Shown here piece after piece: positions 1 to 64,000 of a stretch of 64,000 nucleotides of DNA; position 1 is the first letter of the stretch, and every line of letters starts with the position of its first letter. The DNA lies in the NCBI GenBank assembly GCA_037178675.1, contig JAYMGJ010000008.1, forward strand, positions 146,068 to 210,067. The letters are read 5' to 3'. Origin of the DNA: Scleroderma bovista. Lineage: Eukaryota > Basidiomycota > Agaricomycetes > Boletales > Sclerodermataceae. Both the position numbers and the translations under genes were made by a program. The notes under the pieces were generated by a model. The model ran no database searches. It had not been told where the DNA came from and saw nothing but the letters and a program-made list of their open reading frames with translations.

Positions 1-190
1 AATCACAACTTGAGGCTCAGCATCAGAAATATGCGGAAATTCTGGAACAAGAGAAATAGCAAATGCAGGTGAGTACAGTACCCAACTCAGGGAGGCAAAT
101 CAACAAGATTCGAGTAGGTGCAAAAAGAAAATGAACTAGCTGCAATGGCAAAACAGCATGAATACAATCTGCGCAAGCTACAGGTGAGGA
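1..190 (+). pseudogene. Coiled-coil protein exon fragments at the window edge
   Basis: Two short open stretches read as one charged, glutamine-rich helix: about 20 residues ending near 76 (with one internal stop), then about 22 residues at 118-189. Each is followed by a GTGAGT/GTGAGG donor, and the second is preceded by a TAG acceptor. This looks like two small exons of a coiled-coil protein separated by an intron of about 40 nt. The gene is cut off on the left and its continuation to the right is lost near the Helitron. I do not recognise the family. The stop codon suggests decay. Confidence 0.3.
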
Positions 191-524
191 ACAAGCATAG
201 GGTTTCCCCAAAGCTGAGCCATTACCCCAGAAAAAAATGCAGTCACTGCTGGCTCGACACACATCCACACCTGCAACGTCCAACATTAATATTAACCCCA
301 GGCCAGCGCTGTCACGTCCCCAAGAAGAGTCAGGGAGCCCACCTGCAACGCCCAACAGGGATACTACCCCCAGACCACTGCCATCATGTAGCCAATCATA
401 CACCTCATACTGAGACTTCAACTGGGAGGCACCACATAGCCAGTTGCACACTCCATCTCGAGACTTTAGCAGGGAAGAATCCCGAGTACCATGAAAACCA
501 CATTCCAGTCAGAGGGGTTCACGC

Positions 525-2292
525 ATGCATGCCAAAGTGAAGAAGGGGAAATCTCAGGTCTCAAAGAGAATCAGAATCATAGGTCATCTTTGTGATGATC
601 TACAATATCAGTTGACCCATCGGCTACACATGCAAGATCCCACAGAGGATCAGATTTATGACTATGGTCTTTACTTGATCAATGTTGGCCTTTGGAAAAG
701 TGGAAAATCTTTACAGGATTTTGCAGAAATGCCTTTGCCTCAGATTCGTTGGGAAAATAGGGTTGGAAACCAGCTGATTGCTGAGCAGCACAATTATGAT
801 CTGAATGCTCTGCATCAGATTGTAGAAAATGGTGAAAGAACTCTGACTGATGAACAGAGAGCAGTTTATGATGCTATGTTGGAAAAGGTTGAAAACAATC
901 AAGCAGGAGGATCCTTTCTTCATAGTGCAGGTGGCTGTGGAAAGACTTATGTCTGCAATCTGTTGGCTGCAGCTGTACGTGCAAGAGAAAAGATTGTCCT
1001 TTGTGTGGCATCTTCTGGAATTGCATCATTACTGCTCTCAGGTGGTCGGACTGCTCATTCACGGTTCAAAATTCCTATTCCCATAAATGAGGCCAGTACC
1101 TGCAATATCAAAAAGGATGATCCATGGCATTAACTGCTCCTTCATACATCCCTTATTATTTGGGATGAAGTTCCTATGCAACATTGACATGTGATAGAAT
1201 GTGTTGATTGTAGTTTGCGTGATCTGCGTGGTGTGGATGCTGACTTTGGGGTATTCCTGTTCTTTTTGTAGGGGACTTTTGGCAAACTCTTCCTGTTGTT
1301 CCCCATGGCTCTCAGGAACATATTGTGGGTGCAACTTTCTGTTGCTCTCAGCTTTGGGGGAACATATGTGTTTTTAAGCTTGAAACTAACATGCGACTGG
1401 GAAGAGATCCCATATGTGACCAATTTGCTGTGTGGCTTCTTCAGATTGGTGCTGGAATTGGCATGAGTGCTGAAAATGAAGTCACCCTTCCTGAGTACAT
1501 GCGCTGTGGTAATGATATGCATTCGCTTATTGATGCACTGTATGGAGAGCTACTTGACCCAACACGTGATCATGCTTTACCAAATGATTATTTCTTGGAT
1601 CATACCATTCTCTCTGCTAAGAATGTTGAGGTCAATGAAATAAACTCCACAGTTCTTGCATCATTTACTGGCGAAACAACAATTTATACCAGTGTAGACT
1701 CTGTTACCGAAAAAGAATATGACTACATTCCCACTGAGTTTCTCCACACCTTGGATCCTTCTGGATTCCCACTTCACCAGCTGGAGCTTAAAAATGGTGC
1801 TCCACTCATGCTACTACGAAACTTGGACCCAAGTCATGGCCTTTACAATGGCACACAAATGATTTTGGTGTCATCTACTCAACATGTTCTTCAGTGTTGT
1901 GTGCTTTGAAAGGAAAATGAAGGAGTTGAAGGTGGTGAAATGATATTGTGCTCATTCCATGAATGGCCTTGGATGCCCCACAGGATGAGTTTCCAGTTCC
2001 ACTTCGACGTCTACAATTTCCAGTTTGTCTTGCTTTTTCAATGACCATCAATAAATCTCAGGGCCAGAGTGTCAAATATGTAGGACTAGATTTATGTACA
2101 CCTGTTTTTTCACATGGTCAACTTTATGTGGCTCTTTCCAGGTGTACCTACCCTCACCATGTTAAGGCCATTTTTCCTCAAGGACAGAATAGTACTTTGA
2201 CTACAAATGTTGTATTTACTGATCCAAGGATAACTATTAGCGAGTATCCATGGTGTGGCAAAGTTATGGCTCACCTGCTGGTGTCACCCTAG
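525..2292 (+). pseudogene. Helitron-type PIF1 helicase, broken
   Basis: Remnant of the PIF1-like superfamily 1B helicase domain found at the C-terminus of Helitron RepHel proteins, which unwind DNA for rolling-circle transposition. The first block (525-1133) carries Walker A SAGGCGKT near 923-949. A second frame has the DExx box IIWDE near 1153-1170 and then FVGDFWQ-like sequence. Blocks at 1325-1909 and 1963-2292 continue the helicase, and the last holds TINKSQGQS and LYVALSRCT (motifs V and VI). Frame changes near 1133, 1280 and 1909 and stops inside conserved motifs show the gene is dead. No upstream HUH nuclease domain is visible, so this is a 5'-truncated relic. A host PIF1 gene is unlikely because the cysteine-rich helicase inserts resemble the transposon family. 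Confidence 0.85.
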
Positions 2293-2691
2293 GGGAATTC
2301 TTGGTCTTTGGCACATGCAATTCGAAGCATTGGATGAAGGACCGTGTAGGACATCTGATTCGGATAAGATGGCAGAGCTAGGTGGAGTGGACAGTGAGCT
2401 CTGATCAGAGTGTGGAAAAACCAGGACCGTCTGAACAAGATGGATTGTGATTCTGGGTGGAGGGCAAGCCGAGGGTCAGGAGGAACTTACTGCATGCTGA
2501 CTAAAGTGCTTGAACCTCATGTTGTAGCACATCGGAGTACATAGTGTGCAGTAATGAATTCAAATTTAAGCTATATACAATGCGGTGAAGAAGAGACAAA
2601 TTGAAAGAGGATGGTGTAATGACATGGGCTACTCAATTCTTCCCTGAAGGACCAGCTTCCAAGTTCCAAGATGATGCAAAGAGGTGGGTAA
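2293..2691. other. No recognisable gene
   Basis: About 400 bp between the Helitron helicase end and the 3' end of the hAT gene. I looked for a Helitron 3' hairpin followed by CTRR and for hAT inverted terminal repeats and could not call either by eye. Confidence 0.4.
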
Positions 2692-5600
2692 TCAAATTTG
2701 AAACAACTGTATGTGCTCTTGGAGGGTATCACCTTCTGACGATGCGATGGCATCAATGGCCTGCACCATTGCATTGTTGAGATTTCCTTCTGCTGCCACG
2801 AGGCAGCTTAATCTATCCTCTGTATCTTCATCATGGAGCATGTCCTTCTGCGGTGTTATCCATTGTTGTGTGAAATGCAGCCGATCCTTCTTCAGCCAAA
2901 ATTTAAGCATTTGTAGGGCTTCCATGAGCGTGGGGGAGATACAGTTACGCTTCTTAGTATCAGTCTTGGCACTTGATGAAAATACACGCTTGCAAGGAAC
3001 ACTTGATGCCTGGATCAGCAAGTAGTCCATGGCCATCCAGAAAACAGTGGGATACCTAGGGTGTTCCAACTGAGTAATATAAGTAGATATACTAATGACA
3101 AATGTATTGGGATGCCAATAAGATCTTACCTCCCAGAACGCAAGCACATCAGCATTTGAATGGGAAATTGTTGCTGTGTATGAGGTGAACTCCTCCTCAA
3201 CTGATTGTTGTCCTGAATCCTCGGTGCTTGGGGTAATCTGCATATTTGCGAGGCCGTACCATAAAGCCAGCATCATAAATGCACGTGGCTGGACGGGTTT
3301 GGGATTCGGCAGTGTGTCAGTGGTAGGGTGCTTGGCATGGTATTCTTGCATCTGAGAAATACTTATTAGGACAAGATGGCAAACACTACATTGGATAATC
3401 AGAATAGAAATGCCTGAGAAACAACACATATCTATTATCTAGATCAAAGAAACATGAAGACTTACCATCATCAAGATTTTATCTTTCACTGAGGCAGCTT
3501 CAGTGCCCCAGTGGGTCTGCACCCATGAGAAATGGATAGAGGGGTCAACAACTGTGAAGAGTAAGTTTCAAGGTAAAGTTAGCCTCGAAACATGACAAGG
3601 TAAAATGCAATGTACACATAGCAAATAAATAGGTGTTGTTGGCCTGCATACGTCCATGATATGTCACCGCCCAGGAAAGCCCTTCTTCAATGAAAGGGCG
3701 AAGTTGCAGGTGGAGTGATGAATTTGCAATTGCCTGCCACTGAGTTATGAAGTTTTCATATGCAGGCAGAGCACCACCGAGCAGTGGGCTCCGCTCTCCA
3801 GACATTGTATGCTGGGCAAGGGAAGGGGCCTGCAAAGTCTAGGTGATAAGGACTGGTGAGCATAGAAGAAAAAAAAACTAGCCTCCAAGATAAATTCTAG
3901 ATCTTGCAGAACTTCCCAATCCAGGGATGCTAGCTTGAGCTGGGCAATGTCTGCATTTCGGGGTACAGCCAAGAAAAGGTCTATAGCCTAGAATAAATAC
4001 ATCAGCTGAAAGTTCTGAAGTGTGGATGAATGTCTCAACAGACCTGACGTAGTGTATGAAGACGATTGATCATGAAATAAGTCAAGTCCCAGCAGGTCCT
4101 AACATCTCGAAGGAGTTGCACAACTGGAAGAGTGACAGATTGACCATCACTCGCAGTGAAGGATTGATTCTCATTCCCATGTTCAATTGATTGAAGCACT
4201 CACTCGCACTCCCTTCCAAGCTCAATCGGGTTTCAACGTACAGCACTGACATATCCAGTTTTGGCAATGGGCTGCCCCAGGGTGTTGAACCACTGAGATG
4301 CAACATTAGTAAAATCCACATTCATGTATTTATCAATTGTGTGTTACACACAAATGTGTTGGAGATAAACAGATTTGTTATGGTATATTTACCTACTTAC
4401 ATAAGCATACATCGCACTACAGTAGAGTTTCTATTACCATAGTCCCTCAGTAGCTTGCCAGACTACTGAGGGTAAGTACCACTGACTATCTTGTCTATTC
4501 CTTACTGATACCTTGTAGTTGCCCTACCTGAGGTTACCCTACAGCTTCTCCTTCTCCCTTCTTCTACAGGCTAGACTGTCCCTGTGCAGACCACCACCTT
4601 TCTATAAAATGTTCATAATGTGAGGAAAGCAGCAAATGCAGCTCTCTTTGGGATCAAAAATGAACTCGTGTTCCTGCAGTAAGATTTGTGCCAGTTTCTC
4701 CATGGCAGTTTCATTGTTTTGAGAGTGAAGTGGCCCATCTACCAGGGGATGAATAACGGAACACTAGATGAATCGAACACTTACGCCTCCCATGGGAATT
4801 TTGACGTGATCAATGAGGTGGAGCATGGTCATTGCAAGCTCTTCACCTGTGTGCTGGGAAGGGAGATAATGGAATCCGATCAGTGCAGCCTTCAGGGTAA
4901 GTGCACCTGTTTTTCCATCTCATCTGATCCAATGTGCTGTCATGGCAAGATATGGATTGAGGTTATCCGCAGACCAGATGTCTGATGTAAATGAAATTTT
5001 ACCAACAGCTTGCTGTGGAGGCCACCATTCAACCAATCCAACTCAGAACCTGACCTAGAACTCACCTTGAGGTCAGCTTTGTACAAAGTAGTCTTGCCAG
5101 GCTTCAAGAATGAGTTCCCTTGTCTTCATGCGGTGAGGTATGTCAGAATCCTTGAGATCGCTGCACAACAGGAGGAGTAGCCTTCGAAATTTTGGGCATT
5201 CCATTCCATTAATGGCCTGGGTTAACAACACCAACACATGATATGATTAGTAAAGTATCACATCACAATGACTTATGTAACATACTTGGTTGTCAGCAAC
5301 AATGAATCTCACTATATAGTCATGCAAGGCGCCAAGCGAGAATTCTGGCAAGTCAGCACCCAAGTCAGCCTTGAGGTGCTTCCCAAGGCCCAGTGGGATG
5401 CCGTCCCCAACTTCGGGAGGAGGCAGAGGTGGGAGATTATGGATTGTTACACCTTGACAGGTGAGCACAGCTTTGAGACTGTTATATGTATATCCCGAAG
5501 AGAAAGCGGCCTTGAGTAAGGGGGTTTGCACAACCCAGTTCTCTTCTTCAAGTTTCTGGACATATAAGAGCACGTGCTGCGACTCCAAGTGGGCACAAAG

Positions 5601-6182
5601 CAAGGTAGTTGATGTCTGTGGGCTGAATTCAGGGTCATTGGGGAACCTTTCCCTGCACTCAGCATACTCTGCAACAAGTCGCCTAGAGATAGTCCACAGT
5701 TCCTATATTAGTGATACAAAGTCATGATGTTGGAGTAAAAGCAATAAACGCACTCACATGGTAGGCATATTGAACGCTCCTTCCCCCTGTTAAAAAAGTG
5801 GCAGATATCGTAAGCTATGTTCTTGCCTTTTTGAGTTGAATGGCCTCAACTTGATTGACCGGTGGCCAATGGATCAGTAGTAGCCGTATTGACAGCAGTC
5901 GTGGTAGCGCTTGTAGTACCTTGAGTACTTGTCGCTCGACTCTGTGATGCATTGGAGCTGGCACCATCGGAATTGCAATGGATATCAAAACTTTCTTGTG
6001 TGTCGCTGTCATGCTCAGTGCCACCATCACGATAACGGGCCGGCAAACAGTGGTTGCAAACAGGACAGGTGTCGGGTGGGGGTGCACACACAGCAGGGGG
6101 GACCATGGGCTCAAGAGCCATCGGTGCAATGGGAATAGGGAGTTCTTCAGTAGTTTTTGCTCGCTGACAGCATCGAGTCATG
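2692..6182 (-). mobile_element. hAT-family transposase gene with many introns
   Basis: hAT transposases cut and paste DNA with an RNase H-like core and dimerise through a C-terminal domain. On the minus strand the parts appear in order. An acidic and Ser/Thr-rich N-terminus with a CPVCNHC motif starts at the ATG at 6182. A block follows at 5603-5290, then ISFTSDIWS (typical hAT core) near 5000. Next come the segments around 4100-3900 and 3835-3600, and finally the dimerisation domain at 3130-2692 with ASSVPCKRVFSS and RNCISPTLMEALQMLKFW. Several segments end at GTATG/GTGAG donors and begin after AG acceptors, so introns explain most frame changes. The stretch around 5070-5110 seems out of frame, so activity is doubtful. 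I did not find the terminal repeats. Confidence 0.82.
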
Positions 6183-6423
6183 GTACAGAAGACTAAAAGT
6201 GGGTTGATGAGTAAAATCTCAAGTGTGGATGAGGTTCTTATAGCGCAGACACTGCACTTATACTTACAGGCCCTTGGGGCCTTGAGTTTGAACCCTGACC
6301 TTAAACATGAGCCCCATTTATCTCGCGAAAACAATTCTATTGTAATTGAAATGTTGCATGGGCCAATGGGGATGGTAAGGGGAAACGTAAAAAGCTGACA
6401 GCGACATGGGATGAGTCAAGGAA

Positions 6424-7600
6424 CTACTGACATGTTGAGAACCTTCCTGTAATTTTTGATCTAAGATAACTTGGGTGCTTTCTGTGAACGTGTAACTTGG
6501 GGAGTGACCATAAGGGAGACTTTGGAGTTAGTGGGAAGGGTGGTGACACTGGGAGTCTGCAGGAATAATGCATCAGAGGTAGCCACCATATATAGAATAC
6601 ATCACCGACATCACAGGTCACCTGAACCTTATCAATATTGATCACCTCATCCATGTCACTCTTGACCCACACACGGTACTCAACAGAGGAGATACTGCAC
6701 CACTGGTGCCCGGCAATCACGATGGGCTGGAGCGTAAAATCTTCTTTGAGGCTAGAGTCGGATTCAGATTCAGAGCTAATGGCAGATTCATTGAATCTGA
6801 GGAAAGATGTGGCATCTCGGCACTTCTCCTCCTGAGAAAACATCCTCCATGCTTGTGATTCCTCTGTTGGTCTATGGTAGGTCTCACTCTCATTGATCAG
6901 TATCATGATAACCAGAGCTATCTCAGGACAAGCAGCCAACTCATTCCTGATTTTCTCCTCCAAGTTGCTTTTGTTTTGAGAGAAGGCGCACTCTACGATG
7001 GTGAGGACTTCAAAGTCTTGACCCCTGGACATTTTCCGTTTCAGAGACATTATAATAAGTCTAAGATCAGGGGTTGCAGAAAACCCTGTTTGTGACGATG
7101 GGAATGTAAAGTTTGACTTGAAGGTAGCATGAAGGATGCGCTTGTTGATAGGGAGCTGCTGCACTGCAGTGTTCATCACCTCCTTGAGATCGGTTAAAGG
7201 GACTTCATGTGTTGCTCATGGCCACTCCACAATGACGACACCTCCCTGAGGACTGTGGGTTAACCTAACATCTCAGCTGTTGGCATAAAATACATCAACA
7301 AACTGTGCAGGTACATACTTTGGCTTCATTGGAAAGAGGGATGATTCCTTGATAAGATAGGAGAGTGCTTCAAATTCTTGCATGGTGATCCCATGGAATA
7401 TCTGTTGGAGTGACTGTTAGCGACCATATATCTTGATGCACCACACCCCATGCACTTTCATTGATGTATTTGTGATGTTGGCATCACTCTCTGGTGACAA
7501 GAGATGCTTGAGGGTGTCCTTGAACAATTCTTGATGGGAGTAAGTTTCTAAGTCAGATAGAACCAATGACACGTACTGGACGTCAAAACTGGTTGCGGAG
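6424..7600 (-). pseudogene. Decayed fungal protein of unknown function
   Basis: A 251-codon open stretch (7179-6424) is continuous, in the same direction, with about 130 further codons upstream that hold three stop codons (near 7420, 7275 and 7217). The readable part contains VLTIVECAFSQNKSNLEEKI followed by an acidic Ser/Glu-rich patch and a Trp-rich C-terminal part. I have the impression of a family seen in agaricomycete genomes, but I cannot name it or give a function. Two of the three stops are TGA, as expected from C-to-T change at CGA. It lies just upstream of the hAT gene on the same strand and may be older sequence the transposon landed beside. Confidence 0.45.
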
Positions 7601-7799
7601 TGGACTTTGAAAGTGCAGCAAGCACTTTGCTGTACTTGTTGATGATGTCAACTGACACAGCTTTTGGGATTGCTGGAGTTCGGCTTGCGAAGGCCATGAG
7701 CATGCTGGCACATGGCCCCCTGTCAAGGAAGTCGGGGACAAACCTCGACATCAATCATTCGGGACGGAAGATATTGATGGCTTTCGGGAGGGCAGCTCC

Positions 7800-10435
7800 T
7801 GGCTGACTTCTGACGCTGGCTCTCACCACGAGGTCACCTCCAACTGGTCTTTCTCGACTCACCACCAATCCCATAACGCGCGTTTCAACCCAACAGGATC
7901 TCAACTAACCTTAGCTCCCAAGTCTTCGTTTTGGTTCAATGCTCCGTCGTCACCAGATCCGTCAATTCCTCCGGTTCCGCCTCTCCCGCCGCCTTACCAC
8001 TGAAGCTCCTCTCCGACATGCGTCATCACCGACGACCCCAGCCGCCCTCGTCTCGGCTCCCAAAGCTCCTGGCTAACCTCGTCAGCATGGTCTTTCCCTC
8101 AAACTCAGCATGGCGGAAGCGTTGTTGACATCCACGCTGAGCTGCTTTCCCCTGCCATGGCATCTCGTCCTGCCACGCCTGCTGCGCTGTTTACCGCGCA
8201 GGTACTCGGCGGTTATGGGTACACTTCTGGCTCGGAGAAGGGAATCGCTTCGTTGGCCGTCAACGACCCTGGCGTTGACATATTGTACGTAAAGTATGTA
8301 TCTTGGCTCCTTTCTATCTGGGTACCTGTGGTACGTGGATTCGCTCGTTTATGGAGTTCTTTGTATTCATGAGAATATTTACAGGGTTTATCTTTTCTCG
8401 ATCGCCACCTCGGGTTCTGCTCCATCCAGCGCACTGTCGCTGATGCTGGTACTCTCTATAACGTTGTCCTCTCCCCTTTTGGCACTCAGCATCTTCATTC
8501 ACTTGCCCATTCCAATCCCAACTGGGCTATTTGACGTCCATGCAGAACCTCCATCGGCTGTGTTGCGTGCACCGTCTCCAGCGGAAACGCTCGCCGGATA
8601 TGGTACCGAGTACAAGCGCAGTGGAAGTATCACCATCGTTGAGGGTCGTCGCAGCGGTGACATCTGGATTTCGAAGGGCGATGCGGTTGATGGGAAGGGC
8701 AAGGTCGGTCGGGCCATTGGCCTCATGTCGCCCGTCCCTAGGCTAGCCGTTCTCCCCATCGACGACGAAGAGAAAGGAGATGGGGAACAGATGCCCCCCT
8801 TGCCAATGCAAGAAGTGCCGTCCTTCCCCTCCACTCTCACCCTTACTCCTGCGTCTACCAACAGCGCTGGGATGGGGAGACTGAGGAAAGAATCTAAGGC
8901 GTCGTCTTATCTCTCAAATGGTGAGGAAGCTTTTGCATCAAGGATCATGATCGCGCAGAGACATTATTCCGCCGTTGCCACCACTGTCATTGTTCCTGCT
9001 TCTCTGGAGAGGCAGGAGGAGCTTGTTGACAGCGTCGCATCGGTTGTTACTGGGATTGCTCTGGAACACGACGGCACCTCTCGACCGACCTCCCATCTTC
9101 GCTCACGCTGAATTTCGTCTGTTATCGGTCAAGCTATCACGACAGGAGACATCAGTCCACCACCGTCTGACCCGCTTCCTCCAACGCCTCCTAATATTCG
9201 CAATGCCAAGCTTGCTCAGCAGCTCATTCACAAAAAGTCCTATTCGTCCGGCTTCTCGTTCGGCGCTGTCGTTAACGATGACGTCAATGAAATTGATGTG
9301 CTTACCGCTGGTGTACTGCCGCTTCTGGTCCCTGGCCTCAAGGTTGGAGGGGAAATGAAGATCAAAGATTTTGAGTTCTCCCCACCCTTAAGTAGTACAG
9401 TTACGAAGAAGCCTCGTCGCGCGCCAAAAGAGTCGCATGGATCAGACTTTGGCATATTGGCCCAAGATGGATTTTCCTCCCCCCATCTCCACTCTACTCC
9501 CACGCAGGATCGTCGTAGGGCCAGGAAGATCTCCGCTCACAGAAGGAATCATTTCAGTCTACCAAGGTGAGATAACATGTCGCTTCTATGCTCATCACAT
9601 GGATTACAGTCTCGGACTCAGCAGAGATGCTCTGCAAGCATGGAAATCGGACATCAACCATGCGCTAGCAATACTCGACGTTGCCCGTGAGCGACGCTGC
9701 TCGGAGGAACACGGTCTGGGGTGACGAGGCCGTGCCGAATGTTCTCACTCATCCCATACACGGTGAACACGACCACCTTCAAGTTCCTGCTACCAGCGCC
9801 TCCTTAGGTCGCTGGATATCCACGCGCCGTCTTGGCCTCCGTCCCGAGGTTCCCCATGGAATGGACAGCGCGCGCACTTCCGTTATCACACTGTTGTCGG
9901 ACAAACCTGTTCCCCCTCCGCTGCCTCCACGGTAACACTTTTCGAGCCCGACACCGAGAGCACCCCTTATGACGGTCACAAAAACTCTGATTATCCATAC
10001 TCCAGAAAATACCAGGCTGCAACTATGCCTCAGCCTGTCTCTCGTCGCTCAAGTATTGTTTATATCAAATCCCCTGGTGAAAACGGCCGTCCGGAATTCG
10101 TCACTGTTTCGACGGACTGTGTTGATGACCCGATGGATTCTACTCAGTGGCCAACCTGGGCGGTGAAACCTCTTATACCCAAGTTGAGCAAGCTGCAGCA
10201 CAAGTTGTCATCGTCTGAAGCCCCATCGAGCTCCCCTGGTGGGGGCCTCCGACCACTTTCTCTTCTTCGAGATCGCGATACGACAGCGGTGACAACGTCG
10301 TCTCGTCCAAGTCGGCTGGAACGCGCCCGCTTCTTCTCGGAAAGAAGAAACCGAAGGTGAAGGTGACTGGTTCGGACGAGAATGTTGATTCCACTGGTTC
10401 TGCAAACAAGTACTTGAAGCCGCTACAGATTCATC
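7800..10435 (+). pseudogene. Conserved agaricomycete low-complexity protein, inactivated
   Basis: A long plus-strand gene of a type I recognise from Agaricomycetes as a conserved protein without assigned function. Recognisable blocks in order are SIPPVPPLPPPYH (near 7960), VLGGYGYTSGSEKGIASL (near 8210), RSGSITIVEGRRSGDIWIS (8610), a SYSSGFSFGAVV block (9240), LTAGVLPLLVPGLKVGGEMK (9300), RKISAHRRNHFSLP (9530), LGLRPEVPHGMDSAR (9830), SRRSSIVYIKSP (10040) and SSSPGGGLRPLSLLRDRD (10230). A donor GTACGT near 8286 and another GTGAGA near 9567 fit introns. It is broken by TGA near 8008 and 9109 and by frame changes near 9690 and 10350. After KYLKPLQIH at about 10435 the sequence passes into the tandem repeat. 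No transmembrane segment or catalytic motif is visible. Confidence 0.6.
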
Positions 10436-10449
10436 GTCGGCTGAGACAC

Positions 10450-11480
10450 ACTTCTTTGGCCAGCCCGATCCACACCCGGCTTCAGTTTCCAGCTGAGGGA
10501 AATAAATCAGATGGAGAGAGAGATGTGCCAGTATTTGGAGCGGAAATTGAACGTCGATCTGAAGGTGCGCAGATCTCCCAAGCCCTCAGCCTATACCTGA
10601 CTTATAGCCTGGAGGGCTCGACCTCATCTCTCCTACGCCAACAGAATCACTACTCAGGCATTGTACTCGCGACGTCAGCTGGGACGCACCCACTTCTTCT
10701 TCGAGGACCCCCTTCCCCCCCTCCCCATTCATTTAGATGCAGCATATATGCATTTCTCCAGGTGCGTTTCATGCCAACAGAATCATCGCCAAGTCAGCTG
10801 GGACTTACCTACTTCTTCGGTCAGCCCCATCCGCACCTGGCCTCAGTTTCCAGCTGAGGGAGACAAACCAGATGGAGAGAGAGATGTGCCAGTATCTGGA
10901 GCGGGAATTGAACGTTGATCTGAAGGTGCGCAGATCTCCCAAGCCCTCAGCCCATTTCTGACTTATAGCCTGGAGGACTTGACTTCATCTCTCCTACGCC
11001 AATGGAATCACTACTCAGGCATCGTACTCGCGATGTCAGCTGGGACGCACCCACTTCTTCTTCGAGGACCCCCTACCCCCCATCCCCATTCATATAGATG
11101 CAACGTGTATGCATTTCTCCAGGTGTGTTTCACGCCAACAGAATCATCGCTTGGCAACATCCAAGTCAGCTGGGACTTACCTGCTTCTTCGGTCAGCCCC
11201 CCACACCTGGCCTCAGTTTCCAGCTGAGGGAGACAAACCAGATGGAGAGAGAGATGTGCCAGTATCTGGAGCGGGAATTGAACGTTGATCTGAAGGTGCG
11301 CAGATCTCCCAAGCCCTCAACCCATACCTGACTTATAGCCGGGAGGACACGACCTCATCTCTCCTACGCCAACGGAATCACCAATACTCAGCGACTGGGA
11401 CGTGCCCGCTTCTTTTTCGAGGACCTCCCCCCCCCACTTAGATGCACCATGTATGCATCATCCAGGTGTGTTTCACTTTT
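10450..11480 (+). repeat. Tandem triplication (about 365 bp units) with cyclin-like exon
   Basis: Three imperfect head-to-tail copies begin near 10450, 10811 and 11181; the anchor CAGTTTCCAGCTGAGGGA recurs at about 10483, 10845 and 11215. Each copy can be read as INQMEREMCQYLERxLNVD, which closely resembles the end of the first cyclin box of fungal PHO80/PCL-type cyclins, and then loses its frame. The copies also share a TTCTTC-rich stretch and the phrase CTCATCTCTCCTACGCCAA. None is a functional gene. The array abuts the broken end of the preceding pseudogene. Confidence 0.6.
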
Positions 11481-13484
11481 GTTTTAATTCCTATTATTTC
11501 TTATCATAATGGTGTAGCCTCGGTACCCTTCCCCTGCTATGATGCCAATGGCTCCACACCAACCCACTACTGTGACAACATGACAACTGATGATGACGGC
11601 GAGGACAACTGGCGAGGACGAACGGACTGGCGAGGATGGTGAGGAACGGCGAGAACGAACAATGGACCGATGGGGGGGATGCACGGGAAGAATAATAATT
11701 AGAGTATAGTTGGAATCATCATGAGTAATTGAGACGTTATTGAAATGTATACGAGATTTGTAATGGCATTTCAATTGCTTCTCTTACGTTGGAATTAATT
11801 TAGAAAATATTCAACTAAAAGAATGCCTTGAAACTAATTTTAACCAATGGAATGCCTTAGAAGGGAATTGACACGGGTCAACACGGGTCAACACCCCCAA
11901 GGGTCAGGTGTCACTTGGGACTACCTTTGAACTCCGACCGTCGCGTTCCAAGTCACTTGTCAGATTTTCGGGTAGTCTTGGAATTGAGTCGTAATGCCGG
12001 CGGCAAATTGAGGGGTTCCAATTGCTTACAAGCGGTCGGAACTCAAACTTATTTTTTCCGACAGACTCACCTGATGGTGATTTTGATTTGCAATGCACAG
12101 AACTTTTCCTGGAACATTCCACGCCACAAATGCATCGGCTTCCCCAAGGTCAATGCTTTTTCATCAATGCCTAGACTCAGTTCCCAGCCAATCAGGTATT
12201 TTTTGCGTCTTTTATTTTTTTTTCGATGTTCTAACATTCTCTGGTGTGTTTTTACATCCACTTGATATGTCCACGTGCTTCCCAAAGCCATTCACATCAC
12301 CTACACACACCACCATTGTCGCGGGTCTGCCAGGCCATTGCAGCCATTTCAACATTGCTCAATTGGCTCATGCAGATAGCCCAGTTTCTCAGCTTGCAGC
12401 CCAATAGGTGATTTTTGACTCTTTGATCTGCTCTAATATTCAATGTGACATTTTCAGCTGGCATCCAATCATTTTATGCTTGGAAAGTCTGTGTGGACTC
12501 TTGATGCACTCATGTTTCTCCGACTTGTTGATATATCCTCTCACACCCCCCACAGCATCATCACATGACCACTACCCATCGTGCAGACGACAACAGCCCC
12601 ACCACCAATACCACCACCACCACAGCATGTTGACGTCCGCGGCTCCACCACCACCAGCTTCATCGAGCAAGCGGCCTGCAATGACAGCCACCCCCATCCA
12701 CTGGGGGGCCAGCAGGGAAGAACGATGGAGACAATGATGATGCAGCATCAGGTGACAACGACGATCCAGGAAGCTAGTTACATGAAAACAGTAGCGATTA
12801 CAACCACCTGGATACCAGTGGAATGGAAAAGGAAATAGCTACAGGATTTGCTACTTAACATGAATTGGGGTTTTTTTTGTGAATCCAATTATAGTGCTTT
12901 GAGGCTTAATGCCTCATATCGCAATCTTCTGGCTAAGTTCTATCATAAGGCCTCCTATGGCCTGAGCCTCATTCCCTGGAAACGCGAGTGCCCCACTGGC
13001 TGGGACATAAGGTCCCCGGTGGTCTGCCAAGCGTTTTAGACGTGCAGTCCTGACTTTGTGGGGAAGAGGTATGTACATAGTGTGGTAATGCTACTTTCAT
13101 CTGTACAAGCACAATCCCAGATACCTCTGTGGAGGTGAGCGGGACCAGAAGAGCAGGTGAATGACTAGTAGTTGGCGGTTGATTTTCTGCGGCACTTTCC
13201 CTTTGGTGGAGCAGGAGGATGGGTAGGTTGCTGTAATTCTTCTTGTTTGTATAGGCTGCTTTTGCGCGTCTATTGGTTTGAGAGGGGGGAAGTTGGGCAT
13301 GGAATGAGAATAGAAACCTATGGAATCATGAATTGGTTGTCAACTCTATACCTTAATATAACTATAATAAATGCTGATGTGTGCTAGATAGCTGGTTTGT
13401 AATGTTGAATGTACCTTCCACCTTGTACTCTACTATGATTTCCCCCCAGGAAGACCAAAGGCTCAATGTAAGACAACCCTTCTT
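11481..13484. other. No recognisable gene
   Basis: About 2 kb without a convincing coding region. Visible features are a short direct repeat ACACGGGTCA at 11871-11892, an antisense (GTCCTCGCC)-like repeat near 11598-11660, poly-T tracts at 12180-12230, and a CCACCACC-rich stretch at 12590-12660. Open frames here are short and compositionally biased. Confidence 0.4.
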
Positions 13485-13646
13485 AAAGAAAACAAAACTA
13501 AATAGAGGGCAGTGATGCACAAGCCCAGCCAACTGCCAGGAGTGAGGTGAAAACATGTGCAAAGAACATATATATGTATGGGTTTCCAGTGATCTTGAAT
13601 GTTCCTGGGCTCCCGGAACATAGGAACTAAGGTCCGAAGTTGGTTT
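13485..13646 (-). repeat. Diverged partial LTR of the Ty3/Gypsy family
   Basis: The stretch from AACTAAATAGAGGGCAG through GCCAACTGCCAG and a TATATAT tract resembles the left half of the intact LTR that begins at 13647. It is more diverged and is cut by that LTR. It suggests one LTR inserted beside or into an older one. Confidence 0.45.
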
Positions 13647-14007
13647 TGAAAAAATTCTAAGTAAAGGGCAGTAGTGCGCAAGCTCGGCCAACTGCCAGTA
13701 GTGAGGCAAGACAACTGAGGGAAAAGAGTGTGTAAAGGGAGTATATATATGGACTGTAAATAAGCTCAGACTAAGGTAGAGAGTTAATGGAAGAAAAGGT
13801 ACGTGAAATCATGGCATAAAACTAGTAGACACGTGTCATGTGATACTTGGGTTAGGTTTCTTCCGGTGGTTCTGATCTATCCCAGTAGTTCCGAGTGGTG
13901 GAACAAGGTTCCTGTTCTTCCGGAAATCCGGAACAAAATTTTCCCGCACCCTGAAAACTTCAGAACCTAGTACTACGTCTGTGAACAGAAGGGTTAAGTT
14001 CTTGACA
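13647..14007 (-). mobile_element. Ty3/Gypsy LTR copy A
   Basis: 361 bp starting TGAAAAAATTCTAAG and ending TTCTTGACA on the plus strand, so TG...CA on either strand. It matches the copies at 16800-17163 and 20338-20674 along its length, including GTGAGGCAAGACAACTGAGGG and the CTTCCGGAA-rich stretch. The four bases GTTT flank both sides, a possible short target duplication. The coding strand of the related pol genes is minus, so the LTR is assigned minus. Confidence 0.7.
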
Positions 14008-14431
14008 GTTTGATCGGAAATACTCAGCTTTAGACATAGCCAAGAGTCTGTGGGTGGAAACCAGATGAGTAAGGTAAAACGGAACGGAGATCAGCAATAA
14101 GCATAATAGGCACCGAGTAACCATATCTAATCCAGAAGAGGAATAAAGGCATTCAGTAACAGATCGATCAGGAGCGGGAACATGCAGTAGCCGGAGACAT
14201 GGGCGCAAAACTATATACTATAGAGACGGGGTGTCAGTTGTTGGAGCGGAGATGGATATACACTGTCGGCCATGTGCCGATTGTAACCGGACTTGAGTCT
14301 AGAGGTCGTGCAGAGTCACGTGGTCGTGACCGTATAGGGCCCAAGTTGAGAGCCTTTGTGCGTGTAGACTGTTTAAAAGGCACGTTGGGAGCATGCCACA
14401 ATAACAAAAAACTTGTCCTTTTACCACCATA

Positions 14432-15560
14432 ATGTCTGCTACACCCACCGTCCAAACTCCAGCCTACAAAACACACATCGAGTGTATGCAGGCGGAAGAT
14501 CACGAGCTGATATCGGACCCGGATGACGACAACGAAACTGCCTGCTCAAAGTCTTTGGAGGACAAGGGAGGAAGTGAGGGCCGATGTGGAGCTGGAGAAG
14601 CAATGCAAGATGGAGGAAGCAAGGGCGGAGATGAAGAAGAAAGCGCTGAGTAGTGAGCGTTCTTGTTCGCAGTGCGAAATTTGACCCATGGGAGCTATGA
14701 CAGGCCCGTAGGGAGAAACAGGCATGGAGCGAATGGGAGGAGTGCAGGGAGGAGGAAGCTCGTAGAGAGGAGGAAACGCGGAAGGCGGAGGAAGCGCGAA
14801 AAGAGGAGGCGAAACGTGTCGAGGAGAAGTGGAGGGCGGAGGCGGAGGCGCGGGCACTCGCTTCCAAGCGAAAACAGAAAAAACAGCTGGAGGAGCGAAC
14901 GCGGTCATGGCCAGTAAAAGTGCGGGCGTGAGAGCACCATCATCGGTATTGAGCTCGGGAAGGAATGCTCCGTGTCAGCGGTGTGGGGAGACACTCAAGG
15001 CGCCGATGGAGTGCGTTTCGAGCGCGGAGACGAATTCCAGGGCCTGCGTGCCCTTCCAGAAAGAATGGAAATCGTGCAGCTGGCACATGGCGGGAAAGGT
15101 GGAAGCGGTGGCAGTTGGGAGTGGACTTGAAGTGAGCGGAGCGGAGGGCACGAAGAGGCCAACCTGGATACGTCTCAGTGATGTAAACACATCCCTGAGG
15201 GGAAATAGAAATCACAAGAAGCCCAAGACTACGACGGAGGAGGAGGAGGAGGAAATATTTGGGGTGCCAAAGGCAATGGCGGAATAACAGCGGGACGCCC
15301 TGGGGATGCTTACCTAGGCGTTGGCTCAGTGGAAGAAGGTGTGTAGGCAGCGCCTGACAGTGTAAAAGAGGATGTTGGAAGAGGAGGAGGGGTTATGGGC
15401 GGATGTGCGAACACTCACGGAGATATTCCGTGGGCCTCAGTTTGTCCAAGGTTCGTCGGACGGACCGTGAGAGAGGCACGGAGGGCGATAGAGAAATAAG
15501 AGAAGGGTGACGAGGGAGAGGAGGAAGAAGAGACCAATTGCACTGACGATAAATAGTAGA
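14432..15560 (+). CDS. Antisense accessory ORF of a Ty3/Gypsy element, broken
   Basis: A plus-strand coding remnant starts MSATPTVQTP at 14432 and runs with frame changes to about 15560. It has an acidic N-terminus, a long Glu/Arg/Ala-rich coiled-coil stretch (about 14690-14880), a cysteine cluster CQRC-x11-C with a later CVPFQKEWKSC (14971-15080; the F would be C in a Zn-cluster), and an EEEEEEIFGVP tail near 15240. Proteins of this composition are common beside basidiomycete Ty3/Gypsy elements. Here it faces the minus-strand pol gene that ends near 15720, tail to tail. Function is unknown; a nucleic-acid-binding role is inferred only from the cysteine cluster. It is not intact. Confidence 0.5.
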
Positions 15561-15699
15561 GATAACGGACTTGTTAGGAACATATACATTTTTTTCTTTT
15601 TTCTTTTGTACTATTATATAATCTTCAAAGAATTCATCTGGACTTAAAGAATGAGAGGGTTGGCGGAGGTGGCGGAGTGACTTGAGCAGATTTCTGAGG

Positions 15700-18178
15700 A
15701 CTGTGTTTGCTAGGATCTTCAGATAGAAATCAGCAACGAGCTCTGACACATGGTAGAGCTCTGTGGTAAGGAGCTATGGAGTTTCTTCATGTGTACCAGC
15801 GTACAGAAAAAATATAGGAGTTGGCAGTGGCACCTTCTCCTGTCGATCTGGTGGGAAGTCTCGAGTTGACATACATGGAAAATGGGGTGCACAGACTTCA
15901 TAGTGTCGGGCAGTCGGAGGGTGAAGGAGAGAGTTCCATATTTCGCTATTATCTCGAAGGTTCCAAGGTTCTTGGAGGAGAGCTTCTTGGAGGAGAGAAG
16001 TATTTAGCCTTCATATACACTTTGTCACCTATTTTGAAGTTCGGCGGAGTTGACCTTTTTGCATCTGCGGGGCCTTGGTACGCTCTTACGCAAGGTTCAT
16101 CCCAAGGCAAAGCAAATCATAGAGTTCATTGAGGTCGGAGGTATATTCTTGGGCTCGAGAGGAGCTGAGACCCAATCGGAGTTGATTGTTAAGTCAGGGT
16201 GGTAGCTTCATCGGCAAAGAAGTGTGAGACCCCAATTGTTTCCCTAGGGGAGTTGTTAAACACGAACCCTGCAAGTGGGAGGTGTTCAGCCCAGTTGTCT
16301 TGTTGGTATTTGCAGTACTGCTTGAGGGTTTTGTTCACCTCCTTCTAGGTAGTAACCAGAGGTGAAGTGCAGGGTCATACCGAGTGCTTTTCCAAGCGAG
16401 TGGAAGAAGTGGGAAACGAACTCCGAACCTCTATCAGAGGTGGTCCGTGTTTGGAGAACACATGCGCGATGAAGAGCTTAGCAAACTTGGGGGACGGAAG
16501 GTGATGGTATCGTGCATCAGAATGAATATTTCTTGCTTTGATAGGTGGTCCACTATGATGAGGATAGACATAAATCCATCGGAGGAGGGGAGTGGCTTGA
16601 TGAAGTCCATGGGTCAGTGGGGATCAGAAGTTGTTTTAATAGGCCATAGGGCCTGTTCCTAGGGACCTCAGCACATCCTCAGGGAGTACAGGAACTTATG
16701 TAGTCCTTTACAAAGGTGCCGACACCAGCCTAGGTGTAATAGCGACGGACTAGTTCCAGTGTGTAGTTTTGGCTGAAGTGGCCAGAGAGTGGATGGTTGT
16801 GACAAGATTCTAAGTTATGGGCAGTATTTCCCAAGCTATGAAAATAAGTATAGTTTTTAAGTAGGTGGGAGTGAAAATATACCTCAACCAACTGCAAGTA
16901 GAAAGGCAAGACAACTGAGGGAAAAAGAGTGTGTAAAGAAAGTATATATCTGGGCCAAAATAAGCTCAGGGTGATGGAAAAAAAGGTACGCGAAAATATG
17001 ACACACAACTAGTAAACATATGTCATGTGCAACTTTGATTTTAAGCTGCTTCCGGTGTTTCCGAATGCTGGAACCAGGTCCCTGCGCTTCCGGAAGTCCG
17101 GAACCAAGTTTTTCCGCGACCCGGAAATGTCGGAAGGAGGTAGGCTAGGTTCAGTTCTTCACAGATCATGCTTGTAGCAGAGGACACAAAGGCGGAGATC
17201 ATATTAATCCAGTACTTAGATGCTATATTTGAGGCAAAAATGACCCGCAGACTCTGTTGGCCACCGAGAATTGGATGAGACATGTGGTTGAGCACGACAG
17301 GATTGGAAGGGAGTGCCGTGAGGATGCCCTTTCCACGTTGACGAGAAAGGCAGAAAATATTTACGGAGTGAGGAGAATTCTTTCCCAAAGGGAGGACGCG
17401 AGTTTCTCCTGAATGAACATTGGTCGGAGGTTGTGTGGGTTGACCCAAGCATAATACCTATTACCTCTTTTGGGTAGATGCCCCAGTCTCTAGTGAGGGA
17501 ATTTTGTTTCACTCAGAGGCATCCAGGGAGGAAACGGATGGCGAGGGTGAACTGGGAAAGGTACTCTGACCGGTTGGCTTGATGGCGAGCTGGAGAAACA
17601 CACCAGGTTCTTGTGGTCAGTGACCACATGGACTGGAGTGGTAGAGCCCTCCAGATAGTGTCACAAATTCTTAAAGGCCTCGAAGATGGCCAGTAGCTTG
17701 GAATCCTAATTCAGCTCCGGAGTGGACAGAGTGCGTGAAAAGTATGAGATGGGGTGGAGGACCGAATCGGAGGCAGTGATGGGAATTCCAGAAATGGTGT
17801 AGTCTGAAGCATCCGTTTCCACCATCAGCGGAGTGTCAGGTACCTAGTCGGTAAGGATAGGAGGAGGTTGAAGGTGGAAAGACAATATTCACCGAAATTT
17901 CTTGTGGGTAAGCTGCGTGAGAGGAACGACAATGTCAGAGTAGTTGTGGATGAATCGACGGTAGAAGTTTGCGAATCCGAGGAAGGACTTGATGTCCTTC
18001 ACTTTCTCCGCGGACATGGACAGTCCATCTGGAGAAAGACAGAATCCAAGGTATTCGGTGGAGGTGGTGTGGAACTTACATTCCTGCCGTATTACAAGTA
18101 AGTTGTATTTTTTGAGGCTTCGGAGGACTTCGTGGATGTGTTTCTGATGGGACTCAATGTCTTCGGAGTATGGTCATT
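15700..18178 (-). pseudogene. Ty3/Gypsy pol: end of RT, RNase H, integrase
   Basis: Read on the minus strand from 18178, it begins at the RT/connection region ([16 protein letters not shown] near 17960). It continues through RNase H into NPHNLRPMF (about 17420), then the integrase zinc-binding region (HPLSGHFSQNYTLELVRRYY, 16795-16740). After that come the integrase core (SMDFI/PSSDGF and GYHPEGDGQT-like sequence, 16640-16270) and the C-terminal part ending SVHPIFHVCQLE near 15860. Stops and frameshifts occur throughout, and a 364-bp LTR splits the zinc-binding region. The RT catalytic core is missing because the copy is cut at 18178. Element polarity is right to left. Confidence 0.8.
16800..17163 (-). 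mobile_element. Solo LTR (copy B) inside integrase
   Basis: 364 bp, TGACAAGATTC to CAGTTCTTCACA on the plus strand, homologous to LTR copies A and C. The interrupted protein reads CYKHD on one side (about 17170) and HPLSGHF on the other (about 16790). These are adjacent in intact basidiomycete Ty3/Gypsy integrases, so the LTR is an insertion. A clean 5-bp duplication is not obvious, which suggests age or mutation at the edges. Confidence 0.75.
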
Positions 18179-18860
18179 CACAAGCACTTGCACCAAAGCC
18201 ACTTAACTCATTAATTTCAGTCACACCTTGCTGATGTTTTAGCACATACATTTCATATTGTGCTATATCAGCCATGAGTGTCAGGACTTTTGAGCAACTT
18301 ATTGAAGTACAGATAACAAATCTTTGGCTGGGACTGGAGTATTTAGCATATTATACAGCCAAATACAACTAAAGAAGTATCAAAAAAAGTGGATTAAGTT
18401 AAGGACCATGTGGGCTACTTCACCCTTGTGTTAATCCAAGAAATATTGAGAATTGTGTGTGTCAGAATGATGCCGGTGAGGACAATTCAAAATGTGTGTT
18501 ATCAGCTCACTTAGTGTGAGATATACCAAAATGGGAAAGCACACCCTTGATGTGCTATATGTCAAGCATATGCCATGGGAATGATTGGACAAGACCCAAC
18601 TCTGCCTATTTTCAAGTACTATGGTTGGCCATGCCAAGTCTATCAAGAATTCTACCAATGAGTTGTTGACCACAAAAAGAGCAGCAGTGCAGGAAAAAGT
18701 GGCAAACAAAAATCGCCACAAACAGCCGCATGCAGAAGGGCTGAAATTGAGGGTATGATGGTGAAGGGAACGTGGAACACAGCGACATGGATGATCTAGA
18801 AGTTTAATCATGTTTAGATATGCACAATGCTTTCATAATATATTGTATTTAGTGCTGGGC
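18179..18860. other. Unassigned insert between two Gypsy copies
   Basis: About 680 bp that is not pol. It interrupts the reverse transcriptase of the left copy at 18178 and ends where LTR-like sequence of the next copy begins (TGTCAGAACCG near 18863). A minus-strand open stretch of 126 codons is present, but I see no recognisable domain. Confidence 0.35.
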
Positions 18861-18862
18861 AG

Positions 18863-19740
18863 TGTCAGAACCGTTTCCTCCGATGGACTCCGACACGAGC
18901 GGAGTTAAGAGCAAAGGGGTGTGTTGACGAGTAACAGGAAGGTTGCAGAATTGTTGAGGACTTCAGCTTCAGCGTATGTGCTGTGCCCTTGCGATACCAG
19001 CGTCCTCATATTTCAGAGGACAGAGGGACAGAAGTCCGACAGAAGTCGAAGTTGTCAAAAGGAAGAGGAGTTCAGGGGAGAACAGAGTGGAGTTCGTGTG
19101 AGGTATTGAAGCTGATATTCAAACTGAGGATATAGCCCCTTGATGTATGGAGAATTTATATTACAGAGCGGAGGAGTACAGGTGAGTAGGAACGGAAATA
19201 AGAGACAACAGATCAGAGATGACATCATTAATCAAAGACTAAACTAAAACGGGAACGGGACAAGAAAGGTACGAACGGATACAGGAACAACAGCGGAAGA
19301 AAAGTGGGAACATAGTTCTAAATGGAGAAGTGGGGCGGAGGTAGGTGCGTACGATCGGACCTGTGGTGGACTGAAGGGGTGCCCCAGGAAATGGCGGAGG
19401 AACAGCGCATATGCTTGATCAGACGCTAGCGCAGCTCACCAAGCGAATGGGGGCGTCGGAGGCGAGAGAGTGGGAGTGGGTGGAAATCGAGAGGGAGCGG
19501 CTCGAACTGGAACGCAAGCACTTGGAGTTGCAGAGGAGACGCGCAGAAATGGAGGAGAAGCGGACTGCTGACATGGACCACATCAGCGTGGTCATGCAGC
19601 ACCAGTTTGTGGAAGGGTTGTCAATGTGATGCGGAAGAAAATAACAGCGGTGGCGCAAGAGGTGGAGAAGGGGTGGAGGCTGACTATGAAGATGGCACAC
19701 CGGAGGGGGAGGAGGGGGAGGACGATTAGCGGACACATGG
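18863..19740 (+). pseudogene. Second antisense accessory ORF remnant of a Gypsy element
   Basis: The region opens with LTR-like sequence (18863-19300, several GGAG/CCGA-rich stretches). It then has a plus-strand coiled-coil segment starting MLDQTLAQLTKRM at 19411 with the Glu/Arg/Leu heptad pattern RERLELERKHLELQRRR, and an acidic GEEGEDD end near 19705. It corresponds to the C-terminal part of the accessory ORF at 14432-15560: both have xxMLTQALAQ-like sequence after a GVP/EEQ stretch. It again faces a minus-strand integrase end, about 190 bp away. The cysteine cluster is absent, so this copy is truncated. Confidence 0.5.
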
Positions 19741-19879
19741 AGACTTTTACATATTTTTTATTTGTTTTTGCTTTATTCTTGTACTACTACTGGACTAGAA
19801 TGAATTGGTTTGAACTTGAGAATTGTGCAAATGACAGAGTTGGAAGAATAAGGTGGAGTTGTCAGTTGGGTTGGTAAGG

Positions 19880-20337
19880 GCCAGGTTTCTTTGTATACTT
19901 CACATGGTAGCCAGTGACAAGTTTGGATGAGTGGTCAAGCTCCATGGCGAGTAGCCACGAAGTTTCTTCGTCGGGACCGGCGTATCCAGCCCAGCAGACC
20001 AGGTAGAGGAGTTTTCAGTGACGCCTTCTCCTGTCAATCTTCGAGTCGAGGATTTCCTCAACCTCATTCGATTTCTCCGTCGATCTCGACGGAGGTGGCA
20101 GTGTTTGTACACGGTGGGGAATATTACTTGGGTGGGAAGTCACGGACTTTATGGTTTCAGGGAGTCAGCGTGAATGAAAGGGATCCAGGTTTTTCTATTA
20201 TTTCGAAGGGTCCAAAATTCTTGTTAGACAGTTTCTTGGAGGCGTGCCTAGACCTGAAGTATTTTACTTTCACATAGACATGATCACCTATTTTGAAATC
20301 TGGCGAAGTTGTTATTTTCACATCTGCGGGGCCTTCA
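19880..20337 (-). pseudogene. Ty3/Gypsy integrase C-terminal end
   Basis: On the minus strand it reads GPADVKITTSPDFKIGDHVY, KYFRSRHASKKLSNKNFGPF and EIIEKPGSLSFTL, the SH3-like C-terminal domain of Ty3/Gypsy integrases. Decayed sequence follows toward 19880. It is directly continuous with 20675-20726 once the solo LTR at 20338-20674 is removed. The last part contains stops. Confidence 0.78.
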
Positions 20338-20674
20338 TGAAAAAATTCTAAGTAAAGGGTAGTAGCGCCCAAGCTCAGCCAACTGCCAGTAGTGAGGCAA
20401 GACGACTGAGGGAAAAGAACGTGTAAAGGGAGTATATATATATGGGGCAGAAATAAGCTCGGACTAAGCTAAGGAAGTAACGGAAGAAAGGTACACAAAA
20501 TATAACGTAAAATTAATAGGCACATAACCATGTGAAAGTTTGATTAGGTTGCTTCCGGGGTTCCTAGTGGTGGAACCAAGTCCCTGTGCTTCCGAAGGTC
20601 CGGAGCCAAATTTTCCTGCGCTCCGGAAATGTCGGAAGCTTGTAGGCTTGATCATAAAGGTTCAATTCTTTACA
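20338..20674 (-). mobile_element. Solo LTR (copy C) with 5-bp target duplication
   Basis: 337 bp from TGAAAAAATTCTAAG to TTCAATTCTTTACA on the plus strand. CTTCA precedes it at 20333-20337 and follows it at 20675-20679, a perfect 5-bp duplication typical of Ty3/Gypsy insertion. Removing LTR and one CTTCA restores an open integrase reading across the junction (minus-strand FYE joined to GPADVK). It contains TATATATA near 20440, a plausible promoter core. Confidence 0.9.
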
Positions 20675-20726
20675 CTTCATAGAACTGTTGCGCAATGGCC
20701 ATCTCAGCTGCGAGGATGTATTTTTG

Positions 20727-21814
20727 CAGGCTCCTTCACGCCTCCGCTGGGAGTGAGAGGGGCGCGAGACTTAGTGAAATTCTGAGTGGATGGATGATTA
20801 TATAATCGCACGTGGACAATTCAAACCCAGCATAACCTTAATCCCCTCACACTCCCAGCGGGGGCTGCAAGAAAACATTTGTAAACAACATCAGCCACAC
20901 GTCGGACTATGAAATAAAATGGGTTGCAAGACAATAAATCTGGCGCGGTTATATAATAAACCACATGAGGCAGGTGCAGAGCATTATCTAATGTCGGAGC
21001 ACAAATATTCACTAGGAAAACTTTCGAGTAGTATTGACTAGCAAATAATGCTAATGGGGTGTGCACAAAAAAAAAGTACAAAGTACAAAGAGAGGACACA
21101 TGTGTGTATATGATTGAAATGGGGCAAATGAGAAGGCAAGATGGGGCCTAAAAAGATTGCACACAAGGGGACTTGAACTGGCACCTTAGGTAAAAAGAAG
21201 AGGGACATCAACCATTAAGCCATAAAGGCATTGTTATCTTTGTCATCAACGCAAATATGACTAAATGTAGTCGATTTGGTCATATTTGCATTGTTGACAA
21301 TAACATTATTGGACTTTTAGTTCAATGGTTGACATCCTTCTTCTTTTTACCTAAGGTGCCAGTTCAAGTCCCCTTGTGTGCACTTTTTTTCGGGCCCCAT
21401 CTTGCCTTCTCATTTGCCCCATTTCAATCATATACACACATGTGTCCTCTCTTTGTACTTTGTACTTTTTTTTTGTGCACACCCCATTAGCATTATTTGC
21501 TAGTCAATACTACTCGAAAGTTTTCCTAGTGAATATTTGTGCTCCGACATTAGATAATGCTCTGCACCTGCCTCATGTGGTTTATTATATAACCGCGCCA
21601 GATTTATTGTCTTGCAACCCATTTTATTTCATAGTCCGACGTGTGGCTGATGTTGTTTACAAATGTTTTCTTGCAGCCCCCGCTGGGAGTGTGAGGGGAT
21701 TAAGGTTATGCTGGGTTTGAATTGTCCACGTGCGATTATATAATCATCCATCCACTCAGAATTTCACTAAGTCTCGCGCCCCTCTCACTCCCAGCGGAGG
21801 CGTGAAGGAGCCTG
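20727..21814. mobile_element. Foldback element with ~530-bp inverted arms, 9-bp TSD
   Basis: A 1,088-bp near-perfect palindrome centred at about 21270. CAGGCTCCTTCACGCC starts at 20727 and its reverse complement ends at 21814. The open stretches in the two arms encode the same peptide, which shows how little the arms differ. GTATTTTTG flanks both ends (20718-20726 and 21815-21823), an exact 9-bp target duplication. Long inverted repeats with a 9-bp duplication fit a non-autonomous Mutator-like element, though no transposase is present. Each arm holds a tRNA-like module with a possible A box (TTAGTTCAATGGTTGA near 21317) and B box (AGTTCAAGTCC at 21361). It interrupts the Ty3/Gypsy pol gene. 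Confidence 0.85.
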
Positions 21815-22800
21815 GTATTTTTGGTGTTTCTCCATGTCAATGAGGATAGTGGCGCGTATTTCCGGAGTTAATAGGATGGTTTCCCTGAGGGAGGACGCAA
21901 GTTGTTCTTGGGTGAACATTGGTCGGAGATTGTGCAGATTTACTCGAGAATAGTCCCCATCCCCCTCTTTTGGGTAGACGTCCCAACGGCAAGAGGTTAT
22001 GCTCTCGGAGGCGTTGGAGGACTTCACGGACATGCTTTTGATGGGACTTGAGGTCTCCAGAGTAGATGAGAATGTCGTCCAAGTAGATTATGATGCAGAC
22101 ATTGAGCATGTCAGAGAGGATACTATTAAAAAATATTTGAAAAGCCACAGGAGAATTGGTCAGCCAGAATGGCATGACGTTCCACTCGAAAGACCCATAG
22201 CGCATGCGGAGCGCAGTATTCCACTCATCTCCTTCAGCGATGCAGACCAAATGGTACGCATAGCGGAGATCAATCTTGGAGTAGATTTTAGCCTTGCTAG
22301 GAGATTCAAGTAGATCTGAAATCAAGGGAAATGGGTAGCGGTCTTTTTTCAATATTTTTTTCTGTATTCGGTAATCAACGCAAAGGCGGAGTGATCCATC
22401 GTTTTTATGGACATAAAAGACAGGGGCTCCATGAGCAGAGGTCGACTGTTGGATGAAGCCGTATGAAAGATGCTCATTGAAGAAAGTTCGGAGCGCCTCT
22501 AATTCAGTTTTGGAGAGGGAATACACAGTACCCAGCGGAGGGCTTGCGCCCTCCTCCAAATTGATACGGAGGTCATACTCGAGATGCGGAGCGAGTGTGG
22601 TCGCCTTGGACGTCCTCTGGGCGGATGTACAGGGTAAATTTGGTTGATCCCGGGAGTTTTCAAGCGCACGCGAATGCAACAGTGCCTATCAGCGAAACGT
22701 AGGGAGCGGTACTCCGTGGGTGCACAGTCGGAGTCAATGCAACCCCTAGATCGTGTGGAGTTCTGGGAGCTGCTGACTATTTTTTTGACTTCACAGCAGC
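21815..22800 (-). pseudogene. Ty3/Gypsy reverse transcriptase, internally deleted
   Basis: On the minus strand from about 22800 this carries the N-terminal RT region (HLEYDLRINLEEGASPP), FNEHLSYGFIQQSTSAHGAP, LRLCVDYR, IDLRYAYH and the catalytic YLDDILIYSG (near 22080), then QKHVREVLQRLREHNL. It jumps straight to WDVYPKEGDGDYSRV and NLHNLRPMFTQEQLASSLRE, which normally follow RNase H. After ILLTPEIRATI it then joins the integrase tail. So the RNase H core and the integrase core have both been lost by internal deletion, and a frameshift lies near 21960. It belongs to the same element as 19880-20726. Confidence 0.85.
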
Positions 22801-24130
22801 AGCATATGGAACTGTAACATAAAAAAATCCGCGAAGTAAATATCCTTGAATGCATGGTTATGTAGGTAAGCTCACATGCACGTTTAGGTGTGCATGAATG
22901 TGCAATTTACACTAGGTTACATTTCCAAGTGTATAGCCGTAAATCAATTCAATGATAGTATCTACTACATGCAATTCTACTAATTCTGCTTGGAAATGCT
23001 GCTGTGCAGTGAAGGAGGAGCCTTTGATGCTGGGCGTCACCAAAGGTGGGCAGTAGTTAGTTTTGCTGGGATGGCAGGACCATCATGCTCATTGTTAGTT
23101 GCAAAAAGGTTGCTCCAGCCTCGTCTCTCGCAGGTGTGGGCTGTGTGCGACCTATGTTGGTTGGGCTGAGCTGAGAATTAGCTTGGCGGGGACAAGGAAG
23201 GTGGAGCCGCTGGGTGGGCGGGCCACCTGGTTGTCTATAGGTCTCACTGCAGTTATGGATGGTCTGGATGATAAGGTGACATTATAGGCCAGTGTAAGTA
23301 AACTACTACATGGCTTAAATGGGAGAGGTGGGTGGGTTCAAATGAGTGACGTGCGACTGTGAGGGCGCACGAGATGGTGTAGACTGTTGTCGTTCGGAAG
23401 AAAAGTCCACTAAACTATGCCTGGGCTTCCGCTCGGCTGGATGCTTGCTGCCGGGATGTTCCTGCAGCTTGACGAGCTGGTTCTGGTGGTGGCCATCGAT
23501 GCGCTGGATGGTAGGTCCGTTGTTGTCCCAGTACCGGTAGTGGTGGCTGTTGTTGTCCGTGGTGGTAAATGTGGAAGCAGTGGTGAATGGGATGGGAACG
23601 GGAACGGGAACGGGACTAGACTTGCTGAGGTCACTACGCTATAATAGCTCAGGAACTTGGCGGACATTTTCTGATTAGCATCAGCATATTTGTCAACACT
23701 GGCTGCACTGGCCGTTTTCTGCGGCGACAACAGGTACCACCACCACCACCACCACCACCTGGACAACAGCGGACCCCACCACTCCAGCACGTCTGTGACT
23801 ACGGCCCCATACTACAGCAAGTCGACTGCCACGGCCACGGCCGCCATCAGCACGATGATGGCCCCACGTCCCAACACAGGCTGCCTTAGCGCACGACCAC
23901 GATGGCAGTCCTGTCACCCAAGTGCAACGGTGAGAATTAGTGGAAATGCATGTGCTATGTAGTAGCTACCATTATCGAGTTGATTTACTGCTATACACTC
24001 GGAAAAGTAACCTAAATCGAGCATTCAAGAATATTTACTTCACAGATTTTTTGAAGGGTTACAGTTCCATAGCATCTGCACTGCATATCACACGAAGTAG
24101 TTCCGAATGGCCGCATTACCTGGTGATCCT
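22801..24130. other. No recognisable gene; His-codon run
   Basis: About 1.3 kb. It contains GGGAACGGGAACGGGAACGGGA (22 bp, a 6-bp microsatellite) near 23594 and a CACCACCAC run at 23731-23760 with a matching GTGGTGG-rich side. Open stretches are short and biased. There are small CAG/CTG-rich patches but no domain. Confidence 0.4.
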
Positions 24131-25400
24131 CATGTCCTGACCCGTGAGTCTCCACTCCCTCAAATTTGTCTCATTCATTGTTTTTAGCCGGTTTTTCTCT
24201 GCCAGCAATTCCAGACAGCGTGCCACACACCGATAGATGGTAACGTCACCCTTAAGCGAGGGCAGGTAAAGCGCCACCAATCGGCCCTCCATATCATGAT
24301 GTGGAGTCTCACAGTGAATTCAAGGACAATAAAAACCATACACCAATGCCCCACCCACCCAGACTCACGCACTCCATTCACCACCTCTATAGCCAGCTCC
24401 ATCACAGAGTTCCAGATAACACCCGAACCATGGTGTTCACTGATGGATCCAGCACCATCCCTCTAAGTAGACTTCAAACACGTAGCAACACTGCAATGGA
24501 TGCAATCTAGGAGACGACACTGAACACACAGTGATCGAAGCTGAGGCGGTCGGATTAACCCTCGCAGCCCAACTTCTGTCGACAAGAAATGAGACAACTT
24601 TCCCAGAAACGATATTTGCCGACAATCAGGCAGTAATCAGATCAGGTGCGCGACCCACAGGCAAACCGGGACATTCTGGGGGATCTATAATCCTGCCGGC
24701 AGGGCATTTGTGCACCGGGGGTAAGTTGGGCCACAGGGGCCCCTGCTAGCTAGGAATACAGTAGCTTAGTGCAACATAGGGACTAGCTCCCTGAATGCAC
24801 TGAAATTGACTTTAAAAAGAAAAAAAAAAAAAAAAAAACCGGGACATTATCTACTGTTCCATTTCAGAAAACTGGTCCGACACCTCCAAGAGAAGAAGGA
24901 CCTCGACGACAAGGAAACCAGAAATTCCCACTGAGCACCTCTGCAAACAGACCCACGAAAACCAACTCCAGAGAAGGTGGTGCGAAAACTGGAAGGACCA
25001 CCCACATTGAAGTGCTAGATTTCTCGCACACGCCAAAATTGTTCCTACGACTCGCAGGTCACCTGAAGAAGAAACACACAGCAATCTATGTTCAACTCTG
25101 TACAGGCAACATCCCGCTAAACAAGCATATCAAGAAGAGCACCACTCCTATGTGCCTTTAGTGCGGTGACAACCAAATAGAATAAGTTCATCATTTCTTA
25201 TTTGATTGCCCTAGGTATGACAGAAATGACACATACTTCAACAGAAGCTGGGTCAAAACATGACATCAACTTCTCACCTCCTATCTGGGAAGACTGCACA
25301 ACACAACAAGCGTTGTTCGGATATATAGACAGTACAAAACACTTACACTTGGTATTCGACAACATACCCACTCCCCCCAAAAGCAACAACCCTAGATGAC
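24131..25400 (+). pseudogene. LINE 3' end: RNase H and C-terminal zinc region
   Basis: A non-LTR retrotransposon remnant. MVFTDGSST near 24430 is the start of an RNase H domain; VIEAEAVGLTLAAQLLSTR (24533) and TIFADNQAVIRSG (24610) follow. After the SINE insert come HFRKLVRHLQEKKDL (24865), a HLKKKHTAIYVQLCTGNIPL-like block (25060) and a zinc-type C-terminal segment ending near 25400. Stops and frameshifts are frequent. The endonuclease and RT are not in the window, as expected for a 5'-truncated LINE. Confidence 0.75.
24663..24848 (+). mobile_element. SINE-like insertion with poly(A) and 13-bp TSD
   Basis: AAACCGGGACATT occurs at 24663-24675 and 24836-24848 on either side of a 160-bp insert that ends in a poly(A) run. 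The insert splits the LINE RNase H between KPGH and the following sequence. Target duplication plus poly(A) is the signature of LINE-mediated retroposition. The last about 60 bp before the A run contain a hairpin (AGTGCA 24768-24773 with TGCACT 24796-24801, AGGGA 24778-24782 with TCCCT 24788-24792). This hairpin is shared with a second copy at 37212-37246. Confidence 0.85.
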
Positions 25401-26990
25401 CCAACCCCACACAGGGCAGCGCCAAACGTAACAAAGATCTCAACATGCCCTATGCAACATGCAGCATGCCGTCAACTCAGCCCATGCTCAACTCCTTTCT
25501 CCACTCGGTGATGCCTGCCTTTAGTATAACACAACCCTGACACAGATCCCCACAGGAGCAAAAGCCAAACAGCAAGGACAGGTGTCCTCACCACAAGTGC
25601 CGTCACATAGGAGAAAGATACTACTACCAAATGGAACATGACGAAGAACACCGGGACTTGAATGTCCCTGTCCGACGATGCAAACGTTGCAGATCCCCGC
25701 TCAACCCGACCCACTCAAGAGGGACGCAACACCCTGGATCAAGACCGGCATACCACCACACTTCCACCCACCCGCAAACTGACATGTCATACCATGCCGC
25801 CAACACCAAGTCCATACCTGTTGGACACACGCGGAAACGGCCCTAATTTGCCACAGGAAGTACGGAGTAGTACACTTGATCCCCTCTTGGTTCCACAGAC
25901 TCATTACTAAGCAGCCGGGACCGTGTCTGAACAGAACCCCAGACAGACAGACCACGAACTCTTCTCCAATTCGCCAGACGGCACGACTAAAATGTGCGGC
26001 GGAACGCGGCGGACCCCTGGGGGACCTTACAGTCCGGGCATTCGTGCGTCAGGAGAAGTGTCAGGCCACAGAGGCCTTAGTTACACACCTTACTGTTAGC
26101 AGAGTGCAATATGGGGTGTCACATGTCACACCTCGTAGCACTATAATTCAACTTAAAAGAAAAAAATGTCACCCTTTCGGACTGGATGCAAATCTATGCA
26201 AATCTGGATCGCATGGAAACAAACGGATTGGACAATTGCGTCATCTCGAAGAACGTTGACTGTGACACCGTGTAACTGATTGGTTCCTACTATGCAAAGG
26301 GTCTTGACTGTCACCTTGTCTAACAAGGTCACTCCCACCCGAAATGTGTCAACATTTTTTGAACGTCCGCGATCTTGTGTATTTCAGTGTCTGTTATAGT
26401 GTCGAGTACGCTGCATTTGTTGTCAAATACTAACCTTTCGTATTCATTCTATCTCCGGTTCAATCAGGATTGGTGAGCTAACAGAGATGCATCGATCCTT
26501 GCTATGACTACTATATCATGCTCGTGCGTAATGGCTAATCGGTAGATACGGTAGAATGACAATGTGACTGTGGTGTGGGTCATATGTGTTAGACAAGGTG
26601 TTTGCCGTCTGCGACGGCGCTATTCTAGTGTACAGGTTTGGGTCGTCCATGTAAACCTGGTGAATGGTTTCGAGCCGCTGCCTCCCCTATTTTCGACTGC
26701 GGTATATTTGAGCCCTATAGCAGGCAGGCTTATCCAGCACTTCCCTGAGTATCACTTGTCCAAAAAAATAAGTCAGGAAATAAAATACCGCCAACTACCG
26801 CTAATACCTGACAAAGCTCGGAATGCGTATGGGCACGCGTCGATCACTATGTATCTGTTCGCAATGTTCTTTAGGTCTCATAAACTTACATCGATGTGAA
26901 CCGTGGTGATTCGATGCCATCGTACGACCTAGTGATGACTAAGCTCCCCGTGTCCTGGTGGCTTTTACGTCGACTCCAACCCCCTGCAAG
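25401..26990. other. No recognisable gene
   Basis: About 1.6 kb without a convincing gene. 25440-26030 is C-rich with short Pro/Thr/His-coding frames on both strands. 26560-26880 has a 111-codon open stretch on the plus strand with no recognised domain. The last 100-200 bp may be the promoter of the spliced gene fragment that starts at 26991. Confidence 0.35.
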
Positions 26991-27310
26991 ATGAATCCGC
27001 ATGGAACCATTCACCCTGAAGTTCTTTCTGCCACTTCCCGCATTTGGGCAGCTCTCAACGTAATTCCTCGCATCGTTGGAGACAAGGAAGTCTGGGCCGC
27101 ATGGATGCGAGATCAACTCAATGATGAGCTTGTAGGTCCATCGCCCTCTAAGTTCTAAAACCCTTTCTAACTCTCTTTTAGACAAATATCCCAGAACCCA
27201 CCATCAATTCTCCTCATCCGAAGCTGCTAGGCAGCCTGGGACGCATGCTCTTCCACCACTATAGTAGTCCCAACATGCCCAGAAAATACGGACTCCATAG
27301 TGAGCGATGA
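26991..27310 (+). pseudogene. 5' end of a spliced gene truncated by a repeat
   Basis: An ATG at 26991 opens MNPHGTIHPEVLSATSRIW, continuing to DQLNDEL. A 50-nt intron follows at 27132-27181 (GTAGGT donor, CTCTTTTAG acceptor, CTAAC branch-like site), then TNIPEPTINSPHPKLLG. At about 27281 the sequence switches to family E repeat DNA (AGAAAATACGGACTCC) and the frame ends at about 27310. I do not recognise the protein. It could be a host gene cut by a rearrangement or a gene piece captured with the repeat. Confidence 0.5.
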
Positions 27311-27830
27311 AGCGAACGTCTGGATTGCAGGGGGAATATCTCCGTGGGAAATGAACGGATTTGCGTCGGAACTTGACAGGCAGATAGACCACGCTCTAGG
27401 CTTTCTGACGGTATAGTCACGTGCCTGATAGCTTCAGAAACGACGGAGCTATTCAAAATATCGGAATGCCGGCACTGGGCACCTAAAAATGACATTTGGG
27501 CGCTAAAAATCATTTCTTCTCTTTCTCCTTCGTTTCTCCATCAATTCTTCGGCTTCTTTGATCGTTCTGGTATGGGAGTTGGACTGCAGACATGTGCATT
27601 CCTTTCTCATACCACAATTGACGTTATTCCTTCAGTTTCTTCTGCTTCTTGGCAGTTCCCGTGCGATAGATGACTGTCTGCATTGGCATTCATCTCTCGC
27701 ATCAGGATAGTCGTCTTGTGCGATAGATGGCTACGATGAGGGTCCGTCGTGCTCATCCTTCGCATAAGGATCATTCGATATAGGCATTATCTTCCATGTT
27801 CACTGTACCAAACCTGTTTGGTGCGTGACA
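27281..27830 (-). repeat. Family E fragment, terminal 550 bp
   Basis: Terminal part of the repeat family described at 40456-42309. It runs from GAAAATACGGACTCC to GGTGCGTGACA and lacks the protein-coding part. The outer end has the hairpin ACCAAAC/GTTTGGT. The break at 27281 lies close to where the family protein would start. Confidence 0.75.
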
Positions 27831-28229
27831 CCGCGCGTGAGAGTCGTAGACCACCACAAGGCACCACCCGCCGCCGATGATCCATCTAGTGTCTCCACTG
27901 ACACCAATGCGTGACCCAGTGCCAGTGGTTGATATGAAGTTTGAAAGGTGGACAGGTGATGAGTCCGAGCGCGTTCTAGGACAAAATGATGTTGCTATTG
28001 ACACGAATATGATTCTTGTGTTACCATAGCTAATAGTACAAATGAGTTAACACCCCAACATTTCGACTGCGGTCAGAACACCCCAAGTATATTTGTCTGG
28101 TACTTGACCATTGTGTAAGACTGCACGTATGAAAGCCTTCCTGTCATCAGGAGGCAATGCAATGAAATCTGCGAACCTGCCATTGGAGATCCCTAATATT
28201 CTTACCCGAGCAATCGGCTTTCCGGTCCG
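27831..28229. other. No recognisable gene
   Basis: About 400 bp between the family E fragment and the minisatellite. I see no domain or RNA. Confidence 0.4.
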
Positions 28230-29559
28230 CTACAACCTCGCTACAACCTCGCTACAACCTACCGAAAACTCGCTACAACCTACCATAGACTCGCTACAAC
28301 CTTGCTACAACCTGCTACAACCTGCTACAACCTTGCTACAACCTTGCTACAACCTGCTACAACCTACTGTAAACTTGCTACAACCTTGCTACAACCAAGG
28401 TGGCGCAATCCGTCGACTGGTTGCGCTGTCAGCACCCTACTGTAAACTTGCTACAACCTGCTACAACCTACCATAGACTTGCTACAACCTTGCTACAACC
28501 AAGGTGGCGCAATCCATCGACTGGTTGCGCTGTTGGCGCCCTACTGAAAACTTGCTACAACCTTGCTACAACCTACTATGGACTTGCTACAACCTACTGT
28601 AAACTTGCTACAACCTCACTACAACCAAGGTGGCGCAATCCGTCGACTGGTTGTGCTGTTGGCGCCCTACTGAAAACTTGCTACAACCTTGCTACAACCT
28701 GCTACAACCTACCATAGACTTGCTACAACCTCACTACAACCTGCTACAACCTGCTACAACCTTGCTACAACCTTGCTACAACCTGCTACAACCTACTGTA
28801 AACTTGCTACAACCTTGCTACAACCAAGGTGGCACAATCCGTCGACTGGTTGCGCTGTCAGCACCCTACTGTAAACTTGCTACAACCTGCTACAACCTAC
28901 CATAGACTTGCTACAACCTTGCTACAACCAAGGTGGCACAATCCGTCGACTGGTTGCACTGTCAGCACCCTACTATAAACTTGCTACAACCTGCTACAAC
29001 CTACCATAGACTTGCTACAACCTCATTACAACCAAGGTGGCACAATCCGTTGACCGGTTGCGCTGTCAGCGCTTTACTGAAAACTTGCTACAACCTTGCT
29101 ACAACCTGCTACAACCTTGCTACAACCTACCATAGACTTGCTACAACCTGCTACAACCTACCATAGACTTGCTACAACCTCATTACAACCAAGGTGGCAC
29201 AATCCGTTGACCGGTTGCGCTGTCAGCGCTTTACTGAAAACTTGCTACAACCTTGCTACAACCTGCTACAACCTTGCTACAACCTACCATAGACTTGCTA
29301 CAACCTGCTACAACCTACTGTAAACTTGCTACAATCTTGCTACAACCTGCTACAACCTACTATAGACTTGCTACAACCTCACTACAACCCGCTACAACCT
29401 TGCTACAACCCGCTACAACCTACTGTAAACTTGCTACAACCTACTGGAAACTTGCTACAACCTTGCTACAACCAAGGTGGCGCAATCCGTCGACTGGTTG
29501 TGCTGTCAGCGCCCTACTGAAAACTTGCTACAACCTTGCTACAACCTGCTACAACCTAC
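28230..29559 (+). repeat. TACAACC minisatellite with higher-order units
   Basis: About 1.3 kb made of GCTACAACCT/TTGCTACAACC units (10-11 bp) spaced by TACTGTAAAC or TACCATAGAC variants. A spacer of about 50 bp (AAGGTGGCGCAATCCGTCGA and following sequence) recurs eight times, near 28397, 28500, 28626, 28825, 28927, 29034, 29192 and 29474, giving a higher-order structure. All frames can be open (LATTCYNLLQP-type peptides), but this reflects repetition rather than a gene. The array ends exactly where an R1 copy begins. Confidence 0.9.
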
Positions 29560-29813
29560 TATACAGCCTGTGGTGGAATTATAATTATACAGCCTGTGGT
29601 GGAATTATAATTACAAACTGTAAACAATCTTTTGGGAAATGTAATGATGGGAGGAGGTAGATAGACCAATTGGGAGGTCCCAGTCCAAGTTTCAGACAAA
29701 ACGGCGGTCGGAATAATATTCTACAGGTGATGCAAGCATGCTTGGGTACCGGAAACACATCTTATTAGGAAATATTCTGCAAGGATCAGGACCATTCCCA
29801 TCATCTTCAGAGA
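29560..29813 (+). repeat. R1 copy 3, left 250 bp only
   Basis: The left end of the R1 repeat. TATACAGCCTGTGGTGGAAT is duplicated in tandem (26 bp, 29560 and 29586), followed by sequence matching 42310-42530 with a few differences. It stops at CTTCAGAGA and passes straight into TTAGGTTAGGTTA. Its left boundary is the same base as in the other two copies, which shows R1 has a defined end. Confidence 0.85.
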
Positions 29814-29852
29814 TTAGGTTAGGTTACTTAGGGTGGAGCAAAAATCGCGAAG
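29814..29852 (-). other. Telomere-like seed plus PLE 3' tip
   Basis: TTAGGTTAGGTTACTTAGGG is followed by GGAGCAAAAATCGCGAAG, the first bases of the 3' hairpin found in the PLE units at 45262 and 46239. The hairpin is cut in half and unrelated sequence follows. It looks like a minimal PLE insertion on a telomere-capped R1 end. Confidence 0.6.
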
Positions 29853-31639
29853 TGTCATATCCATACTTTTCCAGTCGCAACTCTGGTCTAACCATGGCCC
29901 GCCTGACCTCTCCTTAGGCATAGATGCAACTCCGGATCTAGTCCGGCCATCTCCAGCCCTATAGCTGCACTCCAGCTCAACTCCAGTCACTATGTCCATC
30001 TCCACCTCAGGACTAACCCCTGTCTTCCTACAGACAGATCCGCAGTCTAACTCCTCCATGTCCGACCTGTACCTACCACTAGTCGCTACTCCGGTTTCAG
30101 TCCAGCCACTCCCTTAGCCTTGTCTGCGACATAGCCCAACTCTGGCTGGTACATCCAACTCTGGCTCAGTTCTGCTCCTGCTCCTGCTCCACTTCCTCTG
30201 TCAGGTCCACCAAAGGCTTAGGACATTTCCATGTCCAACTCCGGACCTTCCTCCGGCTACTCCGCCCTTCCTCCACCTGTGCACTCCCTCCGCTCTTGCA
30301 CTTCCTCCGGTCCCACTTCCTCTGGTCCCACTTCCTCTGGTCCCACTTCCCCTGGTCCTGGACATCGCTCCGGACTTAACATTAGTTAAGTCCACCTCTG
30401 ACCCTTACCTGTCCTCTTCCGACCTAGTTCCCTTGTCCCTGCTTTTCCTCTGTCGTCCCTGTAACTCTAGTTCCCCATGTCTGCTTCCGCTCTGGTTTAT
30501 TTTCCTGTCCCTGCTTTATTTTCTTGTACCTGGTTTATTTTCCTGTCTGCTTCTGCTCCATCCCTTGTCTCGACATTAAGGTGTTTACTTGTCACCGTAT
30601 ATACTCACCTTAGTTTCATTACTATATAAACTACCGTACTCCGGCCTAGTAGTCCTTAGATCAAATCTCGACTAAGATACTCCCCACTCTGTACTACCCA
30701 CCATGCTCTCCTAAATCCATCTGTTCATCTGAACTCCTGAACTTCGGCCAACTCCGGCCTCCGTCCTATCTCGTCCCCTTGGTCCTATGTCTGATCCTAG
30801 CAAGTCTCCTACTTGCACAAGGGCAATAGCCACTTCTGTCCCAGACTTGACGCTAGACCTCTCAGGACTATCCCACCTCTGGGATGTCCTTCACTCCGGA
30901 CAAGCTGCGCTCAACTCCGGACCACTTTCCCGCAGTCCGGACTTACTCCGCAAAAACCTGGACTTACTCCCTGTGCTCCTCTAGTGCCCGGACTTCGTTC
31001 ATTTGACCCGGACTTGACTCTCCGCACTAACTAGCACCTACTAGTGTCTGGACTTACCTCCTCATTAGTTCCCTGCACCTCTGGACCTCCTAGTAAGATC
31101 GTTGAGGAGAACCGGTTTTGACAATAGGTTGCCATACTGACTCACAATAGCACTGAAGCACCAATAACACAAAAGTATGGTGATGACATTAAAAACATTA
31201 AATAGTACTTCTCGGGATCATGGTATGTTCATTCACCATGCCTTCCTGCAAGTCTCATCCAGTCCCCACATTCTACAATATGCCTGAGCCACCACAACCA
31301 TTGCCCATGTTATTTTTGCAAATGGAGATGTGTTGCCAACCTAAAAATCCTGTAGCTGTATCTGCCAAGGAAGAGATGGCTATGTCACACCTTCTGATTG
31401 CTGCACCTGCTGTCTCAGGGGCAATAGTCAAAATGCAGCACATGACCACAACTAGAACCACTAACTCAAGAGCAACAACCCCCAGAGCTGCATCCCCTAT
31501 CACAAAGCCCTCGGGAAGAGAATGCCTCTTGTACCCGAACCACCACCTTCCCCTTTGGGACAAGTTGTCCCCCCCACCAAGCATCAGTGTTCACCCACCT
31601 CACCATGCGCTGTGAGTCAAAGTGTGGATTTGGGTTGGA
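29853..31639. other. No confident gene; CTCCGGACT-rich repeats
   Basis: A pyrimidine-rich stretch with many CTCCGGNCT words (29860-31080), including four copies of a 15-bp unit at about 30296-30355. The sequence TATATAAA near 30623 could be a promoter remnant. A plus-strand open stretch at 31220-31615 (start MVCSFTMPSCKSHP, Pro/Thr-rich end) ends just before the left end of the family E copy at 31640. Its function is unknown. Confidence 0.4.
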
Positions 31640-33695
31640 ACAACAACCCAAACACAACACCAACAAAGGACTATGAAATTGTGCGAGTGGTGGTTTACCT
31701 CCGTGGTGTCCAGAGAGGATTTGCTGAGGAGGAGGGAAGGGGATCTACACCAACAGGGTGATGCAGATGATGATGCAGGATACTCCTGGGGTACAGGAGC
31801 AATAGAAGATGAAGGGGATAGGGGTCTGGACTCTTCCTATAGCCTAGGAAGTGTCAAAGTGGGGATTGGATTGACTGAGACTGAAGTGGCGATACTACAC
31901 CTAGAGATTGGTGCAGCAAGGGGACAAGGGGGCTCCTGATGTCCAGAAGCAATGGGATATGAAGGATTGACAAACTAGACTCCGCTTGAGCCTAGGAAAA
32001 GACTTGGACTTGGATAGATTGAATAAAACTTGAATATCAGAGCCTTTAGACCTTCACTGAAGCCTACAAGACTCAAAGAACTGAGGGGATACTGATTGAG
32101 AGGGACTGAGAAAGGGATAATTTCGTGCAATTCAGCTCTATGATCACTGGGCTGAGCCCAGGGGTTTAAATACATGGGGGGGCACAGCATTAAAGTACAA
32201 AAAGAGAAGGGAGTAAGCAGAATTTGTCAAGGATTGGTAAGGGATTGGTAAGAGCTTTGTAAGGGGTTTGTAAGCAATCAGTAAGCAAGGCATAAGCATA
32301 GGGAGCATGAATAAGCTGCTGAGTAAAGGAATGAGTAAGCTGCATGACAAGATTGATTGGCAAGGGAGTGAGTCATCAGCTGAGTAATATACCAAAAATG
32401 CGAAAGGGATAGAGTAATACTGATGACAAGAGAGCATCAGTAAGCAAGGGATGAGTCACTGCACAGCAGAAGAGAGTCATTGATGCACAGCCCAAGAAGT
32501 TTGATGGGAGGCTGTGTACCATCAGGAACTTGATGGGACAACAATGGGGAAGATCTGGGATTAATAGGGGGATTGATCCAAGACAGAACAGACACAAGAA
32601 GGGTACCAGGGGTCCAGAGGTCTTTGGGGGGTCAGCATACATTAAGGTGTAATGCATGTGTTCTAGCACTGCTGTAGTGCAACCATGGGCTCCCTTGACG
32701 AGCTCTCTTCTGGGAAAGAACGAGAGAGGGTTCTTCTTCCTAATAGCACTCTAAAGTGGGGGAATAACTGTCATGGTGCTGGGGGACGTCGTCTGAAAGT
32801 AGGGAAGCAGATAGAGTATTGAATTTGATGCATCCAGGAAAGTGAGACAAATGACAAAGGAAGATGGACATGGCAAGTATCTGGGAGGAAGGGACCATAT
32901 GATGAGGGCTCAGGGGACACAGAGATGACCAGAGATGACTTCTCAAGCTTGACAACAGACCTAAGACAACCAAAGTACATCCTTGATGCAGGACTGACGA
33001 GGAGAACGCGCTGACTGAGAACAAGGGGGACTGAGGGAGCAGGCTGGGAAGATATGTGCCAGCCAGTGCATGGGAATCCAGGGAGAGGCTGTCCTAAGAG
33101 CAGGACATAGTGGAGATCTGCAGCAATAGCGGAGAAATGATCCAGAGAAAATACGGACTCCATAGTGAGCGATGAGACGAGTGTCTGGATTGCGGGGGGA
33201 ATATCTCTGTGGGAAATGAACAGATTTATGTCAAAACTTGACAGGCAGATAGACCATGCTCTAGGCTCTCTGACGGTATAGTCACGTGCCTGATAGCTTC
33301 AGAAATGGTGGAGCTATTTGAAATATCGGAATGCCAGCACTGGGCACCTAAAAATGACATTTGGGTGCTAAAATCATTTCTTCTCTTCTTTCCTTCATTT
33401 CTCCTTCAATTCTTCAGCTTCTTTGCTCGTTCTGGTATGGGAGTTGGACTGCAATAGTGTGCATTCCTTTCTCATACCATAATAGACATTATTCATTCAG
33501 TTTCTTCTGCTTCTTGGTGGTTCTTGTGCAAGGGATGACTGTCAGCGTCGGCATTCATCTCTTGCATCAGGATAGTCTTCTTGTGCGATAGATGGCTATG
33601 ATGAGGGTCCATTGTGCTTATCCTTCGCATAAGGATCATTCAATATAGTCGGTATCTTCCATGTTCACTGTACCAAACCTGTTTGGTGCATGACA
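31640..33695 (-). mobile_element. Family E repeat, copy E2 (inverted)
   Basis: About 2 kb, reverse complement of 40456-42309 with roughly 10 percent divergence, plus about 150 bp extra at the left end. The right end is GTTTGGTGCATGACA, i.e. TGTCATGCACC when read in sense. It carries the unknown protein at 33163-32771. The middle is rich in GATTGGTAAG repeats, and a TATTTAAA-like box lies near 32166. An LTR, a LARD or a captured-gene element are all possible. I found no transposase or RT. Confidence 0.6.
32771..33163 (-). CDS. Unknown family E protein, copy E2
   Basis: 130 codons starting MESVFSLDHFSAIAADLHYV. It is rich in Pro, Ser and aliphatic residues, with QPAPSVPLVLxQRVLLVSPAS and a C-terminal RRRPPAP. 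It aligns without gaps to the E1 protein (about a dozen substitutions). I do not recognise the family and see no signal peptide, membrane span or catalytic motif. An open frame continues upstream of the ATG in all copies (SICLSSSDxNxFISHGDIPP), so the real protein may be longer or spliced. Confidence 0.5.
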   Translation of the reverse strand: MESVFSLDHFSAIAADLHYVLLLGQPLPGFPCTGWHISSQPAPSVPLVLSQRVLLVSPASRMYFGCLRSVVKLEKSSLVISVSPEPSSYGPFLPDTCHVHLPLSFVSLSWMHQIQYSICFPTFRRRPPAP

Positions 33696-34555
33696 GCACG
33701 ATTCTTCTCTCAGATATAGGAAAATGTTACCATGCTTTCCCCAGGGGCTCCTTCAGAGCTCAATTTCCCCTGCCTGCAGTCCCTCAATTGGTTTTCCATC
33801 ACTTTAGTGCCCACCCATTCTGTTGGTCCTGGATCACGAAAGCTGACCCCAATGCTGGCACATCATTCCAGGTACCCACTGTCCCAACCTTGTGTCCAAA
33901 GGACAGCCCCAAGGCTATCCATTGGATAGTCTCCATATTCCATGTGTTCAAGTCACAACTCGCTCCTCAGGCACTCAACCCAGAGATAGGCAGGGAGAAC
34001 CCTGCCTATGTCAAACTATACCAGAACAACATGCTGTTGCACCTCCATGCCCAACATGCCCACCTCATGGTGAGGAAACCACCCCCTGCATCCCCCACTT
34101 GCGCCGCCCCCCAGCCTGTTGCAAATATCCCCCCTCAACCCACCGGCACCATTGTGGAGCTCTGTGTGGAGATTGTGGCCTTGGGAAGAGAGGTCCAGGC
34201 CCTTTGATCTTTACATGAGGCTTCTTTCACAGCCCCACTCTCTCCACACACCGCCCCCACTGTGGTGCCCCCCCATCCCCCCTCCCCCTCCACCTCATCA
34301 TCTATGTCTGTCACCCAGGAGGGCATTGCCCATCCCCAGCACAAGTGGCTACAGGCTGTCTTAGATCATTGGCACTGCCCACCTCCCTTCCGCTCCATCA
34401 ATTCCTCCATGACACCCTTCTATCCATTTGATATCCCTGATGACATACAGCAAGTGTTGGAGGTGATCTTCACCTTGGACATGCTCCGGTTCATGGGTTT
34501 CGACTGCAATGGTGATCTGGAGATCACCATCCGGTGTGCGCCTAAGTGAGGGAAG
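33696..34555 (+). CDS. Unknown Pro/His-rich ORF between E copies
   Basis: A plus-strand open stretch from about 33614 to 34207 and a second frame at 34262-34549 appear to be one decayed coding region. Its sequence includes IHWIVSIFHVFKSQLAPQAL, then Pro-rich linker, then HPQHKWLQAVLDHWHCPPPF and DIQQVLEVIFTLDMLRFMGF. It ends immediately before the left end of family E copy E3. I know no matching family. A gag-like or accessory protein of the E element is possible but unproven. Confidence 0.4.
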
Positions 34556-36916
34556 AGGTCAGAACAACCAACAACCAACACCAAATGACAGCAATATGCG
34601 AGTGGTGGTCCTCCTTTGCGGTTTTGGTATTTAATCTCCACAGGGGAAGGTGCTGCACGCCTTCAGGCAAGGTGCAGGAGGGAAGGGAAGGGCTTCTGAT
34701 GGGGAATAGATGCGACTGGGGATGGTATTGACTCCTCTTCAGCCTACCACAGTGGTTAGGAAGAGTCCTGGGATTGAGCAGCAGTGATGGAATGACAATA
34801 GGAGTGCAACAGCAGTGATGGAGCAACAGGGAAGCAAGGGGACAGTTCCTGCTTCAAGAATGCGATGGAGAGTGATGGGATAGAGTGGATAGAGATGCTA
34901 GACTGCGCTTCAGCCTAGAGAACTGATCAGATACAAGATATATCTGACAAACAACAATATAGGAGCTTTAGGCCAGCACTGAGTGACCTACAAGTCCAAA
35001 GACAGAGAGGGAGCTTATAGAGAGTGAGTGAGAGTGACTGTGGTCGCTTTATTGAGGGGGAAGCAGACACTTCCTTGCAGCCTTTGGCTGCTGGTTTATA
35101 TACAGGAGGGGCTGTGGCCCTGTAAGCACAAATGACTAAGTGCTTGGTAAGAGATTGGTAAGAAATTGGTAAGCAATCAGTAAGCAGTGTAATCAGGCTG
35201 AGTCATCGATGGGGAAAGCCTAAACAAGCTGCTGAGCCAAGGGAATGAGCAGAAACATAGGTAAAAAGGGGTGCATAACCAAGAACATGGAAAAATCATT
35301 GCATGGGGCCCAAAAGAGAGGGGGGGAAAGCAGGGGATGAGTAGATCGAAGCTAAATGAGCATATGCGATGTCATAATGCATATGAATCATAGGGGCATG
35401 AGTCATGAATTAATAAGCAGCATGATAAGCATGATTTGAAGGATGATTGGTAAGTGATTGGTAAGGGGAGTAATGGGGATTAGTAATGCCAAGAGGGGAT
35501 GAATAATGCGCAGCAGAGTGAGTCAGAGTGAGCCAGAGTGAGTCAGAGTGAGCCAGAGTGAGTCAGAGTGAGCCAGAGTGACTCTGTGTGACTCAGACAG
35601 AAGGGAAGCACAACCTATGATTTATTGAACTTTAGATCTGGAGATGAGCTTCTGAAGCAGTGCCACTGATGGGAGTGGCTGGGGGATAATAAGAGAATTG
35701 ATCCAACCAAAATAGCAGTGTCAGGGGGCCTGGAATGACAAGTAGAGTCACAGCTGGTCACAGAGTGTCACAAATCCCTTGGGTTGAGCTTCTGTAGGAC
35801 AAAAATGCAAAAATTGGTGCTCCTGAAGTGCAGTCTTCCCTTGAGCAGTAAGGGGAAGGTTCTGTACTCTATAAGGGCTCCTAAGAAGGGTTCTAGAGCA
35901 CTGTTTCATTCGTGTTTGTTGCGGGATAGCAGCGAAGTAAAACACAAGTAGTGGATTCGATGTGTCCAGGGAAGCAAGATGAATGATGGAGGGAGATGGA
36001 TGTGACAGGACTCTGGGATAAAAGGACCATATGCAGAGGACTCAGGAGACACAGAGACAACCAGGTATGAATTTTCAAGTCTAACGATAGACTTGAGACG
36101 ACCAAAGTATGTGTGCGACGCAGGACTGACAAGGAGAATGTGCTGACCGAGAACAAGAGGGACTGAGGGAGCAGGCTGGGAAGATATGTACCAGGCAGTA
36201 CACAGGAGCTCAGGGAGAGGCTGTTCCAAGAGCAGAATGTAGTTGAGGTCTGCTGCAATAGCGGAGAAACGTTCCAGAGAAAATGCGGACTCCATAGTGA
36301 CTGATGAAGCGGGTGTCTGGATTGCGGGTGGAATATCTCCGTGGGAAATAAACAGATTTACGTCGGAACTTGACAGGCAGATAGAGTACGGTCTAGGCTC
36401 CATGATGGTATAGTCACGTGCCTGATAGCTTCAAAAACGGCAGAGCTATTCAAAATATCGGAATGCCAGCACTGGGTGCCTAAATTTGACATTTGGGTGC
36501 TAAAAATGATTCTTCTCTTTTTCCTTCGTTTCTCAATTGTTTCTTCTGCTACTTTGGTTGTTCTGGTATGGGAGTTGGACTGCATTTGCTTGCATTCCTT
36601 TCTCATACTGAAATAGTCATTATTCCTTGGATTCCTCTGCTTCTTGGCGGTTCTCGTGCGATAGATGACTGTCAGCATTGGCATTCATCTCTTGCATCAG
36701 GATAGTCATTCTTGTGCGATAGATGGCTACGATGAGGATTGTATTCATTCTTCGCATAAGGATAGTCTTGACTTTGCATGATATGGATAGCGAGGGCTGT
36801 CTGTATCCCTCAAGTCGGGACAATCTTTCAACAGATCTTGGGTGTGCGTTCTTCGCATTAGTTTCATCGGCTAACTTTCTCCATGTCCACAGTACCAAAC
36901 ATGTTTGGTGCGTGAC
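34556..36916 (-). mobile_element. Family E repeat, copy E3 (inverted)
   Basis: A more diverged and longer copy (about 2.36 kb). The right end GTTTGGTGCGTGACA is at 36916, and the unknown protein is at 36403-35906. It has internal length differences, including an imperfect 20-bp tandem repeat GTGAGTCAGAGTGAGCCAGA at 35517-35600 and many GATTGGTAAG words at 35150-35470. Confidence 0.6.
35906..36403 (-). CDS. Unknown family E protein, copy E3
   Basis: 165 codons. Its first 36 residues (MEPRPYSICLSSSDVNLFIS and on) correspond to open but ATG-less sequence upstream of the E1 and E2 proteins. From MESAFSLERFSAIAADLNYI it follows the family, with conserved APSVPLVLGQ and LLVSPAS, and then loses similarity in the last 15 residues. 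The longer N-terminus here supports an upstream start or exon for the whole family. Function unknown. Confidence 0.45.
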   Translation of the reverse strand: MEPRPYSICLSSSDVNLFISHGDIPPAIQTPASSVTMESAFSLERFSAIAADLNYILLLEQPLPELLCTAWYISSQPAPSVPLVLGQHILLVSPASHTYFGRLKSIVRLENSYLVVSVSPESSAYGPFIPESCHIHLPPSFILLPWTHRIHYLCFTSLLSRNKHE

Positions 36917-37276
36917 ACCAGGCCCCCCAGGAGTTGGTCATCACTGCTCTTGCCATGCCAGCCGGGGTGTTAATGCCCCCAGCCCCTAGTATATACTGCC
37001 CGATGTAGGTCGGGATCTATCCCCCCCACCCTCCTCACCCCTTCTCCCCCTCCCCGTGATCCGGCACACTCTAGGTACATTTCCTGGGGTGGGCCACCTT
37101 GGTGGTCTGCCCTGTCCTGTGCTTACTGGCTTTTCCGGCACAGGCTCATGTCAGTGTTGAACATTTGAGTAGTCATGTTACCTTGCACATAGCTTGTATG
37201 TACATTAGCTTAGTGCAACATAGGGTCTGTTGACCCTCAATGCACTTAAATGGATTCAAAAAAAAAAAAAAAAAAG
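36917..37276 (+). mobile_element. Retroposon with poly(A) and the shared 3' hairpin
   Basis: The sequence ends in about 19 A residues at 37258-37276. Just before it lies the hairpin AGTGCA (37212-37217)/TGCACT (37241-37246) with AGGGTC (37222-37227)/GACCCT (37232-37237), homologous to the SINE-like insert at 24663. Upstream sequence differs from that copy, so only the 3' tail is shared. The 5' boundary and target duplication were not identified; 36917 is the end of the adjacent E3 copy. Confidence 0.55.
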
Positions 37277-39370
37277 CCCTCGGGAAAATCAGTTGTTATC
37301 AACAAAGATGGAGGAGAAAGGTCCAACTCACCCTTGCCATCAGAGTCAAGTTTGTCATCTTTGGATGGAGATGAAGAAAGTAGCAATAAAATCCCTAAAC
37401 CCACTGGCAAGGTGGGTCAGCCAGGGCATGGTGGCTACAATCTGGAGGAGCAGATGGGCTGGGGAGAGACTGGCTTCAAAAAATTGCCAGTAAGTTTTTG
37501 ATGATGAAGGTTCATAGCAGGGGACTCACCATTGCACCATTGAAGTGGTTTGTAAGGATCACTGTGACATGACCTCCATAGGCTATAGCTGCATTTCCCA
37601 TCCTTGACAACTTTGAAGACTGCTGGCTGGTTCAAGATCTGGTACTCCTCCAATTGAAGTATACATCCACCAAATCTTGGCAGAAATGAAGGGTTAGATC
37701 TTCCCCTCCCCATCAGAGTAGTTAATATAAAACACACAATATGAATATTTTGCATTGGGCAGTGAGAACCTAAACTTAAAAATGTGAGGCCTTGTACAGC
37801 AACGGGATGCTGATCAGCACCCACCAAACTACTACAGCGATGGGACTACTATATCTTATATTCATTATAACCTTACTACATTCATGTCATTTCATACTTA
37901 TTGGGGATTCTACTACTATTGCGACTATTTTATGACTACCAGACTACCATTATGATTATGTCTACTGGTATGGGTGAGGGGATGGTAAAGGAAGTGGAAA
38001 GGAAATACATGTGAAAATTGCAGCCTTATAAACTGAACGGCATTGAACCAGCACATGACTGTCAGGAGTTGAAACTTCCACCACTCAGTGACAGCAGTAG
38101 TAATTCTTTCTTTTCTTCCCCTATGTTCTTTGCTATATGTATCACATCGTTTTTCCTCCCCCCCAATCCACTAGTTAATAGCATTAGAACACTGTCAGTA
38201 CTGTCAATAGACTAATTAGATTAGCATGTAGTATCACAAAAGAATGTGCCACTGCCATCGCTTGTACATTGGTTATGAAGAAACAGATGGCCTGACAGAC
38301 AAAGGCAGAACTGTTTGACCAGGCTGTGTTAGGTATGGATTTGTCAGCTGCTTAGTTGTGTTAATTCTAATGACTACAATGGTGTACAGCCCCATCCCTT
38401 GTTTGCCAAACATTGCCATCCGACATCTTGAAGTGTGGACTCATTTGTTGTACTGTGTCTCATCCCCCGACCCACCCCACTTTGTTTTGCCTTGAAGAAA
38501 GAATTCATGGAGAAGCTGGCAGAGAAGGAGTCATCAAGCACGAAGCATCAAGTGATGAATGTTGAGGACTACGAGGATGAACTAGTACAGAAGTCAAAGT
38601 ACCCCCGGATGGATGTTGGGACACCTGCCTATGAGAACAAAGGAATGCTGAGTGCGACATCAGGTATGTATCTCATCAATTTTAAGATATTGTCATCTCA
38701 TCCACTGAACTTAGCCCATTCATTACTCAGGGATCCATCTGCCTGGCATCTGATAATGGACTGGGCTGAAGATAAAATTGGATACCCCGATTTTGACACA
38801 AGAGTTAGGGGACTCGGGTCACTGGTGACCACTTATCAGCACAATATTCATGTCATCTGATCCTTCCAATGAAGACCTGTGCCCCCCTCTGCTCTTGTTG
38901 AAGAAGCTATGCAGACTCATAGTGTCAGCTTTGACGAGAATGCAGGACTGCCAAGCATGACATCAGGTATGTATCCCACCAATTCTGACTGAACTTGGCT
39001 GGCTCGTTACTCAAGGACCTGTCCGCCTGGCATCTGATAATGGACTGGGCTGAAGATACAATTGGGTACCCTGATTTTGACACCAAAATCAGGGAACTCA
39101 GGTCACCATACATCCATGGCAAGTGGAAACCACTCATTGACACAATATTCACATCATCTGACCCTTCCAATGAAGACTCCCGGCCACCCCCTGCTCTTGT
39201 CAAAGAAGCCATGCAGACTCATGGTGTCCACTTTGCTATTTCTGCATCTCTACCTAGTGTCTCAGCCAGCCCAACCCCTCCCAGAGTGCTGTGCGACCTT
39301 CTTCTGGCAGGGCTTGTCAGCAACCGAAGCATTGAAAGGTGAATGTACAAAGGTTTCTCGACTTAGCTGC
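37277..39370 (+). pseudogene. Spliced gene fragment with internal duplication
   Basis: An exon-like stretch after the poly(A) reads PSGKSVVINKDGGERS, then IPKPTGKVGQPGHGGYNLEE and a LP|GTAAGT donor at about 37491. I associate PxGxxGxPGxGGYNLEE with an unnamed protein family in agaricomycetes. A later exon at 38496-38662 reads EFMEKLAEKESSSTKHQ and on to a GTATGT donor. Two related blocks follow (38695-38860 and 38985-39170), both containing HLIMDWAED and GYPDFDT, a local duplication of about 290 bp. Then comes PPPALVKEAMQTHGVHF up to about 39342. It is not intact; function unknown. Confidence 0.4.
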
Positions 39371-39826
39371 TGAGGACGAGGATGAGGATGAGGATAATGG
39401 CAAAGCCTGAGGGAGTGTAAGACGCCCCATCAATCAAGGGCCCTCTGGAAAAGAGACCTTTGCACATAATGTACCTACCTTGTCCCATTTAGATGGCCAG
39501 ACAAGGGTGATATTCGCCCAGGTCTGATAGGCCAGCAGACGGGGAGCCTGGGAAAGACTGTCACCATGTAACATGGGTGGGTTGAACATTAGAGTATTGT
39601 CACTATGTGATATGGGTGGGCTGTTGTGTTGTTTAAGGATACATATCACCATGTCATGTGGGCCAGCTAGGATGCTACTGTACTGCATCTGAATGGATGG
39701 GTCAAGAGTTTATTGCATTGCAAATGTAATGGTGAGTACCATCAACTGGTGCGGTACATCTGCCAGTTAGGCAGTATTTGGGATCATTAATGCAGGATGC
39801 AGGGACTGGGATACCCCAGGGTCACT
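39371..39826. other. No recognisable gene
   Basis: About 450 bp with weak repeats of CATGTNATATGGGTGGG (39560-39660). Nothing else seen. Confidence 0.4.
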
Positions 39827-40450
39827 ACACCTGTGCGGACTCACTGCACCTGCACAGACTCACTGCACCTGCGCAGACTCACTGCACCTGTGTGGACTCA
39901 CTACACATGCGCGGACTCACTGCATATGTGCAGACTCACTACACATGCATGCATGCACTGCACATGTTCAGATGCACTGCACATGTTCAGACACACTACA
40001 CCTGTGCAGAATCACCACACAGGTGTGGACTCACTGCACATGCAAGGATTCACTGCACATGCTTGGATGTACTACACCTGCACAGATGCACTACACCTGC
40101 CCGGACTGACCACACAGGTGTGGACTCACTACACTGACTGACTACAGATGCGTGGACTCACTACACAGGTGCAGATGCACTACACCTATGCAGACTCACT
40201 ACACCTATGCAGACTCACTACACCTATGCAGACTCACTACACCTATGCAGACTCACTACAGATGCGTGGACTCACTGCACATGTCCAGACTCACTATGCA
40301 TGTGCTAATGCACTACACCTCCGCGGACTCAATACACATGGATGGACTCACTACACCTATGTGGACTCACTACACATGTGTGGACCCAATGCACATGCAA
40401 GGATTCACTGCAAATGGTCGGAAGCACTATACCTGCACAGACTTACCACA
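39827..40450 (+). repeat. 19-bp minisatellite, about 33 units
   Basis: About 620 bp of a 19-bp unit, GACTCACTACACCTATGCA and variants, five of them nearly identical in a row at 40180-40260. Because 19 is one more than a multiple of three, each frame gives the same periodic Thr/His/Cys-rich peptide, and several frames are open by chance. Boundaries are sharp, and the right end abuts family E copy E1. Confidence 0.92.
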
Positions 40451-40455
40451 CACGG

Positions 40456-42309
40456 TGTCACGCACCAAACAGGTTTGGTACAGTGAACATGGAAGATAAT
40501 GCCTATATCGAATGATCCTTATGCGAAGGATAAGCACAACGGACCCTCATTGTAGCCATCTATCGCACGAGAACCGCCAAGAAGCAGAAGAAACTGAAGG
40601 AATAACGTCAATTGTGGTATGAGAAAGGAATGCACACGTCTGCAGTCCAACTCCCATACCAGAACGATCAAAGAAGCCGAAGAATTGATGGAGAAACGAA
40701 GGAGAAAGAGAAGAAATGATTTTTAGCGCCCAAATGTCATTTTTAGGCGCCCAGTGCCGGCATTCCGATATTTTGAATAGCTCCATCGTTTCTGAAGCTA
40801 TCAGGCACGTAACTATACCGTCAGAAAGCCTAGAGCGTGGTCTATCTGCCTGTCAAGTTCCGACGCAAATCCGTTCATTTCCCACGGAGATATTCCCCCT
40901 GCAATCCAGACGTTCGCTTCATCGCTCACTATGGAGTCCGTATTTTCTCTGGATCATTTCTCCGCTATTGCTGCAGATCTCCACTATGTCCTGCTCTTAG
41001 GACAGCCTCTCCCAGAGTTCCCGTGCACTGCCTGGCACATATCTTCCCAGCCTGCTCCCTCAGTCCCTCTCGTTCTCGGTCAGCGCGTTCTCCTCGTCAG
41101 TCCTGCATCAAGGACGTACTTTGGTCATCTTAGGTCTATTGTCAAGCTTGAGAAGTCTTCTCTGGTCGTCTCTGTGTCCCCTGAGCCCTCAGCCTATGGT
41201 CCCTTCCTCCCAGATACTTGCCATGTCCATCTTCCTCTGTCGTTCGTCTCACTTCCCTGGATGCGTCGAATTCAATACTCTATCCGCTTCCCTACTTTCA
41301 GACGACGTCCCCCAGCACCATGACAGTTATTCCCCCCACTTTATAGTGCTATTAGGAAGAAGAACCCTCTCTCGTTCTTTCCCAGAACAGAGCTCGTCAA
41401 GGGAGCCCATGGTTGCGCTTCAGCGGTGCTAGAACACATGCACTATACCTTAGTGTATGCTGACCCCCCAAAAAGACCTCTGGACCCCTGGTACCCTTCT
41501 TGTGGCTGTTTTGTCTCGGATCAATCCACCTATTAATCCCAGATCTTCCCCATTGTTGTCCCATCAAATTCCTGATGGTACACAGCCCCCCCATCAAACT
41601 TCTTAGGCTGTGCATCAATGACTCCTTCTGCTGTGCAGTGACTCATCCCTTGCTTACTGATGCTCTCTTGTCATCAGTATTACTCTATCCCTTTCGCATT
41701 TTTGGTATATTACTCAGCTGATGACTCACTCCCTTACCAATCAATCTTGTCATGCAGCTTACTCATTCCTTTACTCAGCAGCTTATTCATGCTTCCTATG
41801 CTTACTCATTCCTGCTTATCCCTTACTGATCGCTTACAAACCCCTTACAAAGCTCTTACCAATCCCTTACCAATCCTTGACAAATTCTGCTTACTCCCTT
41901 CTCTTTTTGTACTTTAATGCTGTGCCCCCCCATGTATTTAAACCCCTGGGCTCAGCCCAGTGATAGAAGACCCAATTGCACGAAATTATCCCTCTCTCAG
42001 ACTCTCTCAATCAGTATCCCTTCAGTCTTTGAGTCCTTGTAGGCTTCAGTGAAGGTCTAAAGGCTCAATATTGTCAAGTTTATCCAAGTTATTCAAGATC
42101 TATTCTTTATACTAGGCTCAAGCGGAGTCTAGGCTTCATACCAGTCAATCTTCCTCGCCTCTGGACATCAGAGGCATCCCTGCCCCTTTGCTGCACCAAT
42201 CTCTAGGTGTAGTATCACTGTTTCAGTCTCAGTCTACCCAATCCCTGCTTTGACAACTTCCTAGGCTTTAGGAAGAGTCCAGACCCCTATCCCCTTCGTC
42301 CTCTATTAC
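40456..42309 (+). mobile_element. Family E repeat, copy E1
   Basis: Begins TGTCACGCACCAAACAGGTTTGGT (hairpin ACCAAAC/GTTTGGT), holds the unknown protein at 40931-41323, then a tract rich in CTTACCAATCC (41830-41880), a TATTTAAA box near 41936 and a downstream leader-like region. It is cut at 42309 by the start of R1. The copies at 31640-33695 and 34556-36916 are in opposite orientation. TG at the start and a TATA-like box late in the unit would suit a long LTR, but no PBS or pol was found. Confidence 0.6.
40931..41323 (+). CDS. Unknown family E protein, copy E1
   Basis: 130 codons, MESVFSLDHFSAIAADLHYV to RRRPPAP. The open frame extends upstream of this ATG for at least 30 codons without stop (WSICLSSSDANPFISHGDIP), so the start is uncertain. 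Conserved in frame in three copies that have diverged elsewhere by indels. No domain recognised. A second conserved stretch downstream (HMHYTLxYADPPK near 41440) may belong to another exon of the same gene. Confidence 0.5.
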   Translation: MESVFSLDHFSAIAADLHYVLLLGQPLPEFPCTAWHISSQPAPSVPLVLGQRVLLVSPASRTYFGHLRSIVKLEKSSLVVSVSPEPSAYGPFLPDTCHVHLPLSFVSLPWMRRIQYSIRFPTFRRRPPAP

Positions 42310-43089
42310 TATACAGCCTGTGGTGGAATTATAATTACAAACTGTAAACAATCTTTTGGGAAATGTAATGATGGGAGGAGGTAGATAGACCAATTGGGAG
42401 GTCCCAGTCCAAGTTTCAGACAAAACGGCGGTCGGAATAATATTCTACAGGTGATGCAAGCATGCTTGGGTACTGGAAACACATCTTATTAGGAAATATT
42501 CTGCAAGGCTCAGGACCATTCCCATAATCTTCAGAGACCTCAAAAACCCCAATAACAACCATTTGAACAATCTGTAATAGCTTCCTGAATTTATTAGATA
42601 CAGTAATGTAAGGTATGAGGAGTAGGGTGTGTGTGTTGTCGCAAAAAAATACAGGTACATCACAAATGTTCTTTCCACAGTCCTGTGATGATATATATAT
42701 TGGGTAGACATGTTTCAGGTATCAGTGACATGCTCCTGAATTTTCTGAGACCAATATAAGATGAGAAGAGTCACACTGGGTATATTCATAGGAACACATG
42801 TTGGGGTGTAGGAATCAACTCCCATCATCTTTCTAGTCATTTATAACATCCATATTACCACTGTCAATATGCTGAAAAGACTGTCTGAATTTATTTGATA
42901 TCATGCTATCTGATATAAGGAGAAGGGTATGTATGTTGCTGAAAAGAATACAGAAACACTCACAGTGTCCTTCACATGGTCCTATGATGATATATAGTTG
43001 GGGTAGATGGGTGTGTTGGTAGGAAAAAGTTGTTGTGGTCAAAAGTTGTATGCTACTATAAACTAAGTTCATAATCGACTAAAGCAGGT

Positions 43090-44120
43090 GAAATCGTGCT
43101 GTGGAGTGATTTGTGCATGTGGCTGATCCAGACAACTATTCTTAAAGATGGATTCATTACCATGGCCTTTGAATCAAAGGAGGGAAAACAATTTACTCTC
43201 ACCATGCACACACTCCTGAGCAGACAAAGTAAGTGGTGGATTTTGCTGGGTGTCCAAAAGCCTTTGTCCATTTTCGATTGTCGAAGACAGGAGATTTCAG
43301 TCTTTAATGAAGACAGGTGGCCCTTCATACCAAATACCTTCCCTTCATGATGGACTGAGTTATTCCATGTCTATCTTATCTTCACACACACTCAAACCTG
43401 TGTGACTAAGATGTTACGAGTTAGTTTAGATACAAACCAATATGAGTTTGACTAATTATTTACCAGGAATATGATAGTGGGCTGAATTTCACTACTGATG
43501 CTTGGATGACAGCAAACCATCATGCACCCATTGCATCCTGTGTCCATCTGGAGCACAATGGCACAACACTGATGATGCCATCAGACATTATTCAAGTACC
43601 TATATTAGTGGGTGACTAACCTGATGTACCTTGTGAGCGCTGACATGATATCAGTCCCACACTGGAAACAGTGTTTGCAAGTATTCTGGAAGGTCTTGGA
43701 TTAGCAGAAAAGGTTTTACTCGATTCAAACTTATCTGCTAATTGGATACTTGAGAGTACTCCTAGATATTTGGTGTGATGTGTGACAATGCAATGAATAA
43801 CAATGTCATGATCCAAGAGCTCTGTACACTCGAAAATAAGTTTGCTGACTCTCCAAGCCATACATGCTGTTTGTTCATATTGTGGGCCTCATTGCCAAGT
43901 CACTGATCTGCAAATTCAATGGAAAGAATGCAACCATCAAAGAAGAAACTGAACTGGCTAGATTGACAAAAGAGTTGTCTTAGGAAGAAAGCATGGTTCA
44001 GATCGAGGATGATGGTGATGATGAAGCTATGCAGGAGATCGACAACAATGAGAGATGAATGGAATAGAATGGATGATCTGACAGAGGTAGCAAGCATCGA
44101 GGTTGAAACGTTGATCCATG
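43090..44120 (+). pseudogene. hAT-like transposase relic in R1 copy 1
   Basis: The plus strand reads GLNFTTDAWMTANHHAPIAS and CVHLEHNGTT (43476-43570), the conserved hAT core pattern of basidiomycetes. ETVFASILEGLGLAEKVLL (43660) follows, then a block LFVHIVGLIAKSLICKFNGK (about 43870) and the acidic EDDGDDEAMQEI near 44000. Stops and frameshifts break it, for example at 43618, 43778 and 43983. This is unlike the multi-exon hAT at 2692-6182. Confidence 0.65.
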
Positions 44121-44449
44121 GCCTACAAGATCAGAACCATTGATCAATTGTTGCATGGTGGTCAGTTTGATATCACAAGATGTTTCAACATAATGAAATT
44201 ATACCCTTTACTTGCTGGAATATGCGGCCTCTCGACATACATTGGTTTATCCGCACCCAAATACGTCAAGCCTACTTGCCCAGTGACAAATGCTTTATAT
44301 ACCTGAAAGCATTCCATCTTCTGTTCCCTATCAAATGGTGAGAGACGTGTTGATACAACACTTGGCTTGAATGGTTGGAAAGTATTCAAGATGTCGACCT
44401 GTGCATTTAATCTATATGACATACATCCACTTGATGTTGAGTAGTCACT

Positions 44450-45227
44450 GTAATAATTTTATGGTTGTGTTCTGCATGTACCAGCCTTGGTATGATTGTA
44501 CCAATGAGGTATAGTGTTGCAAGCAAGTGCGAAGAAATGGGAGGATGGTGTATAATTATTCGGGGTTTGACTATAGGGGAAGGACTCTGTAATAATTGAT
44601 GGACATATTCTGAAGCTTGTAAACACTTTTGATAGCCCTTGTACTATTTTAACAACAAGGTATAATATATCGAAAAAGTGCAAACAAGTGGGAAGATGGT
44701 GTACAAGTGTTGGGTGGTTGGCTATGTGGGTAGACCTCTGTAATAATTCAATGGTTGCGTTCTGCAGCTTATAAATACTTTTAATACCATTCTTACTATT
44801 GTAACGGCTATTTAGGATGTTGCGAACAAGTGCGAACAAATGGGAAGATGGCATACAAGTGTTGGGGGTGACGATAGGGGCAGATCTCTGTAATATTTCG
44901 ATGAGCACGTTCTCAGCTTGTACACACCTGTACCAGTACTTGTACCATGGTCGGGAATATGTGGAATGTTGCTAATGGGTGCGAACAAATGGAAAGGTGG
45001 TGCACAAGTGTTAGTGGTTGACCATACAGGTTGACTTCTGTGATAATTTAATGGTGGTGTTCCACAGCTTGTAAACACTTGTTGCAGCATTTGTACTATT
45101 GTTAGAACTAGGTAAAATGTTTCAAACAAGTGCGAACAAATGAGAAGGTGGAGGACAAGCATTAGACGGTTGCCTATAGTGACAGACCTCTTGAATGATT
45201 GACGTGCATGTTCCACAGTTTGTAAAC
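44450..45227 (+). repeat. Satellite of about 150 bp, five units (R1 copy 1)
   Basis: Units contain CAAGTGCGAACAAATGGGAAGATGGTGTACAAGTGTT-like sequence and TCTGTAATAATT...GCAGCTTGTAAACACTT. The CAAGTGCGAA anchor recurs about every 150 bp (44524, 44677, 44826, 44977, 45128). The same array in R1 copy 2 runs on to eleven units. Confidence 0.88.
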
Positions 45228-46189
45228 TTAGGTTAGGTTAGTTAGGTTTACTTAGGGTTGAGCAAAATCGCGAAGCGATTTTGCGATTAGCCAGCTTACT
45301 GACTGAGAGACGAAGGCGAAAGGGAAGGTGGTTCCTGTGCGGGGACAGAAGACCGGTGACCTTTCGGCGTTGTTGCCTCGTCAGCCCTTTCGTTATCTCT
45401 TATATACATGATCCGACGCTGAGTCGGAAACTCAAACGACGGGGTTGAAACGAACACGTTTCGCATAGCCCACCCTAATCGCCCAATCGCTACCAAGCTG
45501 GCAAGCGTCTCCGATGCCAAGAACTCCGTCGGAGGAGGCAGAGCGGCACTACACACAGCCGTCACGGGTCAGGGATAGGTAAACTACTTACCCGGTCCAA
45601 TCTGATTGGATCCCATAGTATCGGGAATTTAATCACCGTGTGACATCGTAACCCCTTGGGGGTACGTCAACGCTAGAGGCGTTACCTCGTTGCGGTGCTT
45701 CCATTGCATCAAAACGTTTTTGTTTTGAGCCCTATCCCGGGGTCTTGGCTCCGCTTGCAGAGCGGACGTGCCTAGGGCATGAGGCCGGAGGCCTCATGTC
45801 CACCGGACCGGACCGGAGTCCGACCGGAGTTCCGCACCAAGATAACAATGTTACTCCGTCGGAGCGGAGAGAAGTGATCACATAGCCGGGGGAATGGTAA
45901 CGAATCGGAGTTACCGGCGGGATCGGACCTTGGGCCTGCTCCGCACTATTCCCAACTCGCTAAAGAGCTTCTGCCCGGGCCCCATGTGCCTTACGGGGAA
46001 AGTTCGGAGAAACTTCGGAGGGATTTGTCCGACCGGAGTCGGACCGAGCCTAGGCTCGCAGACAGCTTGTGCCTGGTCACGTGACCGGTCCGCATTGAAC
46101 CGATAGCCGGTGATCACATGACGGCCGGGACTACCCAGCCTCCCTTCTAGGAATTTTAAAACTCCGCCGGTTCCTAGCCTACACCACCG
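45228..46189 (-). mobile_element. Solo PLE terminal unit U1 with telomere-like leader
   Basis: Starts with TTAGGTTAGGTTAGTTAGG (45228 on), then a perfect hairpin GCAAAATCGC/GCGATTTTGC (45262-45284), the hammerhead at 45317-45392 and about 800 bp shared in outline with U2 and with the flanks of the full PLE copies (GTGATCACATGAC, AAACTCCGCCGGTT near its right end). No protein is encoded. It is a long-terminal-repeat-like PLE unit without the ORF, oriented with its transcript on the minus strand. Confidence 0.7.
45317..45392 (-). ncRNA. Hammerhead ribozyme, type I-like (HHR-1)
   Basis: Self-cleaving RNA on the minus strand. Stem I is CGAAAGGG (45392-45385) with CCCTTTCG (45324-45317), eight perfect pairs. 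The core CUGACGA is followed by stem II GGC-AACAAC-GCC and then GAAA. Stem III opens with AGGU/ACCU and has an inner helix UUCUGU/ACAGGAA. The cleavage triplet is CUU, cutting between 45325 and 45324. All core bases of the hammerhead are present. PLEs are known to carry such ribozymes. Confidence 0.88.
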
Positions 46190-47065
46190 GTTAGGTATGG
46201 TTAGGTTCGGTTAGGTTCGGTGTTAGGGTTAGGGGGGAGCAAAAATCGCGAAGCGATTTTTGCGATAAATCCAGCTTGCGGAGCTAGAGAGACGAGTGCG
46301 AGAGGGAAGGTGGTTCCTGTGCGGGGACAGAAGACCGGGGTGCCTTTCGACTTATTGTCTCATCAGCCCTTCTCGTTATCTCTTTTATCCGTAGACCGTT
46401 GCTGAGTCGGAATCTCAAACAGCGGGGTTGGTACGGCAAAGTTACCACATGATTCCCTAATCAACCAATCGCTACTAAGCTGGCAAGCGTCTCCGATGCC
46501 GAGAACCACGTTGTGGGGGGCAGAGCGGCACTACACACAGCCTTCGCGATAGGAAGACGGTTACTCACTTAACCGATTGGACTAGACCCTTGAGGCCTTA
46601 CTGCCGGTGTTAATTACCGTGCAACACGTTCCCCTCTTGGGGGGACAACGATACACGAGGCGTTACCTCGAGGTGATCGCTTCCATCGCATTGGATCCTT
46701 AAGATCCGAGCCCTATCCCGGGGCCTTGGCGCCGCTTGCAGAGCAGCCATGCCTAGGGCATGAGGCGGAGCCTCATGTCCACCGAAGCGGATCGAAGTCC
46801 GATCGGGATTCCGCACCAAGGGAACGATGTTTCTCCGCCGGAGCGGAGTGAAGGCGGTTGCATAGCCGGGGCAACGGTAGCGAATCGGAGCTACCGGCGG
46901 GATCGGACCTAGGGCCAGTTCCGCACTATTGCCAACTCGTTAAAGAACTTCTGCCCGGGCCCCTTGTGCCATACGGGGAAAGTTCGGAGAAACTTCAAAA
47001 GGATTTATCCGACCGGGGTCGGACCGAGCCTAGACTCGCAGACAGCTCGTGCCTGATCACGTGAC
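46190..47065 (-). mobile_element. Solo PLE terminal unit U2 with telomere-like leader
   Basis: Preceded on the plus strand by GGTTAGGTATGGTTAGGTTC and GTGTTAGGGTTAGGGGGG (46190-46236). The hairpin GCAAAAATCGC/GCGATTTTTGC spans 46239-46263, the hammerhead 46299-46375, and then about 690 bp of unit sequence follow, cut at GATCACGTGAC just before the next TTAGGTTAGG. It lacks the last part present in U1, so it is 5'-truncated relative to its transcript. Confidence 0.7.
46299..46375 (-). ncRNA. Hammerhead ribozyme, type I-like (HHR-2)
   Basis: Minus strand: stem I CGAGAAGGG (46375-46367) pairs with CCCUCUCG (46306-46299) with one bulged A. Core CUGAUGA, stem II GAC-AAUAA-GUC, GAAA, stem III AGG/CCU plus the inner UUCUGU/ACAGGAA helix, cleavage triplet CUU. 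Compared with HHR-1, stem II changes from GGC/GCC to GAC/GUC and stem I changes on both strands. Confidence 0.87.
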
Positions 47066-47987
47066 TTAGGTTAGGTTACTTAGGGTTAGGGGGGAAGTAC
47101 ACCACACAGGGTAGTGCCAACGGGTAGCCAGTGTTAATGGGCGATGAGAAAAGACGAGGGAGGAAGGGCGCTCTAGTGTAAACACCGAAGCGTGGCTCTT
47201 TCGACTTGAAGTCTCATCAGCCTCTTTTCGTCTCTTTATATATTGCATGGACAGGGATTTAGAGCGGAGTCCGAATCGCAAGCGTTGATAAGAGTGACTT
47301 ATCCCATTGGTTTACCGTTGGTTCGGTGCTACTAGACTGGCAAGCGTCTCCGATGCGAGAACCACGTAGTGGGGGCAGAGCGGCACTACACTCAGCCGAT
47401 CGCGACCCGATCGTCAGGTGAACCAACTTCCCGGTGATGTACTCCCATTATGTACAGGATGAACAATAAACCGTTTAGCTTACCATTGTCTTGGACAATG
47501 CAAGATCCAAATTAGGCGTTACCTAATAGGAAATGCTTCTGGAGCTTCTGATCCTTTAGATCCGATGCTTATCCAGCCAATCGGATGCCGCTTGCAGAGC
47601 GGCCATTGTTCCGAAGAACGTCCGATATAACTCCATTTGTAGACTCTATTGTTCTACGGAAGCGGATAACTAAATAGCCGGGGGGCGGTGACGGTAACGG
47701 TCGTCACGGCGCAATCGGACATCGGCCCTGTTGCGCACTAGCCCCACTTCGTTAAAGAACTTCTATCCGGGCGCCATGTGCCTGTCGGAAAAAAGTCGGA
47801 GATCGATCGGAGTAATTTATCCGACCGGAGTCGGACCGGGCCTAGACCCGCAGACAGCTCGTGCCTGATCACGTGACCGGACCGCATTGAACCGATAGCC
47901 GGTGATCACGTGACACCCGGGACTACCCAGGTTTACTCTCTCACGATTTTAAACTCCGCCGGTTCCCGCCACACCCTGCCACCGGTT
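47066..47987 (-). mobile_element. Solo PLE terminal unit U3
   Basis: TTAGGTTAGGTTACTTAGGGTTAGGGGGG (47066-47093, read in two parts) leads into GAAGTACACCACACAGGG, the hammerhead at 47153-47232 and a unit that ends CGCCGGTTCCCGCC near 47975. It corresponds to 51889-52784 almost base for base. Unlike the unit before ORF A it has no ORF on its transcript-3' side. Confidence 0.75.
47153..47232 (-). ncRNA. Hammerhead ribozyme (HHR-3)
   Basis: Minus strand: stem I has GACG..AGG (47232-47221) with CCU..CGUC (47163-47153) around an internal loop. Core CUGAUGA, stem II GACUU-C-AAGUC, GAAA, a long stem III, and cleavage triplet CUU. One extra base in the internal loop of stem I distinguishes it from HHR-4 to HHR-6. 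Confidence 0.8.
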
Positions 47988-48080
47988 AGGTTTGCAGTTA
48001 GGGTTAGTGGTTAGGGTTCGGGTTAGGGTTTGTCCCTGGTTAGGGTTTGGTTAAGTTAGGTTTACGGTTAGGGTTGGGTT
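47988..48080 (+). repeat. Degenerate TTAGGG telomere-like tract
   Basis: GGTTAGGTTTGCAGTTAGGG, GTGGTTAGGGTTCGGGTTAG and similar words fill about 95 bp between the unit U3 and the 3' end of PLE copy A. The G-rich strand is the plus strand and points to the antisense of the PLE 3' end, as expected if a telomeric 3' end primed reverse transcription. Confidence 0.85.
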
Positions 48081-48154
48081 AGCTATTTTCCTTGAAGAAA
48101 AGCGCCGAGGTTTCATTTCTGATGCCTCTGTAGCCCTACACCGCATTGACCAGT

Positions 48155-51100
48155 TCATAACTCCATGTCTGTTACGTCAATGTCAACCACTTGGTTCCAA
48201 TAGTCAGGACTTTCATCCCGGCTACTGTCTAGCTCGCTCAGAATAGAACGCTTCCAAGCAGAGGTTACGTCAAACAGGTTGCGAGTGCGTTTCCTGCTGA
48301 CTAACCAGCGACGATCACACAGACCGGCACGGTTAACGTCGAAGATGGTTTCCTCGACAGATTTCCCGGTGTCTCCGTCGTTCAGCCTACCATAGTGAGT
48401 AACAAGCCAGTCACAAGGCCGCTCAGATGGCACCACATTCCGCCACTTCGCGCTGGGTTTAACTTGGCCGAGACTAGCAACATCCCCCGAAGAGGACGGC
48501 CCATCAGCGGTACCCGCGGAACCCGAAGGCCCTTGGGCTCCCTGCAGTTCACCCCGAAGGGGAGCAGGAACCCGTTGCTTAGCAACGGAAACAGGATACT
48601 CATCTATGATGAACGTCCGAGCTTCCGACGAGAACCCGATAGACCTCCCTAAGGGAACTCCCGGACGGAACTCATGTCGGGACCTTTCTGCGGCATCTTC
48701 CGTGCGCCACATATGGTCATAGATGGAGTAGAGATACTCCTTCCATCGATTGGTGATAACTCTGCCGAGCTCATTGACGTTGAAATCATACCATGCTGGG
48801 TTAAACTCGGACTTTAAGACAAGAACGGGTCGTGCGGGTTTCGGCTCGGAGAGTCGTTTGTCCCACCGTTCTGCCAGGTTGTCTTTAGTCCAAGTGTAGA
48901 CCAACTTCTCTGGGTAGCCACGTGCCATATACAGCCCTTGCAGGCTTTTTATGGCGGAGACGTACTCCTCGGGGGAGGATGAAAGCGTGGCGAGACGCGA
49001 CATTTCACCGATGTAAGTGCCTTTCTTTACATCTTTGGGATGGTGAGATATCCATGGTATTCTTTCCATGTGGTTAAGTTTCTTCTGATATGGCTTATGT
49101 CCGATCTGACCGGTTACCGGATCGATGTAAATAAGCATGTCCAGGAACGGAACGAAGCGCTCCGAAACTTCCCACAATAGCCGAACTCGTTCTTCGCCAG
49201 GGTCGTCATACCGAAGTATGGATGCGACCTTGAGTGCGTTCTCAGCACTAGTAGCGTACACTATTCCAAAGACGTCGTCGATATATCTACCGACGAATGC
49301 AAACCCGAGATCTGCGAGCGCTCTCTCAGAGTGGAACAGATGTTCCTCGAAGTATGCACCCCATAAATTAGCTATGTCAGGCGACGGGGCCTGGCCCATA
49401 GCTAGTCCTTGGGTTTGGAGCCAGAAGCGTCCTTGGAATTCGACTATATTTTTGGCATTGGCTAATCTAAGACACCGTTCGAATAGTTCTATTTCTTCGA
49501 CGGGTAGGGTATTCTTATAGTAACCACGGAATAGCGTCATAACTATATCCATGGCTTCTTCCAGTGGTATGCTGGGGTAGAAAGCGACGACGTCGCCGCT
49601 TACTAACCAGGCTTTGAAGCCTGGCTTTGGATTAAGCCTTAATGATGCTAGTTTGGTTGCGAGGTGCTTAGTCCCGTGTAACACAAATTTGCACCGCTCA
49701 ACGAGCGGTTTTAGCATCTTAGAGACGTACTTGGCAGCAGGGGCTTGTGCGCTGGAATGACATGGAATTATGGGCCTGTGTTTAACAGGCTTCTTATGGA
49801 TTTTAGGGATCACATAGAACCGAGGAACACTCGGCAAACCATCTGCGCCAGGGGCCGGACATTTGTTAACCAAAAATTTAACAAACTGCTCGCTCGTGCC
49901 CGGTAAGTTGTCAAACTCCTCGGCAATGGCACGAACTTCTCGTACGGTCTCTCGCAACGTTGACTCACACTCTTCCTTAGTTACTTCTAAGTATTGTGTA
50001 GGGTCGTTGAGCAACGAATGCGCTCCTTCAATGAACCATTGCTTCGTGATTACAGCGGTACCGAGATTCTTATCGGTAATAGTAACTATTAGTCCTTTGG
50101 ACCGTAGTTCTTCCTCCAAGGCACACCAGTCAAGTAGACCTGAAGCGTAGTCAGGATGACTTGTGATGCGCGGTACAGACGATCGGACATATTCGTCCAC
50201 AAACTCTCGTCCGGCATCAATGCCTTGTTCAATGTAATGCTCCGCAAGCGGGGCCGCCTTCTTCCTAGGAAGATGGAGGTCGTAATCGGGATCATATCCG
50301 GAATCGTCTGATTCAGTCGCACCACTTAGAGCAGACTGATGCATAAAGTGTAAACGCCATCTCAAGCGTTGAACAAAATCACTATATGCTTTTGGAACTA
50401 GACTCCCTAAGGGAGTCCTATGGTACATGTACCGAAGTCCGACAGACAATGATGTAGATAAAATAAGGGGCAGCTCTACCCCAGGTCCAAGGTGCACGTT
50501 CGACCGGAATCTCATCGCCTCCACCATGGCTGGAGGCGCGGCGGCGAGGAGATATCGAACGGCTAGACCGAGTGGTAAGTCCAGTATTTCATCAGGGTAT
50601 GATAGTGGATTTTCATACCTAAGGCGCGAGGTTGAAACTACGCTCTCGCTTTGCCTTTGCCCTTGTCGGGCTTGGAGGACGGCCCAGGACCATCTCTGAT
50701 CCTCAGAGGCGTCGCGGTCTTCTGACCGGGCTTGCCTTGGGTTTTGCCACCGGTGGCCTTGGCTTTGGCCTTCTGTCCAGCGGACCCTCCGTTCTTTTTC
50801 GTCCCCGCTTTCGTTCCTGGGCCTTTTGACCCCCCTTGACCCTTGCCCTAGACAAGATGGGAGGTAGGCGTCAGTTTGACTAAGCAAAAGTGGGGTTGGA
50901 TCACTTACCGTGATGCCAAGTTGGCGGAGTCGCTGCCCCAGAGCTTTGGACACAAGGTCCTCAACCCTTTTCTCGGGTGTCGAGTCACCCATCTCGACAT
51001 CGGCGACATCCTTGAGCTTCTTCTTGGCGGCGTCGCGGGCGTTGGCAGCTTGCTCCTTGGCGGACTCTATGACGAGAATCCGGAGACCAAACTGGACAAG

Positions 51101-51774
51101 ATCCTCAAGGAGGTTCTTGACCCGCAACTCATAGGTGGGGTCAGTGACCCAACCGGTGATTTTCTCACCGCCGTTGACATCGGGCACGATCTGGGGGCGC
51201 TTATTCAGCGCCGCACCCTTAGCGGCCTGGTCGATGACGCCTTGCGCCAAGCAGGCAGCCACTGCTCTGGTTGACACGAGGCGTCGTAGAAGCTTGCCTC
51301 CTTGGATTTGTTGGCCCGAGCTAAGTCCAAGGCATCACCCTTGCACCGCTTGACCAACGCCTCCATTTCGGCGTCAGGGGGTGTGTCCAGCCCGCCCTTC
51401 TCCAAGAAGGTCCGGGAGAACTGGAACACTGGGGTGTGCAGCCCCTCAATGGCCGTAGGAAACGTACCATTGACTTTATGCTTCTCCAGCTTGGAGACAG
51501 CTGCCGAGGCCGTTGCACGGCGCTCAGCAAACTCCTTGAGGAGCTTAAAGTTGGGGCGGAGGGTCTCGCGGAAGTCGACCGGCACAAGTGCCAGGACCTC
51601 TGCTAACGACGTGGCCATCCCGAGGGATAGGCAGCGCGCCGTTGACTCAGCACCAGGGTTGGGGGGGCCAGAGGCCACCACCTCACTGATGCTCCCCTGC
51701 ACATACCCAGCTTGCGCTGGGGACATCGCACGAGGGCGGGAGGGACCGGACACTGGAGAGCGGGGATCAGTCAT
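48155..51774 (-). pseudogene. PLE reverse transcriptase, copy A (1-bp frameshift)
   Basis: Same protein as copy B (52954-56574) except for loss of one G at about 51239, which shifts frame after LPAWRKA. The N-terminal part therefore stops after 189 residues and the rest (48155 to about 51240) remains open. RT motifs are all kept: PKIHKKPVKHRPI, SGDVVAFYPSIP, GLAMGQAPSPDIANL, RYIDDVFGIV and FLDMLIYID. The start MTDPRSPVSG matches MADPRSPVSG of copy B. Differences from B are few and many are silent, so the frameshift is recent. The 61-nt intron-like segment at 50848-50908 is conserved. Confidence 0.85.
50848..50908 (-). other. Putative 61-nt intron in PLE copy A
   Basis: Minus strand GTAAGTGATCC at 50908 to CTTGTCTAG at 50848, with a CTGAC branch-like site. 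It is the counterpart of 55647-55707 in copy B with four substitutions, none in the splice signals. Confidence 0.55.
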
Positions 51775-51821
51775 GGTGAACTGCTGTTTATGACGTACGG
51801 TTGCTCTCGAACACTGATTTG

Positions 51822-52784
51822 GTTAGGGGGGAAGTACACCACACAGGGTAGTGCCAACGGGTAGCCAGGTTAATGCTAGGATTTGGTTAGGGGGGAAGTA
51901 CACCACACGGGGTAGTGCCAACGGGTAGCCAGGTTGCTAGGTGATGAGTAGAAGACGAGGGAGGAAGGGCGCTCTAGTGTAAACACCGAAGCGTGGCTCT
52001 TTCGACTTGAAGTCTCATCAGCCTCTTTCGTCTCTTTATATATTGCATGGACAGGGATTTAGAGCGGAGTCCGAATCGCAAGCGTTGATAAGAGTGACTT
52101 ATCCCATTGGTTACCGTTGGTTCGGTGCTACTAGACTGGCAAGCGTCTCCGATGCGAGAACCACGTAGTGGGGGCAGAGCGGCACTACACTCAGCCGATC
52201 GCGACCCGATCGTCAGGTGAACCAACTTCCCGGTGATGTACTCCCATTATGTACAGGATGAACAATAAACCGTTTAGCTTACCATTGTCTTGGACAATGC
52301 AAGATCCAAATTAGGCGTTACCTAATAGGAAATGCTTCTGGAGCTTCTGATCCTTTAGATCCGATGCTTATCCAGCCAATCGGGCGCCGCTTGCAGAGCG
52401 GCCATTGTTCCGAAGAACACCCGATGTAACTCCATTTGTAGATTCTATTGTTCTACGGAAGCGGATAACTAAATAGCCGGGGGGCGGTGACGGTAACGGT
52501 CGCCACGGCGCAATCGGACATTGGCCCTGTTGCGCACTAGCCCCACTTCGTTAAAGAACTTCTATCCGGGCGCCATGTGCCTGTCGGAAAAAAGTCGGAG
52601 ATCGATCGGAGTAATTTATCCGACCGGAGTCGGACCGGGCCTAGACCCGCAGACAGCTCGTGCCTGATCACGTGACCGGACCGCATTGAACCGATAGCCG
52701 GTGATCACGTGACACCCGGGACTACCCAGGTTTACTCTCTCACGATTTTAAACTCCGCCGGTTCCCGCCACACCCTGCCACCGG
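51822..52784 (-). mobile_element. PLE terminal unit upstream of ORF A
   Basis: Lies between the start of ORF A and the telomere-like tract behind ORF B. It holds HHR-4. Its ORF-proximal end is duplicated in tandem (51822-51888 and 51889-51950 both start TTGGTTAGGGGGGAAGTACA). It probably provides the promoter and 5' leader for copy A. The other end finishes CGCCACACCCTGCCACCGG. Confidence 0.75.
51954..52032 (-). ncRNA. Hammerhead ribozyme (HHR-4)
   Basis: Minus strand: stem I GACG..AGG (52032-52022) with CCU..CGUC (51964-51954), core CUGAUGA, stem II GACUU/AAGUC, GAAA and cleavage triplet CUU. It sits about 180 bp upstream of the ORF A start codon. Confidence 0.85.
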
Positions 52785-52882
52785 TTAGGTTTGTAGTTAG
52801 GGTTAGTGGTTAGGGTTCGGGTTAGGGTTTGTCCCTGGTTAGGGTTTGGTTAAGTTAGGTTTACGGTTAGGGTATGGTTAGC
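52785..52882 (+). repeat. Degenerate TTAGGG telomere-like tract
   Basis: Nearly the same as 47988-48080: TTAGG, TTAGGG and TTCGGG words for about 100 bp between a terminal unit and the 3' end of PLE copy B. Same strand and same junction (GGTTAGCTATTTTCC). Confidence 0.85.
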
Positions 52883-52953
52883 TATTTTCCTTGAAGAAAA
52901 GCGCCGAGGTTTCATTTCTGATGCCTCTGTAGCCCTATCCCGCATTGACCAGT

Positions 52954-55900
52954 TCATAACTCCATGTCTGTTACGTCAATGTCAACCACTTGGTTCCAAT
53001 AGTCAGGACTTTCATCCCGGCTACTGTCTAGCTCGCTCAGAATAGAACGCTTCCAAGCAGAGGTTACGTCAAACAGGTTGCGAGTGCGTTTCCTGCTGAC
53101 TAACCAGCGACGATCACACAGACCGGCACGGTTAACGTCGAAGATGGTTTCCTCGACAGATTTCCCGGTGTCTCCGTCGTTCAGCCTACCATAGTGAGTA
53201 ACAAGCCAGTCACAAGGCCGCTCAGATGGCACCACATTCCGCCACTTCGCGCTGGGTTTAACTTGGCCGAGACCAGCAGCATCCCCCGAAGAGGACGGCC
53301 CATCAGCGGTACCCGCGGAACCCGAAGGCCCTTGGGCTCCCTGCAGTTCACCCCGAAGGGGAGCAGGAACCCGTTGCTTAGCAACGGAAACAGGATACTC
53401 ATCTATGATGAACGTCCGAGCTTCCGACGAGAACCCGATAGACCTCCCTAAGGGAACTCCCGGACGGAACTCATGTCGGGACCTTTCTGCGGCATCTTCC
53501 GTGCGCCACATATGGTCATAGATGGAGTAGAGATACTCCTTCCATCGATTGGTGATAACTCTGCCGAGCTCATTGACGTTGAAATCATACCATGCTGGGT
53601 TAAACTCGGACTTTAAGACAAGAACGGGTCGTGCGGGTTTCGGCTCGGAGAGTCGTTTGTCCCACCGTTCTGCCAGGTTGTCTTTAGTCCAAGTGTAGAC
53701 CAACTTCTCTGGGTAGCCACGTGCCATATACAGCCCTTGCAGGCTTTTTATGGCGGAGACGTACTCCTCGGGGGAGGATGAAAGCGTGGCGAGACGCGAC
53801 ATTTCACCGATGTAAGTGCCTTTCTTTACATCTTTGGGATGGTGAGATATCCATGGTATTCTTTCCATGTGGTTAAGTTTCTTCTGATATGGCTTATGTC
53901 CGATCTGACCGGTTACCGGATCGATGTAAATAAGCATGTCCAGGAACGGAACGAAGCGCTCCGAAACTTCCCACAATAGCCGAACTCGTTCTTCGCCAGG
54001 GTCGTCGTATCTAAGTACGGATGCGACCTTGAGTGCATTTTCAGCACTGGTAGCGTACACTATTCCAAAGACGTCGTCGATATATCTACCGACGAATGCA
54101 AACCCGAGATCTGCGAGCGCTCTCTCAGAGTGGAACAGATGTTCCTCGAAGTATGCACCCCATAAGTTAGCTATGTCAGGCGACGGGGCCTGGCCCATAG
54201 CTAGTCCTTGGGTTTGGAGCCAGAAGCGTCCTTGGAATTCGACTATATTTTTGGCATTGGCTAATCTAAGACACCGTTCGAATAGTTCTATTTCTTCGAC
54301 GGGTAGGGTATTCTTATAGTAACCACGGAATAGCGTCATAACTATATCCATGGCTTCTTCCAGTGGTATGCTGGGGTAGAAAGCGACGACATCGCCGCTT
54401 ACTAACCAGGCTTTGAAGCCTGGCTTTGGATTAAGCCTTAATGATGCTAGTTTGGTTGCGAGGTGCTTAGTCCCGTGTAATACAAACTTGCACCGCTCAA
54501 CGAGCGGCTTTAGCATCTTAGAGACGTACTTGGCAGCAGGGGCTTGTGCGCTGGAATGACATGGAATTATGGGCCTGTGTTTAACAGGCTTCTTATGGAT
54601 CTTAGGGATCACATAGAACCGAGGAACACTCGGCAAACCATCTGCGCCAGGGGCCGGACATTTGTTAACCAGAAATTTAACAAACTGCTCGCTCGTGCCC
54701 GGTAAGTTGTCAAACTCCTCGGCAATGGCACGAACTTCTCGTACGGTCTCTCGCAACGTTGACTCACACTCTTCCTTAGTTACTTCTAAGTATTGTGTAG
54801 GGTCGTTGAGCAACGAATGCGCTCCTTCAATGAACCATTGCTTCGTGATTACAGCGGTACCGAGATTCTTATCGGTAACAGTAACTATTAGTCCTTTGGA
54901 CCGTAGTTCTTCCTCCAAGGCACACCAGTCAAGTAGACCTGAAGCGTAGTCGGGATGACTTGTGATGCGCGGTACAGACGATCGGACATATTCGTCCACA
55001 AACTCTCGTCCGGCATCAATGCCTTGTTCAATGTATTGCTCCGCAAGCGGGGCCGCCTTCTTCCGAGGAAGATGGAGGTCGTAATCTGGGTCATATCCAG
55101 TAGAGTCTGATTCAGTCGCACCACTTAAAGCTGACTGATGCATAAAGTATAAACGCCATCTCAAGCGTTCGACAAAATCACTATATGCTTTTGGAACTAA
55201 ACTCCCTAAGGGAGTTCTATGGTACATGTACCGGAGTCCGACAGACAATGATGTAGATAAAATAAGGGGCAGCTCTACCCCAGGTCCAAGGTGCACGTTC
55301 GACCGGAATCTCATCGCCTCCACCATGGCTGGAGGCGCGGCGGCGAGGAGATATCGAACGGCTAGACCGAGTGGTAAGTCCAGTATTTCATCAGGGTATG
55401 ATAGTGGATTTTCATACCTAAGGCGCGAGGTTGAAACTACGCTCTCGCTTTGCCTTTGCCCTTGTCGGGCTTGGAGGACGGCCCAGGACCATCTCTGATC
55501 CTCAGAGGCGTCGCGGTCTTCTGACCGGGCTTGCCTTGGGTTTTGCCACCGGTGGCCTTGGCTTTGGCCTTCTGTCCGGCGGACCCTCCGTTCTTCTTCG
55601 CGCCCGCTTTCGTTCCTGGGCCTTTTGACCCCCCTTGACCCTTGCCCTAGACAGGATGGGAGGTAGGCGTCAGTTTGACTAAGTAGAAGCGGGGTTGGAT
55701 CACTTACCGTGATGCCAAGTTGGCGGAGTCGCTGCCCCAGGGCTTTGGACACAAGGTCCTCGACCCTTTTCTCGGGTGTCGAGTCACCCATCTCGACATC
55801 GGCGACATCCTTGAGCTTCTTTTTGGCGGCGTCGCGGGCGTTGGCAGCTTGCTCCTTGGCGGACTCTATGACGAGAATCCGGAGACCAAACTGGACAAGA

Positions 55901-56574
55901 TCCTCAAGGAGGTTCTTGACCCGCAACTCGTAGGTGGGGTCAGTGACCCAACCGGTGATTTTCTCACCGCCGTTGACATCGGGCACGATCTGGGGGCGCT
56001 TATTCAGCGCCGCACCCTTAGCGGCCTGGTCGATGACGGCCTTGCGCCAAGCAGGCAGCCACTGCTCTGGTTGACACGAGGCGTCGTAGAAGCTTGCCTC
56101 CTTGGATTTGTTGGCCCGAGCTAGGTCCAAGGCATCACCCTTGCACCGCTTGACCAACGCCTCCATTTCGGCGTCAGGGGGTGTGTCCAGCCCGCCCTTC
56201 TCCAAGAAGGTCCGGGAGAACTGGAACACTGGGGTGTGCAGCCCCTCAATGGCCGTGGGAAACGTACCATTGACTTTATGCTTCTCCAGCTTGGAGACAG
56301 CTGCCGAGGCCGTTGCACGGCGCTCAGCAAACTCCTTGAGGAGCTTAAAGTTGGGGCGAAGGGTCTCGCGGAAGTCGACCGGCACAAGTGCCAGGACCTC
56401 TGCTAACGACGTGGCCATCCCGAGGGATAGGCAGCGCGCCGTCGACTCAGCACCAGGGTTGGGGGGGCCAGAGGCCACCACTTCACTGATGCTCCCCTGC
56501 ACATACCCAGCTTGCGCTGGGGACATCGCACGAGGGCGGGAGGGACCGGACACTGGAGAGCGGGGATCAGCCAT
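52954..56574 (-). CDS. Penelope-like reverse transcriptase, intact copy B
   Basis: Reverse transcriptase that copies its RNA from a primed DNA end. The open frame is 1,255 codons from 56721, but the start MADPRSPVSG at 56574 (1,206 aa) is preferred because copy A begins at the same place. Residues 1 to about 290 are Gag-like with no known motif. A basic linker is followed by the RT: TDKNLGTAVI, PKIHKKPVKHRPIIPC (RT1), SGDVVAFYPSIP (A), GLAMGQAPSPDIANL (B), RYIDDVFGIVY (C, catalytic DD) and VPFLDMLIYID, then the thumb with ISHHPKDVKKG. About 300 residues follow with no GIY-YIG endonuclease, so it is an endonuclease-free PLE of the Coprina/Athena type, known at telomeres. No stop or frameshift is visible, so it may be active. 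Confidence 0.9.
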   Translation of the reverse strand: MADPRSPVSGPSRPRAMSPAQAGYVQGSISEVVASGPPNPGAESTARCLSLGMATSLAEVLALVPVDFRETLRPNFKLLKEFAERRATASAAVSKLEKHKVNGTFPTAIEGLHTPVFQFSRTFLEKGGLDTPPDAEMEALVKRCKGDALDLARANKSKEASFYDASCQPEQWLPAWRKAVIDQAAKGAALNKRPQIVPDVNGGEKITGWVTDPTYELRVKNLLEDLVQFGLRILVIESAKEQAANARDAAKKKLKDVADVEMGDSTPEKRVEDLVSKALGQRLRQLGITVSDPTPLLLSQTDAYLPSCLGQGSRGVKRPRNESGREEERRVRRTEGQSQGHRWQNPRQARSEDRDASEDQRWSWAVLQARQGQRQSESVVSTSRLRYENPLSYPDEILDLPLGLAVRYLLAAAPPAMVEAMRFRSNVHLGPGVELPLILSTSLSVGLRYMYHRTPLGSLVPKAYSDFVERLRWRLYFMHQSALSGATESDSTGYDPDYDLHLPRKKAAPLAEQYIEQGIDAGREFVDEYVRSSVPRITSHPDYASGLLDWCALEEELRSKGLIVTVTDKNLGTAVITKQWFIEGAHSLLNDPTQYLEVTKEECESTLRETVREVRAIAEEFDNLPGTSEQFVKFLVNKCPAPGADGLPSVPRFYVIPKIHKKPVKHRPIIPCHSSAQAPAAKYVSKMLKPLVERCKFVLHGTKHLATKLASLRLNPKPGFKAWLVSGDVVAFYPSIPLEEAMDIVMTLFRGYYKNTLPVEEIELFERCLRLANAKNIVEFQGRFWLQTQGLAMGQAPSPDIANLWGAYFEEHLFHSERALADLGFAFVGRYIDDVFGIVYATSAENALKVASVLRYDDPGEERVRLLWEVSERFVPFLDMLIYIDPVTGQIGHKPYQKKLNHMERIPWISHHPKDVKKGTYIGEMSRLATLSSSPEEYVSAIKSLQGLYMARGYPEKLVYTWTKDNLAERWDKRLSEPKPARPVLVLKSEFNPAWYDFNVNELGRVITNRWKEYLYSIYDHMWRTEDAAERSRHEFRPGVPLGRSIGFSSEARTFIIDEYPVSVAKQRVPAPLRGELQGAQGPSGSAGTADGPSSSGDAAGLGQVKPSAKWRNVVPSERPCDWLVTHYGRLNDGDTGKSVEETIFDVNRAGLCDRRWLVSRKRTRNLFDVTSAWKRSILSELDSSRDESPDYWNQVVDIDVTDMEL
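55647..55707 (-). other. Putative 61-nt intron, frame-switching, in PLE copy B
   Basis: Minus strand GTAAGTGATCC (from 55707) to CCTGTCTAG (55647), with CAAACTGACG as branch-like site. Unspliced, the ORF reads straight into the RT. Spliced, the frame changes to GKGQGGSKGPGTKAGAKK and on to KGKGKARA then stop. Comparison with copy A favours this second frame as coding in the following about 90 nt. Confidence 0.55.
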
Positions 56575-56616
56575 GTGGAACTGCTGTTTATGACGTACTG
56601 ATGCTCTGAACGCTGA

Positions 56617-56965
56617 TTTGGTTAGGGGGGAAGTACACCACACGGGGTAGTGCCAACGGGTAGCCAGGTTGCTAGGTGATGAGTAGAAGACGAGGGAGGA
56701 AGGGCGCTCTAGTGTAAACACCGAAGCGTGGCTCTTTCGACTTGAAGTCTCATCAGCCTCTTTCGTCTCTTTATATATTGCATGGACAGGGATTTAGAGC
56801 GGAGTCCGAATCGCAAGCGTTGATAAGAGTGACTTATCCCATTGGTTACCGTTGGTTCGGTGCTACTAGACTGGCAAGCGTCTCCGATGCGAGAACCACG
56901 TAGTGGGGGCAGAGCGGCACTACACTCAGCCGATCGCGACCCGATCGTCAGGTGAACCAACTTCT
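56617..56965 (-). mobile_element. Truncated PLE terminal unit before ORF B
   Basis: Matches 51870-52225 including HHR-5 and ends at GAACCAACTTC, where telomere-like TTAGGTTTAGGTTAGGGTTA starts. It is therefore 5'-truncated relative to the element's transcript, as is usual for target-primed reverse transcription. Confidence 0.75.
56689..56767 (-). ncRNA. Hammerhead ribozyme (HHR-5)
   Basis: Identical in its core to HHR-4: stem I 56767-56757 with 56699-56689, CUGAUGA, stem II GACUU/AAGUC, GAAA, cleavage triplet CUU. It lies about 115 bp upstream of the intact ORF B start. Confidence 0.85.
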
Positions 56966-57143
56966 TAGGTTTAGGTTAGGGTTAGGTTAGGGGGGAAGTA
57001 CACCACACGGGGTAGTGCCAACGGGTAGCCAGGTTGCTAGGTGATGAGTAGAAGACGAGGGAGGAAGGGCGCTCTAGTGTAAACACCGAAGCGTGGCTCT
57101 TTCGACTTGAAGTCTCATCAGCCTCTTTCGTCTCTTTATATAT
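56966..57143 (-). mobile_element. Shortest PLE terminal unit, last of the array
   Basis: Telomere-like TTAGGTTTAGGTTAGGGTTA (56966 on) followed by GGGGGGAAGTACACC, HHR-6 and only the first few bases beyond it (CTCTTTATATAT), where R1 copy 2 begins at 57144. The unit was cut just after the ribozyme. Confidence 0.75.
57054..57132 (-). ncRNA. Hammerhead ribozyme (HHR-6)
   Basis: Same core and stems as HHR-4 and HHR-5. Eleven bases separate it from the R1 boundary. Confidence 0.85.
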
Positions 57144-57924
57144 TATACAGCCTGTGGTGGAATTATAATTACAAACTGTAAACAATCTTTTGGGAAATGT
57201 AATGATGGGAGGAGGTAGATAGACCAATTGGGAGGTCCCAGTCCAAGTTTCAGACAAAACGGCGGTCGGAATAATATTCTACAGGTGATGCAAGCATGCT
57301 TGGGTACTGGAAACACATCTTATTAGGAAATATTCTGCAAGGCTCAGGACCATTCCCATAATCTTCAGAGACCTCAAAAACCCCAATAACAACCATTTGA
57401 ACAATCTGTAATAGCTTCCTGAATTTATTAGATACAGTAATGTAAGGTATGAGGAGTAGGGTGTGTGTGTTGTCGCAAAAAAATACAGGTACATCACAAA
57501 TGTTCTTTCCACAGTCCTGTGATGATATATATATTGGGTAGACATGTTTCAGGTATCAGTGACATGCTCCTGAATTTTCTGAGACCAATATAAGATGAGA
57601 AGAGTCACACTGGGTATATTCATAGGAACACATGTTGGGGTGTAGGAATCAACTCCCATCATCTTTCTAGTCATTTATAACATCCATATTACCACTGTCA
57701 ATATGCTGAAAAGACTGTCTGAATTTATTTGATATCATGCTATCTGATATAAGGAGAAGGGTATGTATGTTGCTGAAAAGAATACAGAAACACTCACAGT
57801 GTCCTTCACATGGTCCTATGATGATATATAGTTGGGGTAGATGGGTGTGTTGGTAGGAAAAAGTTGTTGTGGTCAAAAGTTGTATGCTACTATAAACTAA
57901 GTTCATAATCGACTAAAGCAGGTG

Positions 57925-58950
57925 AAATCGTGCTGTGGAGTGATTTGTGCATGTGGCTGATCCAGACAACTATTCTTAAAGATGGATTCATTACCATGGC
58001 CTTTGAATCAAAGGAGGGAAAACAATTTACTCTCACCATGCACACACTCCTGAGCAGACAAAGTAAGTGGTGGATTTTGCTGGGTGTCCAAAAGCCTTTG
58101 TCCATTTTCGATTGTCGAAGACAGGAGATTTCAGTCTTTAATGAAGACAGGTGGCCCTTCATACCAAATACCTTCCCTTCATGATGGACTGAGTTATTCC
58201 ATGTCTATCTTATCTTCACACACACTCAAACCTGTGTGACTAAGATGTTACGAGTTAGTTTAGATACAAACCAATATGAGTTTGACTAATTATTTACCAG
58301 GAATATGATAGTGGGCTGAATTTCACTACTGATGCTTGGATGACAGCAAACCATCATGCACCCATTGCATCCTGTGTCCATCTGGAGCACAATGGCACAA
58401 CACTGATGATGCCATCAGACATTATTCAAGTACCTATATTAGTGGGTGACTAACCTGATGTACCTTGTGAGCGCTGACATGATATCAGTCCCACACTGGA
58501 AACAGTGTTTGCAAGTATTCTGGAAGGTCTTGGATTAGCAGAAAAGGTTTTACTCGATTCAAACTTATCTGCTAATTGGATACTTGAGAGTACTCCTAGA
58601 TATTTGGTGTGATGTGTGACAATGCAATGAATAACAATGTCATGATCCAAGAGCTCTGTACACTCGAAAATAAGTTTGCTGACTCTCCAAGCCATACATG
58701 CTGTTTGTTCATATTGTGGGCCTCATTGCCAAGTCACTGATCTGCAAATTCAATGGAAAGAATGCAACCATCAAAGAAGAAACTGAACTGGCTAGATTGA
58801 CAAAAGAGTTGTCTTAGGAAGAAAGCATGGTTCAGATCGAGGATGATGGTGATGATGAAGCTATGCAGGAGATCGACAACAATGAGAGATGAATGGAATA
58901 GAATGGATGATCTGACAGAGGTAGCAAGCATCGAGGTTGAAACGTTGATC
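57925..58950 (+). pseudogene. hAT-like transposase relic in R1 copy 2
   Basis: Exact counterpart of 43090-44120: FTTDAWMTANHHAP near 58322, LEHNGTT near 58385, and the same in-frame stops. Identity of a dead gene across two copies indicates recent duplication or gene conversion rather than selection. Confidence 0.65.
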
Positions 58951-59283
58951 CATGGCCTACAAGATCAGAACCATTGATCAATTGTTGCATGGTGGTCAGT
59001 TTGATATCACAAGATGTTTCAACATAATGAAATTATACCCTTTACTTGCTGGAATATGCGGCCTCTCGACATACATTGGTTTATCCGCACCCAAATACGT
59101 CAAGCCTACTTGCCCAGTGACAAATGCTTTATATACCTGAAAGCATTCCATCTTCTGTTCCCTATCAAATGGTGAGAGACGTGTTGATACAACACTTGGC
59201 TTGAATGGTTGGAAAGTATTCAAGATGTCGACCTGTGCATTTAATCTATATGACATACATCCACTTGATGTTGAGTAGTCACT

Positions 59284-60910
59284 GTAATAATTTTATGGTT
59301 GTGTTCTGCATGTACCAGCCTTGGTATGATTGTACCAATGAGGTATAGTGTTGCAAGCAAGTGCGAAGAAATGGGAGGATGGTGTATAATTATTCGGGGT
59401 TTGACTATAGGGGAAGGACTCTGTAATAATTGATGGACATATTCTGAAGCTTGTAAACACTTTTGATAGCCCTTGTACTATTTTAACAACAAGGTATAAT
59501 ATATCGAAAAAGTGCAAACAAGTGGGAAGATGGTGTACAAGTGTTGGGTGGTTGGCTATGTGGGTAGACCTCTGTAATAATTCAATGGTTGCGTTCTGCA
59601 GCTTATAAATACTTTTAATACCATTCTTACTATTGTAACGGCTATTTAGGATGTTGCGAACAAGTGCGAACAAATGGGAAGATGGCATACAAGTGTTGGG
59701 GGTGACGATAGGGGCAGATCTCTGTAATATTTCGATGAGCACGTTCTCAGCTTGTACACACCTGTACCAGTACTTGTACCATGGTCGGGAATATGTGGAA
59801 TGTTGCTAATGGGTGCGAACAAATGGAAAGGTGGTGCACAAGTGTTAGTGGTTGACCATACAGGTTGACTTCTGTGATAATTTAATGGTGGTGTTCCACA
59901 GCTTGTAAACACTTGTTGCAGCATTTGTACTATTGTTAGAACTAGGTAAAATGTTTCAAACAAGTGCGAACAAATGAGAAGGTGGAGGACAAGCATTAGA
60001 CGGTTGCCTATAGTGACAGACCTCTTGAATGATTGACGTGCATGTTCCACAGTTTGTAAACACATGGAAAAGCATTGGTACCATTGTAGGGACTAGGTGG
60101 AACATTGCGAACAAGTGCGAACAAATGGGACGATGGTATACAAGTGTTAGGGGGTTGACTATAGGGCAGGCCTCTCTAATCATTTGAAGGGCATATTCTG
60201 CAGCTTGCAAAAACCTGTAGCATCACCTGGATGATCCTATAGACTGGGTGGAATGTTGCGAACAAGTGCGAACGAATAGGAAGATGGTTTACAAGTATTA
60301 GGGGGTTGACTGTTCAATGGGCATGTCCTGCAACTTGTAAAAACATATAGCAGCACCTGGACGATCTTATGGACTGGGTGGAAGTTGTAAACAAGTGCAA
60401 ACAAATAGAAAGATGGTGTACAAGTGTTAGGGGGTTGGCAATAGGGGCAGGCATCTCTAATCATTCGATTGGCATGTTCTGCAGCTTGTAAAAACCTATA
60501 GCAGCTCCTGGATGATCATATGGACTAGATGGAATGTTGTGAACGAGTGCGAACAAATAGGAAGATGGTGTACAAGTGTTAAGGGGTTGACTATAGGGGA
60601 AAAACCTCTGTGATGATTTGATGGTCGTGTTATGCAGCTTGTACACACTTGTTACAGCCATTCCACTATCGGTAGAACCAGGCTCCATGTTGGAAACGAG
60701 TACGAACAAATGGGAAGATGGTGTACAAGTGTTGGGGGTGACTATAGGCAAATCTCTGTAATAAGTCGATGGTCAGATTCTTCAGCTTGTAAACACATGT
60801 AGCAGCCTTTGTACTATTTTAAACACCAGAAGGAACATTGCGAACAAGTTCCAATATAGTGTACCAGTGTTGGGGGTTGCATACAGCAGTAGACCCCTAT
60901 TGGATCTTTA
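59284..60910 (+). repeat. Satellite of about 150 bp, eleven units
   Basis: The anchor CAAGTGCGAACAAATGGGAA recurs near 59358, 59511, 59660, 59811, 59962, 60113, 60260, 60392, 60543, 60697 and 60845, i.e. steps of 147-154 bp with one of 132. Antisense open stretches encode periodic NTCTPSSHLFALV-type peptides and are not genes. The period is close to a nucleosome core length. Confidence 0.9.
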
Positions 60911-60973
60911 AAAGACCCAGGGTACACATCTGCATCCATTAGATGCGGGACAATACTAATAATAGGTCATTCC

Positions 60974-63900
60974 TCATTCCTCATCCTCCTCCCTCCCCCT
61001 TTCATCATCCCCCTCCTCATGTGATTCATCATCCCCTTCTTTCTCTACCACTCTATTCTTTTTTGGAGGCTGACGGGTATTCCTTGCCTTTGCTGACTTT
61101 CGCTGTCTTGCCTGTTGTAGACTCTTCTTCTCCAATTGCAATACTTTGTTGGTAAGTATATCATCATACCCTGCATGCCGCATGAGGTCCATGTGCAGCA
61201 TATTATTTGTCTTCACAACTCGACAGGCTTTCTTCCTCTTCTTGCACTGATCCTTCTCCATTGAAATTCCCTCGATCTTGTAGAACTTAGGGTTTGTCAC
61301 CAGCACTATCCTGTCTTCTTCTGCTCTCCAGGTCTTTCCAGGAGTCTTTGCACTGCCTTTCATGGAGTCTGGCAAGGTCTGAAGAAGGGAGAACATCTTC
61401 CCAAGACGATCCGTGACCTCCAAGCATTCCCCCGCAGTCCTTCTCTCCATCACCTGGTGGTACTCCCAGATGTATCCTGGCTTTTTCCAGAGGGAACTCC
61501 AAGGAGATCTCCGTGCAGGCTGTTCTAGAGTTGCCTCTGGGAAGAAAATATCCATCCTTTCTGCAAAGCTGAGCTGGCGACGACCTGCTCCTGCGCTCCC
61601 TGGTATCTCTGCATTGCAGGCCTTGAATTTACAGGCTCGGATGGTCTTATAAACCTGGTTAAGTGTCCAACTCTCCATAGCATCCTGCAAGGAAGCGGGT
61701 TCTGGTCTGCTCCTTGGGTCTGTGAGCCAAGAATCCTGTATCTGAATCCAGAACTGGCAGGTGAATTGCACAAATAGCTTTCCCACCACTGGTTCAAGAC
61801 AGAAAAACTGTTCGGACCATCTCCATGGCCGCATGATTAACCAAGGCTGCATTTGAATGGTGGTCTTCAATCTTGACCAAGTTGGCATGTTTCCGATTGG
61901 AAACTCTTCTGCACAATCCTCTAGAGGAATCCTTGGCCAGGTCGGCCTTCCATTCCTCTTTGTCAATTTTCCCTGCATTACCCTCAGCACCTCCAGGTCA
62001 TCGTATTGCTGCACCGCTTTGAGATGAGGCGTCCTCTTCAGGTCTAGGTCCAGCAGGAAGAACATCCCAAACCTTCCACATACCCTTGAGAACTGGAGAA
62101 GAGTCATGGATTCTCTGACATGATAGTTGAGAATTATTGGGGTGGAGGAGGTGCATCGAATCATGTGACAGATAATGCCTGTCAGAATTCCCAGGTTGGG
62201 TGGTTCCAGTTCCTTGAGTCTCATCTGAGTCATCTGGAGTGCCCTGACACGTCTGGCCAGAAATTCAAACCAGACCTCGGATCGTATCCACAGGATAGGA
62301 TCTGAAGCTATAAACATTTCGACCTGTAGGAGTGTTCAAGATGACAGTCAAAGATATGCCTATGAAATCTCACCCTGCAAGGTAACTCGATCATCAGTAC
62401 TTCTGCAGCCATCCCACTCATTCTATATTCGTCTCGAACTCCATATGACCTTTTCTTAGCCTGTCCAGAATAGATTTTGATGGCCTGCATGCATTGTTCC
62501 ATATAGTCACCATTCAGGGCATATGCATCCTTGTCCATCGCAAAGGTGGGCAAGTTATCATTTGGTCGGACTGCCTCATAGGCAAGATTGTAGGCACTCC
62601 TGAATGCGATGTGAGTTTGTCTCCCTCTCTCCTGGGACATCTCTGCTTGAATACCACCATAACGCCCAAGAGTACATGCATGGTGTAGGTTCCCCTGCAG
62701 ATAACCACCAGCACCAAAGGACGCTTCCAGAGAATCCAGTCGCCACAATCCTACCAGCTTTTCGTCACATGTAGGATGGATCCCAATGCCCAAGTCGACC
62801 AACAGTTCGCCATTGTTTCTGTCAGTCATGTATGGCCAATCCAGGGCAGGTATCCCTTCAATAAGAGTCTCTATGGCAGATTTATCTCCTCGGAATAAAC
62901 AGCTTTTTGCCCACAGCTTGATTCCCTTGCATTCCAGGACGAAAAAAAAGGAGCCATAGTTTGCATACCGGAGAGAATCATCCATGATGATCTCCTCCAT
63001 GGTGGACTGGATCTTCTTCAATGTATGCATAGAAAAGGGGACTGCTTTGGGACGGCCAGGCTTTCTTTTTCCACCCTTTCGTGCCTTGAACCTCACTTCA
63101 TCCAGAGTGAGGGATACATATGGGGCGCTCCCAACGTCTGCATGTTCACAAATGGCAGGAAGCAAAATATTCTCCCAAAAAAAGTCTAGGATCTCCTTTG
63201 GTATGCGGCTGGCATGCCTGTGGGTTATCTCATCCCTGTGTATCATCCTGGGGAAGCAGATATAGACATGCATGTTTCCGGAAGCGTTGCTCAAGGTACC
63301 AAAGGTGGTATGAGGGACTCCAGACAGTGGAAATGACATGGTCAGCCACTCAGTACGGCCCCCCAAAGCACAGGCATCTTGCTCGGATTGGGGTACAAGG
63401 ATGTCAACATACACATGGTTGTTCTTGTGCATGGGGGCCTTCTCCTCCAGAATAGGACCAAGGTAGATGGCAAGTGGAGTGGAGAACTGAAGAGAACGAG
63501 TGACCCATACCAGACTGTCAATGTCCACTGTCACAAGCAAGTCCTCGGAAGCCACTTTGATGCCGTCCAGTTCCATATTGAGGCAGATGTGATGTCCATC
63601 CCTATGTCGCCCACAAGTGAAGGTATTCAATAGGCTGTTAGAATTTCTGTCCCCACTCAGTTGTATCATCTGAGATGCACTCAGTATGGTTACATCTTCC
63701 ACCATGACTCTTGGAATGGGAAATGAATGTGGAAACGGAAACTGTCCCCGAGCAAGAGAGTATTCACCTGTCAAGACTTCTAAGAAATTGGCACAGTTCA
63801 GATCATGTTGTCACTCACCAGTAACATGGTCATCAATCTGATGAGAGGAGTCATAGTTGTCAGGAATTCCAACAGGGAGGACATGATCTGCAGGTCTGAC

Positions 63901-64000
63901 TGGTGGATCCAGATAGAACATCTGGCTGAAGGAGCTCAGGAGGCGATAGCCATGGTCTCGAAATGATGTCCATATTCCAGGTCGATAGTAGGGCTCCTCC
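60974..64000 (-). CDS. Large agaricomycete multi-copy protein, spliced, 5' end off window
   Basis: Three exons on the minus strand: 64000-63819 (incomplete), 63767-62374 and 62323-60974. Introns are 51 nt (63818-63768, GTGAGT to TTGACAG) and 50 nt (62373-62324, GTGAGA to CCTACAG), and splicing keeps frame at both. The protein (over 960 aa) begins in the window with YYRPGIWTSFRDHGYRLLSS. Other landmarks are VTVDIDSLVWVTRS, VSLTLDEVRFKARKGGKRK, GLWRLDSLEASFGAGG, CTLGRYGGIQAEMS, ILWIRSEVWFEFL, LGILTGIICHMI and FKACNAEIPGS, with a Lys/Glu-rich tail. I recognise this as a repeated, uncharacterised family in agaricomycete genomes and know of no function. A mobile-element origin is possible. No stop interrupts it. 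Confidence 0.75.

What the first reader, a model, noticed from the sequence alone, without database searches (positions are those of the whole stretch)
45228..57143. Array of Penelope-like elements joined head to tail through telomeric repeats
Seen: five solo or truncated terminal units and two ORF-bearing copies, all on the minus strand, each preceded on the plus strand by TTAGG/TTAGGG-type sequence (45228, 46190, 47066, 47988, 51822, 52785, 56617, 56966). The plus strand reads telomeric G-strand then antisense of the element from its 3' end. Known: endonuclease-free PLEs (Coprina in basidiomycetes, Athena in rotifers) insert at chromosome ends using the telomeric 3' overhang as primer. The polarity here is exactly what that model predicts, and it implies repeated rounds of telomere addition and PLE insertion with the chromosome end once to the right.
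Basis: partly seen in the sequence, partly recalled or inferred. Interest (0 to 1): 0.92.

Follow-up and report, generated by a model that had tools for sequence, protein, structure and literature searches.

The report
Telomere-attached Penelope-like retroelement array
This is a stack of jumping genes that a chromosome end, probably of a fungus, acquired one after another, most of them glued on through a very short stretch of telomere repeat; the arrangement is real and of a kind already known, but this genome shows the individual steps unusually clearly.

Summary
Two ORF-bearing and five partial Penelope-like (PLE) units lie at 45228-57144, all minus strand, 3' ends toward TTAGG/TTAGGG on the plus strand. 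Four of the eight listed 'telomeric' stretches (47988, 52785, 51822, 56617) belong to the element itself; four (45228, 46223, 47066, 56965) are true seeds; the joint at 51880 has none. Genome-wide, 82 of 83 intact PLE 3' ends examined follow telomere-like sequence in that polarity, 72 of 73 without the element's constant inner junction. All four long telomeres found (C81, C247, C416, C836) sit on 5'-truncated PLEs, and the 22 units on those contigs point to them. The RT model's best solved relatives are telomerases. No GIY-YIG was found, by tests of limited sensitivity. Added here: hammerhead motifs; a telomere-like 5' tract where 12 of 34 distal ends lie; seeds of at most 38 nt by a strict parser, against telomeres of 156 nt or more; and a first repeat that follows C in 33 of 48 junctions. 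Best reading: repeated end loss, telomerase healing and telomere-primed PLE addition. New member of a known kind (endonuclease-deficient telomeric PLEs); membership in Coprina proper was not tested.

The parts
42310..45227 (+). Left flank: copy of multi-copy transposon-like element X, cut off at 45227 by the first telomeric seed
   Evidence: 2918 nt identical to 57144-60061; X is multi-copy in the genome
45228..45257 (+). Telomeric seed 1 (30 nt, TTAGG/TTAG/TTTACTTAGGG mix) directly on X
   Evidence: sequence; (the strict parser sees only its last 10 nt)
45258..46222 (-). Unit 1: solo terminal repeat, type I, ending in its own telomere-like 5' part
   Evidence: 98% to reference, end at reference 965
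45317..45392 (-). Hammerhead ribozyme motif of unit 1
46223..46234 (+). Telomeric seed 2 (TTAGGGTTAGGG) on the telomere-like end of unit 1
46235..47065 (-). Unit 2: 5'-truncated terminal repeat, type I variant
   Evidence: 80%, end at reference 827
46299..46374 (-). Hammerhead ribozyme motif of unit 2
47066..47091 (+). Telomeric seed 3 (TTAGGTTAGGTTACTTAGGGTTAGGG), flush on native ...CACGTGAC of unit 2
47092..51821 (-). Unit 3: ORF-bearing PLE, type II, with 3' terminal repeat, telomere-like linker and ORF region
47156..47228 (-). Hammerhead ribozyme motif of unit 3
47983..48080 (+). Telomere-like 5' part of the terminal repeat (linker), internal to the element
48155..51774 (-). PLE ORF region of unit 3 in two overlapping frames (frameshifted): reverse transcriptase part (945 codons from ATG) and 189-codon N-terminal part
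51822..51879 (-). Start of the 5' terminal repeat at the constant inner junction, duplicated over 64 nt; no telomeric seed
51886..56616 (-). Unit 4: ORF-bearing PLE, type II
51957..52029 (-). Hammerhead ribozyme motif of unit 4
52785..52880 (+). Telomere-like 5' part of the terminal repeat in unit 4 (internal)
52954..56574 (-). Open 1206-codon PLE ORF of unit 4
56617..56964 (-). 5' terminal repeat of unit 4, truncated after 337 nt
56692..56764 (-). Hammerhead ribozyme motif in the 5' terminal repeat of unit 4
56965..56992 (+). Telomeric seed 4 (TTAGGTTTAGGTTAGGGTTAGGTTAGGG), flush on native ...ACTTC
56993..57144 (-). Unit 5: terminal repeat cut after 152 nt by element X
57057..57129 (-). Hammerhead ribozyme motif of unit 5
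57141..64000 (+). Right flank: start of another copy of element X, at least to 61000; the window ends at the contig end

Best explanation
The array is the product of a chromosome end that was repeatedly lost and rebuilt. Each round: (1) the end is a break or an eroded stump, in a transposon (element X) or inside the previous PLE copy; (2) telomerase adds a few repeats directly to the stump, preferring a 3'-terminal C or G; (3) a PLE RNA, whose 3' end is CCC (a hammerhead motif lies about 60-130 nt before that end and, in type I, a hairpin between them), pairs with the GGG of the overhang and is reverse-transcribed from that 3' OH; (4) synthesis or later erosion leaves the copy 5'-truncated, or ended in its own telomere-like 5' tract, and the next round starts. 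The chromosome end lay to the right. Shown here: polarity, seeds, truncations, live telomeres seated on truncated PLEs, the telomerase-like fold of the RT model, and the ribozyme motif. Inferred: telomerase as author of the seeds, priming by CCC:GGG pairing, ribozyme activity, and the order of events. The 51880 joint is an exception, better explained by tandem duplication or a tandem template.
Against: 14 of 72 hits do not point to the nearer contig end, nor do 4 of the 11 hits outside that count; part of this is small contigs, but C12, C193 and C552 hold arrays that now look internal. The 51880 joint has no seed. 8 of 22 anchored joints are not flush or could not be shown flush. Telomeres are at least 156 nt whereas seeds are at most 38 by the strict parser, so insertion into ordinary telomeres is not what is seen. 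The right end of the array runs into element X and the contig stops, so the original terminus is not observed. The two X flanks are identical over 2918 nt; this fits a young family but leaves room for a recombination event that I could not test.
Confidence: 0.85

Rival explanations
1. The telomeric seeds are made by the PLE reverse transcriptase itself, copying a telomere-complementary tail on its RNA (read-through into the flanking seed), without telomerase.
For: Seeds lie immediately 3' of the element, so read-through RNA would carry CCCUAA repeats; three seeds (C8:193159, C497:2412, C653:16208) share the stretch TTAGGTTACTTAGGGTTAGG. A review describes such incorporated reverse-complement repeats next to the ribozyme in rotifer Terminons (PMC6431247, passages).
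Against: Seeds of one subfamily vary in length and repeat order; the same TTAC variant occurs in true telomeres that no PLE follows, one of which begins TACTTAGGG at its base.
Confidence: 0.25
2. The array grew mainly by recombination (unequal exchange or break-induced replication between telomere-like tracts) rather than by repeated reverse transcription.
For: The two ORF copies are 98.2% identical in tandem and share a middle terminal repeat with no seed; 12 of 34 distal ends lie in the telomere-like tract; such recombination is documented for MoTeR arrays (PMC7367193, passages).
Against: Units are of different subfamilies (types I and II about 80% alike in the terminal repeat, 72-74% in the RT protein) and are truncated at unrelated points with different seeds; seeds flush on native DNA need de novo telomere addition.
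Confidence: 0.2
3. It is an ordinary tandem satellite or an assembly artefact that only happens to contain TTAGG words.
For: The contig ends 7 kb beyond the array, and arrays of near-identical repeats are hard to assemble.
Against: The same anatomy recurs on 19 contigs of known length with mostly private flanks, and the stricter telomeric patterns have no match in backwards controls.
Confidence: 0.03

Closest known systems
Coprina and other fungal endonuclease-deficient PLEs (Gladyshev and Arkhipova 2007: paper not held, recalled; the group is summarised in PMC3846280, passages)
   Same: PLE-type RT, no GIY-YIG found, 3' end on host telomeric G-strand repeats, 5' truncation followed by telomeric repeats, chromosome-end location
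   Different: Direct comparison with Coprina sequences was not possible; I do not know whether the hammerhead, the telomere-like 5' tract and the C-first seeds were described for Coprina
Athena/Terminon elements of bdelloid rotifers
   Same: Short telomeric stretches between 5'-truncated head-to-tail copies; hammerhead near the 3' end (PMC6431247, passages)
   Different: Terminons reach 40 kb with accessory ORFs; here 4.7 kb with one RT ORF region
MoTeR elements of Magnaporthe (Pyricularia)
   Same: Works alike: telomere-inserted fungal retroelement arrays, short interstitial telomere tracts, a telomere-like tract at the 5' end, truncation and healing (PMC7367193, passages)
   Different: MoTeRs are LINE-type retrotransposons (recalled); the RT here resembles telomerase and PLE RTs
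Penelope-like elements at Agaricus bisporus chromosome ends
   Same: PLEs found at two chromosome ends that lacked an assembled telomere (PMC7473861, passages)
   Different: No junction analysis was seen in the passages read

Membership tests
Endonuclease-deficient telomere-associated PLEs (Athena/Coprina type) | Reverse transcriptase of PLE type, akin to telomerase RT | tested here: met
Endonuclease-deficient telomere-associated PLEs (Athena/Coprina type) | No GIY-YIG endonuclease | tested here: inconclusive
   No GIY-YIG in Pfam scans of 3 ORF stretches and 5 relatives, no motif in 41 proteins, none in the genome; but that genome search also found no host GIY-YIG gene, which a eukaryote is expected to have (recalled), and the C-terminal model (residues 840-945) was too poor to judge
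Endonuclease-deficient telomere-associated PLEs (Athena/Coprina type) | 3' end joined to host telomeric G-strand repeats in fixed polarity | tested here: met
   82 of 83 intact 3' ends examined, 72 of 73 without constant junctions
Endonuclease-deficient telomere-associated PLEs (Athena/Coprina type) | 5' ends truncated and followed by telomeric repeats | tested here: met
   34 distinct telomere-type distal ends, many base-resolved
Endonuclease-deficient telomere-associated PLEs (Athena/Coprina type) | Location at chromosome ends | tested here: met
   4 of 4 long telomeres found by the pattern sit on PLEs; some other arrays are now internal
Endonuclease-deficient telomere-associated PLEs (Athena/Coprina type) | Hammerhead ribozyme motif in the terminal repeat | tested here: met
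   Core in 67 of 68 units, full motif at 6 places in the window and in none of 200 shuffles of 44501-58000; Rfam reported none; self-cleavage not testable
Coprina clade in the strict sense | Phylogenetic placement with named Coprina RTs | not tested
   No named Coprina sequence was returned or held; the only organism name among the 120 relatives listed is Lentinula edodes, 41% identity
MoTeR | LINE-type reverse transcriptase and endonuclease | not tested
   No MoTeR sequence was compared

The most novel reading that the evidence does not exclude
Chromosome ends in this organism are kept by a shared cycle of telomerase and PLE: telomerase heals stumps with a recognisable first repeat (C-TTAGGG, predicting a telomerase RNA template whose 3' part reads ...CCCUAAGUAA), the PLE prefers such nascent ends over mature telomeres, and the element's own telomere-like 5' tract serves as a built-in telomere seed, so that each complete copy leaves behind an end that telomerase or the next PLE can use at once.
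Probability: 0.3. Interest if true: 0.72.

Novelty: new member of a known kind. Interest (0 to 1): 0.5.

Why it matters
PLE reverse transcriptases share ancestry with telomerase (PMC3846280, passages), and how the endonuclease-free ones choose their ends is, as far as I recall, known mostly from rotifers. Here one assembly holds dozens of joints at base resolution plus four live telomeres on truncated copies, so the order of healing and insertion, the state of the acceptor end and the telomerase template can be read or tested directly.

Tried and rejected
Identical flanks as a giant target-site duplication: the 2918-nt left and right flanks are identical, but both start at the end of a multi-copy element X with seven matches to all or nearly all of a 3.86-kb query, the window's own right copy among them, so they are most simply two copies of a young transposon; I could not test whether recombination was involved.

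Intron in the ORF: a GTAAGT...CTAG stretch of 61 nt lies at 50848-50908 on the minus strand, but removing 61 nt would shift the frame and copy 2 is open through it; no intron is claimed.

Telomerase RNA: an exact search for the predicted template word found only telomeric contexts, so no candidate gene was found.

Rfam gave no hammerhead in 44500-58000 even at E up to 5; the motif was found by eye and by pattern and then checked over copies. The column-based pair count failed in stem II because the loop length differs by one (7 or 8 of 46 paired); counts anchored on the motif were used instead (45 of 46 rows match). Stem III is weak: in 25 of those 45 rows the third pair is A-C.

The C-terminal region folded alone gave a useless model (mean pLDDT 45) and was not searched. 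The solved-structure sequence search found nothing.

Hot spot at the telomere-like tract: the test for telomeric sequence is met there automatically, because the tract itself holds TTAGG; what makes the 12 ends countable is that 11 are followed by another PLE unit and one by a live telomere. The tract may also simply be the natural 5' end of complete copies. Three distinct PLE ends (C12:54871 with its copy on C193, C838:9001, C552:23351) at which the alignment stopped a few bases short of telomeric sequence were classed 'other' and left out of the 34.

First-base count: the 48 contexts include two pairs of duplicated sites that differ by a base (C8/C314 and C140/C472); merged, the count is 31 of 46 (p 1.8e-9). 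One context (C12:50446, also on C193; G first) was put in the tract class by a chance match of my pattern and is missing from the 48.
Full report
What is there. The window is the last 64 kb of contig C8 (210,067 bases) of an unnamed 51.8-Mb genome in 850 contigs. Between 45228 and 57144 lie, on the minus strand, one solo terminal repeat, one 5'-truncated one, two ORF-bearing copies in tandem (98.2% alike over 4.8 kb), remnants of their 5' terminal repeats, and a last fragment of 152 nt. Copy 2 has one open frame of 1206 codons from ATG; in copy 1 the same region is split by a frameshift into frames of 945 and 189 codons from ATG, the first being 1040 if GTG is allowed as a start.

What the telomeric stretches are. 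Four are seeds: 45228-45257 on a transposon-like element (X), 46223-46234 on the end of unit 1, 47066-47091 on unit 2, and 56965-56992 on the truncated 5' repeat of unit 4. Two (47988, 52785) are the telomere-like 5' part of the terminal repeat. Two (51822, 56617) are the constant junction between the 5' UTR and the 5' terminal repeat. The joint at 51880 is a 64-nt partial duplication without a seed.

Genome-wide test. DNA searches with the first 258 and 265 bases of the two terminal-repeat types gave 39 and 44 hits. In the loci held I found 75 units after dropping three false pattern hits (C489:39627, C836:11767, C8:186076). Ten further hits were fetched in short form: eight have an intact 3' end and two have lost it. 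Of 83 intact 3' ends, 82 are preceded on the G-strand side by telomere-like sequence and one (C127) by a degenerate version. Ten of the 83 are the constant junction; without them it is 72 of 73. Six of 48 contexts rest on a single TTAGG word. In the strict parser, seeds of 59 distinct non-constant contexts measure at most 38 nt, median 13; four score 0 and others are undercounted because of base changes (window seed 1 is 30 nt, the parser gives 10), so these are lower bounds. The contexts include other transposons and unrelated DNA.

Live telomeres. A pattern for four telomeric repeats finds long arrays at four contig ends: C81 and C247 left, C416 and C836 right; its other three contigs (C8, C497, C838) and one further place on C81 are PLE seeds; backwards control 0. 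The runs reach the contig end after 159 (a little more with one variant repeat), 168, 158 and 156 nt, so these are minima, and each sits directly on a truncated PLE: in the terminal repeat (C81), in the ORF (C247, C836), and in the telomere-like 5' tract (C416). The 22 units listed on these contigs all point to the telomere. Of 72 of the 83 hits, 58 point to the nearer contig end; the 14 others are on small contigs (C416, C836, C838) or in arrays that look internal (C12, C193, C552). Of the 11 hits outside that count 7 do and 4 (C433:22273, C625, C769, C127) do not, by the contig lengths. Telomere sequence here is a mixture of TTAGG, TTAGGG and TTTAGG with rare TTAC.

How seeds start. In 48 contexts that are neither the constant junction nor the telomere-like tract, the base before the first TTAGG is C in 33, G in 12, A in 2 and T in 1; binomial p 2e-10 for C against a quarter; later repeats follow C in 10 of 77. 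Merging two duplicated pairs gives 31 of 46. Of the eight extra 3' ends, five more show C and one G by eye; the other two are in the tract or degenerate. Where a PLE is the acceptor, comparison with other copies shows that 14 of 22 distinct anchored joints start flush on native DNA, 11 on C and 3 on G (by hand); at the C836 telomere TAC and at one C384 joint AC are not native. I infer that telomerase aligns such ends on a template whose 3' part reads ...CCCUAAGUAA. This is a prediction; no telomerase RNA gene was found.

Where copies stop. Distal ends followed by telomeric sequence number 34 distinct cases, scattered from 87 to 4003 nt, with 12 in the 146-nt telomere-like tract (expected 1.1 to 2.7 by the three backgrounds used; 7 in the 995 nt around it). 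Eleven of the 12 are followed by another PLE and one by a live telomere. Five of the ten units that follow a constant junction also end there. So these copies expose TTAGGG-like sequence at the chromosome end, as the TTCGGG(TTTGGG)n tract may do in MoTeR (PMC7367193, passages). Whether this tract is only the natural 5' end or works as a seed is open. Other distal ends run into recurrent elements: X in 5 of 75 rows, two more (called Z and W) in 5 and 4, others in 8; 9 run through to a constant junction, 5 to the end of what was held, and 4 could not be chained.

Ribozyme. The sense strand carries CUGAYGA - stem II - GAAA starting 126-133 nt from the 3' end in 67 of 68 units with at least 125 aligned nt; the exception is the 64-nt duplication. 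Six full motifs lie in the window, none on the other strand and none in 200 mononucleotide shuffles of 44501-58000. Stem I keeps four pairs in 46 of 46 distinct rows, with two pairs swapped between subfamilies (G-C and A-U in 18 rows, A-U and G-C in 28). Stem II is GAC/GTC in 37, GGC/GCC in 6 and with one wobble pair in 2 of 45 rows. Stem III is weak, and Rfam did not report a hammerhead.

Flanks. Left and right flanks are copies of X, identical over 2918 nt; X has seven matches to all or nearly all of the 3.86-kb query, the window's right copy included. X copies are cut by a telomeric seed at five different points of X (about 2921, 1584, 891, 1782, and 231 in several places) and start on truncated PLE ends at four different points. 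So X is caught up in the same end-loss and healing.

Known background. That endonuclease-deficient PLEs prime from exposed chromosome ends or breaks, followed by telomeric repeats on the truncated 5' end, and that they occur in fungi, is in print (PMC3846280, passages). Short telomeric stretches between truncated copies and a hammerhead next to the telomeric tail are described for rotifer Terminons (PMC6431247, passages). The 2007 and 2014 primary papers were not held. I therefore file this as a new member of a known kind. I make no claim that the C-first fingerprint or the tract hot spot is unpublished: none of my six literature searches was aimed at them.

Noticed in passing
contig C8: 393-1098 and 191-203 kb: PLE units stand at both ends of this 210-kb contig and point outward at each end, which would fit a small, nearly complete chromosome; a third array lies at 128 kb.
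   Followed up: partly
window 29583-29853; C8:129071, C314:206410, C480:30595, C36:56941: A composite of the first about 231 nt of element X, a telomeric seed, 18 nt of PLE and a further repeat recurs; seen in full at three places, the X part at five. A healed break has been spread by something else.
   Followed up: partly
C12:49041 (+) and C12:50446 (-): Two PLE units point at each other across a fold-back element of about 370 nt, a candidate scar of end-to-end fusion or inversion.
   Followed up: partly
C8:51353/51357, C444:18962/18965, C560:34511/34515: Starts of X or its relatives also adjoin broken PLE ORFs within a few bases, besides the four points; in each case seen the start of X is on the PLE side. 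The far end of X is unknown, so the opposite orientation could not have been noticed.
   Followed up: no
C238 (three copies, spacing 4165) and C263 (three copies, spacing 7973): More distant PLE-like RT families (36-38% and 25% identity) in regular tandem arrays.
   Followed up: no
window 31798-33695 and 40456-42310: Large inverted repeat, 88% alike, around about 6.8 kb that contains a 19-bp minisatellite at 39728-40534.
   Followed up: no
window 59313-60880: Element X contains a degenerate minisatellite with a period of about 151 bp; the first telomeric seed (45228) lies within the matching part of the left X copy.
   Followed up: no
C140:15321, C472:163626, C384:98710, C838:9139: PLE ends followed by other recurrent sequences, TTATGAGACTATCTAGG after a telomeric seed on C140 and C472, TTATGAGCCGTTCGCTGG after one on C384 and without a clear one on C838; perhaps further telomere-attached families.
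   Followed up: no
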